The notes under the pieces were generated by a model, which saw only the letters and a program-made list of their open reading frames with translations, searched no databases and was not told where the DNA came from. A stretch of DNA of 47,834 nt, taken from IMG/VR virus record IMGVR_UViG_3300033141_003301, positions 1 to 47,834 of that record. One strand, written 5' to 3'. Origin of the DNA: a virus. Made by a program: the position numbers and the translations under genes. This document shows, piece by piece, positions 1 to 47,834 of the stretch; positions within the stretch are counted from its first letter, which is position 1, and each line of letters starts with the position of its first letter.

Positions 1-1848
1 CTGAATACCACCAGCGGCTGATAACAATCCATTTAAAGATACCTGGTCAGCAGTGAATTGTGTTAGTGCTCCCATTGAAACTATATCATTTCCGTCCATA
101 TTAAGTTGTCCACCTACAACCAACACATCATCTACTGTTAAAGAAGTCAACTCAAGTCCTGAATTTCCTTCAATAGAAATACCACCCCCTGTATTAAACT
201 GCATATATGTTTGATTTGCAGGTCCATAAATTCTTCCAGGCGTAGGACTTTTTCCTAAATATATATAATTATTAGGAATTGTTATATCTCCATCAATGTA
301 AATTGGAGATTTGCCTGTAATTGTTTCAACAACTATCTCATAAAAATCACCATAATCTGCTGTAATTGTAGATACGGTGATATTATCTGGTATATTTTCA
401 GTATAGGTTGCTGTTCCTGACGTAAAAGCGTAAGTTGCTGTGCTTGACATTCCTATATTTGTCAAATTACTACCATTGCCATAAAAAGCCGTCGCTGAAG
501 CGTAACCCACAATGTAAGTGTCGCTTGATATTGTCAGCCGAGACTTACTGGTCGTTATATCAGAGCCTAAAGTTACTGTCGTTGAAAAATAAACCCCATC
601 AGTTGAAGTTGAACTATATGTAGTAAATATCGGGTCAGTTTCTGATGTCAAGACTTCTAATCCACCCACTCTTAACGAACTGCTGAATACTCCTGTTGCG
701 GCGTCTATTCCGTATGTAGCGTAAATATTCTTCCAGCCTTCCGTAGGAGAACCAAGGTCTGTTGTCCCGTCATCATAAGGACGCATAACTTCCCAGTTTC
801 TGTTTAGTCCTGCCGTGCCTCCTCCAATCCTCAACACTGTAGGCGGTATTCCGGCTCCTACTTGAATTGGAAATATATCTGCATTTGTTCCGACTGCAAT
901 TACCAGCAGTGCTCCAGAATTATCATTTATGGCACCAGAAGAGTTACATATAAAAAAACCGGACGTATCATTATTACCCGCAGGCATTGACCCAATAAAA
1001 CTCGGCGTATTCCCCGTTTTAGCTCTTGCAAACAAGCTCGGAAAAACATTCAATACTTTATAAGAAACCATTTCCATTCCGTCTGAAAATTGCAACGTAT
1101 CAACTATTATTTTATACGCATTCAAATCAGAATTAACATTAAGCTGTCCTTCAATTGCTGTATGACTTGAAATATTAACACCTTCATCACTTTCGCTTAT
1201 GTAATCAAAAACAATAACATTTTCCGCATAAGTTGCTGTTCCTGCGTTTATTGCGTAAGTTGCAGTTCCTGCTGTTAATGAGTATGTTTCAGTATCTACA
1301 ATAGCAAGGTAAGTATTTTTTGCCTCAATGGTAGAAAGTTTTGTATCGTATAAATTAGTAGTTGATTGAGCAACCTTGAAAAAATTATCCGCCGTATCCA
1401 ATATATGTATTTCCAAATCCTGTCGTAGAGAAGCCGTATCCTGCTGTATCTGATATACAAGACTTTCAAGAGAAGAAAAATCTGTTCTTAAAGTTGCTGT
1501 TGACGCCGCTATATTAATAAAAGTATTTGAACTTATAATATATCCGCCCTGCCAAGTAAGGTCTTTTATATCTTTTATACTTTGATTATGAAGATTAAGG
1601 TCATTTATAAAGTTAAGTTCGGGCAGGTCTGTATATATTAGCCCCTCGCCATTTATTTTGAATGTTCCAGAGCTTACAAGGAAAATATTTATATTTGATG
1701 TTGATGTCCCTATCAAATATTCTCCTCGGAGCCGAATTTGCATTATTTCCTTGCTTAAATCTGTTTTTGAACCTGTGTATTTCCCAAATCCTGCATAAAG
1801 CGGAGAAGAAAGACATAATAAAAGAAAAAAAAGTATATATTTCTTCAT
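1..1848 (-). CDS. Tail fibre-like secreted/virion protein, 3' end outside window
   Basis: An uninterrupted frame of 616 codons runs from the ATG at 1848 to the left edge with no stop, so the gene is partial. It starts with a clear Sec signal peptide: two Lys, a hydrophobic stretch of about 14 residues and an LYA-G cleavage site. The rest is Ser/Thr/Gly-rich beta-type sequence with repeated GTATYA motifs, a FYGNGSNLT motif and a QLNMDGN motif, as in phage fibres and large adhesins that often end in an intramolecular chaperone. The start overlaps the preceding stop as TAATG. The QLNMDGN motif recurs in the fibre gene at 2515-3453, so both probably belong to one adhesion apparatus. The fibre role is inferred from composition and position after the head genes; the C-terminus that would settle it is missing. 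Confidence 0.8.
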   Translation of the reverse strand, partial: MKKYILFFLLLCLSSPLYAGFGKYTGSKTDLSKEIMQIRLRGEYLIGTSTSNINIFLVSSGTFKINGEGLIYTDLPELNFINDLNLHNQSIKDIKDLTWQGGYIISSNTFINIAASTATLRTDFSSLESLVYQIQQDTASLRQDLEIHILDTADNFFKVAQSTTNLYDTKLSTIEAKNTYLAIVDTETYSLTAGTATYAINAGTATYAENVIVFDYISESDEGVNISSHTAIEGQLNVNSDLNAYKIIVDTLQFSDGMEMVSYKVLNVFPSLFARAKTGNTPSFIGSMPAGNNDTSGFFICNSSGAINDNSGALLVIAVGTNADIFPIQVGAGIPPTVLRIGGGTAGLNRNWEVMRPYDDGTTDLGSPTEGWKNIYATYGIDAATGVFSSSLRVGGLEVLTSETDPIFTTYSSTSTDGVYFSTTVTLGSDITTSKSRLTISSDTYIVGYASATAFYGNGSNLTNIGMSSTATYAFTSGTATYTENIPDNITVSTITADYGDFYEIVVETITGKSPIYIDGDITIPNNYIYLGKSPTPGRIYGPANQTYMQFNTGGGISIEGNSGLELTSLTVDDVLVVGGQLNMDGNDIVSMGALTQFTADQVSLNGLLSAAGGIQ

Positions 1849-2165
1849 TACACTATTACCCTCCTATCCATTCCCCTTATATATTCAAGCTGTCCAGTAT
1901 CGGAATTATCAACTAAAAAGCGTTTTCCCGGAGTCATTTCGGCTACAATTTCAGCTTCCGTCATTTGCTTAATAAAAACAATTTCCTCAACCTGATTAAA
2001 AAATTCCAGCCCGTCCTCGGTTTCTTTTACCCTTACCAGTTTTTTTGCTTCCCCCACAAAAGTATTAGGAGTATCAGCAAGCTGTATAAATTCGGTAAGT
2101 ATAGTTTCAAGATTTATATCTATCCTTGATTCCTCAAGATATACATTGAAATCAACTGAACTCAT
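1848..2165 (-). CDS. Hypothetical virion-region protein, 105 aa
   Basis: The product is a soluble, acidic 105-residue protein without signal peptide or membrane segment. It overlaps the upstream gene by 4 nt (ATGA) and the downstream fibre gene by 1 nt (TAATG), so it is translated with its neighbours. I do not recognise a family. Its place between a baseplate-type protein and the large fibre suggests an accessory tail or fibre-attachment protein, which is inference from position only. Confidence 0.75.
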   Translation of the reverse strand: MSSVDFNVYLEESRIDINLETILTEFIQLADTPNTFVGEAKKLVRVKETEDGLEFFNQVEEIVFIKQMTEAEIVAEMTPGKRFLVDNSDTGQLEYIRGMDRRVIV

Positions 2166-2515
2166 GATGTTCTCCTTGTTACATCTGACTTAAACTCAAT
2201 TTTTCCCTGCATGAAAGTATTTATAACACCTCCGGTTGTTTTAAGCTGGAAGTCATAATAATACTTTCCTTTGAGGTCATCTGTATCGGTATCTGGCACA
2301 GTTATTCTGCTGTCACCGTTTACTGGGTTTAAATGGTCGCTTTCATCAATTTTAATTATTGCGTCGTCGTCGCTGTCGCTTAACTTTTCCTTGAGTGTAA
2401 AATATAAGGTATATCCTGTTATATCAATCGGCGTTTCATCGCTGTTTTTGAAATGAAAAACAAAAGTAAGAGTATCACCTCTCGGAAAGATAAAATTTTT
2501 TATTACTATTCCCAT
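2162..2515 (-). CDS. Baseplate upper protein (BppU N-terminal domain)-like, 117 aa
   Basis: The protein shows the pattern of the BppU N-terminal-type domain found at the start of phage baseplate and fibre proteins. An FPRGDT motif near residue 10 is followed by a PIDITGYTLYFTLK strand pair, an acidic DSDDDA loop and a YYYDFQL strand near residue 85. It is a small beta-sandwich standing alone, where in many phages it is the N-terminus of a longer protein. It is coupled by a 4-nt overlap to the next gene and touches the fibre gene upstream. A role in fibre attachment is likely from family knowledge. Confidence 0.7.
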   Translation of the reverse strand: MGIVIKNFIFPRGDTLTFVFHFKNSDETPIDITGYTLYFTLKEKLSDSDDDAIIKIDESDHLNPVNGDSRITVPDTDTDDLKGKYYYDFQLKTTGGVINTFMQGKIEFKSDVTRRTS

Positions 2516-3453
2516 TAGTTTCTGTCAAGTTTTTTTATCCACAATTCATACGCCACCGGATAATCAAAAACTGTTGCATTTATAAACTCTATATCTGCGT
2601 TTGAAGTATATGCCTGAAATGTTATGACATCTCCTATTTCTCCATAAAAAGTTCCAGTCAAATGAAAACTATCTTGACCTTCGTCTTTTTTTGTCCCCTT
2701 CCATTCCCTTTGAGTGCAACGCATAGTAGCACCATTTTTTTGACATCTTGTTGCTACAAGCAGTCCTTCAATATCGCCGCCTGTATTATTTTGCCAATGT
2801 ATGCAACAGCTTATTTCAAACATACCTTCTTCATTTATTGTTATAGTATTACTTGAGCTTTGAACCCAAGTAAATGCGTCGCCTTGTGTTTCTTCTACAA
2901 CAATAGTTGAGAAATAAAGATTTGTCCAAGTTGAAGCCGGTATTGCTTGCGTTGAATACTGTATTAATTTTATTGTTTCTGCCGTTGCCCCACAAAAAGT
3001 TGATGTTGAATCCATTAAAGTTCCATCAGAAAATTCCAAAGATTTTACTCTTGTTATATCGCAATCTCCAATATAGTATATTTTATTATCTATATCTAAC
3101 GCCGTGACAGTTGACCCTAAAAATAACCAGCATACTTGACCTGATATAGAATCAAAAAATAATCCAGTATTATCTGCACCTATCCCATTGTCATATCGGA
3201 ACGCCCAGAAATCTCTTGCAGAATCTACAACAATACCGCTATATCCCGAGCAGTTGATACTTGAAACGCTTATTATCTCGTTTCCGTCCATATTTAAGTT
3301 TCCAGACATCGTATCGCCCGATTTAAACATATACGTAATTGGAGCAGAACTTTTAAATACTGGGTCTTCATCTTTATCGGGAGGAGTCCATTTAGCAAGT
3401 GCAAGACTTGTATATATAGTTATTATTATCCATGATAGAATTAACTTTTTCAT
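2515..3453 (-). CDS. Fibre protein with signal peptide and C1q/TNF-like C-terminus
   Basis: The 312-residue protein begins with a Sec signal peptide ending near LALA-K at residue 20. Residues about 40-60 carry a SGDTMSGNLNMDGN motif typical of fibre shafts and shared with the large fibre gene to the left. The C-terminal 130 residues look like a C1q/TNF-type jelly roll, with a central FEISCCIHW strand and a final YELWIKKL strand, a fold common in receptor-binding tips. It follows the signal-peptide gene at 3467-3910 by 13 nt. Receptor binding is inferred from architecture. A Sec signal on a virion fibre is unusual. Confidence 0.7.
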   Translation of the reverse strand: MKKLILSWIIITIYTSLALAKWTPPDKDEDPVFKSSAPITYMFKSGDTMSGNLNMDGNEIISVSSINCSGYSGIVVDSARDFWAFRYDNGIGADNTGLFFDSISGQVCWLFLGSTVTALDIDNKIYYIGDCDITRVKSLEFSDGTLMDSTSTFCGATAETIKLIQYSTQAIPASTWTNLYFSTIVVEETQGDAFTWVQSSSNTITINEEGMFEISCCIHWQNNTGGDIEGLLVATRCQKNGATMRCTQREWKGTKKDEGQDSFHLTGTFYGEIGDVITFQAYTSNADIEFINATVFDYPVAYELWIKKLDRN

Positions 3454-3466
3454 CTTATTCCTCCCA

Positions 3467-3910
3467 CTATTCAGGTATCTGATATATTACTTCATAATAC
3501 AGGGTTGCCCCAGGAGTAAGTGATTTCAGCTCTATTACCGGACTTATAAGCGGATTTGCAAAGAAAGGAGTATCTTTTGAAACTCCTGACGGTATTTTCA
3601 AAGTTCCGCCCATTTTGCTATTCGTTATTTCTGTATCAACTCCACTTCCACCCTTTACATAATAGTCTATATACAAAACATCACCGGAAGCGTTAAATAT
3701 CGTTCCCGGTGAAGTCATTATACCGCTTGTCCCGGTAGAAACTTTTCCTGCATACATTGATGAAGTGCTCTTTATTATCAATGCTTTTGCAGAAGGGTCA
3801 AAAACAGAGTTCATTATTTGTTCTTGTGAATACCATCTATTATCTGCCCTTAATATCCCAGTAAGAAGAAACATAAAAACACATAACAGAAGTAAAATAC
3901 ACTTCTTCAT
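3467..3910 (-). CDS. Secreted virion-region protein, 147 aa
   Basis: A strong signal peptide occupies residues 1-22 (MKKCILLLL start, cleavage probably after ILRA). The mature part of about 125 residues is beta-rich and Gly/Ser-rich and ends in LYYEVIYQIPE. No family is recognised. It is the first of three consecutive genes with signal peptides (with 2515-3453 and 1-1848), which suggests a jointly exported or surface-displayed set. The start has an AGGAGG-type site 6-8 nt upstream. Confidence 0.7.
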   Translation of the reverse strand: MKKCILLLLCVFMFLLTGILRADNRWYSQEQIMNSVFDPSAKALIIKSTSSMYAGKVSTGTSGIMTSPGTIFNASGDVLYIDYYVKGGSGVDTEITNSKMGGTLKIPSGVSKDTPFFANPLISPVIELKSLTPGATLYYEVIYQIPE

Positions 3911-3939
3911 TTTAATTGCCTCCTATTAGTTGCAATGAA

Positions 3940-4242
3940 CTACTTTTTATACTTTAAATGTTTCTTGCCAATTCCACTGTTAGCTGAATGATTATGTTTG
4001 CATTTTGTGCAGTAATAATTACCGCTGACTTTTTCTTCTTTCGGTTCTTCAACTTTTTCTTCCACGATTTCAGTTTCATCAAGATATACCGCTACTCTTT
4101 GATTAAAGCCAACAGTTTCTTTATTCTCAACCATTTGTATTACTCGCGGAGAAGGGTCTTCAAGGATAAGTCCTGCGTAATAAGTGCGTCCATCAGCCCA
4201 GACGGTTTGCAAGATTTTTACAGCTCTTTTTTTCTCGTTCAT
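3940..4242 (-). CDS. Small protein with C-terminal zinc-binding tail, 100 aa
   Basis: The first 55 residues look like a small beta domain, followed by an acidic Glu/Lys linker (IVEEKVEEPKEEK). The tail has CTKCKHNHSANSGIGKKH, which could bind one zinc and resembles short tails that phage structural proteins carry as peptide- or nucleic-acid-binding tags. The gene lies directly after the major capsid gene, separated from it by a hairpin. Its function is unknown; a head-completion or minor capsid role is possible. Confidence 0.65.
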   Translation of the reverse strand: MNEKKRAVKILQTVWADGRTYYAGLILEDPSPRVIQMVENKETVGFNQRVAVYLDETEIVEEKVEEPKEEKVSGNYYCTKCKHNHSANSGIGKKHLKYKK

Positions 4243-4263
4243 AACAATCTCCTTTTATGCGGA

Positions 4264-4286
4264 GAGGGAGCGGATTACACTCCCTC
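4264..4286 (-). terminator. Hairpin after the major capsid gene
   Basis: On the minus strand GAGGGAG and CTCCCTC form a perfect 7-bp stem with a 9-nt loop, starting about 30 nt past the capsid stop codon. No T-run follows it, so it is not a classical intrinsic terminator. It may attenuate transcription or protect the 3' end of the highly expressed capsid message. Confidence 0.4.
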
Positions 4287-4317
4287 CCCTTGTACTTTCC
4301 TACGGCAGAGGAAAATA

Positions 4318-5550
4318 TTATGCTACAGTTGCGATTATATTTGTATCGTTCCGTAAAATCGGAAGACCATATATACCAGCAACAAGCTCAATCTTCGGCG
4401 GGTCTTGGTCGTAAAGTATTCTCTTGCCAAATTTACCCGGTCTCGGATTAAGTAGTCCGCCATTATAAGCGGAAGGAGTCGTAATGAACGCCATATCTAT
4501 TTCACCGGCAGGAACGACGCCTTTCAATATCACCTTGTTATCGGGAATAAACGGTTTGAAAATCACAGCTTCCGCACCGACGGCAAATGTAGAACTTAAA
4601 TTTACCGTCATAGTAAGGGTATTCCCTGATTTGCTGGCAACGACGTAGTCTTCCTGCTGTGAATAATCACTTGATTTAAGAGTTACCGTATCGCCTACTT
4701 CAATATAAGTAGCGTCTTCAACAACAACGTCTTTCTGTCCCGAAGCGGCACTCGTAGTAACAAATGTATGGACGTTATAGCCTTCGTCATACACTTCTAT
4801 TCCAGCAAAGCCCGGTATTTCCGCTTTAAGAACATCAGTAACAGTTGCAAGTGTCGGATGTCCAATTCCTGCTCCTTTTCCGTATGTTTTAATTAAGTCC
4901 CTTATTTTTTCATTGTGAAGTAAGTAATTAAGGACTTTCTGATTCAGCCATATACTTCCGAGTCTCGCAGGAGAGCCCCTGAATAATCTCGCCCAGTTAT
5001 TGAGGTCATCAATCGGGTCGGAATTTGCAAGGTCGCTCCATTTATCCGTTCCAGTAAGCGTCGGTTTAAACTTTGAAGGCACATTGTAATTAACGGTAAC
5101 AGCCTGTTTATCAACGTAATATGTATAAGCTCCGTTTACAAGTGCATTCCAACGAGAATGCTCAATCCTTAACTCAACATGCCTGTCAAGGTCAGCTAAC
5201 CAGCCAGCCACAAGCTCCTGTCTCGTTTCTTTCTGATTATCCGTTCCTAACCTGCGTAACTGCTGTATGTTTCTCTCATGGAGTAACATTTTACCTCTGA
5301 AATATGCAGGCTTATAAGTCATTACTGCCCTTCCGCTCCTGTGAACTATGGGACTTTCTGCTCCCGGAGCTACTGCCGGAATAAGCCCGTCGTAATACTG
5401 TTTTACGTCAATTACGATTTCTTCTTCCAGAGAGCTCTTTATAGGAGCAAACGAAGCTCCACGATATGTTGCAGGGTCGGTTTTGAACGTACTTATAACA
5501 CCAGAAATAAATTTCGGTTTAAAGACATCAAGATTTTCTATATCCCTCAT
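4318..5550 (-). CDS. Major capsid protein, gpE family, with inserted beta domain
   Basis: The 410-residue protein matches the lambda gpE-type capsid family (Phage_cap_E). It has the FRGKMLLHERN segment near residues 84-94, the LADLDRHVELRIEH helix at 118-131, ALVNGAYTY at 136-144, an IEVYDEGYN strand at 251-259, FIPDNKVIL at 334-342 and a C-terminal region ending in LRNDTNIIATVA. Between the last two core strands sits an extra domain of about 70 residues (263-333) with ASGQKDVVVEDA and GDTV motifs. The same module occurs in the next gene upstream, the decoration protein. The order protease, decoration protein, capsid protein is the usual head order. Capsid assignment is secure; the role of the insert (surface knob, decoration contact) is inferred. 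Confidence 0.93.
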   Translation of the reverse strand: MRDIENLDVFKPKFISGVISTFKTDPATYRGASFAPIKSSLEEEIVIDVKQYYDGLIPAVAPGAESPIVHRSGRAVMTYKPAYFRGKMLLHERNIQQLRRLGTDNQKETRQELVAGWLADLDRHVELRIEHSRWNALVNGAYTYYVDKQAVTVNYNVPSKFKPTLTGTDKWSDLANSDPIDDLNNWARLFRGSPARLGSIWLNQKVLNYLLHNEKIRDLIKTYGKGAGIGHPTLATVTDVLKAEIPGFAGIEVYDEGYNVHTFVTTSAASGQKDVVVEDATYIEVGDTVTLKSSDYSQQEDYVVASKSGNTLTMTVNLSSTFAVGAEAVIFKPFIPDNKVILKGVVPAGEIDMAFITTPSAYNGGLLNPRPGKFGKRILYDQDPPKIELVAGIYGLPILRNDTNIIATVA

Positions 5551-5566
5551 TGTTATTTCCTCCTAT

Positions 5567-6124
5567 TTATACAAAAGTTATTCTCTGTACTTTCTGCTTA
5601 TCAAGGTCTGACAGATTTCCAGTCACATAACTTTCCAACACAACACCAGTTACCACAACAGCAACTTCCTGGTCGCCATTTACTTTGGTATCATCAAGCA
5701 CGATAACAACATTTTCGCTTTTTTCCGCACCATCTTTTAAATATACTCTTGCATTTGCGGCAACAGTATAAGAATTTGACAGGTTTACTGTTACAGTAAT
5801 TGTATTATCGCTGATTGTATCAATGGTCGCTTCCTCATCTGAACTATCATCTTCAACCTGTATTGTATCACCTGCTTTGAATTTACTGGCGTCTTCTACA
5901 ACTATATCCTTCTGTCCGGATGAAGCGTTTGAAGCAAGATTGCTCTGCTCCATAAATTTAACATACATTCCATTATCCAGTTTAGACAGAAGTAACCCTC
6001 TTGCAACTTCGTCGCCAATTCTGTCGGCAACTACAATCGCTTTGGTATATAAACCCTGAACGCTTGCAAGGAGTTTGTTTTCCCTTACTATTCTTGTTGC
6101 TATTCCAACATTTTTGTCAGTCAT
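5567..6124 (-). CDS. Head decoration protein (gpD-like) with inserted beta domain
   Basis: The 185-residue protein lies immediately before the capsid gene, as gpD does in lambda-type heads. Its C-terminal third (VVIVLDDTKVNGDQEVAVVV, then GVVLESYV) fits the head decoration protein D family. Residues about 67-131 are an insert with the SSGQKDIVVEDA and AGDTIQV motifs also found in the capsid protein. Without it the protein would be about 120 residues, close to normal gpD size. The known family role is to stabilise the expanded capsid at three-fold sites. Confidence 0.8.
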   Translation of the reverse strand: MTDKNVGIATRIVRENKLLASVQGLYTKAIVVADRIGDEVARGLLLSKLDNGMYVKFMEQSNLASNASSGQKDIVVEDASKFKAGDTIQVEDDSSDEEATIDTISDNTITVTVNLSNSYTVAANARVYLKDGAEKSENVVIVLDDTKVNGDQEVAVVVTGVVLESYVTGNLSDLDKQKVQRITFV

Positions 6125-6139
6125 TGCTGTTTCCTCCTA

Positions 6140-8134
6140 TTATTTATCTTCTACAACGCCCTTTACTTTCTTTCCGGCTTTTACACCGTCAGATTCAAGT
6201 GAAGCGTCTTCTTCTTCGGGTTTGCCTTTCTGCTCTTTGCCTTTTACGCCATAATCAATAGCTTTAGGGAGCTCATTCATAAACTCTACAAACAAATCCC
6301 TTACGTTGTGAACTTCGTTATTTCCTTCCAGCTCTACGCTTTCAGTTCTACCTTTACCGAGCATGATAAGTACTTTATCTTTCATAGCTTCAGTAATTTT
6401 TCCAGCTTCAAGAAGTCCTTCTACAAATGCTTCATCTTCTTTTCTTTCCTGTTCCTCCCTTTCGGCTTCAAGCTCTTTGTTGCGTTTTTCAAGGTCTGCC
6501 ATTCTTTTTTCTTGTTTTTCTTTCTCTTTCCGTTCCGCCTCAAGTTTTGCTTCCAGTTCTTTTATCTTTTCCATGTCTTCTTTACCTCCTAAATTGTTTT
6601 CTTCAAGTTCTTTATTAACTTGTTCTATTTCAGATTCCGACAGACTAAAAGACAGCGGCTCCAAGTCAAATTGATTTCTATGTTTATTTATATGACTCTC
6701 AACCGCACTTCTGTCGCCTGACGGTATATCTACTCCTCCTCTTGCTCCGGCAAGTGCCGCACCTGCCGCAATAACTCCTGCCCTGTTAGTTATAAGATTA
6801 CCGCCGCTTACGTCATGATGAGGCAATTTATAACTTCCAAAGTTTTCTTTATCGTTTCCGTCATACCAAGCAAATCCCTCCTTATATTTATTCCAGTCAA
6901 TAGTATCTTTTTCTCCACTGCCGTCCGAACTTGCCCATTTCCTTATTCTATTGACTGCCGCAGTTGCGTCCCATGCTTCTGCTTCTTCCGGTTTATACGC
7001 TTTATAAGGCACTGCGGTAAATTCGTTTTGATGTTCTTCCGGTTTACCACTGCCCGGTCTTTCTGCTCTCCGCATTTGCCCACCACATTCTGAACATTTC
7101 AAGTTTGTGCAGTGTTCCTGTGTTTGTATAGTATGTCCACAATCAACACATTGACAAGTAAATTTATCTTGATTATCAACACGACTCAAGCTCACTACGC
7201 TTTCAACAATCTCATTGTTATTATTTACCACTGGAATAAAAGGACTTGTCCCGGTCATATAAGGGTCATTTGTTAAAAGAACATGATGAAGTATTTCTCC
7301 AATAACTTTCCCGGATTTATTGTCCCTGAATTTTCTTATTGAAGCACTTACTCCTACTAGTTTTTTTTCATCTATTAGCTTACTCGTCGCTTTATCAACT
7401 TTGAGTTTTCCCCAAAGGCTGTAACTTCCATCTTCATTTTTTTCGTCCCAAACATCAACGACCTCTCCAGTATTATTTTCAGGTCTTTCAACGGCGTCAT
7501 GTCCGTATTCATTTGTTTTAGGAACCTGAACAATATCAAGTAATTTCTTTTTAAAGTTTTCTATCCAGCTTTTAATTCTGTCTTTTGTTACAACAAATCT
7601 TTTTTCCGGATATTGAGGATGTGCATAATTTCCGGTACGAAGTATTTCTTTTTTATATATCCCCAAGTCAATTTTTTCAAAATCACTTTCAGAAGGGTCA
7701 AAGACAAGCTCCAGTTTTTCTTCTATATCGTGAGAGTTATCAACCTCCCAGCCGGATTCGGTTTGCCTATATAAAGATTTGAATTGTTTAACCGCTATTT
7801 TATGAGCTGTTTCCTGTTCTTTGCCTTGCTCTCGGAGAATGTTATAAATCGTATCCAGATATTCAACTTGTTTTAAATCAAGTTCCTTGCCTTCAATTTC
7901 CATTTTAAATTCGCTTTTATGCTCATTAAACCATTTCCTTGCCTCTTGTTCTGTCCACTGGTCTTTAGGAAATAAAAAGCTCTGCACTTCCCATTTATCC
8001 TGTCCTTTAACTTTACAGTATATAGCTTTCATTCCTTTCGGGAGCCTGCCGCCAAAATCAGTCGTGCGGCAAGTTTCATAATTTCCTGTGCCGTGTCCTG
8101 ACCTTATATATTTTTCAGTTACTTCCCAGGGCAT
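6140..8134 (-). CDS. Prohead protease/scaffold fusion (Mu gpI-like), 664 aa
   Basis: Residues about 150-310 match Mu-type prohead protease/scaffold proteins: IYKKEILRTGNYAHPQ, KDRIKSWIENF, GKLKVDKATSKLI, VGVSASIRKF and ILHHVLLTNDPYMTG. A zinc-ribbon-like stretch follows (about 333-362: CQCVDCG, CTNLKCSECG). Next comes a domain often linked to such proteases (about 390-500, with WDATAAVNRIRKWA and AGARGGVDIP), then a long Glu/Lys coiled coil at about 510-590 that would be the scaffold. The N-terminal 140 residues look like an additional domain. In the cell it would nucleate the prohead and then be cleaved. It is much longer than usual for the family because of the extra modules. Confidence 0.82.
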   Translation of the reverse strand: MPWEVTEKYIRSGHGTGNYETCRTTDFGGRLPKGMKAIYCKVKGQDKWEVQSFLFPKDQWTEQEARKWFNEHKSEFKMEIEGKELDLKQVEYLDTIYNILREQGKEQETAHKIAVKQFKSLYRQTESGWEVDNSHDIEEKLELVFDPSESDFEKIDLGIYKKEILRTGNYAHPQYPEKRFVVTKDRIKSWIENFKKKLLDIVQVPKTNEYGHDAVERPENNTGEVVDVWDEKNEDGSYSLWGKLKVDKATSKLIDEKKLVGVSASIRKFRDNKSGKVIGEILHHVLLTNDPYMTGTSPFIPVVNNNNEIVESVVSLSRVDNQDKFTCQCVDCGHTIQTQEHCTNLKCSECGGQMRRAERPGSGKPEEHQNEFTAVPYKAYKPEEAEAWDATAAVNRIRKWASSDGSGEKDTIDWNKYKEGFAWYDGNDKENFGSYKLPHHDVSGGNLITNRAGVIAAGAALAGARGGVDIPSGDRSAVESHINKHRNQFDLEPLSFSLSESEIEQVNKELEENNLGGKEDMEKIKELEAKLEAERKEKEKQEKRMADLEKRNKELEAEREEQERKEDEAFVEGLLEAGKITEAMKDKVLIMLGKGRTESVELEGNNEVHNVRDLFVEFMNELPKAIDYGVKGKEQKGKPEEEDASLESDGVKAGKKVKGVVEDK

Positions 8135-8342
8135 GAGCTTTCCTCCTTAATATTTTTTTGAAAAAATAAGAACCGGGATATATTGCCATCGGTAAAAACC
8201 AAAACTTCTTTTTATACTCAAGCATTGACTGGATATACAACTCTTGCTTTTTTAACACTTTACATAATGCAACAATGTTTAAGTCTGTTCTTTCTTCATT
8301 TTTTCGTATAAGATTTAAAAGCACTTGATTTGATATAGTCAT
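8115..8342 (-). CDS. Hypothetical protein with a hydrophobic segment, 75 aa
   Basis: This small basic protein overlaps the protease gene by 20 nt and the coiled-coil gene by 1 nt. Residues about 46-62 (FWFLPMAIYPGSYFF) are aromatic and hydrophobic and could be one short membrane segment. No family is recognised. The gene order is conserved by coupling but no function can be given. Confidence 0.6.
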   Translation of the reverse strand: MTISNQVLLNLIRKNEERTDLNIVALCKVLKKQELYIQSMLEYKKKFWFLPMAIYPGSYFFKKILRRKAHALGSN

Positions 8343-8536
8343 TATAAATATTTCCTTTTAAAAATCTTCTCTTTAAAAGTTTTGCTCGGAAGATTTATAT
8401 TAAGTTCTTCTTCAATTATTATATTTTTATTCATGAGTATATTAGTAAGTCTCTCTATTATTAAATAACATAGATTAATTTCGTTGTCAAGTTCCGCAAC
8501 CTTATTTTCAAGCTCATTAAGCTGTTTTTTATTCAA
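8342..8536 (-). CDS. Small coiled-coil protein, 64 aa
   Basis: The N-terminal half has a heptad pattern (LNELENKVAELDNEINL), and the C-terminus is basic. It overlaps both neighbours by 1-4 nt. It could be a small assembly factor; nothing more specific can be seen. Confidence 0.6.
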   Translation of the reverse strand: MNKKQLNELENKVAELDNEINLCYLIIERLTNILMNKNIIIEEELNINLPSKTFKEKIFKRKYL

Positions 8537-9105
8537 AACATTAACCCTTCTCGTCTCAATACAGGAACATATTTATCCAAATCTCCCCACCTGCTTAAAT
8601 CCAGTTTAAGATATTTCCCGGTCATAGATTTATGTGCCAATGCACCCAAATACCGGCTTATAAGTTCTTCGTTGATATAATCAACATATTCTGCGTCTTT
8701 CAACAGCAGTTTCTTTCCGGCTTCAATTTGTTTCGGATTTATCTTTTCCATTTTATTAACAACATCCAACGCAAATGCTTTCCGCTCCGCTTCGCTGAAA
8801 AATCTTTCCGCAAGATATGAATGGGTCGCTTCATGGTAAAGCAACTGCGGAATAGATTCTGCTTGAATTATCCGGTTCATATTAAGTATAGTTCTTCCCT
8901 CTACTGATAATGCAAACTCTCTCGCTATCCCTTTAACCTTATAAAAACTTCCCAAAATAAATTGACGGCTTGCAGTCATTACGCCAAAATTCATATCTGC
9001 ATATTTAATGACATCTTTTATTATGCTCCTTAACCTATCATCTAATTTTCCTATACCTATATCTATATCATACAGCCATATTTCCTTCCCATTCCGCAAT
9101 TTCAT
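8533..9105 (-). CDS. Putative zinc metallopeptidase, HExxH, 190 aa
   Basis: The sequence contains YHEATHSYLAERF around residue 91. This is an HExxH zincin motif with downstream acidic residues (FSEAER), and a conserved C-terminal ELISRYLGALAH helix. Such small zincins occur in phage head-gene clusters and are often next to MuF. The ATG at 9105 has no good ribosome site. The same frame stays open upstream to 9219 (29 extra codons back to the end of the MuF gene) without an ATG, GTG or TTG, so the real start may be non-canonical. The substrate is unknown. Confidence 0.65.
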   Translation of the reverse strand: MKLRNGKEIWLYDIDIGIGKLDDRLRSIIKDVIKYADMNFGVMTASRQFILGSFYKVKGIAREFALSVEGRTILNMNRIIQAESIPQLLYHEATHSYLAERFFSEAERKAFALDVVNKMEKINPKQIEAGKKLLLKDAEYVDYINEELISRYLGALAHKSMTGKYLKLDLSRWGDLDKYVPVLRREGLMF

Positions 9106-9191
9106 AACAGGACAAAATTTCGGAGGAATAGAAATTGCCCCTCCATGAATATCTTTAAAAGAAAGGAAAAGCTCTTTTTCCTCTATTTTTA

Positions 9192-9530
9192 TTATTTTTT
9201 TGTGTCTTCTGAGGAAAGTTTAAGTCCATCTATTGCCTCTTGCTGATATGCAACTTCTTCTGCTGTTACTGCTATATTCCTGAAAGGCGGCTTTATAAAA
9301 GGCAAGTCTCTTATGGGCGTATCAATAGGTTTAACAGGTTCATCAATTTCAATGTAACCATAAAAACATCTGCAAAGTCCGCCACCGTAACAACCGGCAG
9401 GCGGCATATAGTTTTCATATTCAAGGCTCGGTACAGGAACTACTATTCCGTCGGCTTCCTCACAAAAAGCACAAGTAGTTCTATCTAATACGGAATTTCT
9501 TATTGCCTTTGTTACTACACGAACAGCCAT
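9192..9530 (-). CDS. MuF (head morphogenesis) C-terminal half, separate gene
   Basis: The protein carries the end of the MuF/SPP1 gp7 minor head domain: VLDRTTCAFCEEADG at residues 14-28 and CYGGGLCRCFYGY at 47-59. In most phages these Cys motifs are part of one longer protein that starts with a helical region. Here the helical region is at the C-terminus of the portal protein, whose stop overlaps this start as TAATG. The two halves are thus translated in series. The family role is minor head protein at the portal vertex; in some phages it is injected with DNA. Confidence 0.75.
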   Translation of the reverse strand: MAVRVVTKAIRNSVLDRTTCAFCEEADGIVVPVPSLEYENYMPPAGCYGGGLCRCFYGYIEIDEPVKPIDTPIRDLPFIKPPFRNIAVTAEEVAYQQEAIDGLKLSSEDTKK

Positions 9531-11413
9531 TATTTTTTATAATTGAAAGCTACAATACTTCTGCCCTGATTAATACCTTTGCTGGTGATAGTTCTTGCAT
9601 TTATTTTTATATTTTTATTTACCCAAGTATTGTAATTATCTTCTGCTTTTTTAACTGCTTCACTTATCGTTGACTTGTCATAGGATTCAGCATTCATCTG
9701 TAAAGTATCTTCAATTCCGGAGCTTACCTGAAACTTCAAATCTTCAATTTGTTTCGCCGCCAACGAATTAATAAAACTGTTTACCCAATTCCGAGTGCGG
9801 TTAGAAATAGGAAAATCTTTATCAATTTGAAGTTCTGCCTTGACGCTATCTATACCCACTTGAATAGCTTCCAGCATAAAATTTATAAGCGTCCGTTTAT
9901 AAGTCGCTTCCTTCTTTGCCTTAATATCTTCGGCTTTTATTTTTCCGGCTTCCATTTGCCTTTCGTATTGACTAATTATATCTTCCTTTGTTTTCTCAAT
10001 GTAATCTTCCATGTAAGAAATAATTTTATTGTCAATATTATCCCAGTCTTTTTCAAGTGCCTGAAAATCAATCCGCTGTTCCCAGATAGTAAGCGGTCTT
10101 CCTGTTTGCGGATTTATTTTATAACTGTTCTGCATTTCAGATTCACTCGGTTCTTGACCGCCTTCTTCCTTTGATTCTTTTTCCTTTTCCTGTAATTGCG
10201 GCGGCACCGGTATTCCTAATATGTTAAAAGCCCACTCCCAATCTATCGGAGGAGCTGTACCTATCTTTGTCGCCTGTATAAATATCTCTTTCAATAAATC
10301 TATAATGCTTTCCGACAATTGACTATAATTCCATTCTGCCCTCGGTGCGTTACTGCCAAAATTATACAGCACTAATTGAGGTATAAGGTAGAGGTCAATA
10401 TATTCTTTGAGCGTGTCAAGAATAGCTTTTATTGAAAGAATAAAATTATTTGAGTGCTGTTTGCCAAGAGCATAGCTCCCAACTTTCTGTGCCTGAAAAA
10501 TTAAATCCGGGACAAAAATCGCTCTCGCTTTCATTGTATCCAAATGCTCATGTGCTTTTATGAAATGTCCAACATCTTTCTTGCTTTCCAGTAATTCAAC
10601 AAACCATTGCCTGTCTTTTTCACTCCACATATTTGAAGGTAAAGCGGCACTACCTCCGCTTCGTATATCTTTAACTGTTTGAAGCATAGTTTCAAGGTTG
10701 TCAACTTCCCTGCCGTCTTCTGTTTTAGTTTTTCCCGGTGGAGCGTATCCAATAGTAGGAGGACATGATAATGTCTCCATAAATACATTTTCAAAATCGT
10801 AATAATACCTGTCTATAAACCAATACCGATATGCTGGTCTTAATCTTGACCTGCCGTAATCGTTATCCCAGCGTTTATCGTGCGTAAATACAAAGCTCTT
10901 TTCCGGCGGTAGCTGAACATTTTCTCCTTCAAACATTTGTAATTCAATTCCGCCAAAGCTCCCGTCTTTTTCTTCTTTAAGAGTTATATACTCCGGGTCA
11001 AAAGGTAAAAGTTTTTTATATACTATCCCGTCTCCGTTTCTTTCAAAAATTTTCTCAAACGCCTGAAAACCAAAATTTAAAGCCAGCAAGCTGTCGGATA
11101 CAAATTTATTCCAAATCCTTTTTAGTGCTTTTTTAACAAATTCCCTGATATCTGAATTTTCACATTCAATATCCCACTCTACAGAATGGATAGGAGCTTT
11201 AACAATTGTAAGCGGTGCTATTACCCCAGCGTCGTTTTCCATTTTTTTATAAGTCTGTAAAGATATGTTATCCTCGTTGTAAACAAGTCCTTGAACAATA
11301 GAAGGCATTGTCCGCCCTGGACTCGCCACCCCTTTCTGTTTAAATAACTCTGCTTTGACTTCTTCGGCAATTTCCCTTTGCAAGTCTGCACGGCTTTTTA
11401 ATGAAAATAACAT
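9530..11413 (-). CDS. Portal protein (Mu gp29/DUF935 type) fused to MuF N-terminal half
   Basis: Residues 1 to about 400 match the DUF935 portal family: early KKMENDAGVIAPL, FGFQAFEKIFE near 114, LPPEKSFVFTHDKR, a YYYDFENVFMETLSCPPTIGY stretch near 205-225, and a long helical stem/crown region. A charged linker (KEKESKEEGGQEPSE) leads to a helical domain (about 430-627) ending in INQGRSIVAFNYKK. This resembles the N-terminal part of MuF proteins, and its Cys half is the next gene. Portal dodecamers form the DNA entry vertex. The start has AAAGGAG 9 nt upstream inside the end of the zinc-ribbon gene. Confidence 0.88.
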   Translation of the reverse strand: MLFSLKSRADLQREIAEEVKAELFKQKGVASPGRTMPSIVQGLVYNEDNISLQTYKKMENDAGVIAPLTIVKAPIHSVEWDIECENSDIREFVKKALKRIWNKFVSDSLLALNFGFQAFEKIFERNGDGIVYKKLLPFDPEYITLKEEKDGSFGGIELQMFEGENVQLPPEKSFVFTHDKRWDNDYGRSRLRPAYRYWFIDRYYYDFENVFMETLSCPPTIGYAPPGKTKTEDGREVDNLETMLQTVKDIRSGGSAALPSNMWSEKDRQWFVELLESKKDVGHFIKAHEHLDTMKARAIFVPDLIFQAQKVGSYALGKQHSNNFILSIKAILDTLKEYIDLYLIPQLVLYNFGSNAPRAEWNYSQLSESIIDLLKEIFIQATKIGTAPPIDWEWAFNILGIPVPPQLQEKEKESKEEGGQEPSESEMQNSYKINPQTGRPLTIWEQRIDFQALEKDWDNIDNKIISYMEDYIEKTKEDIISQYERQMEAGKIKAEDIKAKKEATYKRTLINFMLEAIQVGIDSVKAELQIDKDFPISNRTRNWVNSFINSLAAKQIEDLKFQVSSGIEDTLQMNAESYDKSTISEAVKKAEDNYNTWVNKNIKINARTITSKGINQGRSIVAFNYKK

Positions 11414-11414
11414 T

Positions 11415-11567
11415 TTATAAATCTCCTTTTTTTACTGTTATACTTAAAGGCTGGCACTTCCTCCCACACTTAACACATTTGTAGTAACCTTTTTCATCGT
11501 GTGATTTTATTTGAATTACATTTTCCCTACAACAATCTGATACAATTTTTTCTTTTTTAATTTCCAT
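11415..11567 (-). CDS. Small zinc-ribbon protein, 50 aa
   Basis: A 50-codon frame between terminase and portal encodes SDCCRENV, then YYKCVKCGRKC. This gives four or more Cys in a CC...CxxC ribbon arrangement and a Lys-rich C-terminus. Its stop lies 1 nt before the portal start, and the portal ribosome site is within its last codons. No strong ribosome site precedes its own ATG. Small zinc ribbons next to terminase genes are common, but the role is unknown. Confidence 0.6.
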   Translation of the reverse strand: MEIKKEKIVSDCCRENVIQIKSHDEKGYYKCVKCGRKCQPLSITVKKGDL

Positions 11568-11644
11568 GTTTTAATTATAAATATAACATAAATAATATAT
11601 TAAAATCAAATATATAATCCCTTACCAAAGGGTTTCCAAGGGGT
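11568..11644 (-). other. AT-rich intergenic region after terminase with a short hairpin
   Basis: This is the longest clean gap in the packaging block. On the minus strand CCCTT-TGGT-AAGGG forms a 5-bp stem just after the terminase stop, followed by an ATTATATATTT run and then very AT-rich DNA up to the next gene. It could be a weak terminator, a promoter for the head genes, or both. No clear -35/-10 pair can be assigned. Confidence 0.3.
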
Positions 11645-13348
11645 TTAATGTCGCTTCGTTGTTAACGGTAAACCCCCTCCGTAACTTTTAGACATACTGC
11701 CGGAAGTTTCTTTCGGGACACTCTTTGTTTCTTTTCCCATTGTTCCCGGCGTTGACTTCGGAGCTGATGATTCAACTGCAACTGCCTCCCTTCCAAACCA
11801 ATAACATACTCCAGCTACGGCGTCACTGATATCTTTACTTCCTTTCGGAGGATGGTCAACTTTTTTCCCTTTAATCAGTTCAAGTTCTTCAAGTTCACGA
11901 ATTAGATATTCAACGGGAGTTCTGGGTTGTCTTCCTTCAAGGTCTTCGTAATCGGCATAAGGAAATTCTATCAATCCCTGATATAAAAAAGATTTAAGCT
12001 GGTCATAAGGTTCAATAGTTCTGTCAACTGACAGCAATGATGTGCTGTATCCTTTCCTTTGAAGTATCTGCCGAGAGTCAACACTTTGCCAGCCGTCGTA
12101 GCTTACTTTACCTATTTGAAATTTACGCCTTGAAAGCTCGTAAATTCTTTCACGAACTTCACTAAATTGTATTTCACTCCCGGGTTTCGCTGTTAATCTT
12201 AAAAGCAAATCAATAATAACCTTGCCGTCCTCCCAATGTCCCATTGCAAATCCACAAGAGTCTTTTGACAATGCCAAGTCAACATGGATAACATAATTAC
12301 TTATACTTTTACACCAAAAATCAGGGTCAATATCTTCACTTCCTATTACTGGATTTTCTCTTTCTGATATTGCGTTTTTTATTTTGTCATAAAGTTTTAT
12401 GTAAGGCTCAAGAGATTTTGACGGCATTGCCATTAAATCCCTTTCAGCTTTTTCCGGATTTTTTTCAAAATCTTCTTTATGTTCAATAGGTATCATTAAT
12501 GATTTATATTTAAACTTTTCTCCGCTATAACTTTCAGGCGGCTTCATTTCCCATAGAGCTTTCCGGTCTTTATAAATTCGGTTATTCGGGTCAGCTTCCC
12601 GGAGCTTTCTTTCAATGTAGTCATTTACATACCGAGGAGAGCTTATAATAACCAGCTTGCCATAGTTGCGGAAATTTTCATTGCCTCTACTTCTTATTCT
12701 TCTGTTAATTGCATTATACATTTCTTCTGCATAATCTTTTCTTTCAGTAACAGTATAAAAAGCGGCTTCGTCCATAATTGCTGAAAAAACGTTCATACCA
12801 AGAGGAAATGTTTCAAGACTGCCTCCCGGGACTACTCTTACATTTTTTGGAAATCTTAACTCACTTTTAACATAAGGATTAGGTGGATAATATTTTTGAA
12901 ACCAAAACGAATTATCAATTTTATTTTTTATCTCTCCAAACACCACTCTCCTTGCCTGCGGTTCTTTCGTGCTTACGTTTATAAAATCAATTTCGCTTCC
13001 TTCTCCAAGTCCAAAATATTCCTGCGGATTTTTAAGAGCTAATACCCTCATTATTTCATAGCAAGCGATTATACTTGACTCATAGCTTTTTCCTGCCCCA
13101 ATACCTCTGCAAAGTACTGCTTCAGTCTTTCCACTTTTATAAAAGTTCTCAAGGTCGCAAATGATACTTTCCCATACATCATCTCTACCAAGATAATAAG
13201 GACTTGTAATAAATTCTCTTATGGGCGGAATCCTGTGTTCATATTCGGGGTTATCAACAATAAATCTTAACTCTTTTATAGCTTCGTCGCCTAAATCTGC
13301 TATTAATCCTTCAGCTTCCGCTTTAATTTGTGTCAGATTTTTGTTCAT
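11645..13348 (-). CDS. terL: Terminase large subunit
   Basis: Seen in the product (567 aa from this start) are a Walker A GIGAGKS near residues 82-88, a Walker B FSAIMDEAAF with the catalytic Asp-Glu near 193-194, a coupling motif region (VIISSPRYVND), and the RNase H-like nuclease start IHVDLALSKDSCGFAMGHW with the first metal Asp. The C-terminus is Ser/Gly/Lys-rich. It packages DNA through the portal. An alternative ATG at 13366 would add six residues; the MNKNL start at 13348 is preferred because it looks like a natural N-terminus. Either start overlaps the DpdA-like fusion gene upstream, so the two are co-translated. Confidence 0.92.
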   Translation of the reverse strand: MNKNLTQIKAEAEGLIADLGDEAIKELRFIVDNPEYEHRIPPIREFITSPYYLGRDDVWESIICDLENFYKSGKTEAVLCRGIGAGKSYESSIIACYEIMRVLALKNPQEYFGLGEGSEIDFINVSTKEPQARRVVFGEIKNKIDNSFWFQKYYPPNPYVKSELRFPKNVRVVPGGSLETFPLGMNVFSAIMDEAAFYTVTERKDYAEEMYNAINRRIRSRGNENFRNYGKLVIISSPRYVNDYIERKLREADPNNRIYKDRKALWEMKPPESYSGEKFKYKSLMIPIEHKEDFEKNPEKAERDLMAMPSKSLEPYIKLYDKIKNAISERENPVIGSEDIDPDFWCKSISNYVIHVDLALSKDSCGFAMGHWEDGKVIIDLLLRLTAKPGSEIQFSEVRERIYELSRRKFQIGKVSYDGWQSVDSRQILQRKGYSTSLLSVDRTIEPYDQLKSFLYQGLIEFPYADYEDLEGRQPRTPVEYLIRELEELELIKGKKVDHPPKGSKDISDAVAGVCYWFGREAVAVESSAPKSTPGTMGKETKSVPKETSGSMSKSYGGGLPLTTKRH

Positions 13349-14807
13349 TCTTTTCCAATACCTCATCTAATACGTCTAACACTCTCCTTTTATCTTTTTC
13401 AGGTAATTTGTTTATACGATTTGATATTACAGATATGATATTAGTAGTATTATTGTTGATTTGTATGTTCTTTGAAGGTCTTAATACATAATCTTTTAAT
13501 CGTAATCCTTCTTCAAGAGCAAACAACATCTGTGAAACATTTTTATCAGGTAATCCCCCGTCAAGAAGTTCAAAGTAATAGGCGACACTTAATCTTGCTC
13601 CTTTAATCTCTTGTAATCTATCCAGCCATTCAAGTATATTTTCTCTTGACCTGCCTACTACTGGGAATATGTTTTTAAACTCTTTTCTCATACCACATAC
13701 TATAGTCTCATTTTCTTTAGGCTCTACATATAGAATACACTTATCAGAAGCATAACAATTATTGCAATACAATGGAAAGTTCTGTGCATATTCTCCGGTT
13801 TTAAATCCAAACATGTTACCTTTCATCTTTTTTAAATGATTTCTCCGTCGCTTCTCCCTTAACTCTGGATTATTCTCAAGTATGATTTGTATCTTTCCTT
13901 TATTTTTTTCAAATCCATTCGGTTTTTTACCCTCATCCTTTCGGGGACTTTCCTCTTTCCAATACTTTTTACTGTGCATATCAATATACTTTTCAAATGC
14001 TTTCCAAGAATATATATTTAATTTATCAACTTCATTATAGTCATCATTACTGATTTTCTTATAATTTAAACCGTATTCTTCAATTTTTGATTTATATCTT
14101 AACCGTTGTTTTTTCTCGTCTTTCCCGAAATGTAACATCTTATTTCCGGTAAAGATATATGTAATTCCAAATCTACCCCCACTTAACCAAGAAGTACTGT
14201 CAACAGAGTAAAATGGTATTTTTAACATTTGCTTTTCTTTAGTCATAGCAAATCCATGAACTTTTGTGCCGTATTTCTTTGCTACATTAAGTTTGCTTAT
14301 ATAAGTTCCGTCAGGCAGGCTTCCTTCAATTCCAACATAATCAAACTCTTTACACATCTTCTCCCACTCTTTTTCTTTATTCGGAATACCTTTATTATGC
14401 CAAACGGGAATTATCGTTGCACCTGTTTCTATTAATTGCTTACGCCATTCAACCACCTTTTTATAATCAACCAATTCACCTATGTCCAGCTCTACAAAAT
14501 AATCTACATAATCCTTTACTTCTATAATCCAATTTATGTATTCTTTAACATATCCATCGTAATTAAGATTACTTTTACTTTGCTTCATTACAGCTACACC
14601 ATGTCCTATCCCTTCTTCACTAAAAAAAGTATGTGCTCCACTGTCTATAAGAATTGTAGCCCCTGAATCTTTTAGTTTTTTGAATTGACTTTTAACTTCC
14701 GTTATATTTTTATTTTTATATATAAAATAACTCCCAAGGACATTTTTTACTTTACAATCATATAAGACTTTATAATGCCCTTCTAACCCTGCAAAGAAAA
14801 TTTTCAT
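13323..14807 (-). CDS. DpdA/TGT-like guanine transglycosylase fused to zinc-containing terminase-small-like half
   Basis: Residues 1 to about 235 look like a TGT-type TIM barrel. DSGAHTFF at 55-62 corresponds to the DSGGFQ motif, ELDIGE at 106-111 to the second active-site Asp, and SVDSTSWLSGGRFG at 201-214 to the nucleophile Asp region. This is the arrangement of DpdA enzymes that exchange guanine for a 7-deazaguanine in phage DNA. After a Lys-rich linker (about 280-340) comes FKTGEYA, a four-Cys site (C348, C351, C357, C371) and a helical region with KGARLSVAYYFELLDGG and DKNVS. This resembles small proteins encoded just before terL. The gene overlaps terL downstream and the methyltransferase upstream by 4 nt. 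Transglycosylase fold: good support. Terminase-small role of the C-terminal half: inferred from motif style and position. No zinc site typical of bacterial TGT (CxCxxC-H) is seen in the barrel. Confidence 0.72.
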   Translation of the reverse strand: MKIFFAGLEGHYKVLYDCKVKNVLGSYFIYKNKNITEVKSQFKKLKDSGATILIDSGAHTFFSEEGIGHGVAVMKQSKSNLNYDGYVKEYINWIIEVKDYVDYFVELDIGELVDYKKVVEWRKQLIETGATIIPVWHNKGIPNKEKEWEKMCKEFDYVGIEGSLPDGTYISKLNVAKKYGTKVHGFAMTKEKQMLKIPFYSVDSTSWLSGGRFGITYIFTGNKMLHFGKDEKKQRLRYKSKIEEYGLNYKKISNDDYNEVDKLNIYSWKAFEKYIDMHSKKYWKEESPRKDEGKKPNGFEKNKGKIQIILENNPELREKRRRNHLKKMKGNMFGFKTGEYAQNFPLYCNNCYASDKCILYVEPKENETIVCGMRKEFKNIFPVVGRSRENILEWLDRLQEIKGARLSVAYYFELLDGGLPDKNVSQMLFALEEGLRLKDYVLRPSKNIQINNNTTNIISVISNRINKLPEKDKRRVLDVLDEVLEKNEQKSDTN

Positions 14808-15370
14808 AACTTTTTACCTGCAATTAATGTCCAGTAAAATTTTTTACTTTCTACTTCTGCCTGTTTTACATATTCTAACATACTAATATTCATGTTATTT
14901 AATAATCTTATTATGTGATTACTTTTAATATTAAAATGTTTATGATAAATATTGCTTTTTTTCTTTTCTTTCTCCGGGAACGATAACACAATTACACCTT
15001 TTTTTCTTAAAAGCTTTACTAATTGATTTAATGAACTTTCAATACTTTTTGATAAATGTTCAATTGTTTCCAAACATACAATAACATCAAACTTTGTTTT
15101 TACGTTATTAATAAAATTATTTTCAAAATATTTTATGTTTTCTTTTTTGTAATACTTTTGTGCATAAGCTATAGCTTCACTTGATATGTCATATCCTATT
15201 ACTTCTTTTGCCTTTTCTGATAATATAAAACTTCCATATCCACAACCACACCCTACATCAGCTACAATTTTATTAATACAATATTTTGAAGAAATATAAT
15301 ATCTCGTTAAATGGTCTTTAGGAATATTTTTTAAATCACATTCCATTACCCTTTCTCCTATTTTTTTCAT
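14804..15370 (-). CDS. Class I SAM-dependent methyltransferase, 188 aa
   Basis: Motif I VADVGCGCGYGSFIL is near residues 36-50, an acidic strand end GYDIS near 68-72 would bind the ribose, and FDVIVCLETIEHL near 103-115 is the usual motif IV/post-IV of small-molecule (UbiG/Methyltransf_11-like) enzymes. No DNA-methylase NPPY or DPPY motif is present. It sits with 4-nt overlaps between the DpdA-like fusion and the glycosyltransferase, inside the 7-deazaguanine operon. A role in methylating the modified base, its sugar or a precursor is inferred. An alternative is a function in host surface glycan modification together with the glycosyltransferase. Confidence 0.8.
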   Translation of the reverse strand: MKKIGERVMECDLKNIPKDHLTRYYISSKYCINKIVADVGCGCGYGSFILSEKAKEVIGYDISSEAIAYAQKYYKKENIKYFENNFINNVKTKFDVIVCLETIEHLSKSIESSLNQLVKLLRKKGVIVLSFPEKEKKKSNIYHKHFNIKSNHIIRLLNNMNISMLEYVKQAEVESKKFYWTLIAGKKL

Positions 15371-16470
15371 AGCTCAAACCCCATTGTTTTTAAATAGGTC
15401 TTCCAGCTATTATCATGTTTTCTTATTACTTCATCTTTCAATTTAAAATCAACATCTTTTTGCTCAAACAAATCTTTTAATTTCCTTTCTGCGTCATCTA
15501 TATCATTTTGTATATATAAATATCTTGGGTCATTTTTTAATTCATTTGGAAAATCTCTCCACATTGGATATAATACCTTACAATTAAATGTAAGAGCTTC
15601 AAGAAGTGTCCAACTTACCCAATCTTGATAAGCACAGTTAAACTGTATCTCTGCCTTACATAGTAGAGTATAATAATCAAGCTTATTTTTAGTGTCCACT
15701 ATCTCAAGATTTTTTATCTTACCTTGCATTTTTCTTAATCTTTCAATAACGCCACTATCATTTGATATACAATTTCTGGGATTTACCAACTTAAAATTTA
15801 TATCAGGACATCTTTCAACTAAATCTAAAAAAAAGTGAGGATTTTTTTCTTTGTCAAATCTTGAAGAAAACAATACAAAAGGTTCTTTCTGCTGCCATTT
15901 AAATCCCATTTCCTTTATTTGTTCAAGTAATTTTTTTGAATTATAAGGAAGACCTATACAATATATATTTTTACTATTGTATCCTGCACTTATACATTTG
16001 TCTTTCAATATAGCAGAAGTAACAAATATAAAGTCATAACCCCTTGATAGTCCTCTTTCAACATCACGTATCCAATATCTCATTGGAAAAGTAAAATCCC
16101 ATTCATCAACACTTTGTGCATGAAGAAAACAACCAACCTTGAATCTTATTCCCGTTATATCTCTTATGTAAAATAAACTTTCAACTCCAGGTTGCCAAAA
16201 ATCTTCTGTATATATTACATCTTCATCAGTAATATACCCGGTTTCCAGTAAAAATATTACTTTTTCAATCTGCGTCATTGCATAAATACTTCTTCCATAG
16301 GCGTCTAATACTACCCCAGCTTTTATCTCATTTCTATCTTTCTCCCCTTCAACTCTCATAAAATCAATTCCATATTTTCGGAAATTACTTTCTGCCCAGC
16401 CACCTTTACAGCTCATAAACCAAGTATATCGTTCTTTATAAGGTTCTAACGGTAAGTAAAATAATTTCAT
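15367..16470 (-). CDS. GT-B type glycosyltransferase, 367 aa
   Basis: The C-terminal half shows the GT4-like donor-binding layout: FVLFSSRFDKEKNPHFFLDL around residues 218-237, then IVDTKNKLDYYTLLCKAEI, and WTLLEALTFNCKVLYP around 300-315 with the Glu usual in retaining GT-B enzymes. The N-terminal half is a degenerate Rossmann domain with FLHAQSVDEWDF. No signal peptide or membrane anchor is visible, so it acts in the cytoplasm. It overlaps both neighbours by 4 nt. In this context it could glycosylate a hypermodified DNA base, as phage glucosyltransferases do for hydroxymethyl-cytosine. That role is inferred. Confidence 0.78.
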   Translation of the reverse strand: MKLFYLPLEPYKERYTWFMSCKGGWAESNFRKYGIDFMRVEGEKDRNEIKAGVVLDAYGRSIYAMTQIEKVIFLLETGYITDEDVIYTEDFWQPGVESLFYIRDITGIRFKVGCFLHAQSVDEWDFTFPMRYWIRDVERGLSRGYDFIFVTSAILKDKCISAGYNSKNIYCIGLPYNSKKLLEQIKEMGFKWQQKEPFVLFSSRFDKEKNPHFFLDLVERCPDINFKLVNPRNCISNDSGVIERLRKMQGKIKNLEIVDTKNKLDYYTLLCKAEIQFNCAYQDWVSWTLLEALTFNCKVLYPMWRDFPNELKNDPRYLYIQNDIDDAERKLKDLFEQKDVDFKLKDEVIRKHDNSWKTYLKTMGFEL

Positions 16471-16805
16471 TTTGTTACCTCAGCTCCATTTTCATTGTCT
16501 TCTAAAACTTTTACAGAAGTGCAGTTAAATTGTTTGAGTATCTTTTCTGCTATATCCTCGCAACTCATATTTCCAAATTTTAAATATTGATAAGCATAAC
16601 TTTTATTGACACCATATTTGATTATTAAATAATTTTTAATAGCTTTTTTAAAATTAATTATTTCTATTTCCCGGTTATTATGACTTACTTCTTTTTTTAC
16701 TATTATTCTAAAAATATGTCTATGTAAATTTTTTAAATAATTTTCTGCCTCTGGGTATTTATGAACACCTTCAATATCTAATTTTACAATTATATACCTT
16801 TGCAT
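16467..16805 (-). CDS. QueD/PTPS-like paralogue lacking the catalytic Cys
   Basis: The 112-residue protein can be laid over the canonical QueD at 17918-18265. His15, His28 and His30 (LHRH) fall at the same residue numbers as the three zinc ligands. SCEDIAEKIL matches the TSENLACYL helix, and VKVLED matches VRVYES at the end. QueD's catalytic Cys24 is Leu here, and its Asp-His pair (residues 65-66) is missing. So it likely binds zinc and a pterin- or deazaguanine-like ligand but cannot do the same chemistry. From memory, a QueD-related decarboxylase of CDG (DpdL) has been proposed in phages; this gene is a candidate for that type of role. It overlaps glycosyltransferase and folE. Confidence 0.65.
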   Translation of the reverse strand: MQRYIIVKLDIEGVHKYPEAENYLKNLHRHIFRIIVKKEVSHNNREIEIINFKKAIKNYLIIKYGVNKSYAYQYLKFGNMSCEDIAEKILKQFNCTSVKVLEDNENGAEVTK

Positions 16806-17299
16806 AACCTAAAAAATTCTTCTCTTACTTTCATTTTATCAAATACACCTCTTATCGCACTCGTAACCATTACAGAATTTTCTTTTTTCACCCCTCGCAT
16901 TATCATACACAAATGTTGACCTTCAACGACACAAATACAACCTTCTGGCTTCATTTCTTTTTCAAGATAACTTACTATTTCCTCGGTCATACGTTCTTGT
17001 ATCTGCGGTTTTGAAGCAAACTTATCAACTAATCTCGCTAACTTACTTATTCCACATATTTTTTTCCCGGGTATATATCCAATATGAGCTTTTCCAAAAA
17101 AAGGTAATAGGTGATGTGAACAAAAGGAATAAAAATTTATATCTTTGAGTATTATCATTTGATTATATCCAGGGTTTTTAAATGTAGTAAATTTAAAGTT
17201 TTTCTTATCTTTCATTTCATTAAAAAAATTTTTAATCCTTGTCGGGGTATTTCTAATTTCTTCTTCGTTAAACAGTTTATTGCTTATTTCTATTTTCAT
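16790..17299 (-). CDS. folE: GTP cyclohydrolase I (type IA)
   Basis: The 169-residue enzyme has all family motifs. FCSHHLLPFFG has zinc ligands Cys60 and His63, ISKLARLVDKFASKPQIQERMT is at 84-105, and CVVEGQHLCMIMRG holds the third zinc ligand Cys131. It converts GTP to dihydroneopterin triphosphate, the first step of the 7-deazaguanine pathway. It is slightly short at the N-terminus, which is usual for phage versions. It overlaps queE by 4 nt and the QueD-like gene by 16 nt. A second, unrelated GTP cyclohydrolase is encoded at 41693-43573. Confidence 0.93.
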   Translation of the reverse strand: MKIEISNKLFNEEEIRNTPTRIKNFFNEMKDKKNFKFTTFKNPGYNQMIILKDINFYSFCSHHLLPFFGKAHIGYIPGKKICGISKLARLVDKFASKPQIQERMTEEIVSYLEKEMKPEGCICVVEGQHLCMIMRGVKKENSVMVTSAIRGVFDKMKVREEFFRLCKGI

Positions 17300-17955
17300 T
17301 GTATATTTAGTTCTTTGTGTAATTGGTAACCGTATTTAACTCGTAATCCATTCTGAATTATTGCATTCGCTACTTCATTATTAAGTCTTGTTGTCTGAAA
17401 ATATACGTCAATCCATTCTGGTATATCACCTAACTTACTAATAGCAAATGGCAAGTCTGTTTCTATATCTATAATAGGAAATTTAATCCAAACATTCTTA
17501 TAATTTAACAAAGTAAGATTTTTTTTATTAAAACTTTTTTCCTCTCCAGAACTGGGAGTTTTCCAATCAATAGCATATTCAATAAATCTTCCTCTGCAAT
17601 TTACTAACCCTTGAAATATACTAATACTTCCATTTGTTTCAATAGTTATCGGAATACTAATTTTATTTAATAACTTATTCGTATATTTACGGTTACTTTC
17701 TTCAAGCGGTTCTCCACCTGTAATTGTAACCCTCTGTGCAGGAGATTCTTTTAATCTTCTTAAAACCTCATCAACACTATACATCGTTTTTCTTTTGTGA
17801 CTGTATTTTGTATCACACCATTTACAATTAAGATTGCAACCTGAAAAGCGTATAAAAAAAGTAAGCTCTCCTTGATACCTGCCTTCACCTTCAAGAGAAG
17901 TAAAACACTCAATTATATTAGTTTTTTGCTTCAGCATAACTTTTAGGACTTTCAT
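17296..17955 (-). CDS. queE: 7-carboxy-7-deazaguanine synthase (radical SAM)
   Basis: The 219-residue protein has SLEGEGRYQG near residues 20-29, the CX3CX2C iron-sulphur motif of the QueE family at Cys40, Cys44 and Cys47 (GCNLNCKWCDT), and the SAM-binding TGGEPLEE at 79-86. It converts 6-carboxytetrahydropterin to CDG. An inner ATG at 17937 would shorten it by six residues; the ATG at 17955 is kept because a TAAGAG site lies close upstream. It overlaps queD by 38 nt. Confidence 0.92.
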   Translation of the reverse strand: MKVLKVMLKQKTNIIECFTSLEGEGRYQGELTFFIRFSGCNLNCKWCDTKYSHKRKTMYSVDEVLRRLKESPAQRVTITGGEPLEESNRKYTNKLLNKISIPITIETNGSISIFQGLVNCRGRFIEYAIDWKTPSSGEEKSFNKKNLTLLNYKNVWIKFPIIDIETDLPFAISKLGDIPEWIDVYFQTTRLNNEVANAIIQNGLRVKYGYQLHKELNIQ

Positions 17956-18265
17956 AAACTCTTACTTTAAATTTCAAATCAGGATTTTCTGAATGAAATT
18001 TACTTACTAAATAGCAAGCAAGATTTTCACTGGTAGGATTAAAATTACATATTTCATTCAATAGTTTATGGTCAAATTTTTTTACTTCTTTTTTAAGATT
18101 TGTAAAGTCCCATAGTATTCCATTTTTCTTTACTTGCCTTGAATTGCCCTTAATTTCTACAATTACTTTCCAAGTATGCCCATGTAGATTTGCACATTTA
18201 CCTTCATAGTTTTCAAGTGAGTGTGCGGCGTCAAAAGTTGCCTCTGTTTTTAGTTTAATATTCAT
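17918..18265 (-). CDS. queD: 6-carboxytetrahydropterin synthase
   Basis: Seen in 115 residues: DAAHS (zinc His15), GKCANLHGHTW (catalytic Cys24, zinc His28 and His30), ILWDFTNLK, a catalytic FDH pair at 64-66, PTSENLA at 77-83 and the substrate-anchoring Glu105 in VYES. It converts dihydroneopterin triphosphate to 6-carboxytetrahydropterin. It is the first enzyme gene of the 7-deazaguanine operon in transcription order, starting inside the HNH gene (11-nt overlap). Confidence 0.92.
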   Translation of the reverse strand: MNIKLKTEATFDAAHSLENYEGKCANLHGHTWKVIVEIKGNSRQVKKNGILWDFTNLKKEVKKFDHKLLNEICNFNPTSENLACYLVSKFHSENPDLKFKVRVYESPKSYAEAKN

Positions 18266-18494
18266 TGAATAGCTTATCTAACTCCTTATACATTAATAAT
18301 TCTTTAACCGTTAAATATGGCAAATATACCGGAATACCGTGTGCCCTGTTGTGATGTTTTTGACATAGGGTAATAAGATTTTTCGGCTCGTCTGAACCGC
18401 CATGTGATTTGAAAATTATATGATGGGGTGTTCCCGGTTTTCCGCATATTTGACAATTTGGATACCTCCGCCAATATTCTTTTACCTTATTCAT
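18255..18494 (-). CDS. HNH endonuclease, 79 aa
   Basis: A compact HNH fold is visible: CQICG at residues 14-18, TPHHIIFKSHGGSDEPKNL with the catalytic His, and LCQKHHNRAHG with the closing zinc ligands. HNH proteins near terminase often assist packaging cleavage in phages; here it is separated from terL by the deazaguanine operon, but its 3' end overlaps queD. It could also be a free-standing nicking enzyme. Confidence 0.85.
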   Translation of the reverse strand: MNKVKEYWRRYPNCQICGKPGTPHHIIFKSHGGSDEPKNLITLCQKHHNRAHGIPVYLPYLTVKELLMYKELDKLFNEY

Positions 18495-18541
18495 ATTTTA
18501 CCATTTATTATATTCATTGTCAACTGATTTAAAGAAATAAT

Positions 18542-18691
18542 TTACTTTACTTTTTTAGTATTTTGCAATAGTTTTTGCTTTTCTTTGATATGTTTAAGTT
18601 CTTGGAGTGCAAGCTCTTTCTTTAATCTATCTATTTCTTTTTTAAGCTGGCTATTTTCCATCATAAGTTCTCTTCTTGATTTGTATCTCAT
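18542..18691 (-). CDS. Small coiled-coil protein, 49 aa
   Basis: A 49-codon frame starting at an ATG 8 nt after the previous stop encodes a continuous Lys/Glu/Leu helix (LKKEIDRLKKELALQELK). An AAGGAG motif lies rather far upstream (16 nt), inside the end of the preceding gene. It has no recognised family. Codon use fits its neighbours. Confidence 0.5.
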   Translation of the reverse strand: MRYKSRRELMMENSQLKKEIDRLKKELALQELKHIKEKQKLLQNTKKVK

Positions 18692-18699
18692 TGTATCTT

Positions 18700-18891
18700 C
18701 TATTCTTCTCCTTTCTCTCTTACTGCTATCCTATTCTGTGCCTCTATTGCGTCAGCTATACCTCGCCAGTATGCGGCTTTAAGTTCTCCGTTATGCTTTT
18801 TCCGCAATAATTCAATTGCCTCGCCTATCCCGCCGCAGAGTTCTATTGCTAAAACTATTGCCGAAGCGTGTAACTTGTTTTGTTTGTTCAT
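18700..18891 (-). CDS. Hypothetical protein, 63 aa
   Basis: The start at 18891 (MNKQNKLHA) is chosen because GGAGG lies 6 nt upstream; an upstream ATG at 18927 would lengthen the overlap with the preceding gene. The protein is helical, with a small hydrophobic Ala/Gly-rich stretch (AIVLAIELCGGIGEAIELL). No function can be assigned. Confidence 0.6.
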   Translation of the reverse strand: MNKQNKLHASAIVLAIELCGGIGEAIELLRKKHNGELKAAYWRGIADAIEAQNRIAVREKGEE

Positions 18892-19261
18892 TTCCTTCCT
18901 CCACAACTTTCCCCCAATATTCGTCAATTTCCATGTCCAAAACTTCTGTAATAAAAATTTCCATTCCTTCTTTTTGATAGTTATTCGGTTGAGTATTTCT
19001 TTTCAAATATTCCATTGAGTCTTCAAAAGTCATCCCCCATTGTTTAGAAAGGTCTTTTACTCTTTTAATTCTTGCTCCCAGACATAATGCTTCAAGCAAC
19101 ATATTCCAAGCGTCAAGTCTATCATTTAAATCTATACACCAATATTTTTTAACAAAATCGCTATCAAAGTATTCTATTACACCAAGTGTATCTACTGCAT
19201 GAGGGTTTTTTGCAATAAGACTACCGTTAGTATGAAGATAATAATAATAATTTTTTCTCAT
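18812..19261 (-). CDS. Hypothetical phage protein, 149 aa
   Basis: Starts 7 nt after AGGAGGCAGAGGAA and overlaps the 57-aa gene by ATGA. The body (residues 20-95) has NDRLDAWNMLLEALCLGARIKRVKDL and MTFEDSMEYLKRN, a pattern that recurs in phage hypotheticals. The last 28 residues are basic and overlap the next gene's frame by 80 nt, so the C-terminal tail may be only loosely conserved. Function unknown. Confidence 0.7.
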   Translation of the reverse strand: MRKNYYYYLHTNGSLIAKNPHAVDTLGVIEYFDSDFVKKYWCIDLNDRLDAWNMLLEALCLGARIKRVKDLSKQWGMTFEDSMEYLKRNTQPNNYQKEGMEIFITEVLDMEIDEYWGKVVEEGNEQTKQVTRFGNSFSNRTLRRDRRGN

Positions 19262-19431
19262 TTCCTCTGCCTCCTATAAAATACTTTCATTAATAAATTA
19301 ATAAACCACCTATCCAACCAGCTCATATTTCTTATCCTACGCCTTCTTTCGGCTCCCCAAGGGTCGGGTAAATTATTTATATTGTATGTCTGTTTTTCTT
19401 CCAGCCATTCTTCCCAAAAAGGATTATCCAT
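19258..19431 (-). CDS. Small Trp/Arg-rich protein, 57 aa
   Basis: A strong AAGGAG site 6 nt before the ATG overlaps the stop of the pentapeptide gene, and its own stop overlaps the next start (ATGA). The N-terminus has NPFWEEWLEE, the middle AERRRRIRN and the C-terminus a WLDRWFINLLMKVFY amphipathic or membrane-associated segment. It may be a small membrane-peripheral protein. Confidence 0.75.
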   Translation of the reverse strand: MDNPFWEEWLEEKQTYNINNLPDPWGAERRRRIRNMSWLDRWFINLLMKVFYRRQRK

Positions 19432-19433
19432 TT

Positions 19434-20214
19434 TTATCTCCTTATTTTGCCCTCCTTTAATTCTTCAGCTAAATTAATAAATTTTTTATATTCCTCTGCG
19501 ATAGCTGATTCCCCATGTTTTTTAAATATCCGCCTGTAATGTTTTTTCCATTCTTCTATCGTATGCACTTCACAGCCTATTTTTATTTGTTTAGGAGTGA
19601 TAATTATTCTATATTTCAGTCCAGCTATTATTATCGGCTGTTTTGTAAATTTTTCCCCGTTATACCACTTTGCCCCTGTAATGTCTACCTCTGCAAGGTC
19701 TGCCCCTGCAAGATTCGCCCCTTCAAGTCTCGCCCCTGCAAGGTCTGCCTCTGCAAAGCTCGCCCCTGTAAGATTCGCCCCTGCAAAGCTTGCCCTTGTA
19801 AGATTCGCCCCTGCAAGTCTCGCCCCTGCAAGGTTCGCCCCTGCAAAGGTCTGCCTCTGCAAGGTCTGCCTCTGCAAAGCTCGCCCCTGTAAGATTCGCC
19901 CTTGCAAAGCTCGCCCCTGCAAGGCTCGCCCCTGCAAGGTCTGCCCCTGCAAGTCTCGCCCCTGCAAAGCTCGCCTTTGCAAGGTCTGCCCCTGCAAAGC
20001 TTGCCCCTTCAAGTCTCGCCCTTGCAAAGCTCGCCCCTGCAAGGTCTGCCCCTGCAAGTCTCGCCCCTGCAAGGTCTGCCTCTGCAAGGTTTGCTTTGTT
20101 ATCCTCTACGCAGTCCTTTATACTTTCATACTCTCCGCATAAAATAATATCTCCCGTGAAATAGTTTTTTATTTTAATTATCATTTTTTGCTCCCTTACC
20201 GGTTCTTTATTCAT
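19434..20214 (-). CDS. Pentapeptide-repeat protein interrupted by a +1 frameshift
   Basis: The N-terminal 40 residues ([10 protein letters not shown] start, then [16 protein letters not shown]) are followed by about 28 pentapeptide units of the A(D/N/S)LAG type. The C-terminal 75 residues ([13 protein letters not shown], then [15 protein letters not shown]) resemble ends of other phage pentapeptide proteins. One extra A in the run at 19845-19847 shifts the frame: upstream the good repeat frame stops being used, and downstream it continues in another frame to 19434. Without that base the gene encodes 259 residues. With it, translation from 20214 continues as CRGES-type repeats and ends at 19723 (163 aa). 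Pentapeptide solenoids can mimic DNA or form scaffolds. The shift could be a sequencing slip, a real knockout or a phase switch. Confidence 0.75.
19680..20095 (-). repeat. Tandem 15-bp repeats coding for pentapeptides
   Basis: About 28 imperfect copies of a 15-bp unit (minus strand GCAGGGGCGAGCTTT-like) fill this stretch. The unit lacks stop codons in all six frames, so long artificial frames appear on both strands. One 16-bp unit, with an extra A at 19845-19847, breaks the period. Confidence 0.9.
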
Positions 20215-20612
20215 CTTTTATCTCCTGATATTTTATCATATTCATATCTATAATAACACCATGCTTTTTTAAAATCCTCTAACTCTTTTTTATTCATCCA
20301 TATTGCATTTTCCCAATCATCAATGTCAGGATTGTATTTCGTGTGTTTTGTTACAATATACGCCCCGTATAATTTTCCGTTAGGGTTACACTTATGCTCA
20401 ATATGCTGGACATCTGCCATAGGTATAGTATATCTTTCATTACTAAATATACTTTCGCTCACATTAGGCTTTTTATATTTTAAAATTTCATCGCCTATTA
20501 AAGAGGATGTTTCTTCAAAACATAGACAATGATATCCGTCTCCGCACCTCTTACCTTTGTCGCTACAACGAGTACACAACTTTTCTAATATTAAATCTAT
20601 TTTATCTTTCAT
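20211..20612 (-). CDS. Cys-rich hypothetical protein, 133 aa
   Basis: The ATG at 20612 has AGGAGG 5 nt upstream and is preferred to a GTG at 20618. The N-terminal 40 residues carry five Cys (CTRCSDKGKRCGDGYHCLCF) and may bind zinc. The rest is mixed alpha/beta with aromatic residues (WCYYRYEYD) near the end. The stop overlaps the start of the pentapeptide gene. No family is recognised. Confidence 0.7.
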   Translation of the reverse strand: MKDKIDLILEKLCTRCSDKGKRCGDGYHCLCFEETSSLIGDEILKYKKPNVSESIFSNERYTIPMADVQHIEHKCNPNGKLYGAYIVTKHTKYNPDIDDWENAIWMNKKELEDFKKAWCYYRYEYDKISGDKR

Positions 20613-20871
20613 CTTCACCTCCTATCTCTTTCTCAAGTTCCTCAAATATTGCACTCAATAATAAACAAGATTTTTTAGCCTTCCCTGTCTCTCTGTCATG
20701 AAAACATCCCATGAATACTACCTGGCTGTTTAAACACCCGTTACAAATAGCATTCTCTAAAATAGGTTGTAACTCATCCCAGCACTTATCAGCTAAATAT
20801 TCGTTTTTAGTTCCACATAAATACGGATTATGGTGTTTATTTAAACAATTTAATAAACTTTCATACAGCAT
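20602..20871 (-). CDS. Hypothetical protein with Cys pairs, 89 aa
   Basis: Contains CNGCLNSQVVFMGCF in the middle and a helical acidic C-terminus. It overlaps its neighbours by 10-11 nt on both sides. It belongs to the same series of small Cys-containing proteins as the genes at 20211 and 20861. Function unknown. Confidence 0.65.
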   Translation of the reverse strand: MLYESLLNCLNKHHNPYLCGTKNEYLADKCWDELQPILENAICNGCLNSQVVFMGCFHDRETGKAKKSCLLLSAIFEELEKEIGGEDER

Positions 20872-21097
20872 TTTTTACCTCCTGTTTTTGTTTTAATTCT
20901 TTTAATGCTTTTTCAAAAGCATTTCTCAATACTTTGCGGCAAGTAGGACAAAGATTCTCATAATGAAGATTTCCGTTTATCCCATCAAAAGAAATACTCA
21001 TAACACCACCATTATAATTGTCATACCAAGGATATTCTTTGTCGTCTTTTCTTCGTTCACTTCCGCAAATTTCACATTTATATATTGTTATTTTCAT
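20861..21097 (-). CDS. Zinc-ribbon protein, 78 aa
   Basis: Two CxxC knuckles (YKCEICGSE at residues 7-15 and NLCPTCRKVL at about 48-57) flank a Tyr/Asn-rich loop, giving one zinc ribbon, followed by a basic helix. A nucleic-acid or protein-binding role is plausible but unproven. Confidence 0.7.
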   Translation of the reverse strand: MKITIYKCEICGSERRKDDKEYPWYDNYNGGVMSISFDGINGNLHYENLCPTCRKVLRNAFEKALKELKQKQEVKNAV

Positions 21098-21143
21098 TTT
21101 TTTTGCTCCTTTCTATTTCTTTGATAATATCAATACCATAATC

Positions 21144-21380
21144 TCAACCAACCTCAATAACCTCATCCTTAAACACCATCTGCTCGGCGAGGGTAGCAAC
21201 AATACTTTCCAGCATTTCAAAAACATCTTCCCAGTTCATCCAGTAGCTATGCAAATCGCCGGAACAAATAGCTTGCAATAATTTATCTCTGCTTTCAGAG
21301 CTTTCAGTTGAAAATATTCTACCCTCATATTTTCTCACTATTTTTTCTTTTATTTCCTCTATTCTCTCTTTGCGGTTCAT
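21144..21380 (-). CDS. Hypothetical helical protein, 78 aa
   Basis: Highly charged, with a Glu/Lys-rich N-terminus and a MNWEDVFEMLESIVATLAEQM helix. It is preceded by an AGGAG-type site. No family or partner can be named; it is flanked by a zinc-ribbon gene and a YopX gene. Confidence 0.6.
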   Translation of the reverse strand: MNRKERIEEIKEKIVRKYEGRIFSTESSESRDKLLQAICSGDLHSYWMNWEDVFEMLESIVATLAEQMVFKDEVIEVG

Positions 21381-21437
21381 GGCGTCTCCTTTGAGCTTTT
21401 TCCACTTATTTTACTTTCTCTGTTAATTCTGCAATCA

Positions 21438-21848
21438 TCAATTTTTCTCCTCATAGATATTGCCAATTATTTCTATCTCAGCAAGATTAACTACCTCGCC
21501 AAGTGTAATAATAAAACTTTTTCCTTTTTTACATGATTCACAGCAATTTCTATCTATTAAAACAAATCCGTATCCATTAAAAAACATAACCTCCGCATTC
21601 CAAGGCTTTATTTTCCCATCACTTACTTTTTCATATATTTTTACAATATCTCCCTCGTATATCTCTTTACCATTCTTGTCTTTTAGTCCTGTACACTGAC
21701 CTATTGTTTCAGGCATAACCTCATAATCTGCAAAATGAGTTGCGGCAATTCTTACCTTTATAAAACTTGTATTAATTGGTGATTCCCAATAAAATCCATA
21801 ATACCACATCCCTTTTCTATCTTTTCCCCTGAATTTTATCTCTCTCAT
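21438..21848 (-). CDS. YopX family protein
   Basis: The 136-residue protein starts with REIKFRGKD, continues with WYYGFYWE and has the family hallmark GQCTGLKDKNGKEIYEGDIV near residues 50-69, then IIGNIYE at the end. YopX proteins are frequent in phages and prophages; their biochemical role is not established. Length and motif order are normal. Confidence 0.88.
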   Translation of the reverse strand: MREIKFRGKDRKGMWYYGFYWESPINTSFIKVRIAATHFADYEVMPETIGQCTGLKDKNGKEIYEGDIVKIYEKVSDGKIKPWNAEVMFFNGYGFVLIDRNCCESCKKGKSFIITLGEVVNLAEIEIIGNIYEEKN

Positions 21849-21857
21849 TTCTCCCTC

Positions 21858-22289
21858 CTACAAAAATAAATCTTGTTGCTCTACTATTATTTTCCTATTC
21901 TCTAACCTTGATATTATCCTTCTCATTTTTTCCTTTGCGTCATAATTTAAATGACACCATTGACACATAGCTTTTAACCTTTCCAATTTAACTTTTTCAT
22001 TTTTTTCATCATGGTCTAAATGAGCTACTGTTAAAACAACTCTTATTTTTTTTATATGCTTTCCATATTTTCTTAACCTGATTAAATCACTTTCAGAAGT
22101 TATCCATATTCTTATCGGTTTATATCTCGTCCTGAAATTCTGTATAGTCCTTATATTAAGCTCAACACTCCAAAGTTTAGATTTATTTTTTACGCCGCAT
22201 ATCTCACACCTGTTTTTTGCTCTTTTAATAACTGCTGGTACTATTTCTGTTTTCCAGTTGTCAGGATATTTACTGTAATCTATCGGCAT
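21858..22289 (-). CDS. HNH nuclease-like protein, 143 aa
   Basis: RCEICGVKNKS (residues 27-37) supplies the first Cys pair, VLTVAHLDHDEKN around 85-97 the catalytic His region, and LKAMCQWCHLNYD around 104-116 the second Cys pair with His. This is an HNH arrangement with a long insert between the first knuckle and the core. It may nick DNA, or be an inactive zinc-binding homologue. Confidence 0.75.
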   Translation of the reverse strand: MPIDYSKYPDNWKTEIVPAVIKRAKNRCEICGVKNKSKLWSVELNIRTIQNFRTRYKPIRIWITSESDLIRLRKYGKHIKKIRVVLTVAHLDHDEKNEKVKLERLKAMCQWCHLNYDAKEKMRRIISRLENRKIIVEQQDLFL

Positions 22290-22486
22290 ACTACTTCCTT
22301 TTCTCTTTCCATTCTTTCAGTTTCCTCATATTCTCCATCAGATAACTTCTCAACCTCAAGCAAGCGGTATTTCGTAAGATTTATTTCAGCAAACTTATTC
22401 AAGTCTGTTACCCTGTTATGGACTTCCCTTTCTTCCCTGCCTTCGTAAAGCTCAACTATTGTTACCTTGTAGTATGGATTATTCAT
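22280..22486 (-). CDS. Hypothetical acidic protein, 68 aa
   Basis: A small Glu-rich protein with a beta-type start (YYKVTIVELYEG) and an acidic C-terminus. It overlaps the HNH gene by 10 nt. No family is recognised. Confidence 0.6.
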   Translation of the reverse strand: MNNPYYKVTIVELYEGREEREVHNRVTDLNKFAEINLTKYRLLEVEKLSDGEYEETERMEREKEVVCR

Positions 22487-22527
22487 CTTCCACCCTCTTT
22501 ATTAAATGCTTCATTTTTTTAATACTT

Positions 22528-22671
22528 TCAGATTTTTTCATTTTTTTTACCTCGCTTTTTTAATTCTTTTAATATAGTATTCTTACCAAAACCTCTCGCA
22601 AATAAAATAAGTTTTCTCCCGGGAGTTTCAAATTTCTTGATTATATCGTCATAAAATTTACTTAATTTCAT
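22528..22671 (-). CDS. Small basic protein, 47 aa
   Basis: An ATG inside the end of the preceding gene, with GAGGA close upstream, opens a 47-codon frame. The middle reads KLILFARGFGKNTILKELKKRG, which recalls a P-loop but is too short for an ATPase. A second start within its end would give a 20-codon frame that I do not call. Confidence 0.45.
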   Translation of the reverse strand: MKLSKFYDDIIKKFETPGRKLILFARGFGKNTILKELKKRGKKNEKI

Positions 22672-22882
22672 CTTCCTCTACAAACAAACTATATGATTTC
22701 ATATTGTTGATAATAATTTCACAAGCCACTTCTATTTCATATTTATCTATGCCTGACAATTTCCTTGCTTCACCAATAGTTTTTCCTTTCTTCAAGTTAT
22801 TAATAAATTTTTTCTTTACTTCTACCGGAATTTTTTCAGCTTCCTTTTTGTATCTTTTTTTTATCTGCTCTAATATTTCCAT
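22658..22882 (-). CDS. Putative HTH-like small protein, 74 aa
   Basis: The start at 22882 (MEILEQ) has AAAGGA 6 nt upstream; an ATG at 22897 lacks a site. The core GKTIGEARKLSGIDKYEIEVACEII has the spacing of a helix-turn-helix. It may be a small regulator. The assignment is weak. Confidence 0.55.
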   Translation of the reverse strand: MEILEQIKKRYKKEAEKIPVEVKKKFINNLKKGKTIGEARKLSGIDKYEIEVACEIIINNMKSYSLFVEEDEIK

Positions 22883-22909
22883 ATTTAATCCTTTCATGTT
22901 TACATTTCT

Positions 22910-22981
22910 TCATCTGATAAATACCTCCACCAGCACGGCTATAATAGTAAGAATAACAGCCAGTATTATTATCCTTAACAT
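22910..22981 (-). CDS. Single-span membrane peptide, 23 aa
   Basis: The ATG overlaps the preceding stop as TAATG, with AGGAAGG about 8 nt upstream. The product is almost only one hydrophobic helix (LRIIILAVILTIIAVLVEVF) ending in Arg. Such micropeptides may modulate the membrane or lysis. It could also be chance, being so short. Confidence 0.4.
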   Translation of the reverse strand: MLRIIILAVILTIIAVLVEVFIR

Positions 22982-23202
22982 TATACTGCCTTCCTGTAAT
23001 GTCCGGTCTTGCTGTCTATTACATCATAAAAACAATTTTTTCTCATTGTAGCACCTATGCCCTGCTCACTTGCTCCCTTGCCATGCTCTCGCATGATTTC
23101 CTTTACTCTCGGGAAAAAATCATCATACAAATTGAAGTCCCTGTCCATTTCCCAAAATGCTTTTAATACGGCTTTTTTGAGAGTCATTTTTTCTTCATTC
23201 AT
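22981..23202 (-). CDS. Hypothetical protein, 73 aa
   Basis: A charged small protein with NLYDDFFPRVKEIMREHG and a CFYDVIDSKTGHYRK end. It shares the FFPRVK-type phrase with gene 24220 (DFFPRIKTI), which may reflect a common helical element. It overlaps its neighbours by 1-8 nt. Function unknown. Confidence 0.6.
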   Translation of the reverse strand: MNEEKMTLKKAVLKAFWEMDRDFNLYDDFFPRVKEIMREHGKGASEQGIGATMRKNCFYDVIDSKTGHYRKAV

Positions 23203-23392
23203 AGATACCTCCTTGCTTTAATTTTCTTATAACAGCTTCCTCTGAAAATTCATTTACTCTTATGGACTGTGTAGTTCCCTTCCCGTTATCTTCTGTAAAA
23301 TACACCCTTGCAGGAAAATGTCCCAGGCTCCTCGTGCCATTATAGGCAAGGTTATATTTTTTTAATATTTTTTTTATTTCCTTCTCTTTCAT
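23195..23392 (-). CDS. Hypothetical protein, 65 aa
   Basis: A basic N-terminal helix (KEIKKILKKYNL) is followed by a beta segment (FPARVYFTEDNG) and another helix. No family is recognised. It is part of the same overlapping gene series. Confidence 0.6.
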   Translation of the reverse strand: MKEKEIKKILKKYNLAYNGTRSLGHFPARVYFTEDNGKGTTQSIRVNEFSEEAVIRKLKQGGIYE

Positions 23393-23395
23393 TTT

Positions 23396-23635
23396 TCACA
23401 ATTCCGGGTTGATATTGTAAGAAGTAACAAGACTTCTTATATTCCTTATTGCAAACTCACACCCAGTTATAAAACCTCTGAATACTGCCTCTTTGTCTGC
23501 AATATTCTGCCTATAATCCTTGTAATACTTCTTTTGTAACATATCAAAATCAGCTTCAAGTTCGCTTTCCATTATAATTTCATCAATATCAATTACCTCC
23601 CTTTCAATTTCTTCAAGTTTTTCAATTAGTTTCAT
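23396..23635 (-). CDS. Hypothetical helical protein, 79 aa
   Basis: The ATG at 23635 (MKLIEKLEEI) has GGAGG 6 nt upstream, so the longer frame from 23731 is rejected; that extra part overlaps a zinc-ribbon gene. The protein is acidic and helical (IEREVIDIDEIIMESELEADFDML). Function unknown. Confidence 0.65.
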   Translation of the reverse strand: MKLIEKLEEIEREVIDIDEIIMESELEADFDMLQKKYYKDYRQNIADKEAVFRGFITGCEFAIRNIRSLVTSYNINPEL

Positions 23636-23636
23636 G

Positions 23637-23804
23637 TTAATCCTCCCTTTCTTCGTATCCGCAATTAGGACATTCATATCCAACAAATCTTTCATATATA
23701 TGTCCCATGCCTTCTTCTGGGTTGCCATCATAATCTTCTACATAAATGTAGTATTCTGGGTTTACATCCTCTCCACATTTTGAGCAGTTAATATTATTTT
23801 TCAC
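23637..23804 (-). CDS. Zinc-ribbon protein with GTG start, 55 aa
   Basis: A GTG at 23804 is preceded by AGGAGG at 6 nt, overlapping the end of the previous gene. The product has CSKCGED near the start and YECPNCGYEERED at the end, two CxxCG knuckles of one zinc ribbon separated by an acidic Tyr-rich loop. Its stop lies 1 nt before the next start. Confidence 0.7.
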   Translation of the reverse strand: MKNNINCSKCGEDVNPEYYIYVEDYDGNPEEGMGHIYERFVGYECPNCGYEERED

Positions 23805-24015
23805 TAATCGCCTCCTTCCTGAATTCTTTTATAACGCTCTGAATTGAAGGAAAGAAATTCAAATGTAAAATATAATCTTTACAAAAGCGTTTCCAAGCAT
23901 AAGGATTACAGCCAGAAAGCATATTTCTCCCTTCAATTAGGTCACTTGTTTGATATTTCTTGTTAAATTTTTTTTCAAAATAATCTATGCCTAACATAAA
24001 ATCACTTCTCCTCAT
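23794..24015 (-). CDS. Hypothetical protein, 73 aa
   Basis: AAGGAG stands 8 nt before the ATG. The sequence is basic and aromatic (NPYAWKRFCKDYILHLNFFP). The end overlaps the GTG-started zinc-ribbon gene. No family is recognised; it resembles small proteins associated with replication initiators but this is a weak impression. Confidence 0.6.
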   Translation of the reverse strand: MRRSDFMLGIDYFEKKFNKKYQTSDLIEGRNMLSGCNPYAWKRFCKDYILHLNFFPSIQSVIKEFRKEAISEK

Positions 24016-24017
24016 TT

Positions 24018-24236
24018 TTAATTCTCCTTTATATAAACACGGAAATCATTACAACCTATTTTACATAGTATATTTTTTTTACACCTGTAATATCTATGTA
24101 TATCATCATGTCCATTTAATATAACAATAGGTTCATTCTTATAATATCCAAGAATAAAAATTCCAAAATCTGATTTCTTCGGCTTCCAATATAAATCGTT
24201 AGTTATATCTTTCATTTCTTCAAATATGTCTTTCAT
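24018..24236 (-). CDS. Hypothetical protein, 72 aa
   Basis: Alternating beta segments (FGIFILGYYKNEPIVILNG) and a short Cys/Arg-rich stretch (YYRCKKNILCKIGC). It overlaps the preceding gene by 17 nt. Function unknown. Confidence 0.6.
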   Translation of the reverse strand: MKDIFEEMKDITNDLYWKPKKSDFGIFILGYYKNEPIVILNGHDDIHRYYRCKKNILCKIGCNDFRVYIKEN

Positions 24237-24624
24237 TTTTTCGCCTCCGTTCTATTCTATCAGCTAACTCCCCAAAGTTGTTTTTCCGTAAGTCTTCTAA
24301 CATCTGTTTAAGATTAAATCTATTCTTATTTACTTCTTCTTTTGAAAACTTACTGCGGTATTCTTTTTCTTCTTGTTCTTGTTCAAGTTTTTTCTTTTCC
24401 GATAATCTATGATAGTATCCCACTTTTGTAAGATAAATTCTTATTGTTTTAATTCTCGGGAAAAAATCCTCTATGTCTAAAATCATGTCCGCTATTTTAA
24501 CCCAGTCTTCGTCAGGTACATTCTTAAACTTGCGATATATTTCCATAGCAAGTTCGGGACTCGCCTCTTTGCTGAAATTATCTTCCCATAAGTGCAGGTA
24601 TCTTTGAAATATATCCTTATTCAT
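24220..24624 (-). CDS. Hypothetical replication-region protein, 134 aa
   Basis: A helical protein with IYRKFKNVPDEDWVKIADMILDIEDFFPRIKTI in its first half and a long Glu/Lys/Arg helix in its second. Its start overlaps the replication initiator by 8 nt. The size, helical nature and place suggest a loader-type partner of the initiator, but there is no motif to prove it. Confidence 0.6.
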   Translation of the reverse strand: MNKDIFQRYLHLWEDNFSKEASPELAMEIYRKFKNVPDEDWVKIADMILDIEDFFPRIKTIRIYLTKVGYYHRLSEKKKLEQEQEEKEYRSKFSKEEVNKNRFNLKQMLEDLRKNNFGELADRIERRRKNERHI

Positions 24625-25405
24625 CTTCCAATCTTTTCCTTATTTCTTCCCTTCGGCTCTGCTTTTTATCTTTCTTTTTTCCAGTAGTTTCATTCAAATA
24701 ATCTTCCCAATGACATCTCCTAAATAGGGTGCTCGGTCGCATATATCTCGGATTATCCTGAAAATACGGGTCTTGAGATTTGTTATCAATTATTTTTATA
24801 AAGTCTTCTTCCTTTGCTCCTTCGTTTAACCTTGCCCGTATTATATCCGCATTTTTTGTGCTAATTTTTTCGGAAAAACCTTTTCCTGTAACCTTATTGA
24901 GGTATCTTATTACATTTACTACAATAGAATTTATTCCGGCTTTTGTATCAAATTCTTCATCTTGTGAAAAGTTTAATTCATCTTGTTTAAGACCTTCATT
25001 TGTTCTGGGTTCCGGAAGCTGAAAATTAATCATCTCGCTATATATATCATAGAAATTCTTGTATATAGGATAACGGATGAACTGCAATAAATGATTTATT
25101 ACACCTTTTTCTTGATTTTCACTATAACCTCGGTCAACACCATATTTAAGAAAAAACCACTTAATCCAGATAACACAATTTTTTTCATCATAAATTATTT
25201 CAAAATTTTCTGCTATTGATTTTAGTGTTCTTTTTATCTGCGATATACCTGTTTCAAATCTCATCGTATCATAAGTAATTTTGTAAATTCCAGTGTCAGA
25301 TTTATTGTGCCTGTTTTTTATTAAGTATATCCAAAGAAGTTTCCCTGCTATATTTACATTTTGCATTTTCGGATTTGTCCATATATCATCTTCAATATAT
25401 GCCAT
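24617..25405 (-). CDS. Replication initiator / replisome organiser, 262 aa
   Basis: The N-terminal 120 residues look like a winged helix (KLLWIYLIKNRHNKSDTGIY, then MRFETGISQIKRTLKSI) as in phage replisome organisers. The C-terminal part (about 165-245) matches the conserved phage C-terminal domain: VIRYLNKVTGKGF, IIRARLNEGAKEEDFIKII and DNPRYMRPSTLF. Such proteins bind the origin and recruit helicase. Two strong inverted repeats lie just upstream (25438-25479 and 25853-25932), which could be its binding sites. Confidence 0.8.
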   Translation of the reverse strand: MAYIEDDIWTNPKMQNVNIAGKLLWIYLIKNRHNKSDTGIYKITYDTMRFETGISQIKRTLKSIAENFEIIYDEKNCVIWIKWFFLKYGVDRGYSENQEKGVINHLLQFIRYPIYKNFYDIYSEMINFQLPEPRTNEGLKQDELNFSQDEEFDTKAGINSIVVNVIRYLNKVTGKGFSEKISTKNADIIRARLNEGAKEEDFIKIIDNKSQDPYFQDNPRYMRPSTLFRRCHWEDYLNETTGKKKDKKQSRREEIRKRLEDE

Positions 25406-25437
25406 TATTCATCTCCTTGCCTTTATTGCTAACAACC

Positions 25438-25479
25438 AGGCGGCAAGACTATAGGAGTATCCCTGTAGCCCTGCCGCCT
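25438..25479 (-). other. Inverted repeat, AGGCGGCA...TGCCGCCT
   Basis: AGGCGGCA at 25438-25445 pairs perfectly with TGCCGCCT at 25472-25479. Inside it, CTATAGGA pairs imperfectly with TCCCTGTAG, so a long stem can form. It lies in the 128-nt gap between the SSB-like gene and the initiator. It is too GC-rich for its surroundings and has no T-run, so an origin, operator or mRNA-stability element is more likely than a terminator. Confidence 0.6.
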
Positions 25480-25533
25480 TCGGTTCACAAGTGTATGACT
25501 TGTTTCGGTTGTTTTGTTCCAATGTTCTACCCT

Positions 25534-25827
25534 CTAAAACGGTATTTCTTCCCCATCTTCACTTAACTGTTTTGAATCCGCTTCCTCGTCATCGTCTTCA
25601 AGCATATCATCGCTATTATCTTTCTTGCTTGACGATTTATCCTTATTGTCAGAAGAAACAAATACATCATACGCTGGAGAATTTTCCGAATCCGACTTGT
25701 TTTTAAATACAAGTATCCTTGACCCAGGATGAAGCATGAAAGACACACCATTATCTTGAATCTGTCCGCTCATGTACTTCTTCCCTTTGTCGCTCTTGTT
25801 AATCCACAATGAAAACAACTTCTGCAT
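25534..25827 (-). CDS. SSB-like protein with acidic tail, 97 aa
   Basis: Residues 1-55 suggest one beta barrel (KLFSLWINKSDKGKKYMSG, FMLHPGSRILVFKNK, AYDVFV), as in small DUF736/SSB-like proteins. It is followed by a Ser/Lys/Asp-rich linker and a C-terminal acidic tip EDGEEIPF. SSB proteins use a DDDIPF-type tip to recruit replication partners, so the tail is a strong clue. It is shorter than normal SSB. It is preceded by AAAGGAGGTAAAG and sits between two inverted repeats and next to the initiator. Confidence 0.65.
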   Translation of the reverse strand: MQKLFSLWINKSDKGKKYMSGQIQDNGVSFMLHPGSRILVFKNKSDSENSPAYDVFVSSDNKDKSSSKKDNSDDMLEDDDEEADSKQLSEDGEEIPF

Positions 25828-25852
25828 TTACTTTACCTCCTTTAAATTTAAA

Positions 25853-25932
25853 GGCGGTCGGCAGGAAAGCAAGGAAAGACTTACTCGTCAAGAGGAAGGA
25901 ATGAAGTAAGTCTAAAAACCTACCTGACCGCC
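25853..25932 (-). other. Nested inverted repeats upstream of the SSB-like gene
   Basis: Outer arms GGCGGTC (25853-25859) and GACCGCC (25926-25932) enclose AGG/CCT pairs. An inner perfect 9-bp pair is AGACTTACT (25877-25885) and AGTAAGTCT (25905-25913). The element starts and ends with the same AGGCGG/CGCCT bases as the repeat at 25438-25479. It fills the gap between the 130-aa gene and the SSB-like gene. It may be an origin structure or a leader RNA. Confidence 0.6.
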
Positions 25933-25938
25933 GCCTAC

Positions 25939-26331
25939 TCATATTTTTTTAACCTCTACTTTTATAGACGCCTCTTTCTTCAATGCGTCAACCAATTTAT
26001 CTACATACTTAAGTAGGTCTCCAAATAGATTTGAATAACGTATTTCCTGCTCAAGTTGACTTGTAGCATACATTCGCTTATCCGTTGAGTTGCCCTTACC
26101 TTGCCTGTAATGCTTTGCGTATCCAATATCATATCTGCTTTGCCAAATAGCTTTTACAACTACAAGCCTCGGAAGATACCCTGCAAGACGCCTTGCTATC
26201 TTACTCAATACTTCTGGATTATTTATATCGTGTTCTTTTTCAAGAAGATAGTCGGCAATTTCAATGAGCTTAAAAAACTCTTTTATCTCCGGGTTAAACT
26301 CCTCAAGATATTGGTCTGAAAACTTCTTCAT
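25939..26331 (-). CDS. Hypothetical recombination-region protein, 130 aa
   Basis: A helical protein with LSKIARRLAGYLPRLVVVKAIWQSRYDIGYAKHYRQGKG in the middle and a Lys-rich end. It overlaps the Cas4-like nuclease gene by 4 nt. The pattern resembles small phage proteins encoded beside RecB/Cas4-like nucleases. Function unknown. Confidence 0.65.
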   Translation of the reverse strand: MKKFSDQYLEEFNPEIKEFFKLIEIADYLLEKEHDINNPEVLSKIARRLAGYLPRLVVVKAIWQSRYDIGYAKHYRQGKGNSTDKRMYATSQLEQEIRYSNLFGDLLKYVDKLVDALKKEASIKVEVKKI

Positions 26332-27023
26332 AACACAAGCTCCTTGCGTTTATTTTTACTTTTGCAAACATATTCATACCGGCAATATATGCAGTCATCA
26401 AGTTTATTTTCCGGCACTTTACCTTCTTTAACCGCATTCTCTATACGCCTGCATTTCTCTTTTATCTTCTGCTGTATTTCTTTATCCGGCTTTACTTCGT
26501 ATTCAATTAGTTTGTCGTTCATATCAAAATACAGAAGGCTACCGCCTTTCGCATTTGCCGAAAGCTGGTATCCTTGTAACTGGATTATGTCTTGCGGAGA
26601 AGCCATCTCCAATACATTCTTAAACGAATACATGTTACGGGTTTTCAGGTCTGCCACAAGTTTTTTTCCTTTCCACCAAAAGTCCATTCTTCCTCCAATA
26701 TTCAGTTCCTTGTTTTTTGTCCGCTTCTCAACTTCAATAAAATCAAAGTATTCATACAAAAGAACTTGAAAATATTCATGTATTGCTTTCCGTGTATCAA
26801 AGAATATCTGTTCCTGCTGGTCGCCTTCTTCCGGTTCAAAGCCCAGCCTCTCGTAATATATCATCCGGCTACATTTCGCTATTGCCGATATATGTATATG
26901 CTCATTGCTCCTTTCTTTGTTGTCTTCTTTTCTTATCTTCTCTGTTATCTCTCCAACTCTATTCCAGTGTCTTTCACCTGATTTACGCCTTTCCAATGCT
27001 TCCTGTATTAACTCCTTAAACAT
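26328..27023 (-). CDS. Cas4/RecB-like PD-(D/E)XK nuclease with iron-sulphur cysteines
   Basis: GGRMDFWW (Asp114), LVADLKTRN (Asp125, Lys127) and QLQGYQL (Gln149, Tyr152) form the PD-(D/E)XK core. One Cys at residue 51 (AKCSRMIYYER) and three near the end (C211, C214, C220 in CIYCRYEYVC) match the four-Cys cluster of Cas4-type exonucleases. No CRISPR array or other cas gene is present, so this is a phage recombination or DNA-degradation nuclease. It overlaps the neighbour genes by 4-8 nt and is grouped with the putative annealing protein and SSB. Confidence 0.82.
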   Translation of the reverse strand: MFKELIQEALERRKSGERHWNRVGEITEKIRKEDNKERSNEHIHISAIAKCSRMIYYERLGFEPEEGDQQEQIFFDTRKAIHEYFQVLLYEYFDFIEVEKRTKNKELNIGGRMDFWWKGKKLVADLKTRNMYSFKNVLEMASPQDIIQLQGYQLSANAKGGSLLYFDMNDKLIEYEVKPDKEIQQKIKEKCRRIENAVKEGKVPENKLDDCIYCRYEYVCKSKNKRKELVL

Positions 27024-27378
27024 TGTCCGGCTCCCACGCCTTAATTACTAATCTCGCTTCTTGCGGTTCATTCTCAAAATACTTTGCTGGGTTCTTTACC
27101 TCTTTTTTAAGCTTACTGTAAACCGGACTGCTTATCTTTAAAAGAGTCTTTTTCGGCAGTTCCAGTAATGCGTCCTCTTTCCATATTTTTCTCGTTCCCT
27201 GCATAAGTATCGCCTGTCTTTTGCATTCACTTATTTTAAGATTTGTCAATTGATTATCTTCCATTTCTTTTTGTATAAGCTCCCGGACTCTGCGGTGCTT
27301 GCTGTCAAGTTCGTCCATTTGTGCCTTCAACTCTTTCTCCTCCTCAAACAGCTTTACCAATTTTGCTTTATCAACCAT
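27016..27378 (-). CDS. Coiled-coil protein of recombination cluster, 120 aa
   Basis: The N-terminal half is a coiled coil (LFEEEKELKAQMDELDSKHR), and the C-terminal half is basic with KYFENEPQEARLVIKAWEP. It has AAGGAGG 8 nt before its start and overlaps the nuclease gene by 8 nt. Phages often have a Gam-like or nuclease-partner helical protein here, but there is no firm match. Confidence 0.6.
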   Translation of the reverse strand: MVDKAKLVKLFEEEKELKAQMDELDSKHRRVRELIQKEMEDNQLTNLKISECKRQAILMQGTRKIWKEDALLELPKKTLLKISSPVYSKLKKEVKNPAKYFENEPQEARLVIKAWEPDNV

Positions 27379-27391
27379 TTCCTTTACCTCC

Positions 27392-27928
27392 TTATCCTTC
27401 TAACATTTCGTCAACTTCTTCATCAGGACTTTCGGAACTTTCAGAGCTTACAACACCGCCGCCTTCAAGTTCTTCCTGACTAAACAAGTCATACAGCCCT
27501 ACATATTCCAATACCGCCCTGCCTCTTGCTCTTTTCCAAAGCATGGCAAGCGGATACCCGGAAGCTATACCTTTAATATTGCCGGAATTTATTTCCCCAA
27601 CTTCAATAGCAGGTTCTTGTTTTACCTGCGGTTTATATACCTTACACCACACATAAAAGGTTTTTCCAAGAGCTTGTATTGAAGGGATTACATCTTCCCT
27701 TAATTTTCCTGTATCATCAAGCCAAAGAAAACATACTTTAAGTCCAAAATAATCAATTATCCGCTTTATACCTGCTTTTGAAATATACGGAACAACAGAA
27801 ATTTTGCCTGTCTTCTTGCTTTTCATACGCATACTATCAAGGTCGCTATCAAGTATAACCTTCCCAAGCGGAACAGACTGTGTGCCAACTGTTAACTTGT
27901 TTTTTAACATCCTTTCCTTACTTTTCAT
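27392..27928 (-). CDS. Putative single-strand annealing protein, 178 aa
   Basis: The layout YISKAGIKRIIDYFGLKVCF near residue 50 and ASGYPLAMLWKRARGRAVLEYVGLYD near 120-145 resembles Erf/Rad52-type phage annealing proteins. These have a KAG-helix followed by a conserved helix of the KRA-RAV-GI kind. The C-terminus is acidic and Ser-rich. Its neighbours (Cas4-like nuclease, SSB-like protein) are those expected for a phage recombination set. This is a family-style match, not a secure identification. Confidence 0.5.
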   Translation of the reverse strand: MKSKERMLKNKLTVGTQSVPLGKVILDSDLDSMRMKSKKTGKISVVPYISKAGIKRIIDYFGLKVCFLWLDDTGKLREDVIPSIQALGKTFYVWCKVYKPQVKQEPAIEVGEINSGNIKGIASGYPLAMLWKRARGRAVLEYVGLYDLFSQEELEGGGVVSSESSESPDEEVDEMLEG

Positions 27929-28172
27929 TTTCCTCTACCTCCTTTAATAAGTTTTGTTTTTTAAATTCTTCTAATAATTCAGGTGCATATTTCATTGCAT
28001 AGTTCATTGCTATTTGTTGACATCTGCGTAAAGCCACCGCTATTATAACCTGCTTTTTTGTGCCATACCTTCTAATTTTGTCAAGTTGTTTATCGCCGTC
28101 GTAAAATACTGTAAAACCATCATTTCTTACATTCTTTCCAAGCTCTTGTTTACCCTTTTTGATTATATCCAT
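27918..28172 (-). CDS. Hypothetical protein, 84 aa
   Basis: A basic helical protein (YGTKKQVIIAVALRRCQQIAMNYAMKY) overlapping its neighbours by about 10 nt. The ribosome leader GGAGGCAGAGGAA is shared with other genes of this block. Function unknown. Confidence 0.6.
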   Translation of the reverse strand: MDIIKKGKQELGKNVRNDGFTVFYDGDKQLDKIRRYGTKKQVIIAVALRRCQQIAMNYAMKYAPELLEEFKKQNLLKEVEENEK

Positions 28173-28537
28173 ATTTCCTCTGCCTCCTTCTTTTTATTTT
28201 TATGCCTCAAGCTAATAGGGACTATATCACGCATAAATATAGCATACACCCATAAAGACACCTTATTTATGTCATCTGCTTTCCTGCAAGCCTCTATCAA
28301 ATCATTGTTGATAACTGCCTTGATAAAACTTCCAGCCGAGCAATTTCCTACAAGGTCATTTACCATTGACTCCAAGCCATGAGCAACATGGGACATTTCA
28401 TCGTTTGACAACATCAATGACTGCGGAATGTTTTCTGCTACATACTGAAAATAATTAAATCCCTTTGTGATTTCTTTTAATGCTTCTTGTGCTTTTTTGA
28501 TTTCTTCGCTTGCTTTTTTTTCCTTATCTTTTTTCAT
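28163..28537 (-). CDS. Hypothetical protein, 124 aa
   Basis: The start at 28537 (MKKDKEKK) has GGAGG 8 nt upstream; an ATG at 28552 has none. A Lys/Glu helix leads to a folded part with MSHVAHGLESMVNDLVGNCSAGSF and a SLWVYAIFMRDIVPISLRH helix. No family is recognised. Confidence 0.6.
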   Translation of the reverse strand: MKKDKEKKASEEIKKAQEALKEITKGFNYFQYVAENIPQSLMLSNDEMSHVAHGLESMVNDLVGNCSAGSFIKAVINNDLIEACRKADDINKVSLWVYAIFMRDIVPISLRHKNKKKEAEEIWI

Positions 28538-28588
28538 ATCCTCTGCCTCCATAAATTTATTTTATAAAATTTCCGACAATAAAGCAAG

Positions 28589-28837
28589 TTATATCTTCCA
28601 AGTTATTTTTCCTTTTTCCCAACCTTCCCTAAAATCTTCCAGTCTTACAATAAGATATCCTATCTCCCTCTGAATTACAGCAACTTCATCTCCAAGTTCT
28701 TCCCGGATAGTTTTTGAGATTACTAAGTTATATTTTTTTTCCATAGACTCAATTTTGCCGTAATCTATTAATTTTCCAGAAGATTTCTTGTCTTTCCGTC
28801 TCACTAAATCACCTTTTTTAATTCCATTAATCACCAT
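28589..28837 (-). CDS. Small SH3/KOW-like protein, 82 aa
   Basis: Begins GIKKGDLVRRKDKKSSGKLIDYG, the look of a small beta barrel, and ends in a Trp/Lys-rich strand (GWEKGKITWKI). It could bind nucleic acid or protein. It is preceded by a 22-codon frame whose end holds its AAGGAGG site. Confidence 0.6.
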   Translation of the reverse strand: MVINGIKKGDLVRRKDKKSSGKLIDYGKIESMEKKYNLVISKTIREELGDEVAVIQREIGYLIVRLEDFREGWEKGKITWKI

Positions 28838-28906
28838 TTATTTATCCTCCTTTTCTTGCCTTTCCGAATGCTTATCAAGAAATTTATATAATTCTTTAGT
28901 ATTCAT
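28838..28906 (-). CDS. Possible micropeptide, 22 aa
   Basis: An ATG with GGAGG at 5 nt opens 22 codons of a charged helix (ELYKFLDKHSERQEKEDK) ending right before the next start. The strong ribosome site argues for translation; it may serve only as a leader that couples the next gene. Confidence 0.45.
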   Translation of the reverse strand: MNTKELYKFLDKHSERQEKEDK

Positions 28907-28908
28907 AA

Positions 28909-29046
28909 CTACCTCCACAGCTCCTCTATCTTTTTTATTTTCCACTTTGTGCAAGCATATTCAGGATACTTCTTATATTCTTCGGTTCCATAAGAATAAG
29001 AGCAAGCACACTTATTGCATAATCCAGAGTCCCTTCCCGTGTTTCT
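28909..29046 (-). other. Cys-rich frame without a start codon
   Basis: Forty-five codons are open between a TAG at 29047 and the TAG at 28909. They encode LCNKCACSYSYG and YACTKWKIKKIEELW, a typical small phage zinc-knuckle protein. There is no ATG, GTG or TTG in the usable part. The frame overlaps the end of the 54-aa gene in another frame, so expression would need frameshifting, a rare start, or the gene is broken. Confidence 0.4.
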
Positions 29047-29176
29047 CTAAAAACTTTTCAGCCTGTTTTCTGCTTATAAACCAAATAGTTCCACAACCTT
29101 GTCCATTATCAAAGTAATAATTCGGCTTACAAACTCTTGAATCCTTTTTTATATTTCCTTTAAATTCTCTAATCAT
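29012..29176 (-). CDS. Hypothetical protein, 54 aa
   Basis: The ATG at 29176 follows GAGGTGGTAGTA. The product has basic residues and a Gly/Cys loop (YYFDNGQGCGTIWFISRKQAEKFLEKHGKG), like small phage proteins with a single beta hairpin. It is in frame with the upstream interrupted reading frame at 29177-29326. Confidence 0.6.
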   Translation of the reverse strand: MIREFKGNIKKDSRVCKPNYYFDNGQGCGTIWFISRKQAEKFLEKHGKGLWIMQ

Positions 29177-29326
29177 TACTACCACCTCAAATATCCTTTT
29201 TCTACTGCAAGAAATGCCCTCATTGTTTACTTCCAGTGCAATAGTATCTGCAAGATAATCAACTTTTGCCTGCGACTACCTTTCAACCTCTTTTGCCAAA
29301 TCTATTAAACTTTTTCCTTGTTTCAT
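29177..29326 (-). pseudogene. Amber-interrupted frame, DUF932-like N-terminus
   Basis: A very strong site (AAGGAGGAAATC) precedes the ATG at 29326. Sixteen codons (SLIDLAKEVER) lead to a TAG at 29276-29278. The same frame then continues SQAKVDYLADTIALEVNN without another stop into the 54-aa gene. The two halves together resemble the start of DUF932-type phage proteins, where the TAG position is often Gln. It is either a broken remnant or a suppressed amber codon. Confidence 0.5.
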
Positions 29327-29353
29327 GATTTCCTCCTTGCTTTTTTTGTTCTT

Positions 29354-29827
29354 TTAACATGTATCATCATCTTCATCAACCTCAACAAGATACGGACTGA
29401 TTGACCCTGACATATTGGACTCCGCGAATTCTGCTTTTTCTCCGTCCGGAAATGTAACTTGATATGGATAAAAGTATGCCGGAGACGGCGGGTCAAGAGG
29501 CTCTATCTCAACTTCTACGATATTGTTGAGTTCGTTCTCCGTCTCTGCATATATGTCTCTTTGCATATTGTTCCCATCCCAATACCGCACTACTTTCCCC
29601 ATCGTTTCTATGTTTTCCAGCTCTTCCTTTGTTTTCTGTCCGTCAAAATCAACTCCCCCATATACAGGTTCACCTTCATCGGTTTCGCCGACTTTTGTCA
29701 AGCCCAAATCATCAGCTCCATATCCCTCAGCGAAATAGTCTCCATACGTGGCCTGCTCAACTTTTTCTGGGTCAAGTAACCGCCTTCTCCCATCGCTTCC
29801 CTCAAGTATGATTTTTTTCTGTTTCAT
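29354..29827 (-). CDS. Acidic hypothetical protein, 157 aa
   Basis: The product is strongly acidic (VEVDEDDD near the end, many Glu/Asp) with a YGDYFAEGYGADDLG stretch. It has AGGAGG 5 nt before the ATG, and a promoter-like element at 29860-29890. The 24-nt sequence around its start is repeated exactly at 29319-29342. High negative charge is compatible with a DNA mimic, but that is speculative. Confidence 0.65.
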   Translation of the reverse strand: MKQKKIILEGSDGRRRLLDPEKVEQATYGDYFAEGYGADDLGLTKVGETDEGEPVYGGVDFDGQKTKEELENIETMGKVVRYWDGNNMQRDIYAETENELNNIVEVEIEPLDPPSPAYFYPYQVTFPDGEKAEFAESNMSGSISPYLVEVDEDDDTC

Positions 29828-29859
29828 GATTTCCTCCTTGCTTTCCTTTCCTTCAATAT

Positions 29860-29890
29860 ATTATACCGACCAAATCAAGATTTATTACCC
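29860..29890 (-). promoter_or_regulatory. Promoter-like element, copy 1
   Basis: On the minus strand GGGTAATAAA (29890-29881), 15 nt, then TATAAT (29865-29860), followed by ATATTGAAGGAA. The same two blocks with the same spacing occur at 33403-33433. TATAAT is a good -10 box; the upstream block replaces a normal -35, which would fit a phage-modified or phage-encoded sigma. It lies 33 nt before the start codon at 29827. Confidence 0.6.
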
Positions 29891-29923
29891 TCTATATCTT
29901 TTTTTGTATATCGGAAATATCAC

Positions 29924-30127
29924 TTATCTCTCCTTATCATTTAAAATACTTTCAACTATCTCATATATTGTATGAGCTAATAAAGCGCTCGTCCATAACG
30001 ACAATATAAAAAATATTACTTTTAAATATCCTGTTGTCTGATGAAATCCTATGCAAGCTATTATAAACATTACAAAGTCTAAAAACTTTTTGATAGGTTC
30101 CGGTAATGGTATTACCTCATTTTGCAT
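29924..30127 (-). CDS. Small membrane protein, 67 aa
   Basis: Two hydrophobic segments are visible (FLDFVMFIIACIGF and VIFFILSLWTSALLAHTI), so it is likely a two-span inner-membrane protein with a charged C-terminus. GGAG lies 7 nt upstream. It starts with MQNE like the next gene upstream (30139-30726). Function unknown; a holin is possible but not supported by neighbours. Confidence 0.6.
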   Translation of the reverse strand: MQNEVIPLPEPIKKFLDFVMFIIACIGFHQTTGYLKVIFFILSLWTSALLAHTIYEIVESILNDKER

Positions 30128-30138
30128 TTATTCTCTCC

Positions 30139-30726
30139 TCATATTAGTCTCACTCTATAGATATTTGATTCAGAGAATATACATCCCATAGAATACCAAG
30201 CATAACTATCTTCTGATAAACAAAAATCTGATCCAATAAACATTACTCTTTGCAGAAGTCTTGATTGTGCTGAATTCGAAGACATAACATATACTGTCTG
30301 CAAAAAAGCAGAATCTTCTTTCAACACATAATGTGACGGTATTGTTATCATATCTTCGTTTTTGATATCATAAACAATTTTATCATCTTCACAAAGTTGA
30401 TTTACCTTTTCCATTAATTCACTTCTTTTGCAGATAAACGTTTTATTGATATCTTCAAAAATTGTATCTAAAAATTTTTGCAAAATTGAATTTTCATAAT
30501 TTACAACTAAATTAACAAATTGCCTCACATCGACAAAAGGAAATGCTTTGAGAATCTGGCGAACTGGTGTTCTAACACCATCAGGGGTATCAACGGAACT
30601 AGGCCCACAGTCTTTGGGTAATATTTCAATTAACATCACTCGTCTTAATTTACTAAGAAAATCTATGTAGGATTTAGCTTCCATTAGCTGTGTTTCTTTA
30701 TTTATATGTGTTATTTCATTTTGCAT
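30139..30726 (-). CDS. Hypothetical protein, 195 aa
   Basis: A soluble mixed protein with GPSSVDTPDGVRTPVRQIL near residue 40, a helical middle and a beta-rich C-terminus. It overlaps the 58-aa gene by 16 nt. No family is recognised. Confidence 0.6.
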   Translation of the reverse strand: MQNEITHINKETQLMEAKSYIDFLSKLRRVMLIEILPKDCGPSSVDTPDGVRTPVRQILKAFPFVDVRQFVNLVVNYENSILQKFLDTIFEDINKTFICKRSELMEKVNQLCEDDKIVYDIKNEDMITIPSHYVLKEDSAFLQTVYVMSSNSAQSRLLQRVMFIGSDFCLSEDSYAWYSMGCIFSESNIYRVRLI

Positions 30727-30887
30727 TTTTCATATTCCTCTAATGTTTCATCTATATTTTCGTAAACAGCTTCTTTAAAATCTTTTCTCCATTTCAACCA
30801 AAATTTTATAGTTTCAAACAACTTCTTAATTGAATATATTTCAACTTTTATTTCAGCAAACCAAATATAAAAAATTATTTTATCCAT
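30711..30887 (-). CDS. Small basic protein, 58 aa
   Basis: GGAGG stands 7 nt before the ATG at 30887. The first 30 residues are hydrophobic and basic (IIFYIWFAEIKVEIYSIKKL), the rest charged. It fills the gap between two genes and overlaps both. Function unknown. Confidence 0.65.
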   Translation of the reverse strand: MDKIIFYIWFAEIKVEIYSIKKLFETIKFWLKWRKDFKEAVYENIDETLEEYEKCKMK

Positions 30888-31135
30888 GATTCATCCTCCA
30901 TTTTATAATATCTTACATTCCCTCTGGCATGCTCTATTGTCATATCTTCTAAAGTAAATATTCCTTTTTTGTCGTCTTCGTAAGCTTGAACTTCATTTGG
31001 AAATCCTTCTCGTAATCTATCTAAATTATCTTCATCGGCTCTTCTTATTGCTTCAAATAAAAAATAATGAAAACCTTTTGGAAGAGCTCCTGTCTTATAT
31101 TCGAAATATCTTCTTCTTGTATCGTATAAATTCAT
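30875..31135 (-). CDS. Hypothetical protein, 86 aa
   Basis: The ATG at 31135 (MNLYDTRRRY) has AGGAG 5 nt upstream and is preferred to one at 31153. The sequence is charged with alternating aromatic residues (FHYFLFEAIRRADEDNLDRL). No family is recognised. Confidence 0.6.
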   Translation of the reverse strand: MNLYDTRRRYFEYKTGALPKGFHYFLFEAIRRADEDNLDRLREGFPNEVQAYEDDKKGIFTLEDMTIEHARGNVRYYKMEDESWIK

Positions 31136-31145
31136 TTCTTCTCCT

Positions 31146-31913
31146 TTATGCATACATTACTTCTTTATATTTCTCATACAATTCGCAAGAAGATTTATAT
31201 GTTCCTTTATGTTCCGGTTTATTGAAAATATAGGCTTCATTAAACATTCCATGTACATTCCTATCTATTTTCTTTTTCTGTTCATCGAAAACTAAGCCAT
31301 CTACATTATCTCCAAAATGTCTTCCTGAAGTAGATGTTAGCCAACAAGCTAATAACTCTACCAAATCAACTTTTACTTTCGGTCTTAACGCTAGAAACTT
31401 CTTTTCTAAATATGTATCAAGTTCTGGCTTTCTTGCTTTGTGCCCTATCCATCCAAAGGGAGTTCCTTCTACATAAGTTCGAAGTATTTCCTGATTAAAA
31501 ACTTTATCAGAAAAGCCTCCTTGATATTCTTCTGGAGACATTTCTTTGTAGTTTTTATAAAGAACATAATCTTCTTCTTTTCTTTTCCTCCAATATTCCT
31601 CTTCTTGTCTGACTCTGAAGTCTTCTATCTCTTGAGGAACAACTTCACTGAAACCTTTTTTAATATATGACTGTACCAAATCTTGGAAGCCAAGATCGTT
31701 TTTATGACTCTCCCCTAAATGACCATATTGATAAGTTTGATCTGGAAGGAGATAAACTATCATTATCTGATCATCTTCTTCAAATTCCATTCCACTTTTT
31801 ACTGCATTTCGAGCCGACTCTTCGGCTACCTCTCTGTAAAGTAAAACATCCTCACTTGAAAATGATGCATTACTTGCATGAACATGCATTCTTAAAAAAT
31901 ATTTCTTTGTCAT
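31146..31913 (-). CDS. Hypothetical protein, 255 aa
   Basis: One of the largest proteins of this block, soluble and charged, with long Glu/Lys/Arg helices (RVRQEEEYWRKRKEEDYV) and a conserved-looking VKVDLVELLACWLTSTSGRHFGD segment. It overlaps the 81-aa gene by 4 nt. No motif allows a function. Confidence 0.6.
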   Translation of the reverse strand: MTKKYFLRMHVHASNASFSSEDVLLYREVAEESARNAVKSGMEFEEDDQIMIVYLLPDQTYQYGHLGESHKNDLGFQDLVQSYIKKGFSEVVPQEIEDFRVRQEEEYWRKRKEEDYVLYKNYKEMSPEEYQGGFSDKVFNQEILRTYVEGTPFGWIGHKARKPELDTYLEKKFLALRPKVKVDLVELLACWLTSTSGRHFGDNVDGLVFDEQKKKIDRNVHGMFNEAYIFNKPEHKGTYKSSCELYEKYKEVMYA

Positions 31914-32155
31914 GGTACTCTCCTCTCTTCAACTTTTCCTTCATTTAATAACATCTTTAAATACTTCACATATTCCCTATCCTTTGGTCCCCAATATGCT
32001 ATTTGTGCATTCAAAAAAGCTTCCATAGATTTAGGAATCTTTTCTTCTATTACTGATGCTCTCCACCCTATATATTTATCCGCCGATAAATCCAAATTCT
32101 TTAATTCTTTAATCAAAGCATCTATAGTCTTTAATAATTTTTCTTTGTTCTTCAT
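31910..32155 (-). CDS. Hypothetical helical protein, 81 aa
   Basis: Helical and charged, with WRASVIEEKIPKSMEAFLNAQIAYWG. It follows a terminator hairpin, so it may begin a new transcription unit. No family is recognised. Confidence 0.6.
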   Translation of the reverse strand: MKNKEKLLKTIDALIKELKNLDLSADKYIGWRASVIEEKIPKSMEAFLNAQIAYWGPKDREYVKYLKMLLNEGKVEERRVP

Positions 32156-32200
32156 GCTGCTTTAATACCTTTCATTTTTGTTCCAACATAAAATCTCCTC

Positions 32201-32237
32201 AAAAAGTGAGGGAAGACCGAGATGAAGGCCTTCCCTC
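32201..32237 (-). terminator. Intrinsic terminator-like hairpin
   Basis: On the minus strand GAGGGAAG (32237-32230) and CTTCCCTC (32215-32208) form a perfect 8-bp stem with a 14-nt loop, followed by ACTTTTTGAG. It stands 36 nt after the stop of the gene at 32273-32716, a normal place for a terminator. The T-run is short. Confidence 0.6.
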
Positions 32238-32272
32238 TTCTACCATGACAACCACCATAAAAATATTTTTGT

Positions 32273-32716
32273 TCATTTTATAATATTTATATCCTCTACA
32301 TTATGAAATGTCATAATTTTTTCTTCATAATCATAAGGACTCCATGTGTTTAGTTTGGGTACTAAACGTTTTATCTTTTTGTGATTAATTTTTACTATAC
32401 ATTTCTTTCCCAGCACCTTAGAAGCAACATAATCTATTGGTGTGTTTTCTTTTAAAGACACCCCTAACTTGTCCAACCAACTCTTTGTCTTGTTACCTGA
32501 TTCCTTATACATTGTACTGGTAAGGCCTGATACTTGTATTCCTTTATAATCCGCATCTGTTATTGTAAATATGAATTTTAATACGCTAACATAATGTGTA
32601 TCATAATCACGTAATTCGTCTATGACCGCTTCGTAATCACCTTCAGGAATAATTTCTTCTCTCTTTTTTTGTTTTTCTTCTTCCTCTTTACTAAGATATT
32701 TAATCTCTACTGTCAT
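32273..32716 (-). CDS. Phage protein, possibly DUF669-like, 147 aa
   Basis: EGDYEAVIDELRDY is followed by VLKFIFTITDADYKGIQVSGLTST, then KSWLDKLGV and VLGKKCIVKI. This order resembles DUF669-type phage proteins found with recombination genes and suspected to bind single-stranded DNA. AAAGGAG precedes the start; a terminator follows. The family call is tentative. Confidence 0.5.
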   Translation of the reverse strand: MTVEIKYLSKEEEEKQKKREEIIPEGDYEAVIDELRDYDTHYVSVLKFIFTITDADYKGIQVSGLTSTMYKESGNKTKSWLDKLGVSLKENTPIDYVASKVLGKKCIVKINHKKIKRLVPKLNTWSPYDYEEKIMTFHNVEDINIIK

Positions 32717-32730
32717 GACTTCTCCTTTTA

Positions 32731-33372
32731 TTACTTTTTGTATACAATATGAACTGTTTCATCTTTACGGCCAAATATCGGATTACAATCCTCACATACT
32801 ACAACAGCATTTTCTTTTACAGACTCTATTGATAAATCATTTGTTATTTTAACCATGCTATCACCACTGATGTTAGCTATAATATCGCCATTTATATTAC
32901 TTACTGTGCCTCCTCTAATATTATTAACAGTGCCGGCCCAAATATTTCCTACCATGCCAGCGCTAATATTATTTATGGTGCCGCCCCTAATATCGTTTAT
33001 GGCACCTCCGCAGATATCGTGTACTATACCGCCCTCAATATAATTTACTAAACCTCCCCAGATAAAATTTACGGTACCTCCACTGATGTTGTTTACGGTA
33101 CCTCCACTGATATTATTTACAATACCGCCACTAATATTATTTATGGTGCCGCCCCAGATGTTACTTACAGTGCCGCCCCTAATATCGTTTATGGCACCGC
33201 CATTGATATTGTTTATGTTACCATCTATCAACTCAACTTTTGCGTTTTTTGGAGTCCATTCTATATCTTCCATTTTTCTTAGATTCAGCTTTATTATACC
33301 GTCAAAATCCTGAAGATTTTCAAATTCCGCTATACTTGTGATGATTTTTTCTTGTTTCGTTACTTTTGTCAT
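32731..33372 (-). CDS. Octapeptide-repeat solenoid protein, 213 aa
   Basis: The start at 33372 has AGGAGG 5 nt upstream; a TTG at 33399 is rejected. About 15 tandem 8-residue units of the form GGTVNNIS (residues about 51-171) dominate the protein, with hydrophobic residues at fixed places and Gly-Gly turns. This predicts a right-handed beta helix. The ends are ordinary: an N-terminal NLRKMEDIEW segment and a C-terminal VVCEDCNPIFGRKDETVHIVYKK with one CxxC. Function unknown; such solenoids mimic DNA, bind sugars or form fibres. A promoter-like element lies just upstream. Confidence 0.7.
   Translation of the reverse strand: MTKVTKQEKIITSIAEFENLQDFDGIIKLNLRKMEDIEWTPKNAKVELIDGNINNINGGAINDIRGGTVSNIWGGTINNISGGIVNNISGGTVNNISGGTVNFIWGGLVNYIEGGIVHDICGGAINDIRGGTINNISAGMVGNIWAGTVNNIRGGTVSNINGDIIANISGDSMVKITNDLSIESVKENAVVVCEDCNPIFGRKDETVHIVYKK
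32863..33222 (-). repeat. Tandem 24-bp repeats coding for octapeptides
   Basis: Fifteen imperfect 24-bp units, each coding for one 8-residue beta-helix rung. The third-position variation between units suggests selection on the protein, not recent slippage. Confidence 0.85.
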
Positions 33373-33402
33373 GGCTTCCTCCTTTTTTCCTTCCTTCAAT
33401 AT

Positions 33403-33433
33403 ATTATACCGGAGAATCTATTTTTTATTACCC
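33403..33433 (-). promoter_or_regulatory. Promoter-like element, copy 2
   Basis: GGGTAATAAA (33433-33424), 15 nt and TATAAT (33408-33403), followed by ATATTGAAGGAA, repeat the element at 29860-29890. The upstream block overlaps the end of the membrane protein gene. The likely transcript would start within about 25 nt of the octapeptide gene's start codon at 33372. Confidence 0.6.
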
Positions 33434-33651
33434 CAAGAAACGATAGCGTAAATATTTATAGTTATCAAAAATATTTCTAAAAACACCATAGCTATAATTG
33501 GCTGTATTATTCCTACAATCATATATAAAAAATTAGAGGCAAGATTTGAATACCAGCCTCTAATATCTTTTTTCGCTATTAAATAAGCGCCCAAAACATA
33601 TCCTACATTGGCAGCCCACGCTAACGTTTCTGTTATTTTTACCACCACCAA
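33418..33651 (-). CDS. Small polytopic membrane protein, PnuC-like fragment, 77 aa
   Basis: Three hydrophobic segments (ETLAWAANVGYVLGAYLIA, YMIVGIIQPIIAMVFL, FLITINIYAIVSWG) and the final NIYAIVSWGNKK recall half of a PnuC/YgjV-type vitamin-precursor transporter. It is far too short for a complete PnuC. It starts at TTG or one of two following GTG codons. It might act as a dimer or be a remnant. Confidence 0.5.
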   Translation of the reverse strand: MVVVKITETLAWAANVGYVLGAYLIAKKDIRGWYSNLASNFLYMIVGIIQPIIAMVFLEIFLITINIYAIVSWGNKK

Positions 33652-33779
33652 ATTTCAATCTCAATAAATGGAATGTTTATATAAATTACTCTTTTGATCC
33701 TTTCATAACAAATTCCTACCCTAAAATCAAATGGTCTAATCTTTATTTCCTTATCAATATGAATTTTACCCCAAAACAT
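33639..33779 (-). CDS. Small basic/aromatic protein, 46 aa
   Basis: AGAGGGG stands 3-7 nt before the ATG at 33779. The sequence is basic with a hydrophobic C-terminal end (YINIPFIEIEIWWW) that could insert in a membrane. It overlaps the start of the membrane protein gene. No family is recognised. Confidence 0.5.
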   Translation of the reverse strand: MFWGKIHIDKEIKIRPFDFRVGICYERIKRVIYINIPFIEIEIWWW

Positions 33780-33798
33780 AATCCCCTCTAAAATTTTA

Positions 33799-34158
33799 TT
33801 ACTTTACAACATCCCTGAGTTTTCTTTCCTCCTCTTTAATTATATTCACAATGTTTTCTTTCATTAATTTAATATCTTTTCCTATAAATCCGTCTTTTGG
33901 TATTATTTGTACTCCTGTTCCTATCCAACCACCCATTTCACTTTCTACAGTTACTCTTATTTTATGCAATACATCAAATAAATATTTCTCATCGATTACC
34001 TGTTCTAGTTCAACATCATCTTCAGGATCTAACCCTATCCAGGTGCCATAAATAACAAATTGTCCTTTACCGTGATATTTACCTTCAATAATTTGATTAT
34101 CTATTTCAAATTTAAATTTCAGATTCAAATGATCATCTGTTAAATCTTTTACTTTCAT
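33799..34158 (-). CDS. Hypothetical protein, 119 aa
   Basis: Beta-rich N-terminal half (KFKFEIDNQIIEGKYHGKGQFVIYG), then acidic and helical. GAGG stands 8 nt before the start. No family is recognised. Confidence 0.6.
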   Translation of the reverse strand: MKVKDLTDDHLNLKFKFEIDNQIIEGKYHGKGQFVIYGTWIGLDPEDDVELEQVIDEKYLFDVLHKIRVTVESEMGGWIGTGVQIIPKDGFIGKDIKLMKENIVNIIKEEERKLRDVVK

Positions 34159-34161
34159 TTT

Positions 34162-34413
34162 CTATTCCTCAACAACGTCTACTTCAATACAAACAATATA
34201 CTTTGGATTAAAATAGACAAGCCTTTCTTGATTCCCTTTTTTTATTGTTATATGAAAATTACTCATATCTCTAAAATTATTAAATATTTCAGTAAGAGTT
34301 TCAAATTCTTTTTCTTCAATAGATACCACTACTGATTCAAATTTATCCTGTGTTGTATGTACAATCGTCTTTACTTTCGTTTCTTTGCTCCTTTGCCAAA
34401 CCATCTCTCCCAC
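34162..34413 (-). CDS. Hypothetical protein, 83 aa, start uncertain
   Basis: The frame opens at a GTG (34413) and has an ATG at 34404; both overlap the previous gene by 34-43 nt, and neither has a well-spaced ribosome site. The folded part seems to begin at VKTIVHTTQDKFESVVVSI and ends acidic. Function unknown. Confidence 0.55.
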   Translation of the reverse strand: MGEMVWQRSKETKVKTIVHTTQDKFESVVVSIEEKEFETLTEIFNNFRDMSNFHITIKKGNQERLVYFNPKYIVCIEVDVVEE

Positions 34414-34607
34414 AATGGAATCTTTCTCTCATACCATCTACAATCATTATTTTGATTTATATCTGAAGGATCTTTTTTCATACTGTCTTTTGGTGCATAA
34501 TAACTATCTTCATAATTATTAGCATGATCACAATAAGAAAAAGCATTCGGCATCATAAAATATTTACAGTCTCTACAATAAACTTTTTCTTTACTCTTCT
34601 TCGACAT
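34371..34607 (-). CDS. Zinc-knuckle protein, 78 aa
   Basis: VYCRDCKYF (residues 9-17) and FSYCDHANN (about 23-31), with a later NNDCRWYE, form the usual small phage C-C-C-H-C knuckle. The C-terminus is basic (WERWFGKGAKKRK). This protein type is common in phages, with no known activity. Confidence 0.7.
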   Translation of the reverse strand: MSKKSKEKVYCRDCKYFMMPNAFSYCDHANNYEDSYYAPKDSMKKDPSDINQNNDCRWYERKIPLWERWFGKGAKKRK

Positions 34608-34785
34608 CTTCTACTCCTTCTGGCAACTTGCAACACACCCAATATCTTATATCACTTCTCATTGCATACGGCTTCTCTTGTTCTTCCTCTACCCAAACCA
34701 TATAACCACTTTCAACTAGCGCATTTACAACGTCTCTTCTGGCATTATAATCACATACTAATAATTTAAATATTTGTTTGTCCAT
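34591..34785 (-). CDS. Hypothetical protein, 64 aa
   Basis: The start overlaps the preceding stop (TAATG). A ferredoxin-like alternation (FKLLVCDYNARRDVVNALVESGYMVWVEEE) and an acidic tail are visible. No family is recognised. Confidence 0.65.
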   Translation of the reverse strand: MDKQIFKLLVCDYNARRDVVNALVESGYMVWVEEEQEKPYAMRSDIRYWVCCKLPEGVEDVEEE

Positions 34786-35063
34786 TATATAATCCCGTGA
34801 TGGCCTTTCGGACCATCTTCCTTTTCTTTTCGTGTACTTCTTGACAGTTCTTGTTCTATACTATCAAGTCTTGTTGCTACTTTAGTCAAATGAAGCCTTG
34901 TTAATGAAGCTTCATCTCTTATAGTTTCCGGCTCCTTATACTCATCATCTTTTTCTATTTCATCCCATAACTTCAATGCAACGCTGTTGACCTTCGCATA
35001 AACATTATTCGTTAGTTCATGAGTATCTCTGACTACATCTCTAAAAGTTTCTTCATTTCCCAT
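34785..35063 (-). CDS. Hypothetical helical protein, 92 aa
   Basis: GGAGG stands 6 nt before the ATG at 35063 (MGNEETF), so the ATG at 35084 is rejected. Helical, with VATRLDSIEQELSRSTRKEKE near the end, and terminating in GPKGHHGII. Function unknown. Confidence 0.65.
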   Translation of the reverse strand: MGNEETFRDVVRDTHELTNNVYAKVNSVALKLWDEIEKDDEYKEPETIRDEASLTRLHLTKVATRLDSIEQELSRSTRKEKEDGPKGHHGII

Positions 35064-35110
35064 CTTTTTCCTCCTTACTTTCATTTAACTTTATAATCTG
35101 TACCTTTATA

Positions 35111-35248
35111 TTATTTAATAGTCCTGCAAAAAAATCCTAATATCAAGCCTCCTGCAATTGATTTAAATAACCACTCTGTATCAGTTCTACCTACAATAAA
35201 AGGTGATATTAAGCCAGCCATACATATTGAATAAAAAACCACTCCCAT
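35111..35248 (-). CDS. Possible small membrane protein, 45 aa
   Basis: A 45-codon frame with two hydrophobic stretches (VVFYSICMAGLISPFIVG and SIAGGLILGFF) separated by RTDTEW. There is no good ribosome site. It occupies part of the 367-nt gap between called genes. Confidence 0.4.
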   Translation of the reverse strand: MGVVFYSICMAGLISPFIVGRTDTEWLFKSIAGGLILGFFCRTIK

Positions 35249-35267
35249 AAATTTTCATATAACTGCT

Positions 35268-35390
35268 TCAACTACTTTTCTCCTGTTCGTCTTTCTCCCG
35301 ATCATCAGTATCAATTACTATTTTCCCTTCGTCTACTACCTTTAAAAACAATTCCCAAATCTCATTAAATGATAACGTTATCTCCAGCAA
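35268..35390 (-). CDS. Possible small acidic protein, TTG start, 40 aa
   Basis: A frame opening at TTG encodes FNEIWELFLKVVDEGKIVIDTDDREKDEQEK, which has a natural coding look. No strong ribosome site precedes it. It may be a degraded gene end. Confidence 0.35.
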   Translation of the reverse strand: MLEITLSFNEIWELFLKVVDEGKIVIDTDDREKDEQEKSS

Positions 35391-35430
35391 TATTTACCAA
35401 TTCTAAATAATGCTTTTAAATTAAGATTCA

Positions 35431-35847
35431 CTACACCTTTACCTCTTCAAATGGCGGAAGCTTCTTTCTATAGTTGCCATGAAGACACTTATGCGGTACA
35501 TAAGATTTACTAAATTTATCTCTTCCGCACAAAGAACATCTATACTTTTTCTCACTTGCCTTTTTGACTGTATTTTCTTCTATTTCTTTTTTCTCAAAAG
35601 CTTCAGTCCTTATTGTAATAATTAATCTGTCTCTCATCATATTAACTTCACTATATTTATGCAACCTCAAAGCAATAGCCGAAATCAGTTCATAAGCTTT
35701 ATCATGAATCTCTTTTTTAATCCTTTCTTCAATCTGTTTTATATAGTTCTCGCACTGGCCTTCAGCATAATCTTGTAAATCCTCTTTAAAATTAGCTATT
35801 ATACTCTGTAAAAGATTTTTATTTGAATCATTGTCTATTTTAATCAT
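35431..35847 (-). CDS. Hypothetical protein with zinc motif, 138 aa
   Basis: The ATG at 35847 (MIKIDNDSN) has AGGAG 7 nt upstream; the longer frame from 35928 overlaps the previous gene and is rejected. The body is helical, and near the end YRCSLCGRDKFSKSYVPHKCLHGNY gives a CxxC-H-C-H site. It could bind DNA or RNA. Confidence 0.65.
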   Translation of the reverse strand: MIKIDNDSNKNLLQSIIANFKEDLQDYAEGQCENYIKQIEERIKKEIHDKAYELISAIALRLHKYSEVNMMRDRLIITIRTEAFEKKEIEENTVKKASEKKYRCSLCGRDKFSKSYVPHKCLHGNYRKKLPPFEEVKV

Positions 35848-35857
35848 TAACTTTCTC

Positions 35858-36109
35858 CTAACTCCCTTTTCCCACCAACTTTGCCTGACCTCTTGTTGAC
35901 GGCTTACGAGGATTCTGTTTCTCTTCATTTAAGTTAATAACTACAAGACTATATATTTCCTTAGCCTTGTCTCTAAACTCTTCCTTGACCCAATCTGATG
36001 TTCTATCCCAACTTGAACCAGCTTTAGCACCTATATAACTCTCATCAAACATTCTTTTAGCTATTTTCTCGACAACCTCTTCTTTACTTAATCCCATCAA
36101 ATATCCCAT
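35858..36109 (-). CDS. Hypothetical protein, 83 aa
   Basis: Helical (SKEEVVEKIAKRMFDESYIG, then WVKEEFRDKAKEIYSLVV) with a basic end. GGAGG lies 9 nt upstream of the start. No family is recognised. Confidence 0.6.
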   Translation of the reverse strand: MGYLMGLSKEEVVEKIAKRMFDESYIGAKAGSSWDRTSDWVKEEFRDKAKEIYSLVVINLNEEKQNPRKPSTRGQAKLVGKGS

Positions 36110-36122
36110 TTAACTTTTCCTC

Positions 36123-36506
36123 CTACTCACTTAATTCTTTATACTTAAACATAGAAGTTCTTACTGCATCAGATATTACCTCATTCTTTACCCCGTCTAA
36201 TGAAAATAAAACTTCATCCGTCTGTACTTCATCTAACTCATATCCATCAAAGCCTAAACAATACTGTTGTCTATCCTCTTTATGAGATGGTACTATGCCC
36301 ATTAATGCTCCATTTTTATTGAAATTGAATTTAAGAGGAATTGGTGGGTTAAGATCCTCGTTCATCTGAAAGTCTAATAATGCTAATGTGGTTAAAAACT
36401 TACTGTACTCGCTCCTTAATGCCTCCCAATAAGGTTTAAGTTTTTTCTTCCACTGAATCTTTTCCTCCTCCGTCATCTGATCCATTCTTTTCATTTCCTT
36501 TTCCAT
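36123..36506 (-). CDS. Hypothetical protein, 127 aa
   Basis: AAGGAGG directly abuts the ATG at 36512, so the in-frame ATG two codons later at 36506 (6-nt spacing) is the likely start. A charged helical N-terminus leads to a beta part (PLKFNFNKNGALMGIV, QYCLGFDGYEL). The gene overlaps the 174-aa gene by about 70 nt. Confidence 0.65.
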   Translation of the reverse strand: MEKEMKRMDQMTEEEKIQWKKKLKPYWEALRSEYSKFLTTLALLDFQMNEDLNPPIPLKFNFNKNGALMGIVPSHKEDRQQYCLGFDGYELDEVQTDEVLFSLDGVKNEVISDAVRTSMFKYKELSE

Positions 36507-36960
36507 TTTCATCCTCCTTACCTTTAAAAATTGCTTTAAGTTTAGCTTCTGTACCTATCTGATCATATCCTTTCTTTAAAGCGTTTATCTTACTTTTAGC
36601 GTAAACCTCATCAAAAAAGCACCAAGTTTTCTTTGCCTCATCATAAAACTGTAAAATGTATTTCCCCTCCTGCTTTTTAATTATTTGATTTTTTAACTGT
36701 CCTTTAGGAAGTTTTAAATTTTTAAATAAACCACTGTCTTCTTTTACTACTTTTTTACTATCAAGCCCTACCTCTTTTTGTAATTGAATAACTGCTTCCT
36801 TATTTTTTCCTAACTCCATAATTCTATCAGTATAATTTCTAACAAACTCTTTGGCTTCGTCAAGACTCATCGATCTATTACCGTTTACAACATACTGGGA
36901 CTTTAAAATTCTTATATCATCTAAATATTCCTTTTCTTGGCTTTTCTTTTTCTTAGACAT
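36436..36960 (-). CDS. Hypothetical Lys-rich protein, 174 aa
   Basis: The first half is helical and basic, the middle has GKYILQFYDEAKKTWCFFDEVYAKSKINALKKGYDQ, and the end is low-complexity Gly/Glu/Asp/Lys. The low-complexity tail is what overlaps the next gene. Function unknown. Confidence 0.6.
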   Translation of the reverse strand: MSKKKKSQEKEYLDDIRILKSQYVVNGNRSMSLDEAKEFVRNYTDRIMELGKNKEAVIQLQKEVGLDSKKVVKEDSGLFKNLKLPKGQLKNQIIKKQEGKYILQFYDEAKKTWCFFDEVYAKSKINALKKGYDQIGTEAKLKAIFKGKEDENGKGNEKNGSDDGGGKDSVEEKT

Positions 36961-37078
36961 CTACCTCGTCCTTCTCTCCTTTTCTTTTGTATCCACCTAT
37001 CTCTATCATCTTTTTACTAAATTAAGATTATTTTTTCCAACTATACTGATCTTTATATTTAATTCTATATCATTTGAT

Positions 37079-37747
37079 TTAGTCATTTTTATCAATCGGC
37101 TCTAACCAACAAACTCCTTCGTCTCCCTTCACTAATCTCTGTGATAAATCAGTCTTTACTGGTACTCCCTCTACGTATAATGTTAATATTGTCTCACAGT
37201 CAGTCACACATACTTCAACACTTGGAAGTGTATAGTATACCATTAAAAACTCATAAGGATCTGCTTCTCCGAAAAATTCCTTCAATAACTCCTCTAATAA
37301 AAGATCTTTTGCTCTATTATAGGTCTCAAATTTAGCAAATCTATTAACCCTTACTTTAACCGCATAAAAACAATCTTCTCTAGAAATAGGCTCTTCAGAA
37401 TCATCAATAAAAGTATCACCAGGCTCTATTAGAAAACTCTCCCTTACTTTATGATCCAATTCAGCTCTTAGTACATTGGCCATGCTAGCTGTAAATTCTG
37501 TCCATTTCCAATCATGTACCTTTGTATCCCTCTTCATTAATTCTTTTAATAGTTCTCCATCACTATCACTTAAACTCTCCCATTTTATCTCTATCGGCGA
37601 AGACGTAACAAACTCCGAGCCTTCTCTATATAATACTTTTCTAACTTTTGTTAATAGATTTATAGGATCAAAGTCTACTAGTAATTCTCCGTCGAACTCT
37701 AGTAACTCTTTTAAAATAACCTCTTGTTTTATTTCTGTCCTTTTCAT
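37079..37747 (-). CDS. Hypothetical protein, 222 aa
   Basis: An acidic soluble protein, first gene after a 249-nt A-rich gap that contains a TATAAT box. It shows EDCFYAVKVRVNRFAKFETYNRAKDLLLEELL and, near the end, a VEVCVTDCETILTLYVEGV strand pair. No family is recognised. Confidence 0.6.
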   Translation of the reverse strand: MKRTEIKQEVILKELLEFDGELLVDFDPINLLTKVRKVLYREGSEFVTSSPIEIKWESLSDSDGELLKELMKRDTKVHDWKWTEFTASMANVLRAELDHKVRESFLIEPGDTFIDDSEEPISREDCFYAVKVRVNRFAKFETYNRAKDLLLEELLKEFFGEADPYEFLMVYYTLPSVEVCVTDCETILTLYVEGVPVKTDLSQRLVKGDEGVCWLEPIDKND

Positions 37748-37996
37748 TATATTTTTCCCTTTATTTAATATCCTTCTTATATGTATTATACAAAATTACT
37801 GCAATTTCTAGCGCCTATTGACCTTTCTTTCTTATTTTCTTTTATCTTATACTTTATTGTTAATTGTATTATGTTTATAAATTTTTTTTTTGTTGTTATA
37901 TGTTTTTTTTACATATATAGTGTTTTTATTGTGTTCCTTGTGTTGTATTGTGTGTTTTTTTTTTGTTTTGTTATTGGGTATATAAAGTAATATCTC
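37748..37996 (-). promoter_or_regulatory. A-rich intergenic region with -10-like box
   Basis: The transcribed strand sense is A/C-rich with several A runs and no sensible frame. At 37790-37785 the minus strand reads TATAAT, followed by ACATATAAGAAGGA. This resembles the -10 and downstream part of the two conserved promoter elements, but without their GGGTAATAAA block. It probably drives the leftward block of small genes. Confidence 0.45.
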
Positions 37997-38620
37997 TTAT
38001 TGTACGCGGGGGTTATTAAGGTTTCTTTTTAATTTTATTCTAAATTCCTCAAATTTATCTGTTCCATAAACTTCTTTTATAGTTTTAGCTACTTGTTGAA
38101 AAAAGTATCCTATTTTTTGATCTATTATATTTACTACTACTTGATCGTCTTCTCTTAGTTCTCCTGAGAGTTTTAAAAGTGTTTCTATTATTCTTCTTAT
38201 TTCTGCTATGTAACTAATTATATTGCTTTCCATTGTTGCGCTTAGGGTTCCTGCGTCTATTCTTTCGAGATCTTCTAATCGTTTATAACATTTGTCTATT
38301 AAATCTCCTAATGCTACTTTTTTTGCTTTTGATGAGAATGATTCTCCGTCTATTACTTCTATTTCATTTATTGATTGGTTAGCGTTTTTGAGTTCTTGTT
38401 TTACTCCTTCTACTATTTCATTCTTTTGTGCAAGTTGTTCTTTTCTCCATTGTAAATATGCTGCTATGGTTGGTGCTGATGGTATTTTTAGTTTTCCTTG
38501 ATAGGTCTTTTTTAGAAATTTTTCTATTATGTAAGGGCCGGGATCTGATTGAATTATCAATCGGTCTATTTCACGTCTTATATCTCCTGGAAAGAGTAAT
38601 AATCTATTTTTAAATGCCAA
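37997..38620 (-). CDS. Phage DNA-binding protein, possibly small-terminase-like, 207 aa
   Basis: The N-terminal part (FPGDIRREIDRLI, IIEKFLKKTY, PSAPTIAAYLQW) has the look of HTH proteins such as DUF3486/Mu gp27-type small terminases. It is followed by helical segments (LIDKCYKRLEDLERIDAGTLSATME and KIGYFFQQVAKTI). It overlaps the sigma-like gene by 11 nt. A packaging role is possible, but it lies far from terL. A regulatory role is equally open. Confidence 0.45.
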   Translation of the reverse strand: MAFKNRLLLFPGDIRREIDRLIIQSDPGPYIIEKFLKKTYQGKLKIPSAPTIAAYLQWRKEQLAQKNEIVEGVKQELKNANQSINEIEVIDGESFSSKAKKVALGDLIDKCYKRLEDLERIDAGTLSATMESNIISYIAEIRRIIETLLKLSGELREDDQVVVNIIDQKIGYFFQQVAKTIKEVYGTDKFEEFRIKLKRNLNNPRVQ

Positions 38621-39161
38621 TTCCTTCTACTATGTCCTCTAATTTTGCTCTTATTCCTTCTAATATCTTATGCACACGTACAGCTGATATTCCATATTTT
38701 TGAGCTATTTCATATCCTTTGTATCCTTCAGCTGCCATGTTCAATATATCCCATTCTCTGTCATCTAGCCTTTCTTTTATTTCTTCTATGGCGTTTTTAT
38801 ATAATATATAATTATCCATTTTTACACTTTCTAAGTCTTGAAGAATTTCTTTTATCGCAATGTCTGTTCCGTGTACTGGTGTTTCTAATGAAATTTCTTC
38901 TTGCCTTGTTTGTGGTAGATATTCTTTATGAAATCTAAATGAATTCAATACCGTATATAAATAGGACCCAAAAGATGTTCCTTTTTTAGGATCCCAATTT
39001 TGTGCTGCATAGTATAATCCTTTATAAGCTAAAGAATCTAATTCTCCTTGATCTAATAAAGATGCTGTGGGAAAGGATCTTACTATAGCTTTGGCATCAT
39101 CCATGTATTCATTAAAAAGCTTTAACTCTTTTTCATTTAAAGCTGCTAAAATTAATATCAT
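38610..39161 (-). CDS. Sigma-70-like factor, 183 aa
   Basis: Region 2-like sequence (LLDQGELDSLAYKGLYYAAQNWDPKKGTSFGSYLYTVL, residues about 33-70) and region 4-like HTH (LDDREWDILNMAAEGYKGYEIAQKYGISAVRVHKILEGIRAKL, about 131-175) are separated by a short linker. This is the compact layout of phage and ECF-like sigma factors that direct host RNA polymerase to phage promoters. AGGAG stands 8 nt upstream of the start. Confidence 0.8.
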   Translation of the reverse strand: MILILAALNEKELKLFNEYMDDAKAIVRSFPTASLLDQGELDSLAYKGLYYAAQNWDPKKGTSFGSYLYTVLNSFRFHKEYLPQTRQEEISLETPVHGTDIAIKEILQDLESVKMDNYILYKNAIEEIKERLDDREWDILNMAAEGYKGYEIAQKYGISAVRVHKILEGIRAKLEDIVEGIGI

Positions 39162-39218
39162 TGTTTTATCTCCTGTACTTTTTATGTATCTTTTTATACC
39201 AAAAAATACACGCGATTA

Positions 39219-39959
39219 TTAATCTTTTAGCTTACTGTTTAGGTACTTAAAATCGTATTCAACTAAAGACAAAAAATCTTCAAAAGAATTTTTATAACTT
39301 TTAGCGATTTTACTTTCTAATGCTTCACCATTATCAAGTATTCGTCGCAGAATATCACAAACAAATCTATCATCTTTTTTAATTTCTCTAATAAGCTTTT
39401 TTTTAAATTTTATAGCATCTTTCATAACTTTTTCGCTCTCTCCTATTTTATATGTCTCTAATTCTTCATCTAAGTATTCGGCCACAATATTGATCAAAAT
39501 TTTTTTAATAACATTTGTTCGAATTTTAGCAGACACTGCATTCATTTTATTTCTTTCTATACACTTCAATACATAAGTCTCAAAAGCAAAACTTGTCCCT
39601 ATACCTACTTTTTTAAGTTTTTGATAAATTACTTTGTCTACATTTTGAGCTATTTTTGATGCACAGCATCTTGCAACAGCTGATACATAAGGTTGTGACA
39701 CTTCTAATACTTTTCCTACCTCGCGTTGTTTTAAATGATTAATGTAATACATACTAAATATATCAAATTGTATTTGTGTTAATATTTTAGAAGCTGTGTA
39801 AATAGCTACCTTAAAAAGTATTCGTAAATCTGACCTGAATCCTGTAGATGTTTGAAAATCAATAATATCCTCCTCATTAAGAGGATGTTCACTATCAATA
39901 GGTGTTTCAAATCTTTCATAACGTCTTTCTGGATTATCTATATCCCAATAAAAACTCAT
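39219..39959 (-). CDS. Sigma region 4-like DNA-binding protein, 246 aa
   Basis: LTQIQFDIFSMYYINHLKQREVGKVLEVSQPYVSAVARCCASKI (residues about 61-105) is a typical sigma region 4 helix-turn-helix. Upstream 50 residues are acidic; the long helical C-terminus has no known match. No region 2 is visible, so it may be an anti-sigma or co-activator rather than a full sigma. It overlaps the NusG-like gene by 4 nt (ATGA). Confidence 0.65.
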   Translation of the reverse strand: MSFYWDIDNPERRYERFETPIDSEHPLNEEDIIDFQTSTGFRSDLRILFKVAIYTASKILTQIQFDIFSMYYINHLKQREVGKVLEVSQPYVSAVARCCASKIAQNVDKVIYQKLKKVGIGTSFAFETYVLKCIERNKMNAVSAKIRTNVIKKILINIVAEYLDEELETYKIGESEKVMKDAIKFKKKLIREIKKDDRFVCDILRRILDNGEALESKIAKSYKNSFEDFLSLVEYDFKYLNSKLKD

Positions 39960-40474
39960 AATTTACGTATATCCTCTTTATTCACTTGAGTATGGGTTAT
40001 TCTATTAAAGAATTTAGTTGCTATTGTAACCTTATTCCCCGAAACAGAAACCACCTCACCTTTAAAATTTTTAAGTATTTCACCTTCGATATAAACTTTA
40101 TCTCCAGGCTTAAAATCCTCTTCTAAAATTTTACCATCATAAGCCTCTACTTTTTTGTATACCTCAGTAATCTCCTGTTTTGTTAACTTATATGGCGCAT
40201 CATTAACTTTTAAAAAATAAACACCTCCTAATTGCTCTAAATCCCAAACCAATTGCGTTTTTAATTCTTGATCCGAATAAATAAACGCATACCCTGGGAA
40301 CCACCATTTATCCTTAACTCTTCCCTTAGTCCACCACAAAGCTGTTTTAATCTTAAAAGTAGGCACCCATATTTTACAATTATTAGATTCTATAAAAGGG
40401 CGCACCTTTTCTAGATTACTAGGATGGTCTACATGTAATACATACCAATTTTTATCTAAATCTATCTTACTAAT
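39956..40474 (-). CDS. NusG-like transcription factor, apparent ATT start, 172 aa
   Basis: The NGN domain begins NWYVLHVDHPSNLEKVRPF, continues KIWVPTFK and has WWFPGYAFI; a KOW domain follows (FKPGDKVYIEGEILKNFKGEV, VTIATKFFNRITHTQV). The first canonical start (GTG at 40405) would cut off the first NGN strand. The frame is open upstream, and AAAGGAG lies 8 nt before an ATT at 40474, which is the best start. NusG/RfaH-type proteins bind RNA polymerase and suppress pausing or termination. Its place next to two sigma-like genes suggests control of phage transcription. Confidence 0.8.
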   Translation of the reverse strand: MSKIDLDKNWYVLHVDHPSNLEKVRPFIESNNCKIWVPTFKIKTALWWTKGRVKDKWWFPGYAFIYSDQELKTQLVWDLEQLGGVYFLKVNDAPYKLTKQEITEVYKKVEAYDGKILEEDFKPGDKVYIEGEILKNFKGEVVSVSGNKVTIATKFFNRITHTQVNKEDIRKL

Positions 40475-41070
40475 CTTAAAAACTCCTTTGCTGAATATTT
40501 CGTTAAAAAAGAATCAGGATCTTCTCCGTCAGGCAATTCAAGTATTTTGTAATCAAAATCCAATTCTTTTAACTGTTCCTCCAACTTCTCAGATCCCCGC
40601 CGACCAGCTCTATCCCCATCTAAGGCAATTATACACCTTGAAGTAAAACGCCTAAGCAAACATACTTGTTGAAAGTTTGCATGTGCTCCAAGTAACCCTA
40701 CTATATATTTTACTCCCTTTTCATAACATTTTAAAGTATCAAAATTACCTTCCACAATTACGGCTACATTATTTTTTACAATATAACGCCAAGTTGAAAA
40801 TAACCCAAATAATGTTTCGATTATTGTACCTTTATGTCTATATCCCAAGCCTTCTGGACTTTTACTTGAAATCCCTAATAAATTACCATACACATCGTAT
40901 ATAGGAAAAAGAATTGAATCTTTATGAGCTCTAGTTAAAAATTTTTCTACAGGGAATCTATTACCTAAAAAAGTCATATCCTTAGTATAAAGACACAAAT
41001 CAAAAGCCATTGCAGTTTTTTTAGAAATTCCTCTTTTTTTAAGATAATCAATTAATCCCTGTTTGCTCAT
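40462..41070 (-). CDS. DNA primase, TOPRIM core, 202 aa
   Basis: VAVIVEGNFDTLKCYEKG near residues 102-118 and CIIALDGDRAGRRGSEKL near 146-163 are the two metal-binding motifs of DnaG TOPRIM, and EDPDSFL near 186 is also typical. The N-terminal RNA polymerase subdomain is present (ISKKTAMAFDL, ILFPIYDVYGNLLGISSK). There is no CHC2 zinc finger and no helicase-binding C-domain, so this is a minimal primase, or its zinc finger is a separate gene. The ATG at 41070 overlaps the preceding stop (ATGA) and is preferred to a TTG at 41094. Confidence 0.85.
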   Translation of the reverse strand: MSKQGLIDYLKKRGISKKTAMAFDLCLYTKDMTFLGNRFPVEKFLTRAHKDSILFPIYDVYGNLLGISSKSPEGLGYRHKGTIIETLFGLFSTWRYIVKNNVAVIVEGNFDTLKCYEKGVKYIVGLLGAHANFQQVCLLRRFTSRCIIALDGDRAGRRGSEKLEEQLKELDFDYKILELPDGEDPDSFLTKYSAKEFLRLVR

Positions 41071-41699
41071 TTTCCCCAAAGTCCCTTTTTCCAAATGATA
41101 GCTATATTAGAATAAACAGAAAGATCCCTGTAGGCATCTTCAACAGATTCGTATTCAGCTTCTTTAGGTTCATGTATTTCTTTAAATTTTATCTCAACTT
41201 CCCACCCCTCAAGAGATAAAATCCTACAAACTTTATCTAAAATTCTAGATATAATCCCAACTATGCCCGACGCTGCTATATTTTGTGATGAATAGTCTCT
41301 GTTTTTTCTTCGATGTGTAGAAGACATTTCTTGGACTAATTTATCGAACTCAGCAAACTGTAACGGATAAGGATCCTCTGGTATTTCCTCTACTTTATAA
41401 TAAATTGGTTTTTTAAAAGTTTCCGCCAACTCTTTCTCTCTACAAGCCCCTTCAGACCTTTCCCAACCAGGCAACAATAATAAAGCATCACATTTTTTAA
41501 CGATTTCAAAATCGCATTGTAAAATTGTTTCAATATCAAAATCACCCTCCTTACACCAACCTTGTGTCATAGTATGTGGACAAACAGGATAATGTCCTGC
41601 TCTTATTATATCAAAAGATGTTTCTTTAGCCTTTTGTATATTTTCTTGTATTTCTTTTTTAGTTGAAGCCCTATAAGGACCTGCTACATAAATTAACAT
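41067..41699 (-). CDS. DUF4406-like/nucleoside-deoxyribosyltransferase-like domain fused to DUF1599-like domain
   Basis: The first 105 residues (LIYVAGPYRASTKKEIQENI, HYPVCPHTMTQGW, CDALLLLPGWERSEGACREKELA) match DUF4406/NDT-fold proteins. The Glu of SEGACRE could be the catalytic residue of deoxyribosyltransferases. The second half (EMSSTHRRKNRDYSSQ, GIVGIISRILDKVCRI, EDAYRDLSVYSNIAIIW) matches DUF1599, which from memory is named a nucleotide-modification-associated domain. Both halves suggest handling of free nucleotides in a base-modification pathway, in line with the neighbouring FolE2 and DpdA genes. Confidence 0.75.
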   Translation of the reverse strand: MLIYVAGPYRASTKKEIQENIQKAKETSFDIIRAGHYPVCPHTMTQGWCKEGDFDIETILQCDFEIVKKCDALLLLPGWERSEGACREKELAETFKKPIYYKVEEIPEDPYPLQFAEFDKLVQEMSSTHRRKNRDYSSQNIAASGIVGIISRILDKVCRILSLEGWEVEIKFKEIHEPKEAEYESVEDAYRDLSVYSNIAIIWKKGLWGK

Positions 41700-43573
41700 A
41701 AATTTCTCCCTGCTGATATTATTGCAACAGCATTATGCTTATGTATTGATTCATAATGTTCTACCACAATTACATAATCATTTATTTTATTATCCAACCA
41801 AGTATCAAATTTAATTGCTAAATCACGTGCCACATCTTCTACAAATTTGGGATTAGCATAAGCGTACTCCGTCACATACTTTTCATCATCTCTCTTTAAT
41901 GTAGAATAAATAGAACAACTTACATTATTTTCCACAAGATTAATTATTTCTTTAATGTCTAAAAATTTACCCTCTTTAATTTCTACTGTTACTTTCGCAA
42001 CACTTCTTTGATTGTGAGCTGATGCATTAGATATACTTTTACTATTATGTACAATATAAGGAACAGTTAATTCTGCATTACTTGTTTCCGCATCGTAAAC
42101 AATTTTAGGAATTTTCTTAGTATCAATTACATCGGTTATAGGGAGAAAAAAGAACTTTTCATTTTCTTTAATTTTGGGATTTTTATTTTTAGGTAAATCT
42201 GGTAACAACCCTAAAAAATATAAAAAAGCTTGAGGTAAAGTAATTCTATATAATGGTAAGGCATTAACTTTTCGAGCAATATAATTATTATTAACATTTT
42301 TCGATATACTTAAAACAAACCCAAGCTTTAATCCAAGTAATTGTAATTGTAACGCACCTATTTTAGACACTGTATTTATGTGCTGAAGTTTTCTTGTTGT
42401 ATTATGAGTACCATCCCCGGCATACCACCCCAAAATAAAATTTTTTACTATATTTTTATTTTTTGATTCCATAATACATGAAGGTACTTTTCTTGTTTTA
42501 CTTAAACCATTAAATTCTTTTTTTAAAACGTCGTATAAAACTACATTACTAATTGACACTATTCGTGCGTTCTTCTTTTTGTATTCCCTCACCTTTATAT
42601 TTTCACACCCCCAAGACTCTAAAATATTAACTACTTTTTCCTGTAAACTCTTTTCATGATACCCAAAAGTAAGATGAATGCCTTTATTGGTAAAACTTCC
42701 TTCTGCAAATAATAATCCTAATAAAAATGCATCGTCCTCATTTAATTGTAAATTAAAATTAATCTTTTTATTCATGTGGTGTGTTCTTAATTCAGAAGAA
42801 AGATCTAAATACGAAAAGTCCTTTTCATTGAATAAATTATTTTTCTTAGGTATTATTACATATTTATCGTTAAAATTACCTTGTAAATCTTCAATAGAAA
42901 CCCATTTAAAAGTATTTAAGTCTGAGGTCACTCTTACTTTATGTCCTTCAGTTAATTCTAAAGGTAAAAACCCTACAGTATTTAACTGAAAAACTTTTTT
43001 ATTATTCTTATACTTAAATACTTTATTTATATTTTGTTCTCCAAATGTAGTACAGTTCTTATTCACCTTATCAAAACAAATTACATCGTTTTCTAAAAAT
43101 AAATAATCATTTTTTGTAAAACTACACGGACAAAGAGATGTATAAGGAACTTTCACCGTTAAAAAAACTTTAGAACTATCATTATCAGCCCTTCCCTCCA
43201 TTACACATTCATAAGACATATAGCTTGATATCCCAGAAACTGGAGCCGTCTTAGATAAAAAATAAGGGAACACTAATTTAATATAACTGTCTTCGCTACC
43301 TAATTTTTCTTTTGTTTTTTTAAGTAAATATGTAATAATCCCATGGCCTATATCCTCCTTTATAGCTTCATGCAACAATTCAGAAAAACGACTCATATTA
43401 ACTCCTCTAATTTTTTCACTTAAAGAAGTATAAATAGAAACCCTGGCCACAGTTTTTGTAGGCTCATTATCATTCCCTTGTAAAATGGATATAGGTACTT
43501 CAATATCTCTAATACCTACCTTTTGAATTTTTTTATTCCTATGATCTTGTTCATTCTGTATATCTCTTAACAT
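41693..43573 (-). CDS. folE2: GTP cyclohydrolase type IB (FolE2/MptA) with intein
   Basis: Extein 1 is residues 1-150 (IRDIEVPISI, SKTAPVSGISSYMSYEC, KVPYTSLCPC) and extein 2 is 511-626 (SKSISNASAHNQRS, then YAYANPKFVEDVARDLA and HKHNAVAIISAG). Joined, they give a 266-residue enzyme, normal for the family. Spliced, the catalytic Cys of LCPC and the metal-binding His of AHNQRS are 12 residues apart, the family spacing. The enzyme makes dihydroneopterin-type products from GTP by a fold unrelated to FolE. GGAGG precedes the start; it overlaps the DpdA gene by 23 nt. Confidence 0.9.
   Translation of the reverse strand: MLRDIQNEQDHRNKKIQKVGIRDIEVPISILQGNDNEPTKTVARVSIYTSLSEKIRGVNMSRFSELLHEAIKEDIGHGIITYLLKKTKEKLGSEDSYIKLVFPYFLSKTAPVSGISSYMSYECVMEGRADNDSSKVFLTVKVPYTSLCPCSFTKNDYLFLENDVICFDKVNKNCTTFGEQNINKVFKYKNNKKVFQLNTVGFLPLELTEGHKVRVTSDLNTFKWVSIEDLQGNFNDKYVIIPKKNNLFNEKDFSYLDLSSELRTHHMNKKINFNLQLNEDDAFLLGLLFAEGSFTNKGIHLTFGYHEKSLQEKVVNILESWGCENIKVREYKKKNARIVSISNVVLYDVLKKEFNGLSKTRKVPSCIMESKNKNIVKNFILGWYAGDGTHNTTRKLQHINTVSKIGALQLQLLGLKLGFVLSISKNVNNNYIARKVNALPLYRITLPQAFLYFLGLLPDLPKNKNPKIKENEKFFFLPITDVIDTKKIPKIVYDAETSNAELTVPYIVHNSKSISNASAHNQRSVAKVTVEIKEGKFLDIKEIINLVENNVSCSIYSTLKRDDEKYVTEYAYANPKFVEDVARDLAIKFDTWLDNKINDYVIVVEHYESIHKHNAVAIISAGRNLC
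42044..43123 (-). other. Intein in FolE2, 360 aa, LAGLIDADG type
   Basis: Residues 151-510 of the precursor. It begins with Ser, not Cys (SFTKNDYLFLEND), and ends PYIVHN before extein Ser511. Inside are two LAGLIDADG-like motifs, FLLGLLFAEG near 283-292 and FILGWYAGDG near 379-388, so a homing endonuclease domain is present. A Cys start would leave 11 residues between active-site Cys and His, one too few, which supports Ser1. The intein lies in the most conserved motif of the host enzyme. Confidence 0.88.
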
Positions 43574-44408
43574 CCTCTTCCTCCATACTTTCTTGTTCTA
43601 CTTCCTTTTGTAATGAATTTAAATAATCACCGTCTGGGCGGCACCAACTCTTTAAAATGCCTAAATTAAACATAGCTCTTCGTATTTCCTCTTCAGTTAA
43701 ACTGTTATCAAAATCAACTTTGATTTTCTTTTTTTCGGGGACACCTTTTATAAGATCATACATAATTCCCAACTTTGCCTGTTGTATAGGGGAAGACGTA
43801 TCAACAGAGTCTATCCATGGATAATAATTCTGATATTTCATTTCTATAGGATTAGAAGCTCCTAACAAATGTACTTTCTTCAAAATATTCCCCTTAAAAG
43901 TATGATGCAATCTTTGAGTAATCTTTAATCTACTTAAAAGAAAAGTTTCTGTTTCTGATTCTCTACAAACAAAATATGTATGAAATGGAATACAAATTCG
44001 ATAAATATGCTTATTATGATATAGCTCTATAAAATATGATATAAATTCTTCTATAGTTTCTCCGTGGCAAACAGCAACTAACTTTGGTCTATAATTGGAA
44101 TATAATTCCAAACACTCTCCTATACCTTTATATAACTTATCTCTACTGGCCTCAGTATCTCCCATAACATCTGGCAAAACTATTTCATGAGCACCAACTT
44201 CGTAACCGGCTTCGAATAATTGACTTATTGTTACTGGCTCATCTAACTCAAAAGCTGAATTGTCTAAAATTTTATAATTACTACTTTGTTTATAAAAATT
44301 TGTATATTCAGTACTTTTTTCTATCATATGTGTAAGAACAAAATCATAATCCATAAACTTATGAAAAACTTCTAAATTAGGAACAGGAATCTCACATGAT
44401 AATTTCAT
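43551..44408 (-). CDS. DpdA-like DNA guanine transglycosylase, 285 aa
   Basis: The TGT-like barrel shows LDNSAFELDEP (Asp49), EIVLPDVMGD (Asp80), VAVCHGETIEEF, RICIPFHT, VHLLGASNPIEM and WIDSVDTSSPI (Asp203, nucleophile region). This layout is that of phage DpdA proteins which insert 7-deazaguanines into DNA. It is encoded with 4-nt and 23-nt overlaps between a P-loop kinase and FolE2. It differs clearly from the DpdA-like half at 13323-14807. Confidence 0.82.
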   Translation of the reverse strand: MKLSCEIPVPNLEVFHKFMDYDFVLTHMIEKSTEYTNFYKQSSNYKILDNSAFELDEPVTISQLFEAGYEVGAHEIVLPDVMGDTEASRDKLYKGIGECLELYSNYRPKLVAVCHGETIEEFISYFIELYHNKHIYRICIPFHTYFVCRESETETFLLSRLKITQRLHHTFKGNILKKVHLLGASNPIEMKYQNYYPWIDSVDTSSPIQQAKLGIMYDLIKGVPEKKKIKVDFDNSLTEEEIRRAMFNLGILKSWCRPDGDYLNSLQKEVEQESMEEEDVKRYTE

Positions 44409-44950
44409 AATACAACCTCTTTTAATTGTTTAATAGTCGTCTTACAAACATGTACCCTATGATGAATATCGCCTGTTAATGTAACTAAATTAAATTTACT
44501 GTCAAAAAGAGCAATTACATGTTGTATATATTTATCTATATCTAATTGAAATGATTTATCCATATCTCTAACTCCATCAGCGACCAATCCAAATTCTACT
44601 GGTGTGTAAAAAACAATATCATACTGTGGTGCAAGTTCAAATAATGTTTTAAAAGCCTCAAACATTACTTCACTGGATATTTTACCTTCGCGTTCCAAAT
44701 AAAGTGTATAAGAAAAGACATCGAATATCCCTCTATCTGAAATAAAATTATCTTTCATTATTATTTCTTTCTGAAATTGTAATAATTTAAGTTGTACCCC
44801 ATCGTCCCCATTTTTATTAATTTTATTTTTTGGAAGCCTTCTTGTTATCTCACTTATAAATTCTATATCTCTGAACTCTTTAACTTTTTTAAGTTCTTTT
44901 AATATAGTTGTTTTACCAGTACTATGACTGCCTGAAAATGTTATCTTCAT
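44405..44950 (-). CDS. P-loop NTPase/nucleotide kinase-like (AAA_28), 181 aa
   Basis: Walker A FSGSHSTGKTTILKEL is at residues 5-20, ISDRGIFDVFSYT near 69-81 resembles the substrate-binding DR motif of NadR/deoxynucleoside-kinase-like AAA_28 proteins, and YDIVFYTPVEF near 114-124 is the Walker B region. It could phosphorylate a (modified) nucleoside or nucleotide. The substrate is not evident. It overlaps DpdA by 4 nt. Confidence 0.75.
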   Translation of the reverse strand: MKITFSGSHSTGKTTILKELKKVKEFRDIEFISEITRRLPKNKINKNGDDGVQLKLLQFQKEIIMKDNFISDRGIFDVFSYTLYLEREGKISSEVMFEAFKTLFELAPQYDIVFYTPVEFGLVADGVRDMDKSFQLDIDKYIQHVIALFDSKFNLVTLTGDIHHRVHVCKTTIKQLKEVVL

Positions 44951-45194
44951 AATCTTTGTTTATTATACAAATACACTGCGCGTTTTCGTCCTCTATTTTA
45001 ACATCTACAATTTTTCCAATCCTTTCACCGTTAATACTCAGGGTAACTGGTTTACCAATAAAATCTTTGTAAATTTTTACCAATTCTTCTTTAGGTATAA
45101 AATTCCCGTCAATGCTAAGGTTCCCAGAATGGACTTTAAATATGAATTCTTTTACCATCTTAAAAAGGACCCTCTTCTCCATAATTTTCTTCAT
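44922..45194 (-). CDS. Hypothetical protein, 90 aa
   Basis: The ATG at 45194 has GAGG at about 7 nt and overlaps polA by 35 nt; a second ATG at 45158, right after the polA stop, would give 78 residues. The body is beta-rich (FIFKVHSGNLSIDGNFIP, VTLSINGERIGKIVDVKI), like a small OB or barrel domain. No family is recognised. Confidence 0.6.
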   Translation of the reverse strand: MKKIMEKRVLFKMVKEFIFKVHSGNLSIDGNFIPKEELVKIYKDFIGKPVTLSINGERIGKIVDVKIEDENAQCICIINKDYEDNIFRQS

Positions 45195-47834
45195 TCAATG
45201 CCTCTTTTTTGACCAATAACCTTTTTTCTTTCTTCTGTTGCTCGTGTACGTCTTTTGAAGATTTCCAAGTTTTAGGTAATCCAAATTTATCCCTCTTCCA
45301 CTCATCCCGATCTACGTCTGTTATATCATGCCTAGGCTTATCTAAATCCCTCCAACTTTTCCCTATTCCAATATCTACACCTAAAGGTACTTTAAATTTA
45401 ATACCTAAATGCTCTGGAATGGGATTTAGCATAGCTTTTTGAATTATTTCTATTTCCTCAAAAAGATTCTCAATAGGAATTTCAAAATATATAGCATCAT
45501 GAACATTCATTAAAATACGAGCTCCTAATTTTTTCTCTTTTATTATTTTATGAATCTTTATCATAGCTAAACAAGTAATATCACTTGCAGCTGATTGTAT
45601 AGGAAAATTTTGACTCTGCCTTAATATAGCCTTCTGTACAGGAGAAAGAAAAGATTTAGTGAATTTGTCCCGCATCTTATCTTCTTCAAAAAAATCAATA
45701 GCCGGACGACTCCTAACTACGCCTTCAACATCAATATCTGGTAATCTCCTAACACGACCAAAAAAACTTTCTAAACGACCATCTCTACATACCTTTGTAT
45801 GTTGCTCTTCTATCCATTGTCTTATTTTGGGATACCCATTAAAAAACTTTTCAACAAAAGCGTCTGCCTCCTCTAAACTTATACCTAATTGCTCATGCAA
45901 ACTAAAAGCACTCCGCCCATACAACATGCCAAAACCTATCGATTTTGCAATTGTTCTTTCTTTACTACCCTCTTCACTATTATATGCTTCAATAATATCT
46001 TGATAAGGTATATTGAAAGCACGGCTAGCTATAGAAGCATGAATATCCTCACCCTCTTCAAAAACCTTTATAAGATTTTCATCGTCACAATAATGCGCCA
46101 AGACTCTAAATTCTGCCTGCGCATAGTCAATTCCTACAAAAGCATAACCTGGCCGGGCAACAAATAATTCTTCTATAATTGATTTTTTAGGTATGTTCTG
46201 TAAATTTGGATTATTACTACTAAGGCGTCCTGTGTTATGAGATATTATACCATTAGTTATAAAAGTACTATCTACAGGTACAGTTACATCATAAGTTAGC
46301 TCGCTACTTGACTGCGTAACTTTTTTTACCTGGACACACTGAAATTTGCCGAATTGTTTTACATGTTGTTGACTTACCTTTTTAATCTGTGACAATTTTT
46401 TATGCACTTTTAAATGCTTTTTCGTAATTGGTTTACACTCATTTATAAAATTTAAAGCACTGTTATCCATTAATTGAACTCTATACATAAAATTATCGGC
46501 ATCATGTCCTGTCCTTGTGTATTTTTTTATATTTCTATATTTTTTCATTTTACCAAATAATGCGTGATACCCCCTATTTAACAATAATTGTTGTACTTCT
46601 TTCATTAAAACTTTGTATGAACTAACATATCTAACTAATACTTTTTTTCCTTTCAAATTCCACTTAAATCTTCCTATAGATGCATCTGTCATTAGTCCCC
46701 TAAGAAATTCCTTAATTATGCACCAAGGAGCTTTTCTAATAATATGTGGAATATCCTTATTTATAGAATCATACTTTATGCCAAAATTATTTTGAAACCA
46801 TAAAATTAATTCCTTAGAAACTATTTGTACACACGGTGTATTACCATCTGTTCTAAATATCGTATTTATATTAAACAACTTTTTTAACAACGCTATAATA
46901 TCTGTTTGTACATTTTTATCAGTATTAATTATAGATAATTTATATATTCCATACTTTTCTACGATAGTTATATTACCTTCAGCAACAATATAACCCAGTA
47001 ATCGAGCTAATTCAGGTGTTAATTTATTTGGTAATTTTATTTTTTTAGCGTTAGTTTTTCTCACATAAAAACTGTCGGATAATTTAACATCTTGGCCCCA
47101 CACATTGGCTCCGATTCTTGTACAAACATAATCCCCCCTTTGTATATCCCCTAGAGATTTCCATATCATTTTATTTCCTTGTAAAACTCTAATTGGGTGA
47201 TTTTTTGTTCCTCTAAGTTCTATTCCAAGAACAGTTTCTATTTTATACAAATCTGCTGGTTCACTTTTATAAATATGAGATGTTTTTACCTCTGCGTTCT
47301 CTCCTAATAATGAGTATTCAAATGGTATAAATTTTCCTTCTGGAAGAGAATCTATATCATATATTTCATTAAAATATTCTAACCCCCTACTTGTCCATAA
47401 TGTTGTATCAGCTGTGACACAAGCCGTACCATGTAATAAATAAGAAGTGTGTATAGTGTTATTTTTTGAAAGTAACTTACGCATACCCATAATATATGTT
47501 GAATATAATTTACTATGTTTTCTGTAATCTAATAATTTTTCTATAAAAGGATGCTCATCTTTCATTTGTTCTAAAACACCCTCTGCCGTAGATGGAGCAC
47601 CTGAAGCTGTCTCTCCTCTAGACCTAAGGCCAAATTTCCCAAATAATAACTCTTTCAATTGTTTAGTAGAACGTGGATTTAAAATATGTTTCCCTTCTCC
47701 TTTACATTCAGGGCATTTTTTCATTTTAATTTTGCCTTGAATTTGCCCAGAACCCTTACAATTAGTACACTCTTCAGTCCCTGCTATTTCTTGCATTTCT
47801 TTTTCGAGTTTTATTAATAATTTCTCTTCTTCTT
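45160..47834 (-). CDS. polA: DNA polymerase I family (PolA), intein-containing, 5' end outside window
   Basis: The frame is open to the right edge, so the N-terminal part (exonuclease domain, if any) is missing. Numbering from the Met at 47796: a two-knuckle zinc module (Cys10, 13, 28, 31), the thumb start LNPRSTKQLKELLF, intein 126-521, then TGRLSSNNPNLQNIP at 522-536, motif A VGIDYAQAEFR (Asp557), motif B RTIAKSIGFGMLYG (Arg614, Lys618, Phe622, Tyr626) and motif C MNVHDAIYF (Asp767). The usual VHDE is VHDA, and the O-helix has GFG instead of NFG. A Lys/Glu-rich tail of about 60 residues is added. It is the replicative polymerase of the phage. Confidence 0.93.
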   Translation of the reverse strand, partial: EEEKLLIKLEKEMQEIAGTEECTNCKGSGQIQGKIKMKKCPECKGEGKHILNPRSTKQLKELLFGKFGLRSRGETASGAPSTAEGVLEQMKDEHPFIEKLLDYRKHSKLYSTYIMGMRKLLSKNNTIHTSYLLHGTACVTADTTLWTSRGLEYFNEIYDIDSLPEGKFIPFEYSLLGENAEVKTSHIYKSEPADLYKIETVLGIELRGTKNHPIRVLQGNKMIWKSLGDIQRGDYVCTRIGANVWGQDVKLSDSFYVRKTNAKKIKLPNKLTPELARLLGYIVAEGNITIVEKYGIYKLSIINTDKNVQTDIIALLKKLFNINTIFRTDGNTPCVQIVSKELILWFQNNFGIKYDSINKDIPHIIRKAPWCIIKEFLRGLMTDASIGRFKWNLKGKKVLVRYVSSYKVLMKEVQQLLLNRGYHALFGKMKKYRNIKKYTRTGHDADNFMYRVQLMDNSALNFINECKPITKKHLKVHKKLSQIKKVSQQHVKQFGKFQCVQVKKVTQSSSELTYDVTVPVDSTFITNGIISHNTGRLSSNNPNLQNIPKKSIIEELFVARPGYAFVGIDYAQAEFRVLAHYCDDENLIKVFEEGEDIHASIASRAFNIPYQDIIEAYNSEEGSKERTIAKSIGFGMLYGRSAFSLHEQLGISLEEADAFVEKFFNGYPKIRQWIEEQHTKVCRDGRLESFFGRVRRLPDIDVEGVVRSRPAIDFFEEDKMRDKFTKSFLSPVQKAILRQSQNFPIQSAASDITCLAMIKIHKIIKEKKLGARILMNVHDAIYFEIPIENLFEEIEIIQKAMLNPIPEHLGIKFKVPLGVDIGIGKSWRDLDKPRHDITDVDRDEWKRDKFGLPKTWKSSKDVHEQQKKEKRLLVKKEALNEENYGEEGPF
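46234..47421 (-). other. Intein in PolA, 396 aa, LAGLIDADG type
   Basis: Residues 126-521: starts CVTADTTLWTSRGLEY (Cys1, block A), block B GTKNHPIRVL near 196-205, LAGLIDADG motifs LARLLGYIVAEG near 263-274 and IIKEFLRGLMTDAS near 360-373, and ends with VPVDSTFITNGIISHN before extein Thr522. It interrupts HGTA|TGRLSS, the conserved template-binding motif at the start of the polymerase palm. Confidence 0.9.

Follow-up and report, generated by a model that had tools for sequence, protein, structure and literature searches.

A candidate phage operon for 7-deazaguanine DNA hypermodification with a QueD paralogue, a glycosyltransferase and no recognised QueC

Described systems and the operon of the window

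Modification of phage DNA with 7-deazaguanines by FolE, QueD, QueE, QueC and DpdA has been described by Hutinet et al. (2019; PMC6884629), who have also raised 7-carboxy-7-deazaguanine (CDG) for a phage without queC. The locus studied here resembles these systems in the clustering of FolE, QueD, QueE and DpdA. It differs in having no recognised QueC, Gat-QueC or QueF and in the addition of a QueD paralogue, a glycosyltransferase (GT) and a methyltransferase. The T4-type alpha-GT and beta-GT, which act on hydroxymethylcytosine, are also phage GT-B enzymes that decorate phage DNA, as the GT of this locus would do; the base and the GT family differ, and no hydroxymethylpyrimidine genes were recognised among the window proteins scanned. 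Phage DNA containing dCDG and dDG, 7-deazaguanines that do not depend on QueC products, has reportedly been described already, together with a predicted CDG decarboxylase, DpdL, and a GT is not known to form part of that pathway. Synthesis of a 7-deazaguanine without QueC is what these DpdL-bearing phages and the window would share. To our knowledge, the 7-deazaguanine bases known from DNA carry small groups. A literature search yielded work on 7-deazaguanine DNA in phages, as well as reviews, and found no description of glycosylated 7-deazaguanine DNA, the novelty of which is uncertain because most subscription papers lay outside its reach.

The window, that is, the whole stretch of DNA analysed, is an entire IMG/VR record of 47.8 kb that is classed as linear; its ORFs run off both ends, and it is therefore a fragment. 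The source is a virus of bacteria (or archaea), and its terminase is about 33% identical to the terminases of Gordonia phages. The coupled seven-gene 7-deazaguanine operon proposed in a preliminary description of this DNA was recovered in full, with profile support, as overlapping minus-strand ORFs spanning 13323-18265. In order of transcription these are:

17918..18265, minus strand: QueD, 6-carboxytetrahydropterin synthase, 115 aa (PF01242 7e-29; TIGR03367 over its cut-off)
17296..17955, minus strand: QueE, radical SAM 7-carboxy-7-deazaguanine synthase, 219 aa (Radical_SAM 1e-11; TIGR03963 9e-37; phrog_2076 3e-32)
16790..17299, minus strand: FolE, GTP cyclohydrolase I, 169 aa (PF01227 3.8e-56)
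16467..16805, minus strand: QueD paralogue, T-fold, 112 aa (phrog_17812 6e-19; PF01242 only 0.01)
15367..16470, minus strand: GT4-type GT-B glycosyltransferase, 367 aa (Glycos_transf_1 4.6e-5; structure model; invariant columns)
14804..15370, minus strand: class I SAM methyltransferase, UbiG-like, 188 aa (PF13847 6e-16; UbiG 2e-17, below cut-off)
13323..14807, minus strand: DpdA-type DNA-guanine transglycosylase, 494 aa (phrog_887 1.9e-46 over residues 1-462)

Four of the six junctions are overlaps of 4 nt, as had been stated for most of them; QueD and QueE overlap by 38 nt, and FolE and the QueD paralogue by 16 nt. The DpdA gene further shares 44 nt with the large terminase gene. The arrangement is not a product of chance, since dozens of other phage contigs have the same set of genes. 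The operon has a GC content of 29.1% against a contig mean of 33.5%, the lowest among contig stretches of equal length, which is compatible with acquisition as a block and is no proof of it. Elsewhere in the window, a strongly repetitive sequence at 19434-20214 holds pentapeptide-repeat-like ORFs in overlapping frames. The ORF at 41067-41699 resembles, on the basis of a PHROG match, a nucleoside deoxyribosyltransferase, a possible other route of insertion, but Pfam places it in DUF4406/DUF7768.

Profile matches, residue comparison and motifs indicate that FolE, QueD and QueE are all present and intact. Residues C24, H28, D65, H66, E80 and E105 of QueD align with C27, H31, D70, H71, E86 and E110 of E. 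coli QueD, and the catalytic residues are thus preserved. The QueE translation contains the CxxxCxxC motif as CNLNCKWC, and its match to the QueE-type profile TIGR03963 falls below the curated cut-off. The zinc motifs CSHH and HLC can be read in FolE. When DpdA was aligned with CAjan DpdA and E. coli TGT, the Asp of DSGA and that of VDSTSW were found to be conserved with CAjan DpdA; the second, which we take to be the TGT nucleophile, falls where the alignment to TGT is loose. The reading of the locus as a 7-deazaguanine DNA-modification operon is upheld by these gene identities, by the intact catalytic residues of QueD and DpdA and by the recurrence described below. Queuosine synthesis for tRNA was discarded, as the transglycosylase belongs to the phage DpdA family and not to TGT, and the operon shows no gene specific to queuosine. 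A back-translated pattern scan of IMG/VR viral contigs found no relatives of this DpdA. Its C-terminal extension (window 13323-13900) runs about 200 residues beyond the DpdA of locus L001 and contains a Cys cluster; as no gene between DpdA and the large terminase could be recognised as a small terminase, the extension may serve packaging.

We favour, with a probability of about 0.55, a phage DNA-hypermodification operon in which CDG would pass to the QueD paralogue, the product of the paralogue would be inserted by DpdA, and the GT would glycosylate it. From the genes and their motifs, we infer the following steps. FolE, QueD and QueE would convert GTP to CDG. At the CDG branch, in place of QueC, the paralogue would convert CDG to 7-deazaguanine, most likely by zinc-assisted decarboxylation. 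DpdA would then swap guanine in the phage DNA for this base, the GT would add a sugar to it before or after insertion, and in the window phage the methyltransferase may methylate the sugar or the base. The likely purpose would be protection of the phage DNA against restriction and other defences that target DNA. The main gap in this scheme is the acceptor atom of the GT, since C7 of 7-deazaguanine offers no evident hydroxyl or amine; the sugar may be C-linked, or the paralogue may catalyse a different reaction.

Recurrence of the module and the glycosyltransferase

Relatives of the paralogue number at least 589 in IMG/VR. From among these, 96 loci were fetched and analysed by local profile searches, with counts that are lowered by contigs ending early. 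Another 7-deazaguanine gene lies nearby in 94 of the 96 loci, with FolE in 72, QueE in 57 and QueD in 52. The window's GT family is represented in 74 loci and DpdA-type proteins in 83; 73 of the 74 GT-bearing loci have a DpdA-type transglycosylase. The DpdA-type proteins fall into three families, the third of which (motif DSGG[FY]) accounts for most loci that otherwise seem to lack DpdA. The usual gene orders are DpdA-paralogue-GT-QueD-QueE-FolE and QueD-QueE-FolE-paralogue-GT-DpdA. L001, the closest relative, has the order QueE-FolE-paralogue-GT-DpdA and a GT that is 58% identical. Matches to the paralogue also occur in 27 isolate-phage records. A phosphoribosyltransferase-fold gene is clustered in 16 loci (L047, L048, L052, L058, L066, L067, L069-L071, L073, L076, L082, L086, L088, L091 and L092), with one also annotated in phage BUCT-ZZ01, and a HIT-domain gene is in the cluster in six loci.

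The AlphaFold model of the GT (pLDDT 93, pTM 0.90) has an intact GT4 fold. Its best Foldseek matches are MshA and BshA (E 7e-14), with TM scores mostly of 0.62-0.72 and 12-14% identity. These enzymes of mycothiol and bacillithiol synthesis are the nearest solved folds, whereas the GT of the window lies in a phage 7-deazaguanine locus. The GT-B fold is accompanied by the conserved donor-site residues R204 and K209 and by an E/D-x7-E motif (D283...E291), the first Glu of which is Asp in the window protein, and the enzyme is thereby assigned to the retaining GT4 glycosyltransferases. The alignments behind this model and that of the paralogue contain window and related-locus rows only, isolate-phage rows being excluded; the GT family alignment proved too variable to support scanning with a pattern.

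GT and paralogue occur together in 76 loci, a set that includes the window and L001, and are on the same strand in all of them; they are not accidental neighbours. Every one of the 20 isolate-phage records that match this GT family comes from a phage having 7-deazaguanine genes: 16 have the paralogue, and the other four belong to a single group with Gat-QueC, for which PhiXhv-12 was tested and a tblastn match was obtained in PhiXhv-15. Nucleotide-sugar enzyme genes, either a cytidylyltransferase fused to a mannose-phosphate isomerase or a sugar epimerase, are found in 20 of the 74 GT loci and in none of the 22 others (Fisher P 0.005, kinship among loci ignored). The GT is lacking in the paralogue and DpdA operons of L037, L051, L094, L101, L104 and L108, and a search with a positive control did not find it in phiST, MA9V-3, Roos, RHph_I1_18, Bakedbeans, D479 and Ahp1. 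Since such operons exist, the GT is an optional decoration.

The same operons bear on the strongest alternative, in which the DNA holds plain dDG or dCDG and the GT acts elsewhere in infection, for example on a phage or host glycan. Where the GT is missing the base is probably inserted sugar-free, and GT4 enzymes are broad in their acceptors. This account is nevertheless unlikely for the GT-bearing loci, as the gene overlaps or abuts an operon neighbour, or is no more than 60 bp from one, in 37 of the 76 loci, never leaves the strand of the paralogue, and is confined among the 20 isolate records to phages of very different hosts that share 7-deazaguanine genes. This linkage to the pathway is evidence against a role on host surface glycans, and the assignment of the GT to base modification, as first proposed, is strengthened by it.

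Under the favoured glycosylation reading, we tentatively suggest that many of the phages with this module carry an unrecognised base. It would be a sugar-bearing 7-deazaguanine, possibly C-linked at C7 or attached to a handle made by the paralogue, with further decoration that is specific to the phage (methylation in the window phage, an amino sugar or aminoacyl group in phages of the PhiXhv type). Such a base would correspond, on the guanine side, to glucosylated hydroxymethylcytosine; it could conceal DNA from restriction and CRISPR nucleases and introduce a bias into virome sequencing. The occurrence of the same cluster in many other phages means that a sugar-coated DNA letter may be widespread, and because cultured laboratory phages (PA5oct, Paride) have the module, the question can be tested now. 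For two protein families that are mostly annotated as hypothetical, the module also suggests a definite function to test.

In the Xanthomonas phage PhiXhv-12 (L008/L012, record 115739-124996), Gat-QueC, a PIG-L deacetylase and a member of the window's GT family lie in a row, and the same-strand cluster also contains a Gfo/Idh/MocA oxidoreductase, a GNAT acetyltransferase and a Leu/Phe-tRNA transferase. The GT adjoins the deacetylase in the way that BshA pairs with BshB. By analogy with that chemistry, the cluster possibly makes an archaeosine-type base decorated with an amino sugar or an aminoacyl group.

The QueD paralogue and the search for QueC

Conservation was compared between 98 paralogues and 55 QueD sequences. 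The positions of E. coli C27, D70, H71 and E110 are conserved across the 55 QueD proteins. The paralogues retain the zinc histidines (H15, H28 and H30) and the ring-binding Glu (E102), while L24 takes the position of the catalytic Cys and a conserved Asp-His pair is missing from the 98 relatives. Residues H42, R45, E48, S81, C82 and E83 are invariant or nearly so and specific to the paralogue. Its AlphaFold model (pLDDT 93) has QueD/PTPS proteins as the nearest PDB folds, with a TM score of 0.76 to E. coli QueD. PDB 7v0f bears the name QueD2 but is another protein, from Acinetobacter. Judged by its residues, the paralogue is a conserved distinct enzyme. Retention of the zinc histidines and the ring Glu with loss of the catalytic residues implies that it should bind a pterin-like or deazaguanine ring beside zinc and perform other chemistry, probably as the step standing in for QueC. 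Decarboxylation of CDG is our preferred guess, because DpdL is reportedly a predicted CDG decarboxylase. By analogy, the paralogue is probably a DpdL-like CDG decarboxylase, and it may be DpdL itself, which the modelled fold and zinc site would fit.

The paralogue has also been found inside longer proteins of 294-322 aa (L010 7449-8333, L023 7935-8888, L028 7992-8945 and L029 7189-8157); in L010 it forms the C-terminal part, preceded by an N-terminal region with matches to endonuclease VII families. It occurs as well in 23 bacterial and archaeal genome records (L116-L138), mostly bins, with thaumarchaeal, euryarchaeal and bacterial titles. These records are probably viral contigs or proviruses, with perhaps archaeal viruses among them.

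No match to QueC was found anywhere on the contig. The search for queC in the rest of the genome, which the preliminary description had called for, is thereby answered for the contig, which is incomplete, and QueC could sit in the missing part. A clear QueC was present within 8 kb in none of the 96 paralogue loci. PF06508 was also searched in 12 representative complete isolate-phage genomes with the paralogue, and 10 gave no match; X1 gave a weak match below the cut-off and D479 a partial match above it. The genomes of the Acidovorax phage ACP17, PA5oct, Phosso and the Synechococcus phage BUCT-ZZ01, searched whole, have GT and paralogue and no QueC. The lack of QueC near the operon, noted earlier for the window, is thus systematic for the module. 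QueC matches are found in 331 isolate-phage records, and CAjan, nt-1 and PhiXhv-12 have QueC and no paralogue. From these phages and the 10 of 12 genomes, it follows that QueC and the paralogue largely exclude each other.

This exclusion weighs against the idea that a host QueC makes preQ0, that dPreQ0 or its derivatives are inserted, and that the paralogue is a redundant or decayed QueD. QueC is widespread in bacteria and archaea (12 of 14 control genomes), and CDG synthesised by the phage could serve as its substrate. The paralogue, however, lacks the residues with which QueD catalyses its reaction, and an alignment of 36 relatives shows 13 invariant positions that are peculiar to it; it is thus neither decayed nor redundant, and we regard this explanation as improbable. 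It is more improbable still that the GT, alone or together with the methyltransferase, adds a sugar to pterins derived from FolE and PTPS-type products, as in the cyanobacterial pterin glycosides, with DpdA and QueE serving separately, for although the operon has FolE and two PTPS-fold proteins and a UDP-glucose:tetrahydrobiopterin glucosyltransferase is among the GT fold matches (rank 28), that enzyme is no closer to the window GT than other GT4 enzymes, QueD has every residue for CPH4 synthesis, and the GT is accompanied by DpdA and often by QueE genes.

The methyltransferase

The methyltransferase has an intact SAM-binding motif. Its relatives were found neither in IMG/VR viral contigs, by a back-translated pattern scan, nor in the fetched loci. 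The hypermodified base first suggested for this phage therefore fares differently in its two parts: glycosylation is supported by the tie of the GT to the pathway, and methylation becomes a guess, the enzyme being outside the conserved module and present only on the window contig. Different methyltransferases are found inside the cluster at L027, L047 and L095, and methylation may for this reason be a recurrent addition that has been acquired independently.

Follow-up and report, generated by a model that had tools for sequence, protein, structure and literature searches.

The question raised by this locus is how a phage folE2 gene that carries a long in-frame insert within its active-site motif could still yield a working enzyme. 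The window, that is the whole 47,834-base stretch of DNA analysed, is one virus record, and its portal, terminase large subunit and capsid protein E genes identify it as a tailed phage (Table 1). One of its minus-strand frames (41693-43573) runs for 626 codons uninterrupted by stops. Residues 1-152 of its product, together with those from 511 onward, match FolE2 (PF02649, E 1.6e-74); the precursor also matches NF010200 at E 1.9e-74, exceeding the curated cut-off, as well as the solved FolE2s 2r5r, 8g6c and 3d2o. Judging from the sequence, a mobile class-1 LAGLIDADG intein very probably splices from the FolE2 active site to leave a normal enzyme for the 7-deazaguanine pathway.

An intein between LCPC and SKSIS had been proposed in the initial annotation, and the extein comparison bears this out. 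The insert occupies precursor residues 151-510, exactly 360 aa. The comparison set comprised 75 viral loci with an uninterrupted CPCSK...AHNQR motif, both halves being alignable in 72, and in every one of these (72/72) zero extra bases separate the end of CPC from the start of SK. This zero-gap joining bounds the insert exactly from Ser1 to Asn360, followed by Ser+1. The predicted spliced protein (150 + 116 = 266 aa) brings C148 and H160 to a spacing of 12 residues; we take these to be the equivalents of Cys147 (active-site) and His159 (metal) of Neisseria gonorrhoeae FolE2, with which the alignments to solved FolE2s agree. C148 lies three residues ahead of the intein and is at least 95% conserved among 60 distinct viral FolE2s, a set whose search pattern itself favoured this Cys. 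All 30 columns conserved to this degree (30/30, including C148, H160 and E219) are kept in the joined exteins, a test of extein integrity that is blind to a recently inserted dead intein. The CPCSKxIS...AHNQR motif and the conserved acidic residues are also present after joining. Thus, the earlier description of an insert that parts the active-site Cys, in the N-extein, from the metal His, in the C-extein, is accurate, and the lengths given for insert and joined exteins agree with those computed here from the sequence.

The neighbouring residue also has to be considered, as Cys is the commonest first residue of inteins and Cys150 immediately precedes Ser1. An intein beginning at Cys150 (as Cys1) would, however, leave the product LCP-SKSIS with a Cys-His distance of 11 residues, and would remove the second Cys of CPCSK. 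This Cys is at least 95% conserved in relatives (partly by selection, since the control pattern for that set required CPC) and is found in the solved FolE2s 2r5r and 8g6c. Zero-gap joining favours Ser, and block A puts Ser1 in register with the Cys1 of other inteins. Cys150 was discarded as residue 1 because it disrupts the conserved CPCSK motif, and we regard this junction as extremely improbable. The claim that only a Ser start fits therefore stands, as it restores both the CPCSK motif and the distance between C148 and H160. Inteins typically insert near active sites, at a mean of 8.3 A to active-site residues (PMC3359363), and the position of the FolE2 insert alone is therefore unsurprising.

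Table 1. Coordinates of the FolE2 intein, its exteins and other features of the window.
Feature	Coordinates	Strand	Basis
FolE2 (GTP cyclohydrolase IB) precursor with intein	41693..43573	minus	626 aa open frame, PF02649, NF010200, solved FolE2s
N-extein, 150 aa, ends ...TSLCPC	43124..43573	minus	alignment with 72 viral FolE2s that lack an insert
C148, FolE2 active-site cysteine, first Cys of CPC	43130..43132	minus	conservation and analogy with NgFolE2
Class-1 intein, 360 aa, Ser1...His359-Asn360, Ser+1	42044..43123	minus	zero-gap joining, intein alignment/profile
Ser1, initiating nucleophile	43121..43123	minus	same alignment column as Cys1 in other phage inteins
Lys37-Tyr38, replacing motif NX [R/K]-His	43010..43015	minus	no His ahead of His61
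His61, motif N3 (block B) in TEGH	42941..42943	minus	invariant with Thr58 in alignment of phage inteins
LAGLIDADG motif 1, LLGLLFAEG, acidic Glu141	42698..42724	minus	intein alignment, profile
LAGLIDADG motif 2, GWYAGDG, acidic Asp237	42410..42430	minus	domain match, intein alignment, profile
His359-Asn360, intein C-terminus (Asn cyclises)	42044..42049	minus	zero-gap joining, intein alignment
C-extein, 116 aa, starts SKSISNASAHNQRS (Ser+1)	41696..42043	minus	alignments to solved and viral FolE2s
H160 of spliced FolE2, metal-ligand His of AHNQR	42014..42016	minus	conservation alignment
Second intein, in DNA polymerase I, Cys1...His-Asn/Thr+1, 396 aa	46234..47421	minus	PF14890 4.3e-13; TIGR01445/TIGR01443
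Second GTP cyclohydrolase, FolE IA type, uninterrupted	16790..17299	minus	PF01227 3.8e-56; solved GTP cyclohydrolase I 1wm9 3.3e-40
QueE-like radical SAM enzyme	17296..17955	minus	phrog_2076 3.2e-32
QueD-like 6-pyruvoyl-tetrahydropterin synthase	17918..18265	minus	PF01242 7.4e-29
DpdA-like DNA deazaguanine transglycosylase	13323..14807	minus	phrog_887 'queuine tRNA-ribosyltransferase' 1.9e-46
Phage capsid protein E	4318-5550
Mu-type portal	9530-11413
Terminase large subunit	11645-13366

The identity of the insert is carried by its resemblance to other inteins. It matches LAGLIDADG_3 (PF14528) at E 1.3e-8, while the Intein_splicing profile gives E 0.006 with 16.8 bits, below the cut-off of 35.8, and TIGR01445 yields barely any score. 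Against a profile built from five other phage inteins the insert reaches 79 bits, whereas the highest-scoring of 2000 shuffles stays at about 11; the intein reading is not a product of chance. The block B (N3) TxxH is T58-E-G-H61, and Asp344 and Asn360 also align with the five phage inteins. The insert matches the PolA intein of this same phage (BLASTP E 6e-5, from N3 through the first LAGLIDADG motif), aligns with NrdE and helicase inteins of Bacillus, Staphylococcus and Enterococcus phages, and has archaeal VMA and RNA polymerase inteins among its sequence matches. VMA inteins are also the best Foldseek matches of its model, which is of low confidence; the AlphaFold (AF2) models from one and from four sequences reach pLDDT 38 and 49, too poor for active-site placement, and a Hint (horseshoe) fold is what the sequence would predict. 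A class-3 intein was discarded on the lack of a block-F Cys, the only cysteines being residues 16, 24, 173 and 216, with none in residues 335-360. On these sequence features the insert of the 41693-43573 frame is a full-length class-1 LAGLIDADG intein, which would be expected to splice and home.

In layout, in its two LAGLIDADG motifs and in its splicing blocks, the FolE2 intein is like the phage LAGLIDADG inteins of NrdE (SPbeta bnrdE), Herelleviridae helicase and PolA, although these have Cys1, occupy other sites and share only ~21-28% identity with it. The nearest solved relatives are the archaeal VMA inteins TliVMA and PhoVMA (PDB 7qsu, 7qst, 7qss), the match covering the endonuclease part (E 0.0013); unlike the FolE2 intein, these are Cys1 in the wild type and their host is the V-ATPase catalytic subunit. 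Phage inteins of thymidylate synthase, NrdE and helicase sit in conserved active-site motifs of DNA or nucleotide enzymes (PMC5050341, PMC3322345), and the FolE2 intein resembles them in lying within such a motif. Among viral sequences, the closest relative found (25-28% identity) is the Cys1 LAGLIDADG intein at L090:3674-4786, which interrupts a prohead-protease-like gene on a viral contig of 302 kb. The DNA polymerase I intein of the window (46234-47421, minus strand) also carries LAGLIDADG motifs.

We infer splicing, homing, an oxyester route and a metabolic role for FolE2. In this model, the intein and its LAGLIDADG homing endonuclease form a mobile class-1 element in the most conserved stretch of the phage folE2, and an inactive 626-residue precursor would be made first, with Cys148 and the metal-ligand His 372 residues apart. 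Ser1 would attack the Cys150-Ser1 peptide bond, giving an oxyester by an N-O shift, the N-extein would pass to Ser+1 to form a branched ester, and cyclisation of Asn360 would free the 360-residue intein. The exteins would then be joined as LCPC-SKSIS into a normal 266-residue FolE2, which would supply the 7-deazaguanine pathway of the phage. The endonuclease would target the empty CPC/SK site and spread the intein into the folE2 of related phages. At the level of sequence the junctions are established, the exact family sequence is restored, enzyme and intein both keep their catalytic residues and the relatives are uninterrupted. Counting against the mechanism are the absence of the motif-NX His, the Intein_splicing score below cut-off and the poor AlphaFold models. 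No relative with the same FolE2 intein was found, so conservation offers no evidence for the insert.

The route itself has precedents. The Ser1 inteins PolB16 OarG, Psp-GBD Pol, Mvu-M7 Pol-3, Mja TFIIB and PI-TkoII are class-1 inteins with Ser1/Ser+1 or Ser1/Thr+1, and they have in common with the FolE2 intein Ser1, the penultimate His, the terminal Asn and the N3 histidine; because of these shared residues the same oxyester route is expected here. The FolE2 intein differs from them in having Lys-Tyr and no motif-NX histidine, in its non-catalytic Cys at the four positions above, and in its host, which is FolE2 rather than a polymerase or TFIIB. With Ser1 and Ser+1 it is as in the cysteine-independent Ser1 subgroup. 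The motif-NX histidine is absent, with no His anywhere before His61. Lys37-Tyr38 was found by counting 23 residues back from the N3 His, which we take to be the NX-N3 spacing of Pol inteins as in the T. litoralis sequence; the spacing in the Mja TFIIB chain is 22 residues.

Ser1 had been called uncommon, and the database record supports this, as InBase holds 58 inteins, in 16 alleles, with Ser1 and Ser/Thr+1 (PMC10189870). Nearly all of these have a motif-NX histidine with Arg/Lys just before it, and in the three Ser1 inteins put to the test splicing depended critically on this histidine (PMC10189870). Given its absence from the FolE2 intein, Ser1 may be activated otherwise, or the intein may splice slowly, weakly or only under certain conditions. 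Tyr38 or another residue may help Ser1, or a Cys1 ancestor may have given rise to Ser1 with slow splicing.

A less favourable outcome would be a weak or dead element, a Cys1-type intein whose residue 1 drifted to Ser and which splices slowly or not at all, tolerated as a second GTP cyclohydrolase covers the step. The missing motif-NX His is in keeping with this, as is the presence of Lys-Tyr-Lys at the NX place in the related Cys1 intein of the prohead-protease-like gene (L090), and the C1S mutation inactivates several Cys1 inteins (PMC10189870). The same genome also encodes a complete FolE IA. Nevertheless, the remaining splicing residues are all intact, the retention of 30/30 near-invariant FolE2 positions is unlike a long-dead enzyme, and two of the 58 known Ser1 inteins with Ser/Thr+1 depart from the rule, carrying Tyr or Asn in place of the NX histidine (PMC10189870). 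We therefore consider a weak or dead intein unlikely.

Whether the phage depends on splicing is a separate matter from whether FolE2 does. The uninterrupted FolE IA gene lies beside QueE and QueD genes, in a set that also includes a DpdA-like gene, and phages use such gene sets to place 7-deazaguanines in DNA (PMC6884629). QueC was not detected in the window, a record that is possibly a fragment, and the phage might use 7-carboxy-7-deazaguanine or host QueC. As queD or queE often lies within a few kb of other viral FolE2 genes, FolE2 probably also feeds the 7-deazaguanine pathway. The initial annotation held enzyme activity to be wholly dependent on splicing; for the FolE2 polypeptide this is a strong inference, but it does not extend to the pathway, since an uninterrupted FolE IA encoded beside QueE and QueD means that the GTP cyclohydrolase step need not rely on FolE2 splicing. 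A methyltransferase gene and a glycosyltransferase-like gene also lie within the DpdA/FolE IA/QueE/QueD set (13323-18265, minus strand).

The pairing of the two enzymes raises a further scenario, in which splicing responds to metal or redox state through the CPC ahead of Ser1, so that active FolE2, a metal-promiscuous enzyme, is released only when it is useful. C148-P-C150, with its metal-ligand Cys, directly adjoins Ser1, and FolE2 coexists in this phage with a zinc-type FolE IA. In Cupriavidus, each member of such a FolE IA/FolE2 pair serves as backup for the other, depending on metal conditions (PMC10882993), and splicing of a mycobacterial DnaB intein is inhibited by zinc on its catalytic Cys (PMC7360933). 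The nucleophiles here, however, are serines, which are poor zinc binders, no conserved intein-bearing relative points to selection for the insert, and the CPC is needed by FolE2 itself, with homing into a conserved site explaining the position. Conditional splicing is thus quite unlikely in our view. Its fuller form, in which a Ser1 intein free of the NX His stands behind a metal-binding CPC so that metal or redox gates a metal-promiscuous FolE2 beside a zinc enzyme, we also hold to be distinctly improbable. Splicing of a mobile intein remains our preferred reading.

The initial annotation knew of no intein at this site, and searches of viral contigs, species genomes and the literature found none. 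A strict DNA pattern, N-[S/T/C]-K-x-I...AHNQR, recovered zero intein-bearing FolE2s at the CPC/SK site from 2.9 million viral contigs and 84,980 species genomes; as positive controls it recovered the window, and the matching uninterrupted pattern recovered the 75 viral loci. A relaxed pattern gave zero viral matches and six in genomes, all of which were discarded on translation as chance matches. No close relatives of the whole precursor were found in viral contigs. With tblastn, the intein had no matches in phages at 1e-3 or in plasmids at 1e-2, and thresholds up to 10 gave only weak matches to phage inteins. The literature searched for FolE, GTP cyclohydrolase or queuosine-linked inteins, which included few subscription papers, contained no FolE, FolE2 or GTP cyclohydrolase intein. 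The element is therefore of a known kind, a class-1 intein, but its insertion site is new, its Ser1 chemistry is uncommon and one signature of its subgroup is missing.

FolE2 thereby joins the proteins known to host inteins. The insertion divides a metal active site, and such a position would give a clean all-or-none splicing reporter through GTP cyclohydrolase complementation. Cysteine-independent inteins are in demand as tools. The phage also carries two GTP cyclohydrolases, one zinc-type and one metal-promiscuous, alongside a DNA-modification pathway.

Other genes of the window also deserve mention. Upstream of FolE2, the gene at 43551-44408 (minus strand) matches only PHROGs of unknown function, phrog_19058 being the best; its product appears TGT/DpdA-like by eye, and a TGT profile gave no match to it. 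Homologues of this gene and of the AAA gene at 44405-44950 lie near FolE2 in two viral loci (L056 and L004). Pentapeptide-like repeats occur at 19434-20214 (minus strand), where frames overlap and more than one is open, including on the opposite strand. Finally, 32731-33399 (minus strand) encodes repeated GGxxNxIxGG units of a beta-solenoid-like protein.
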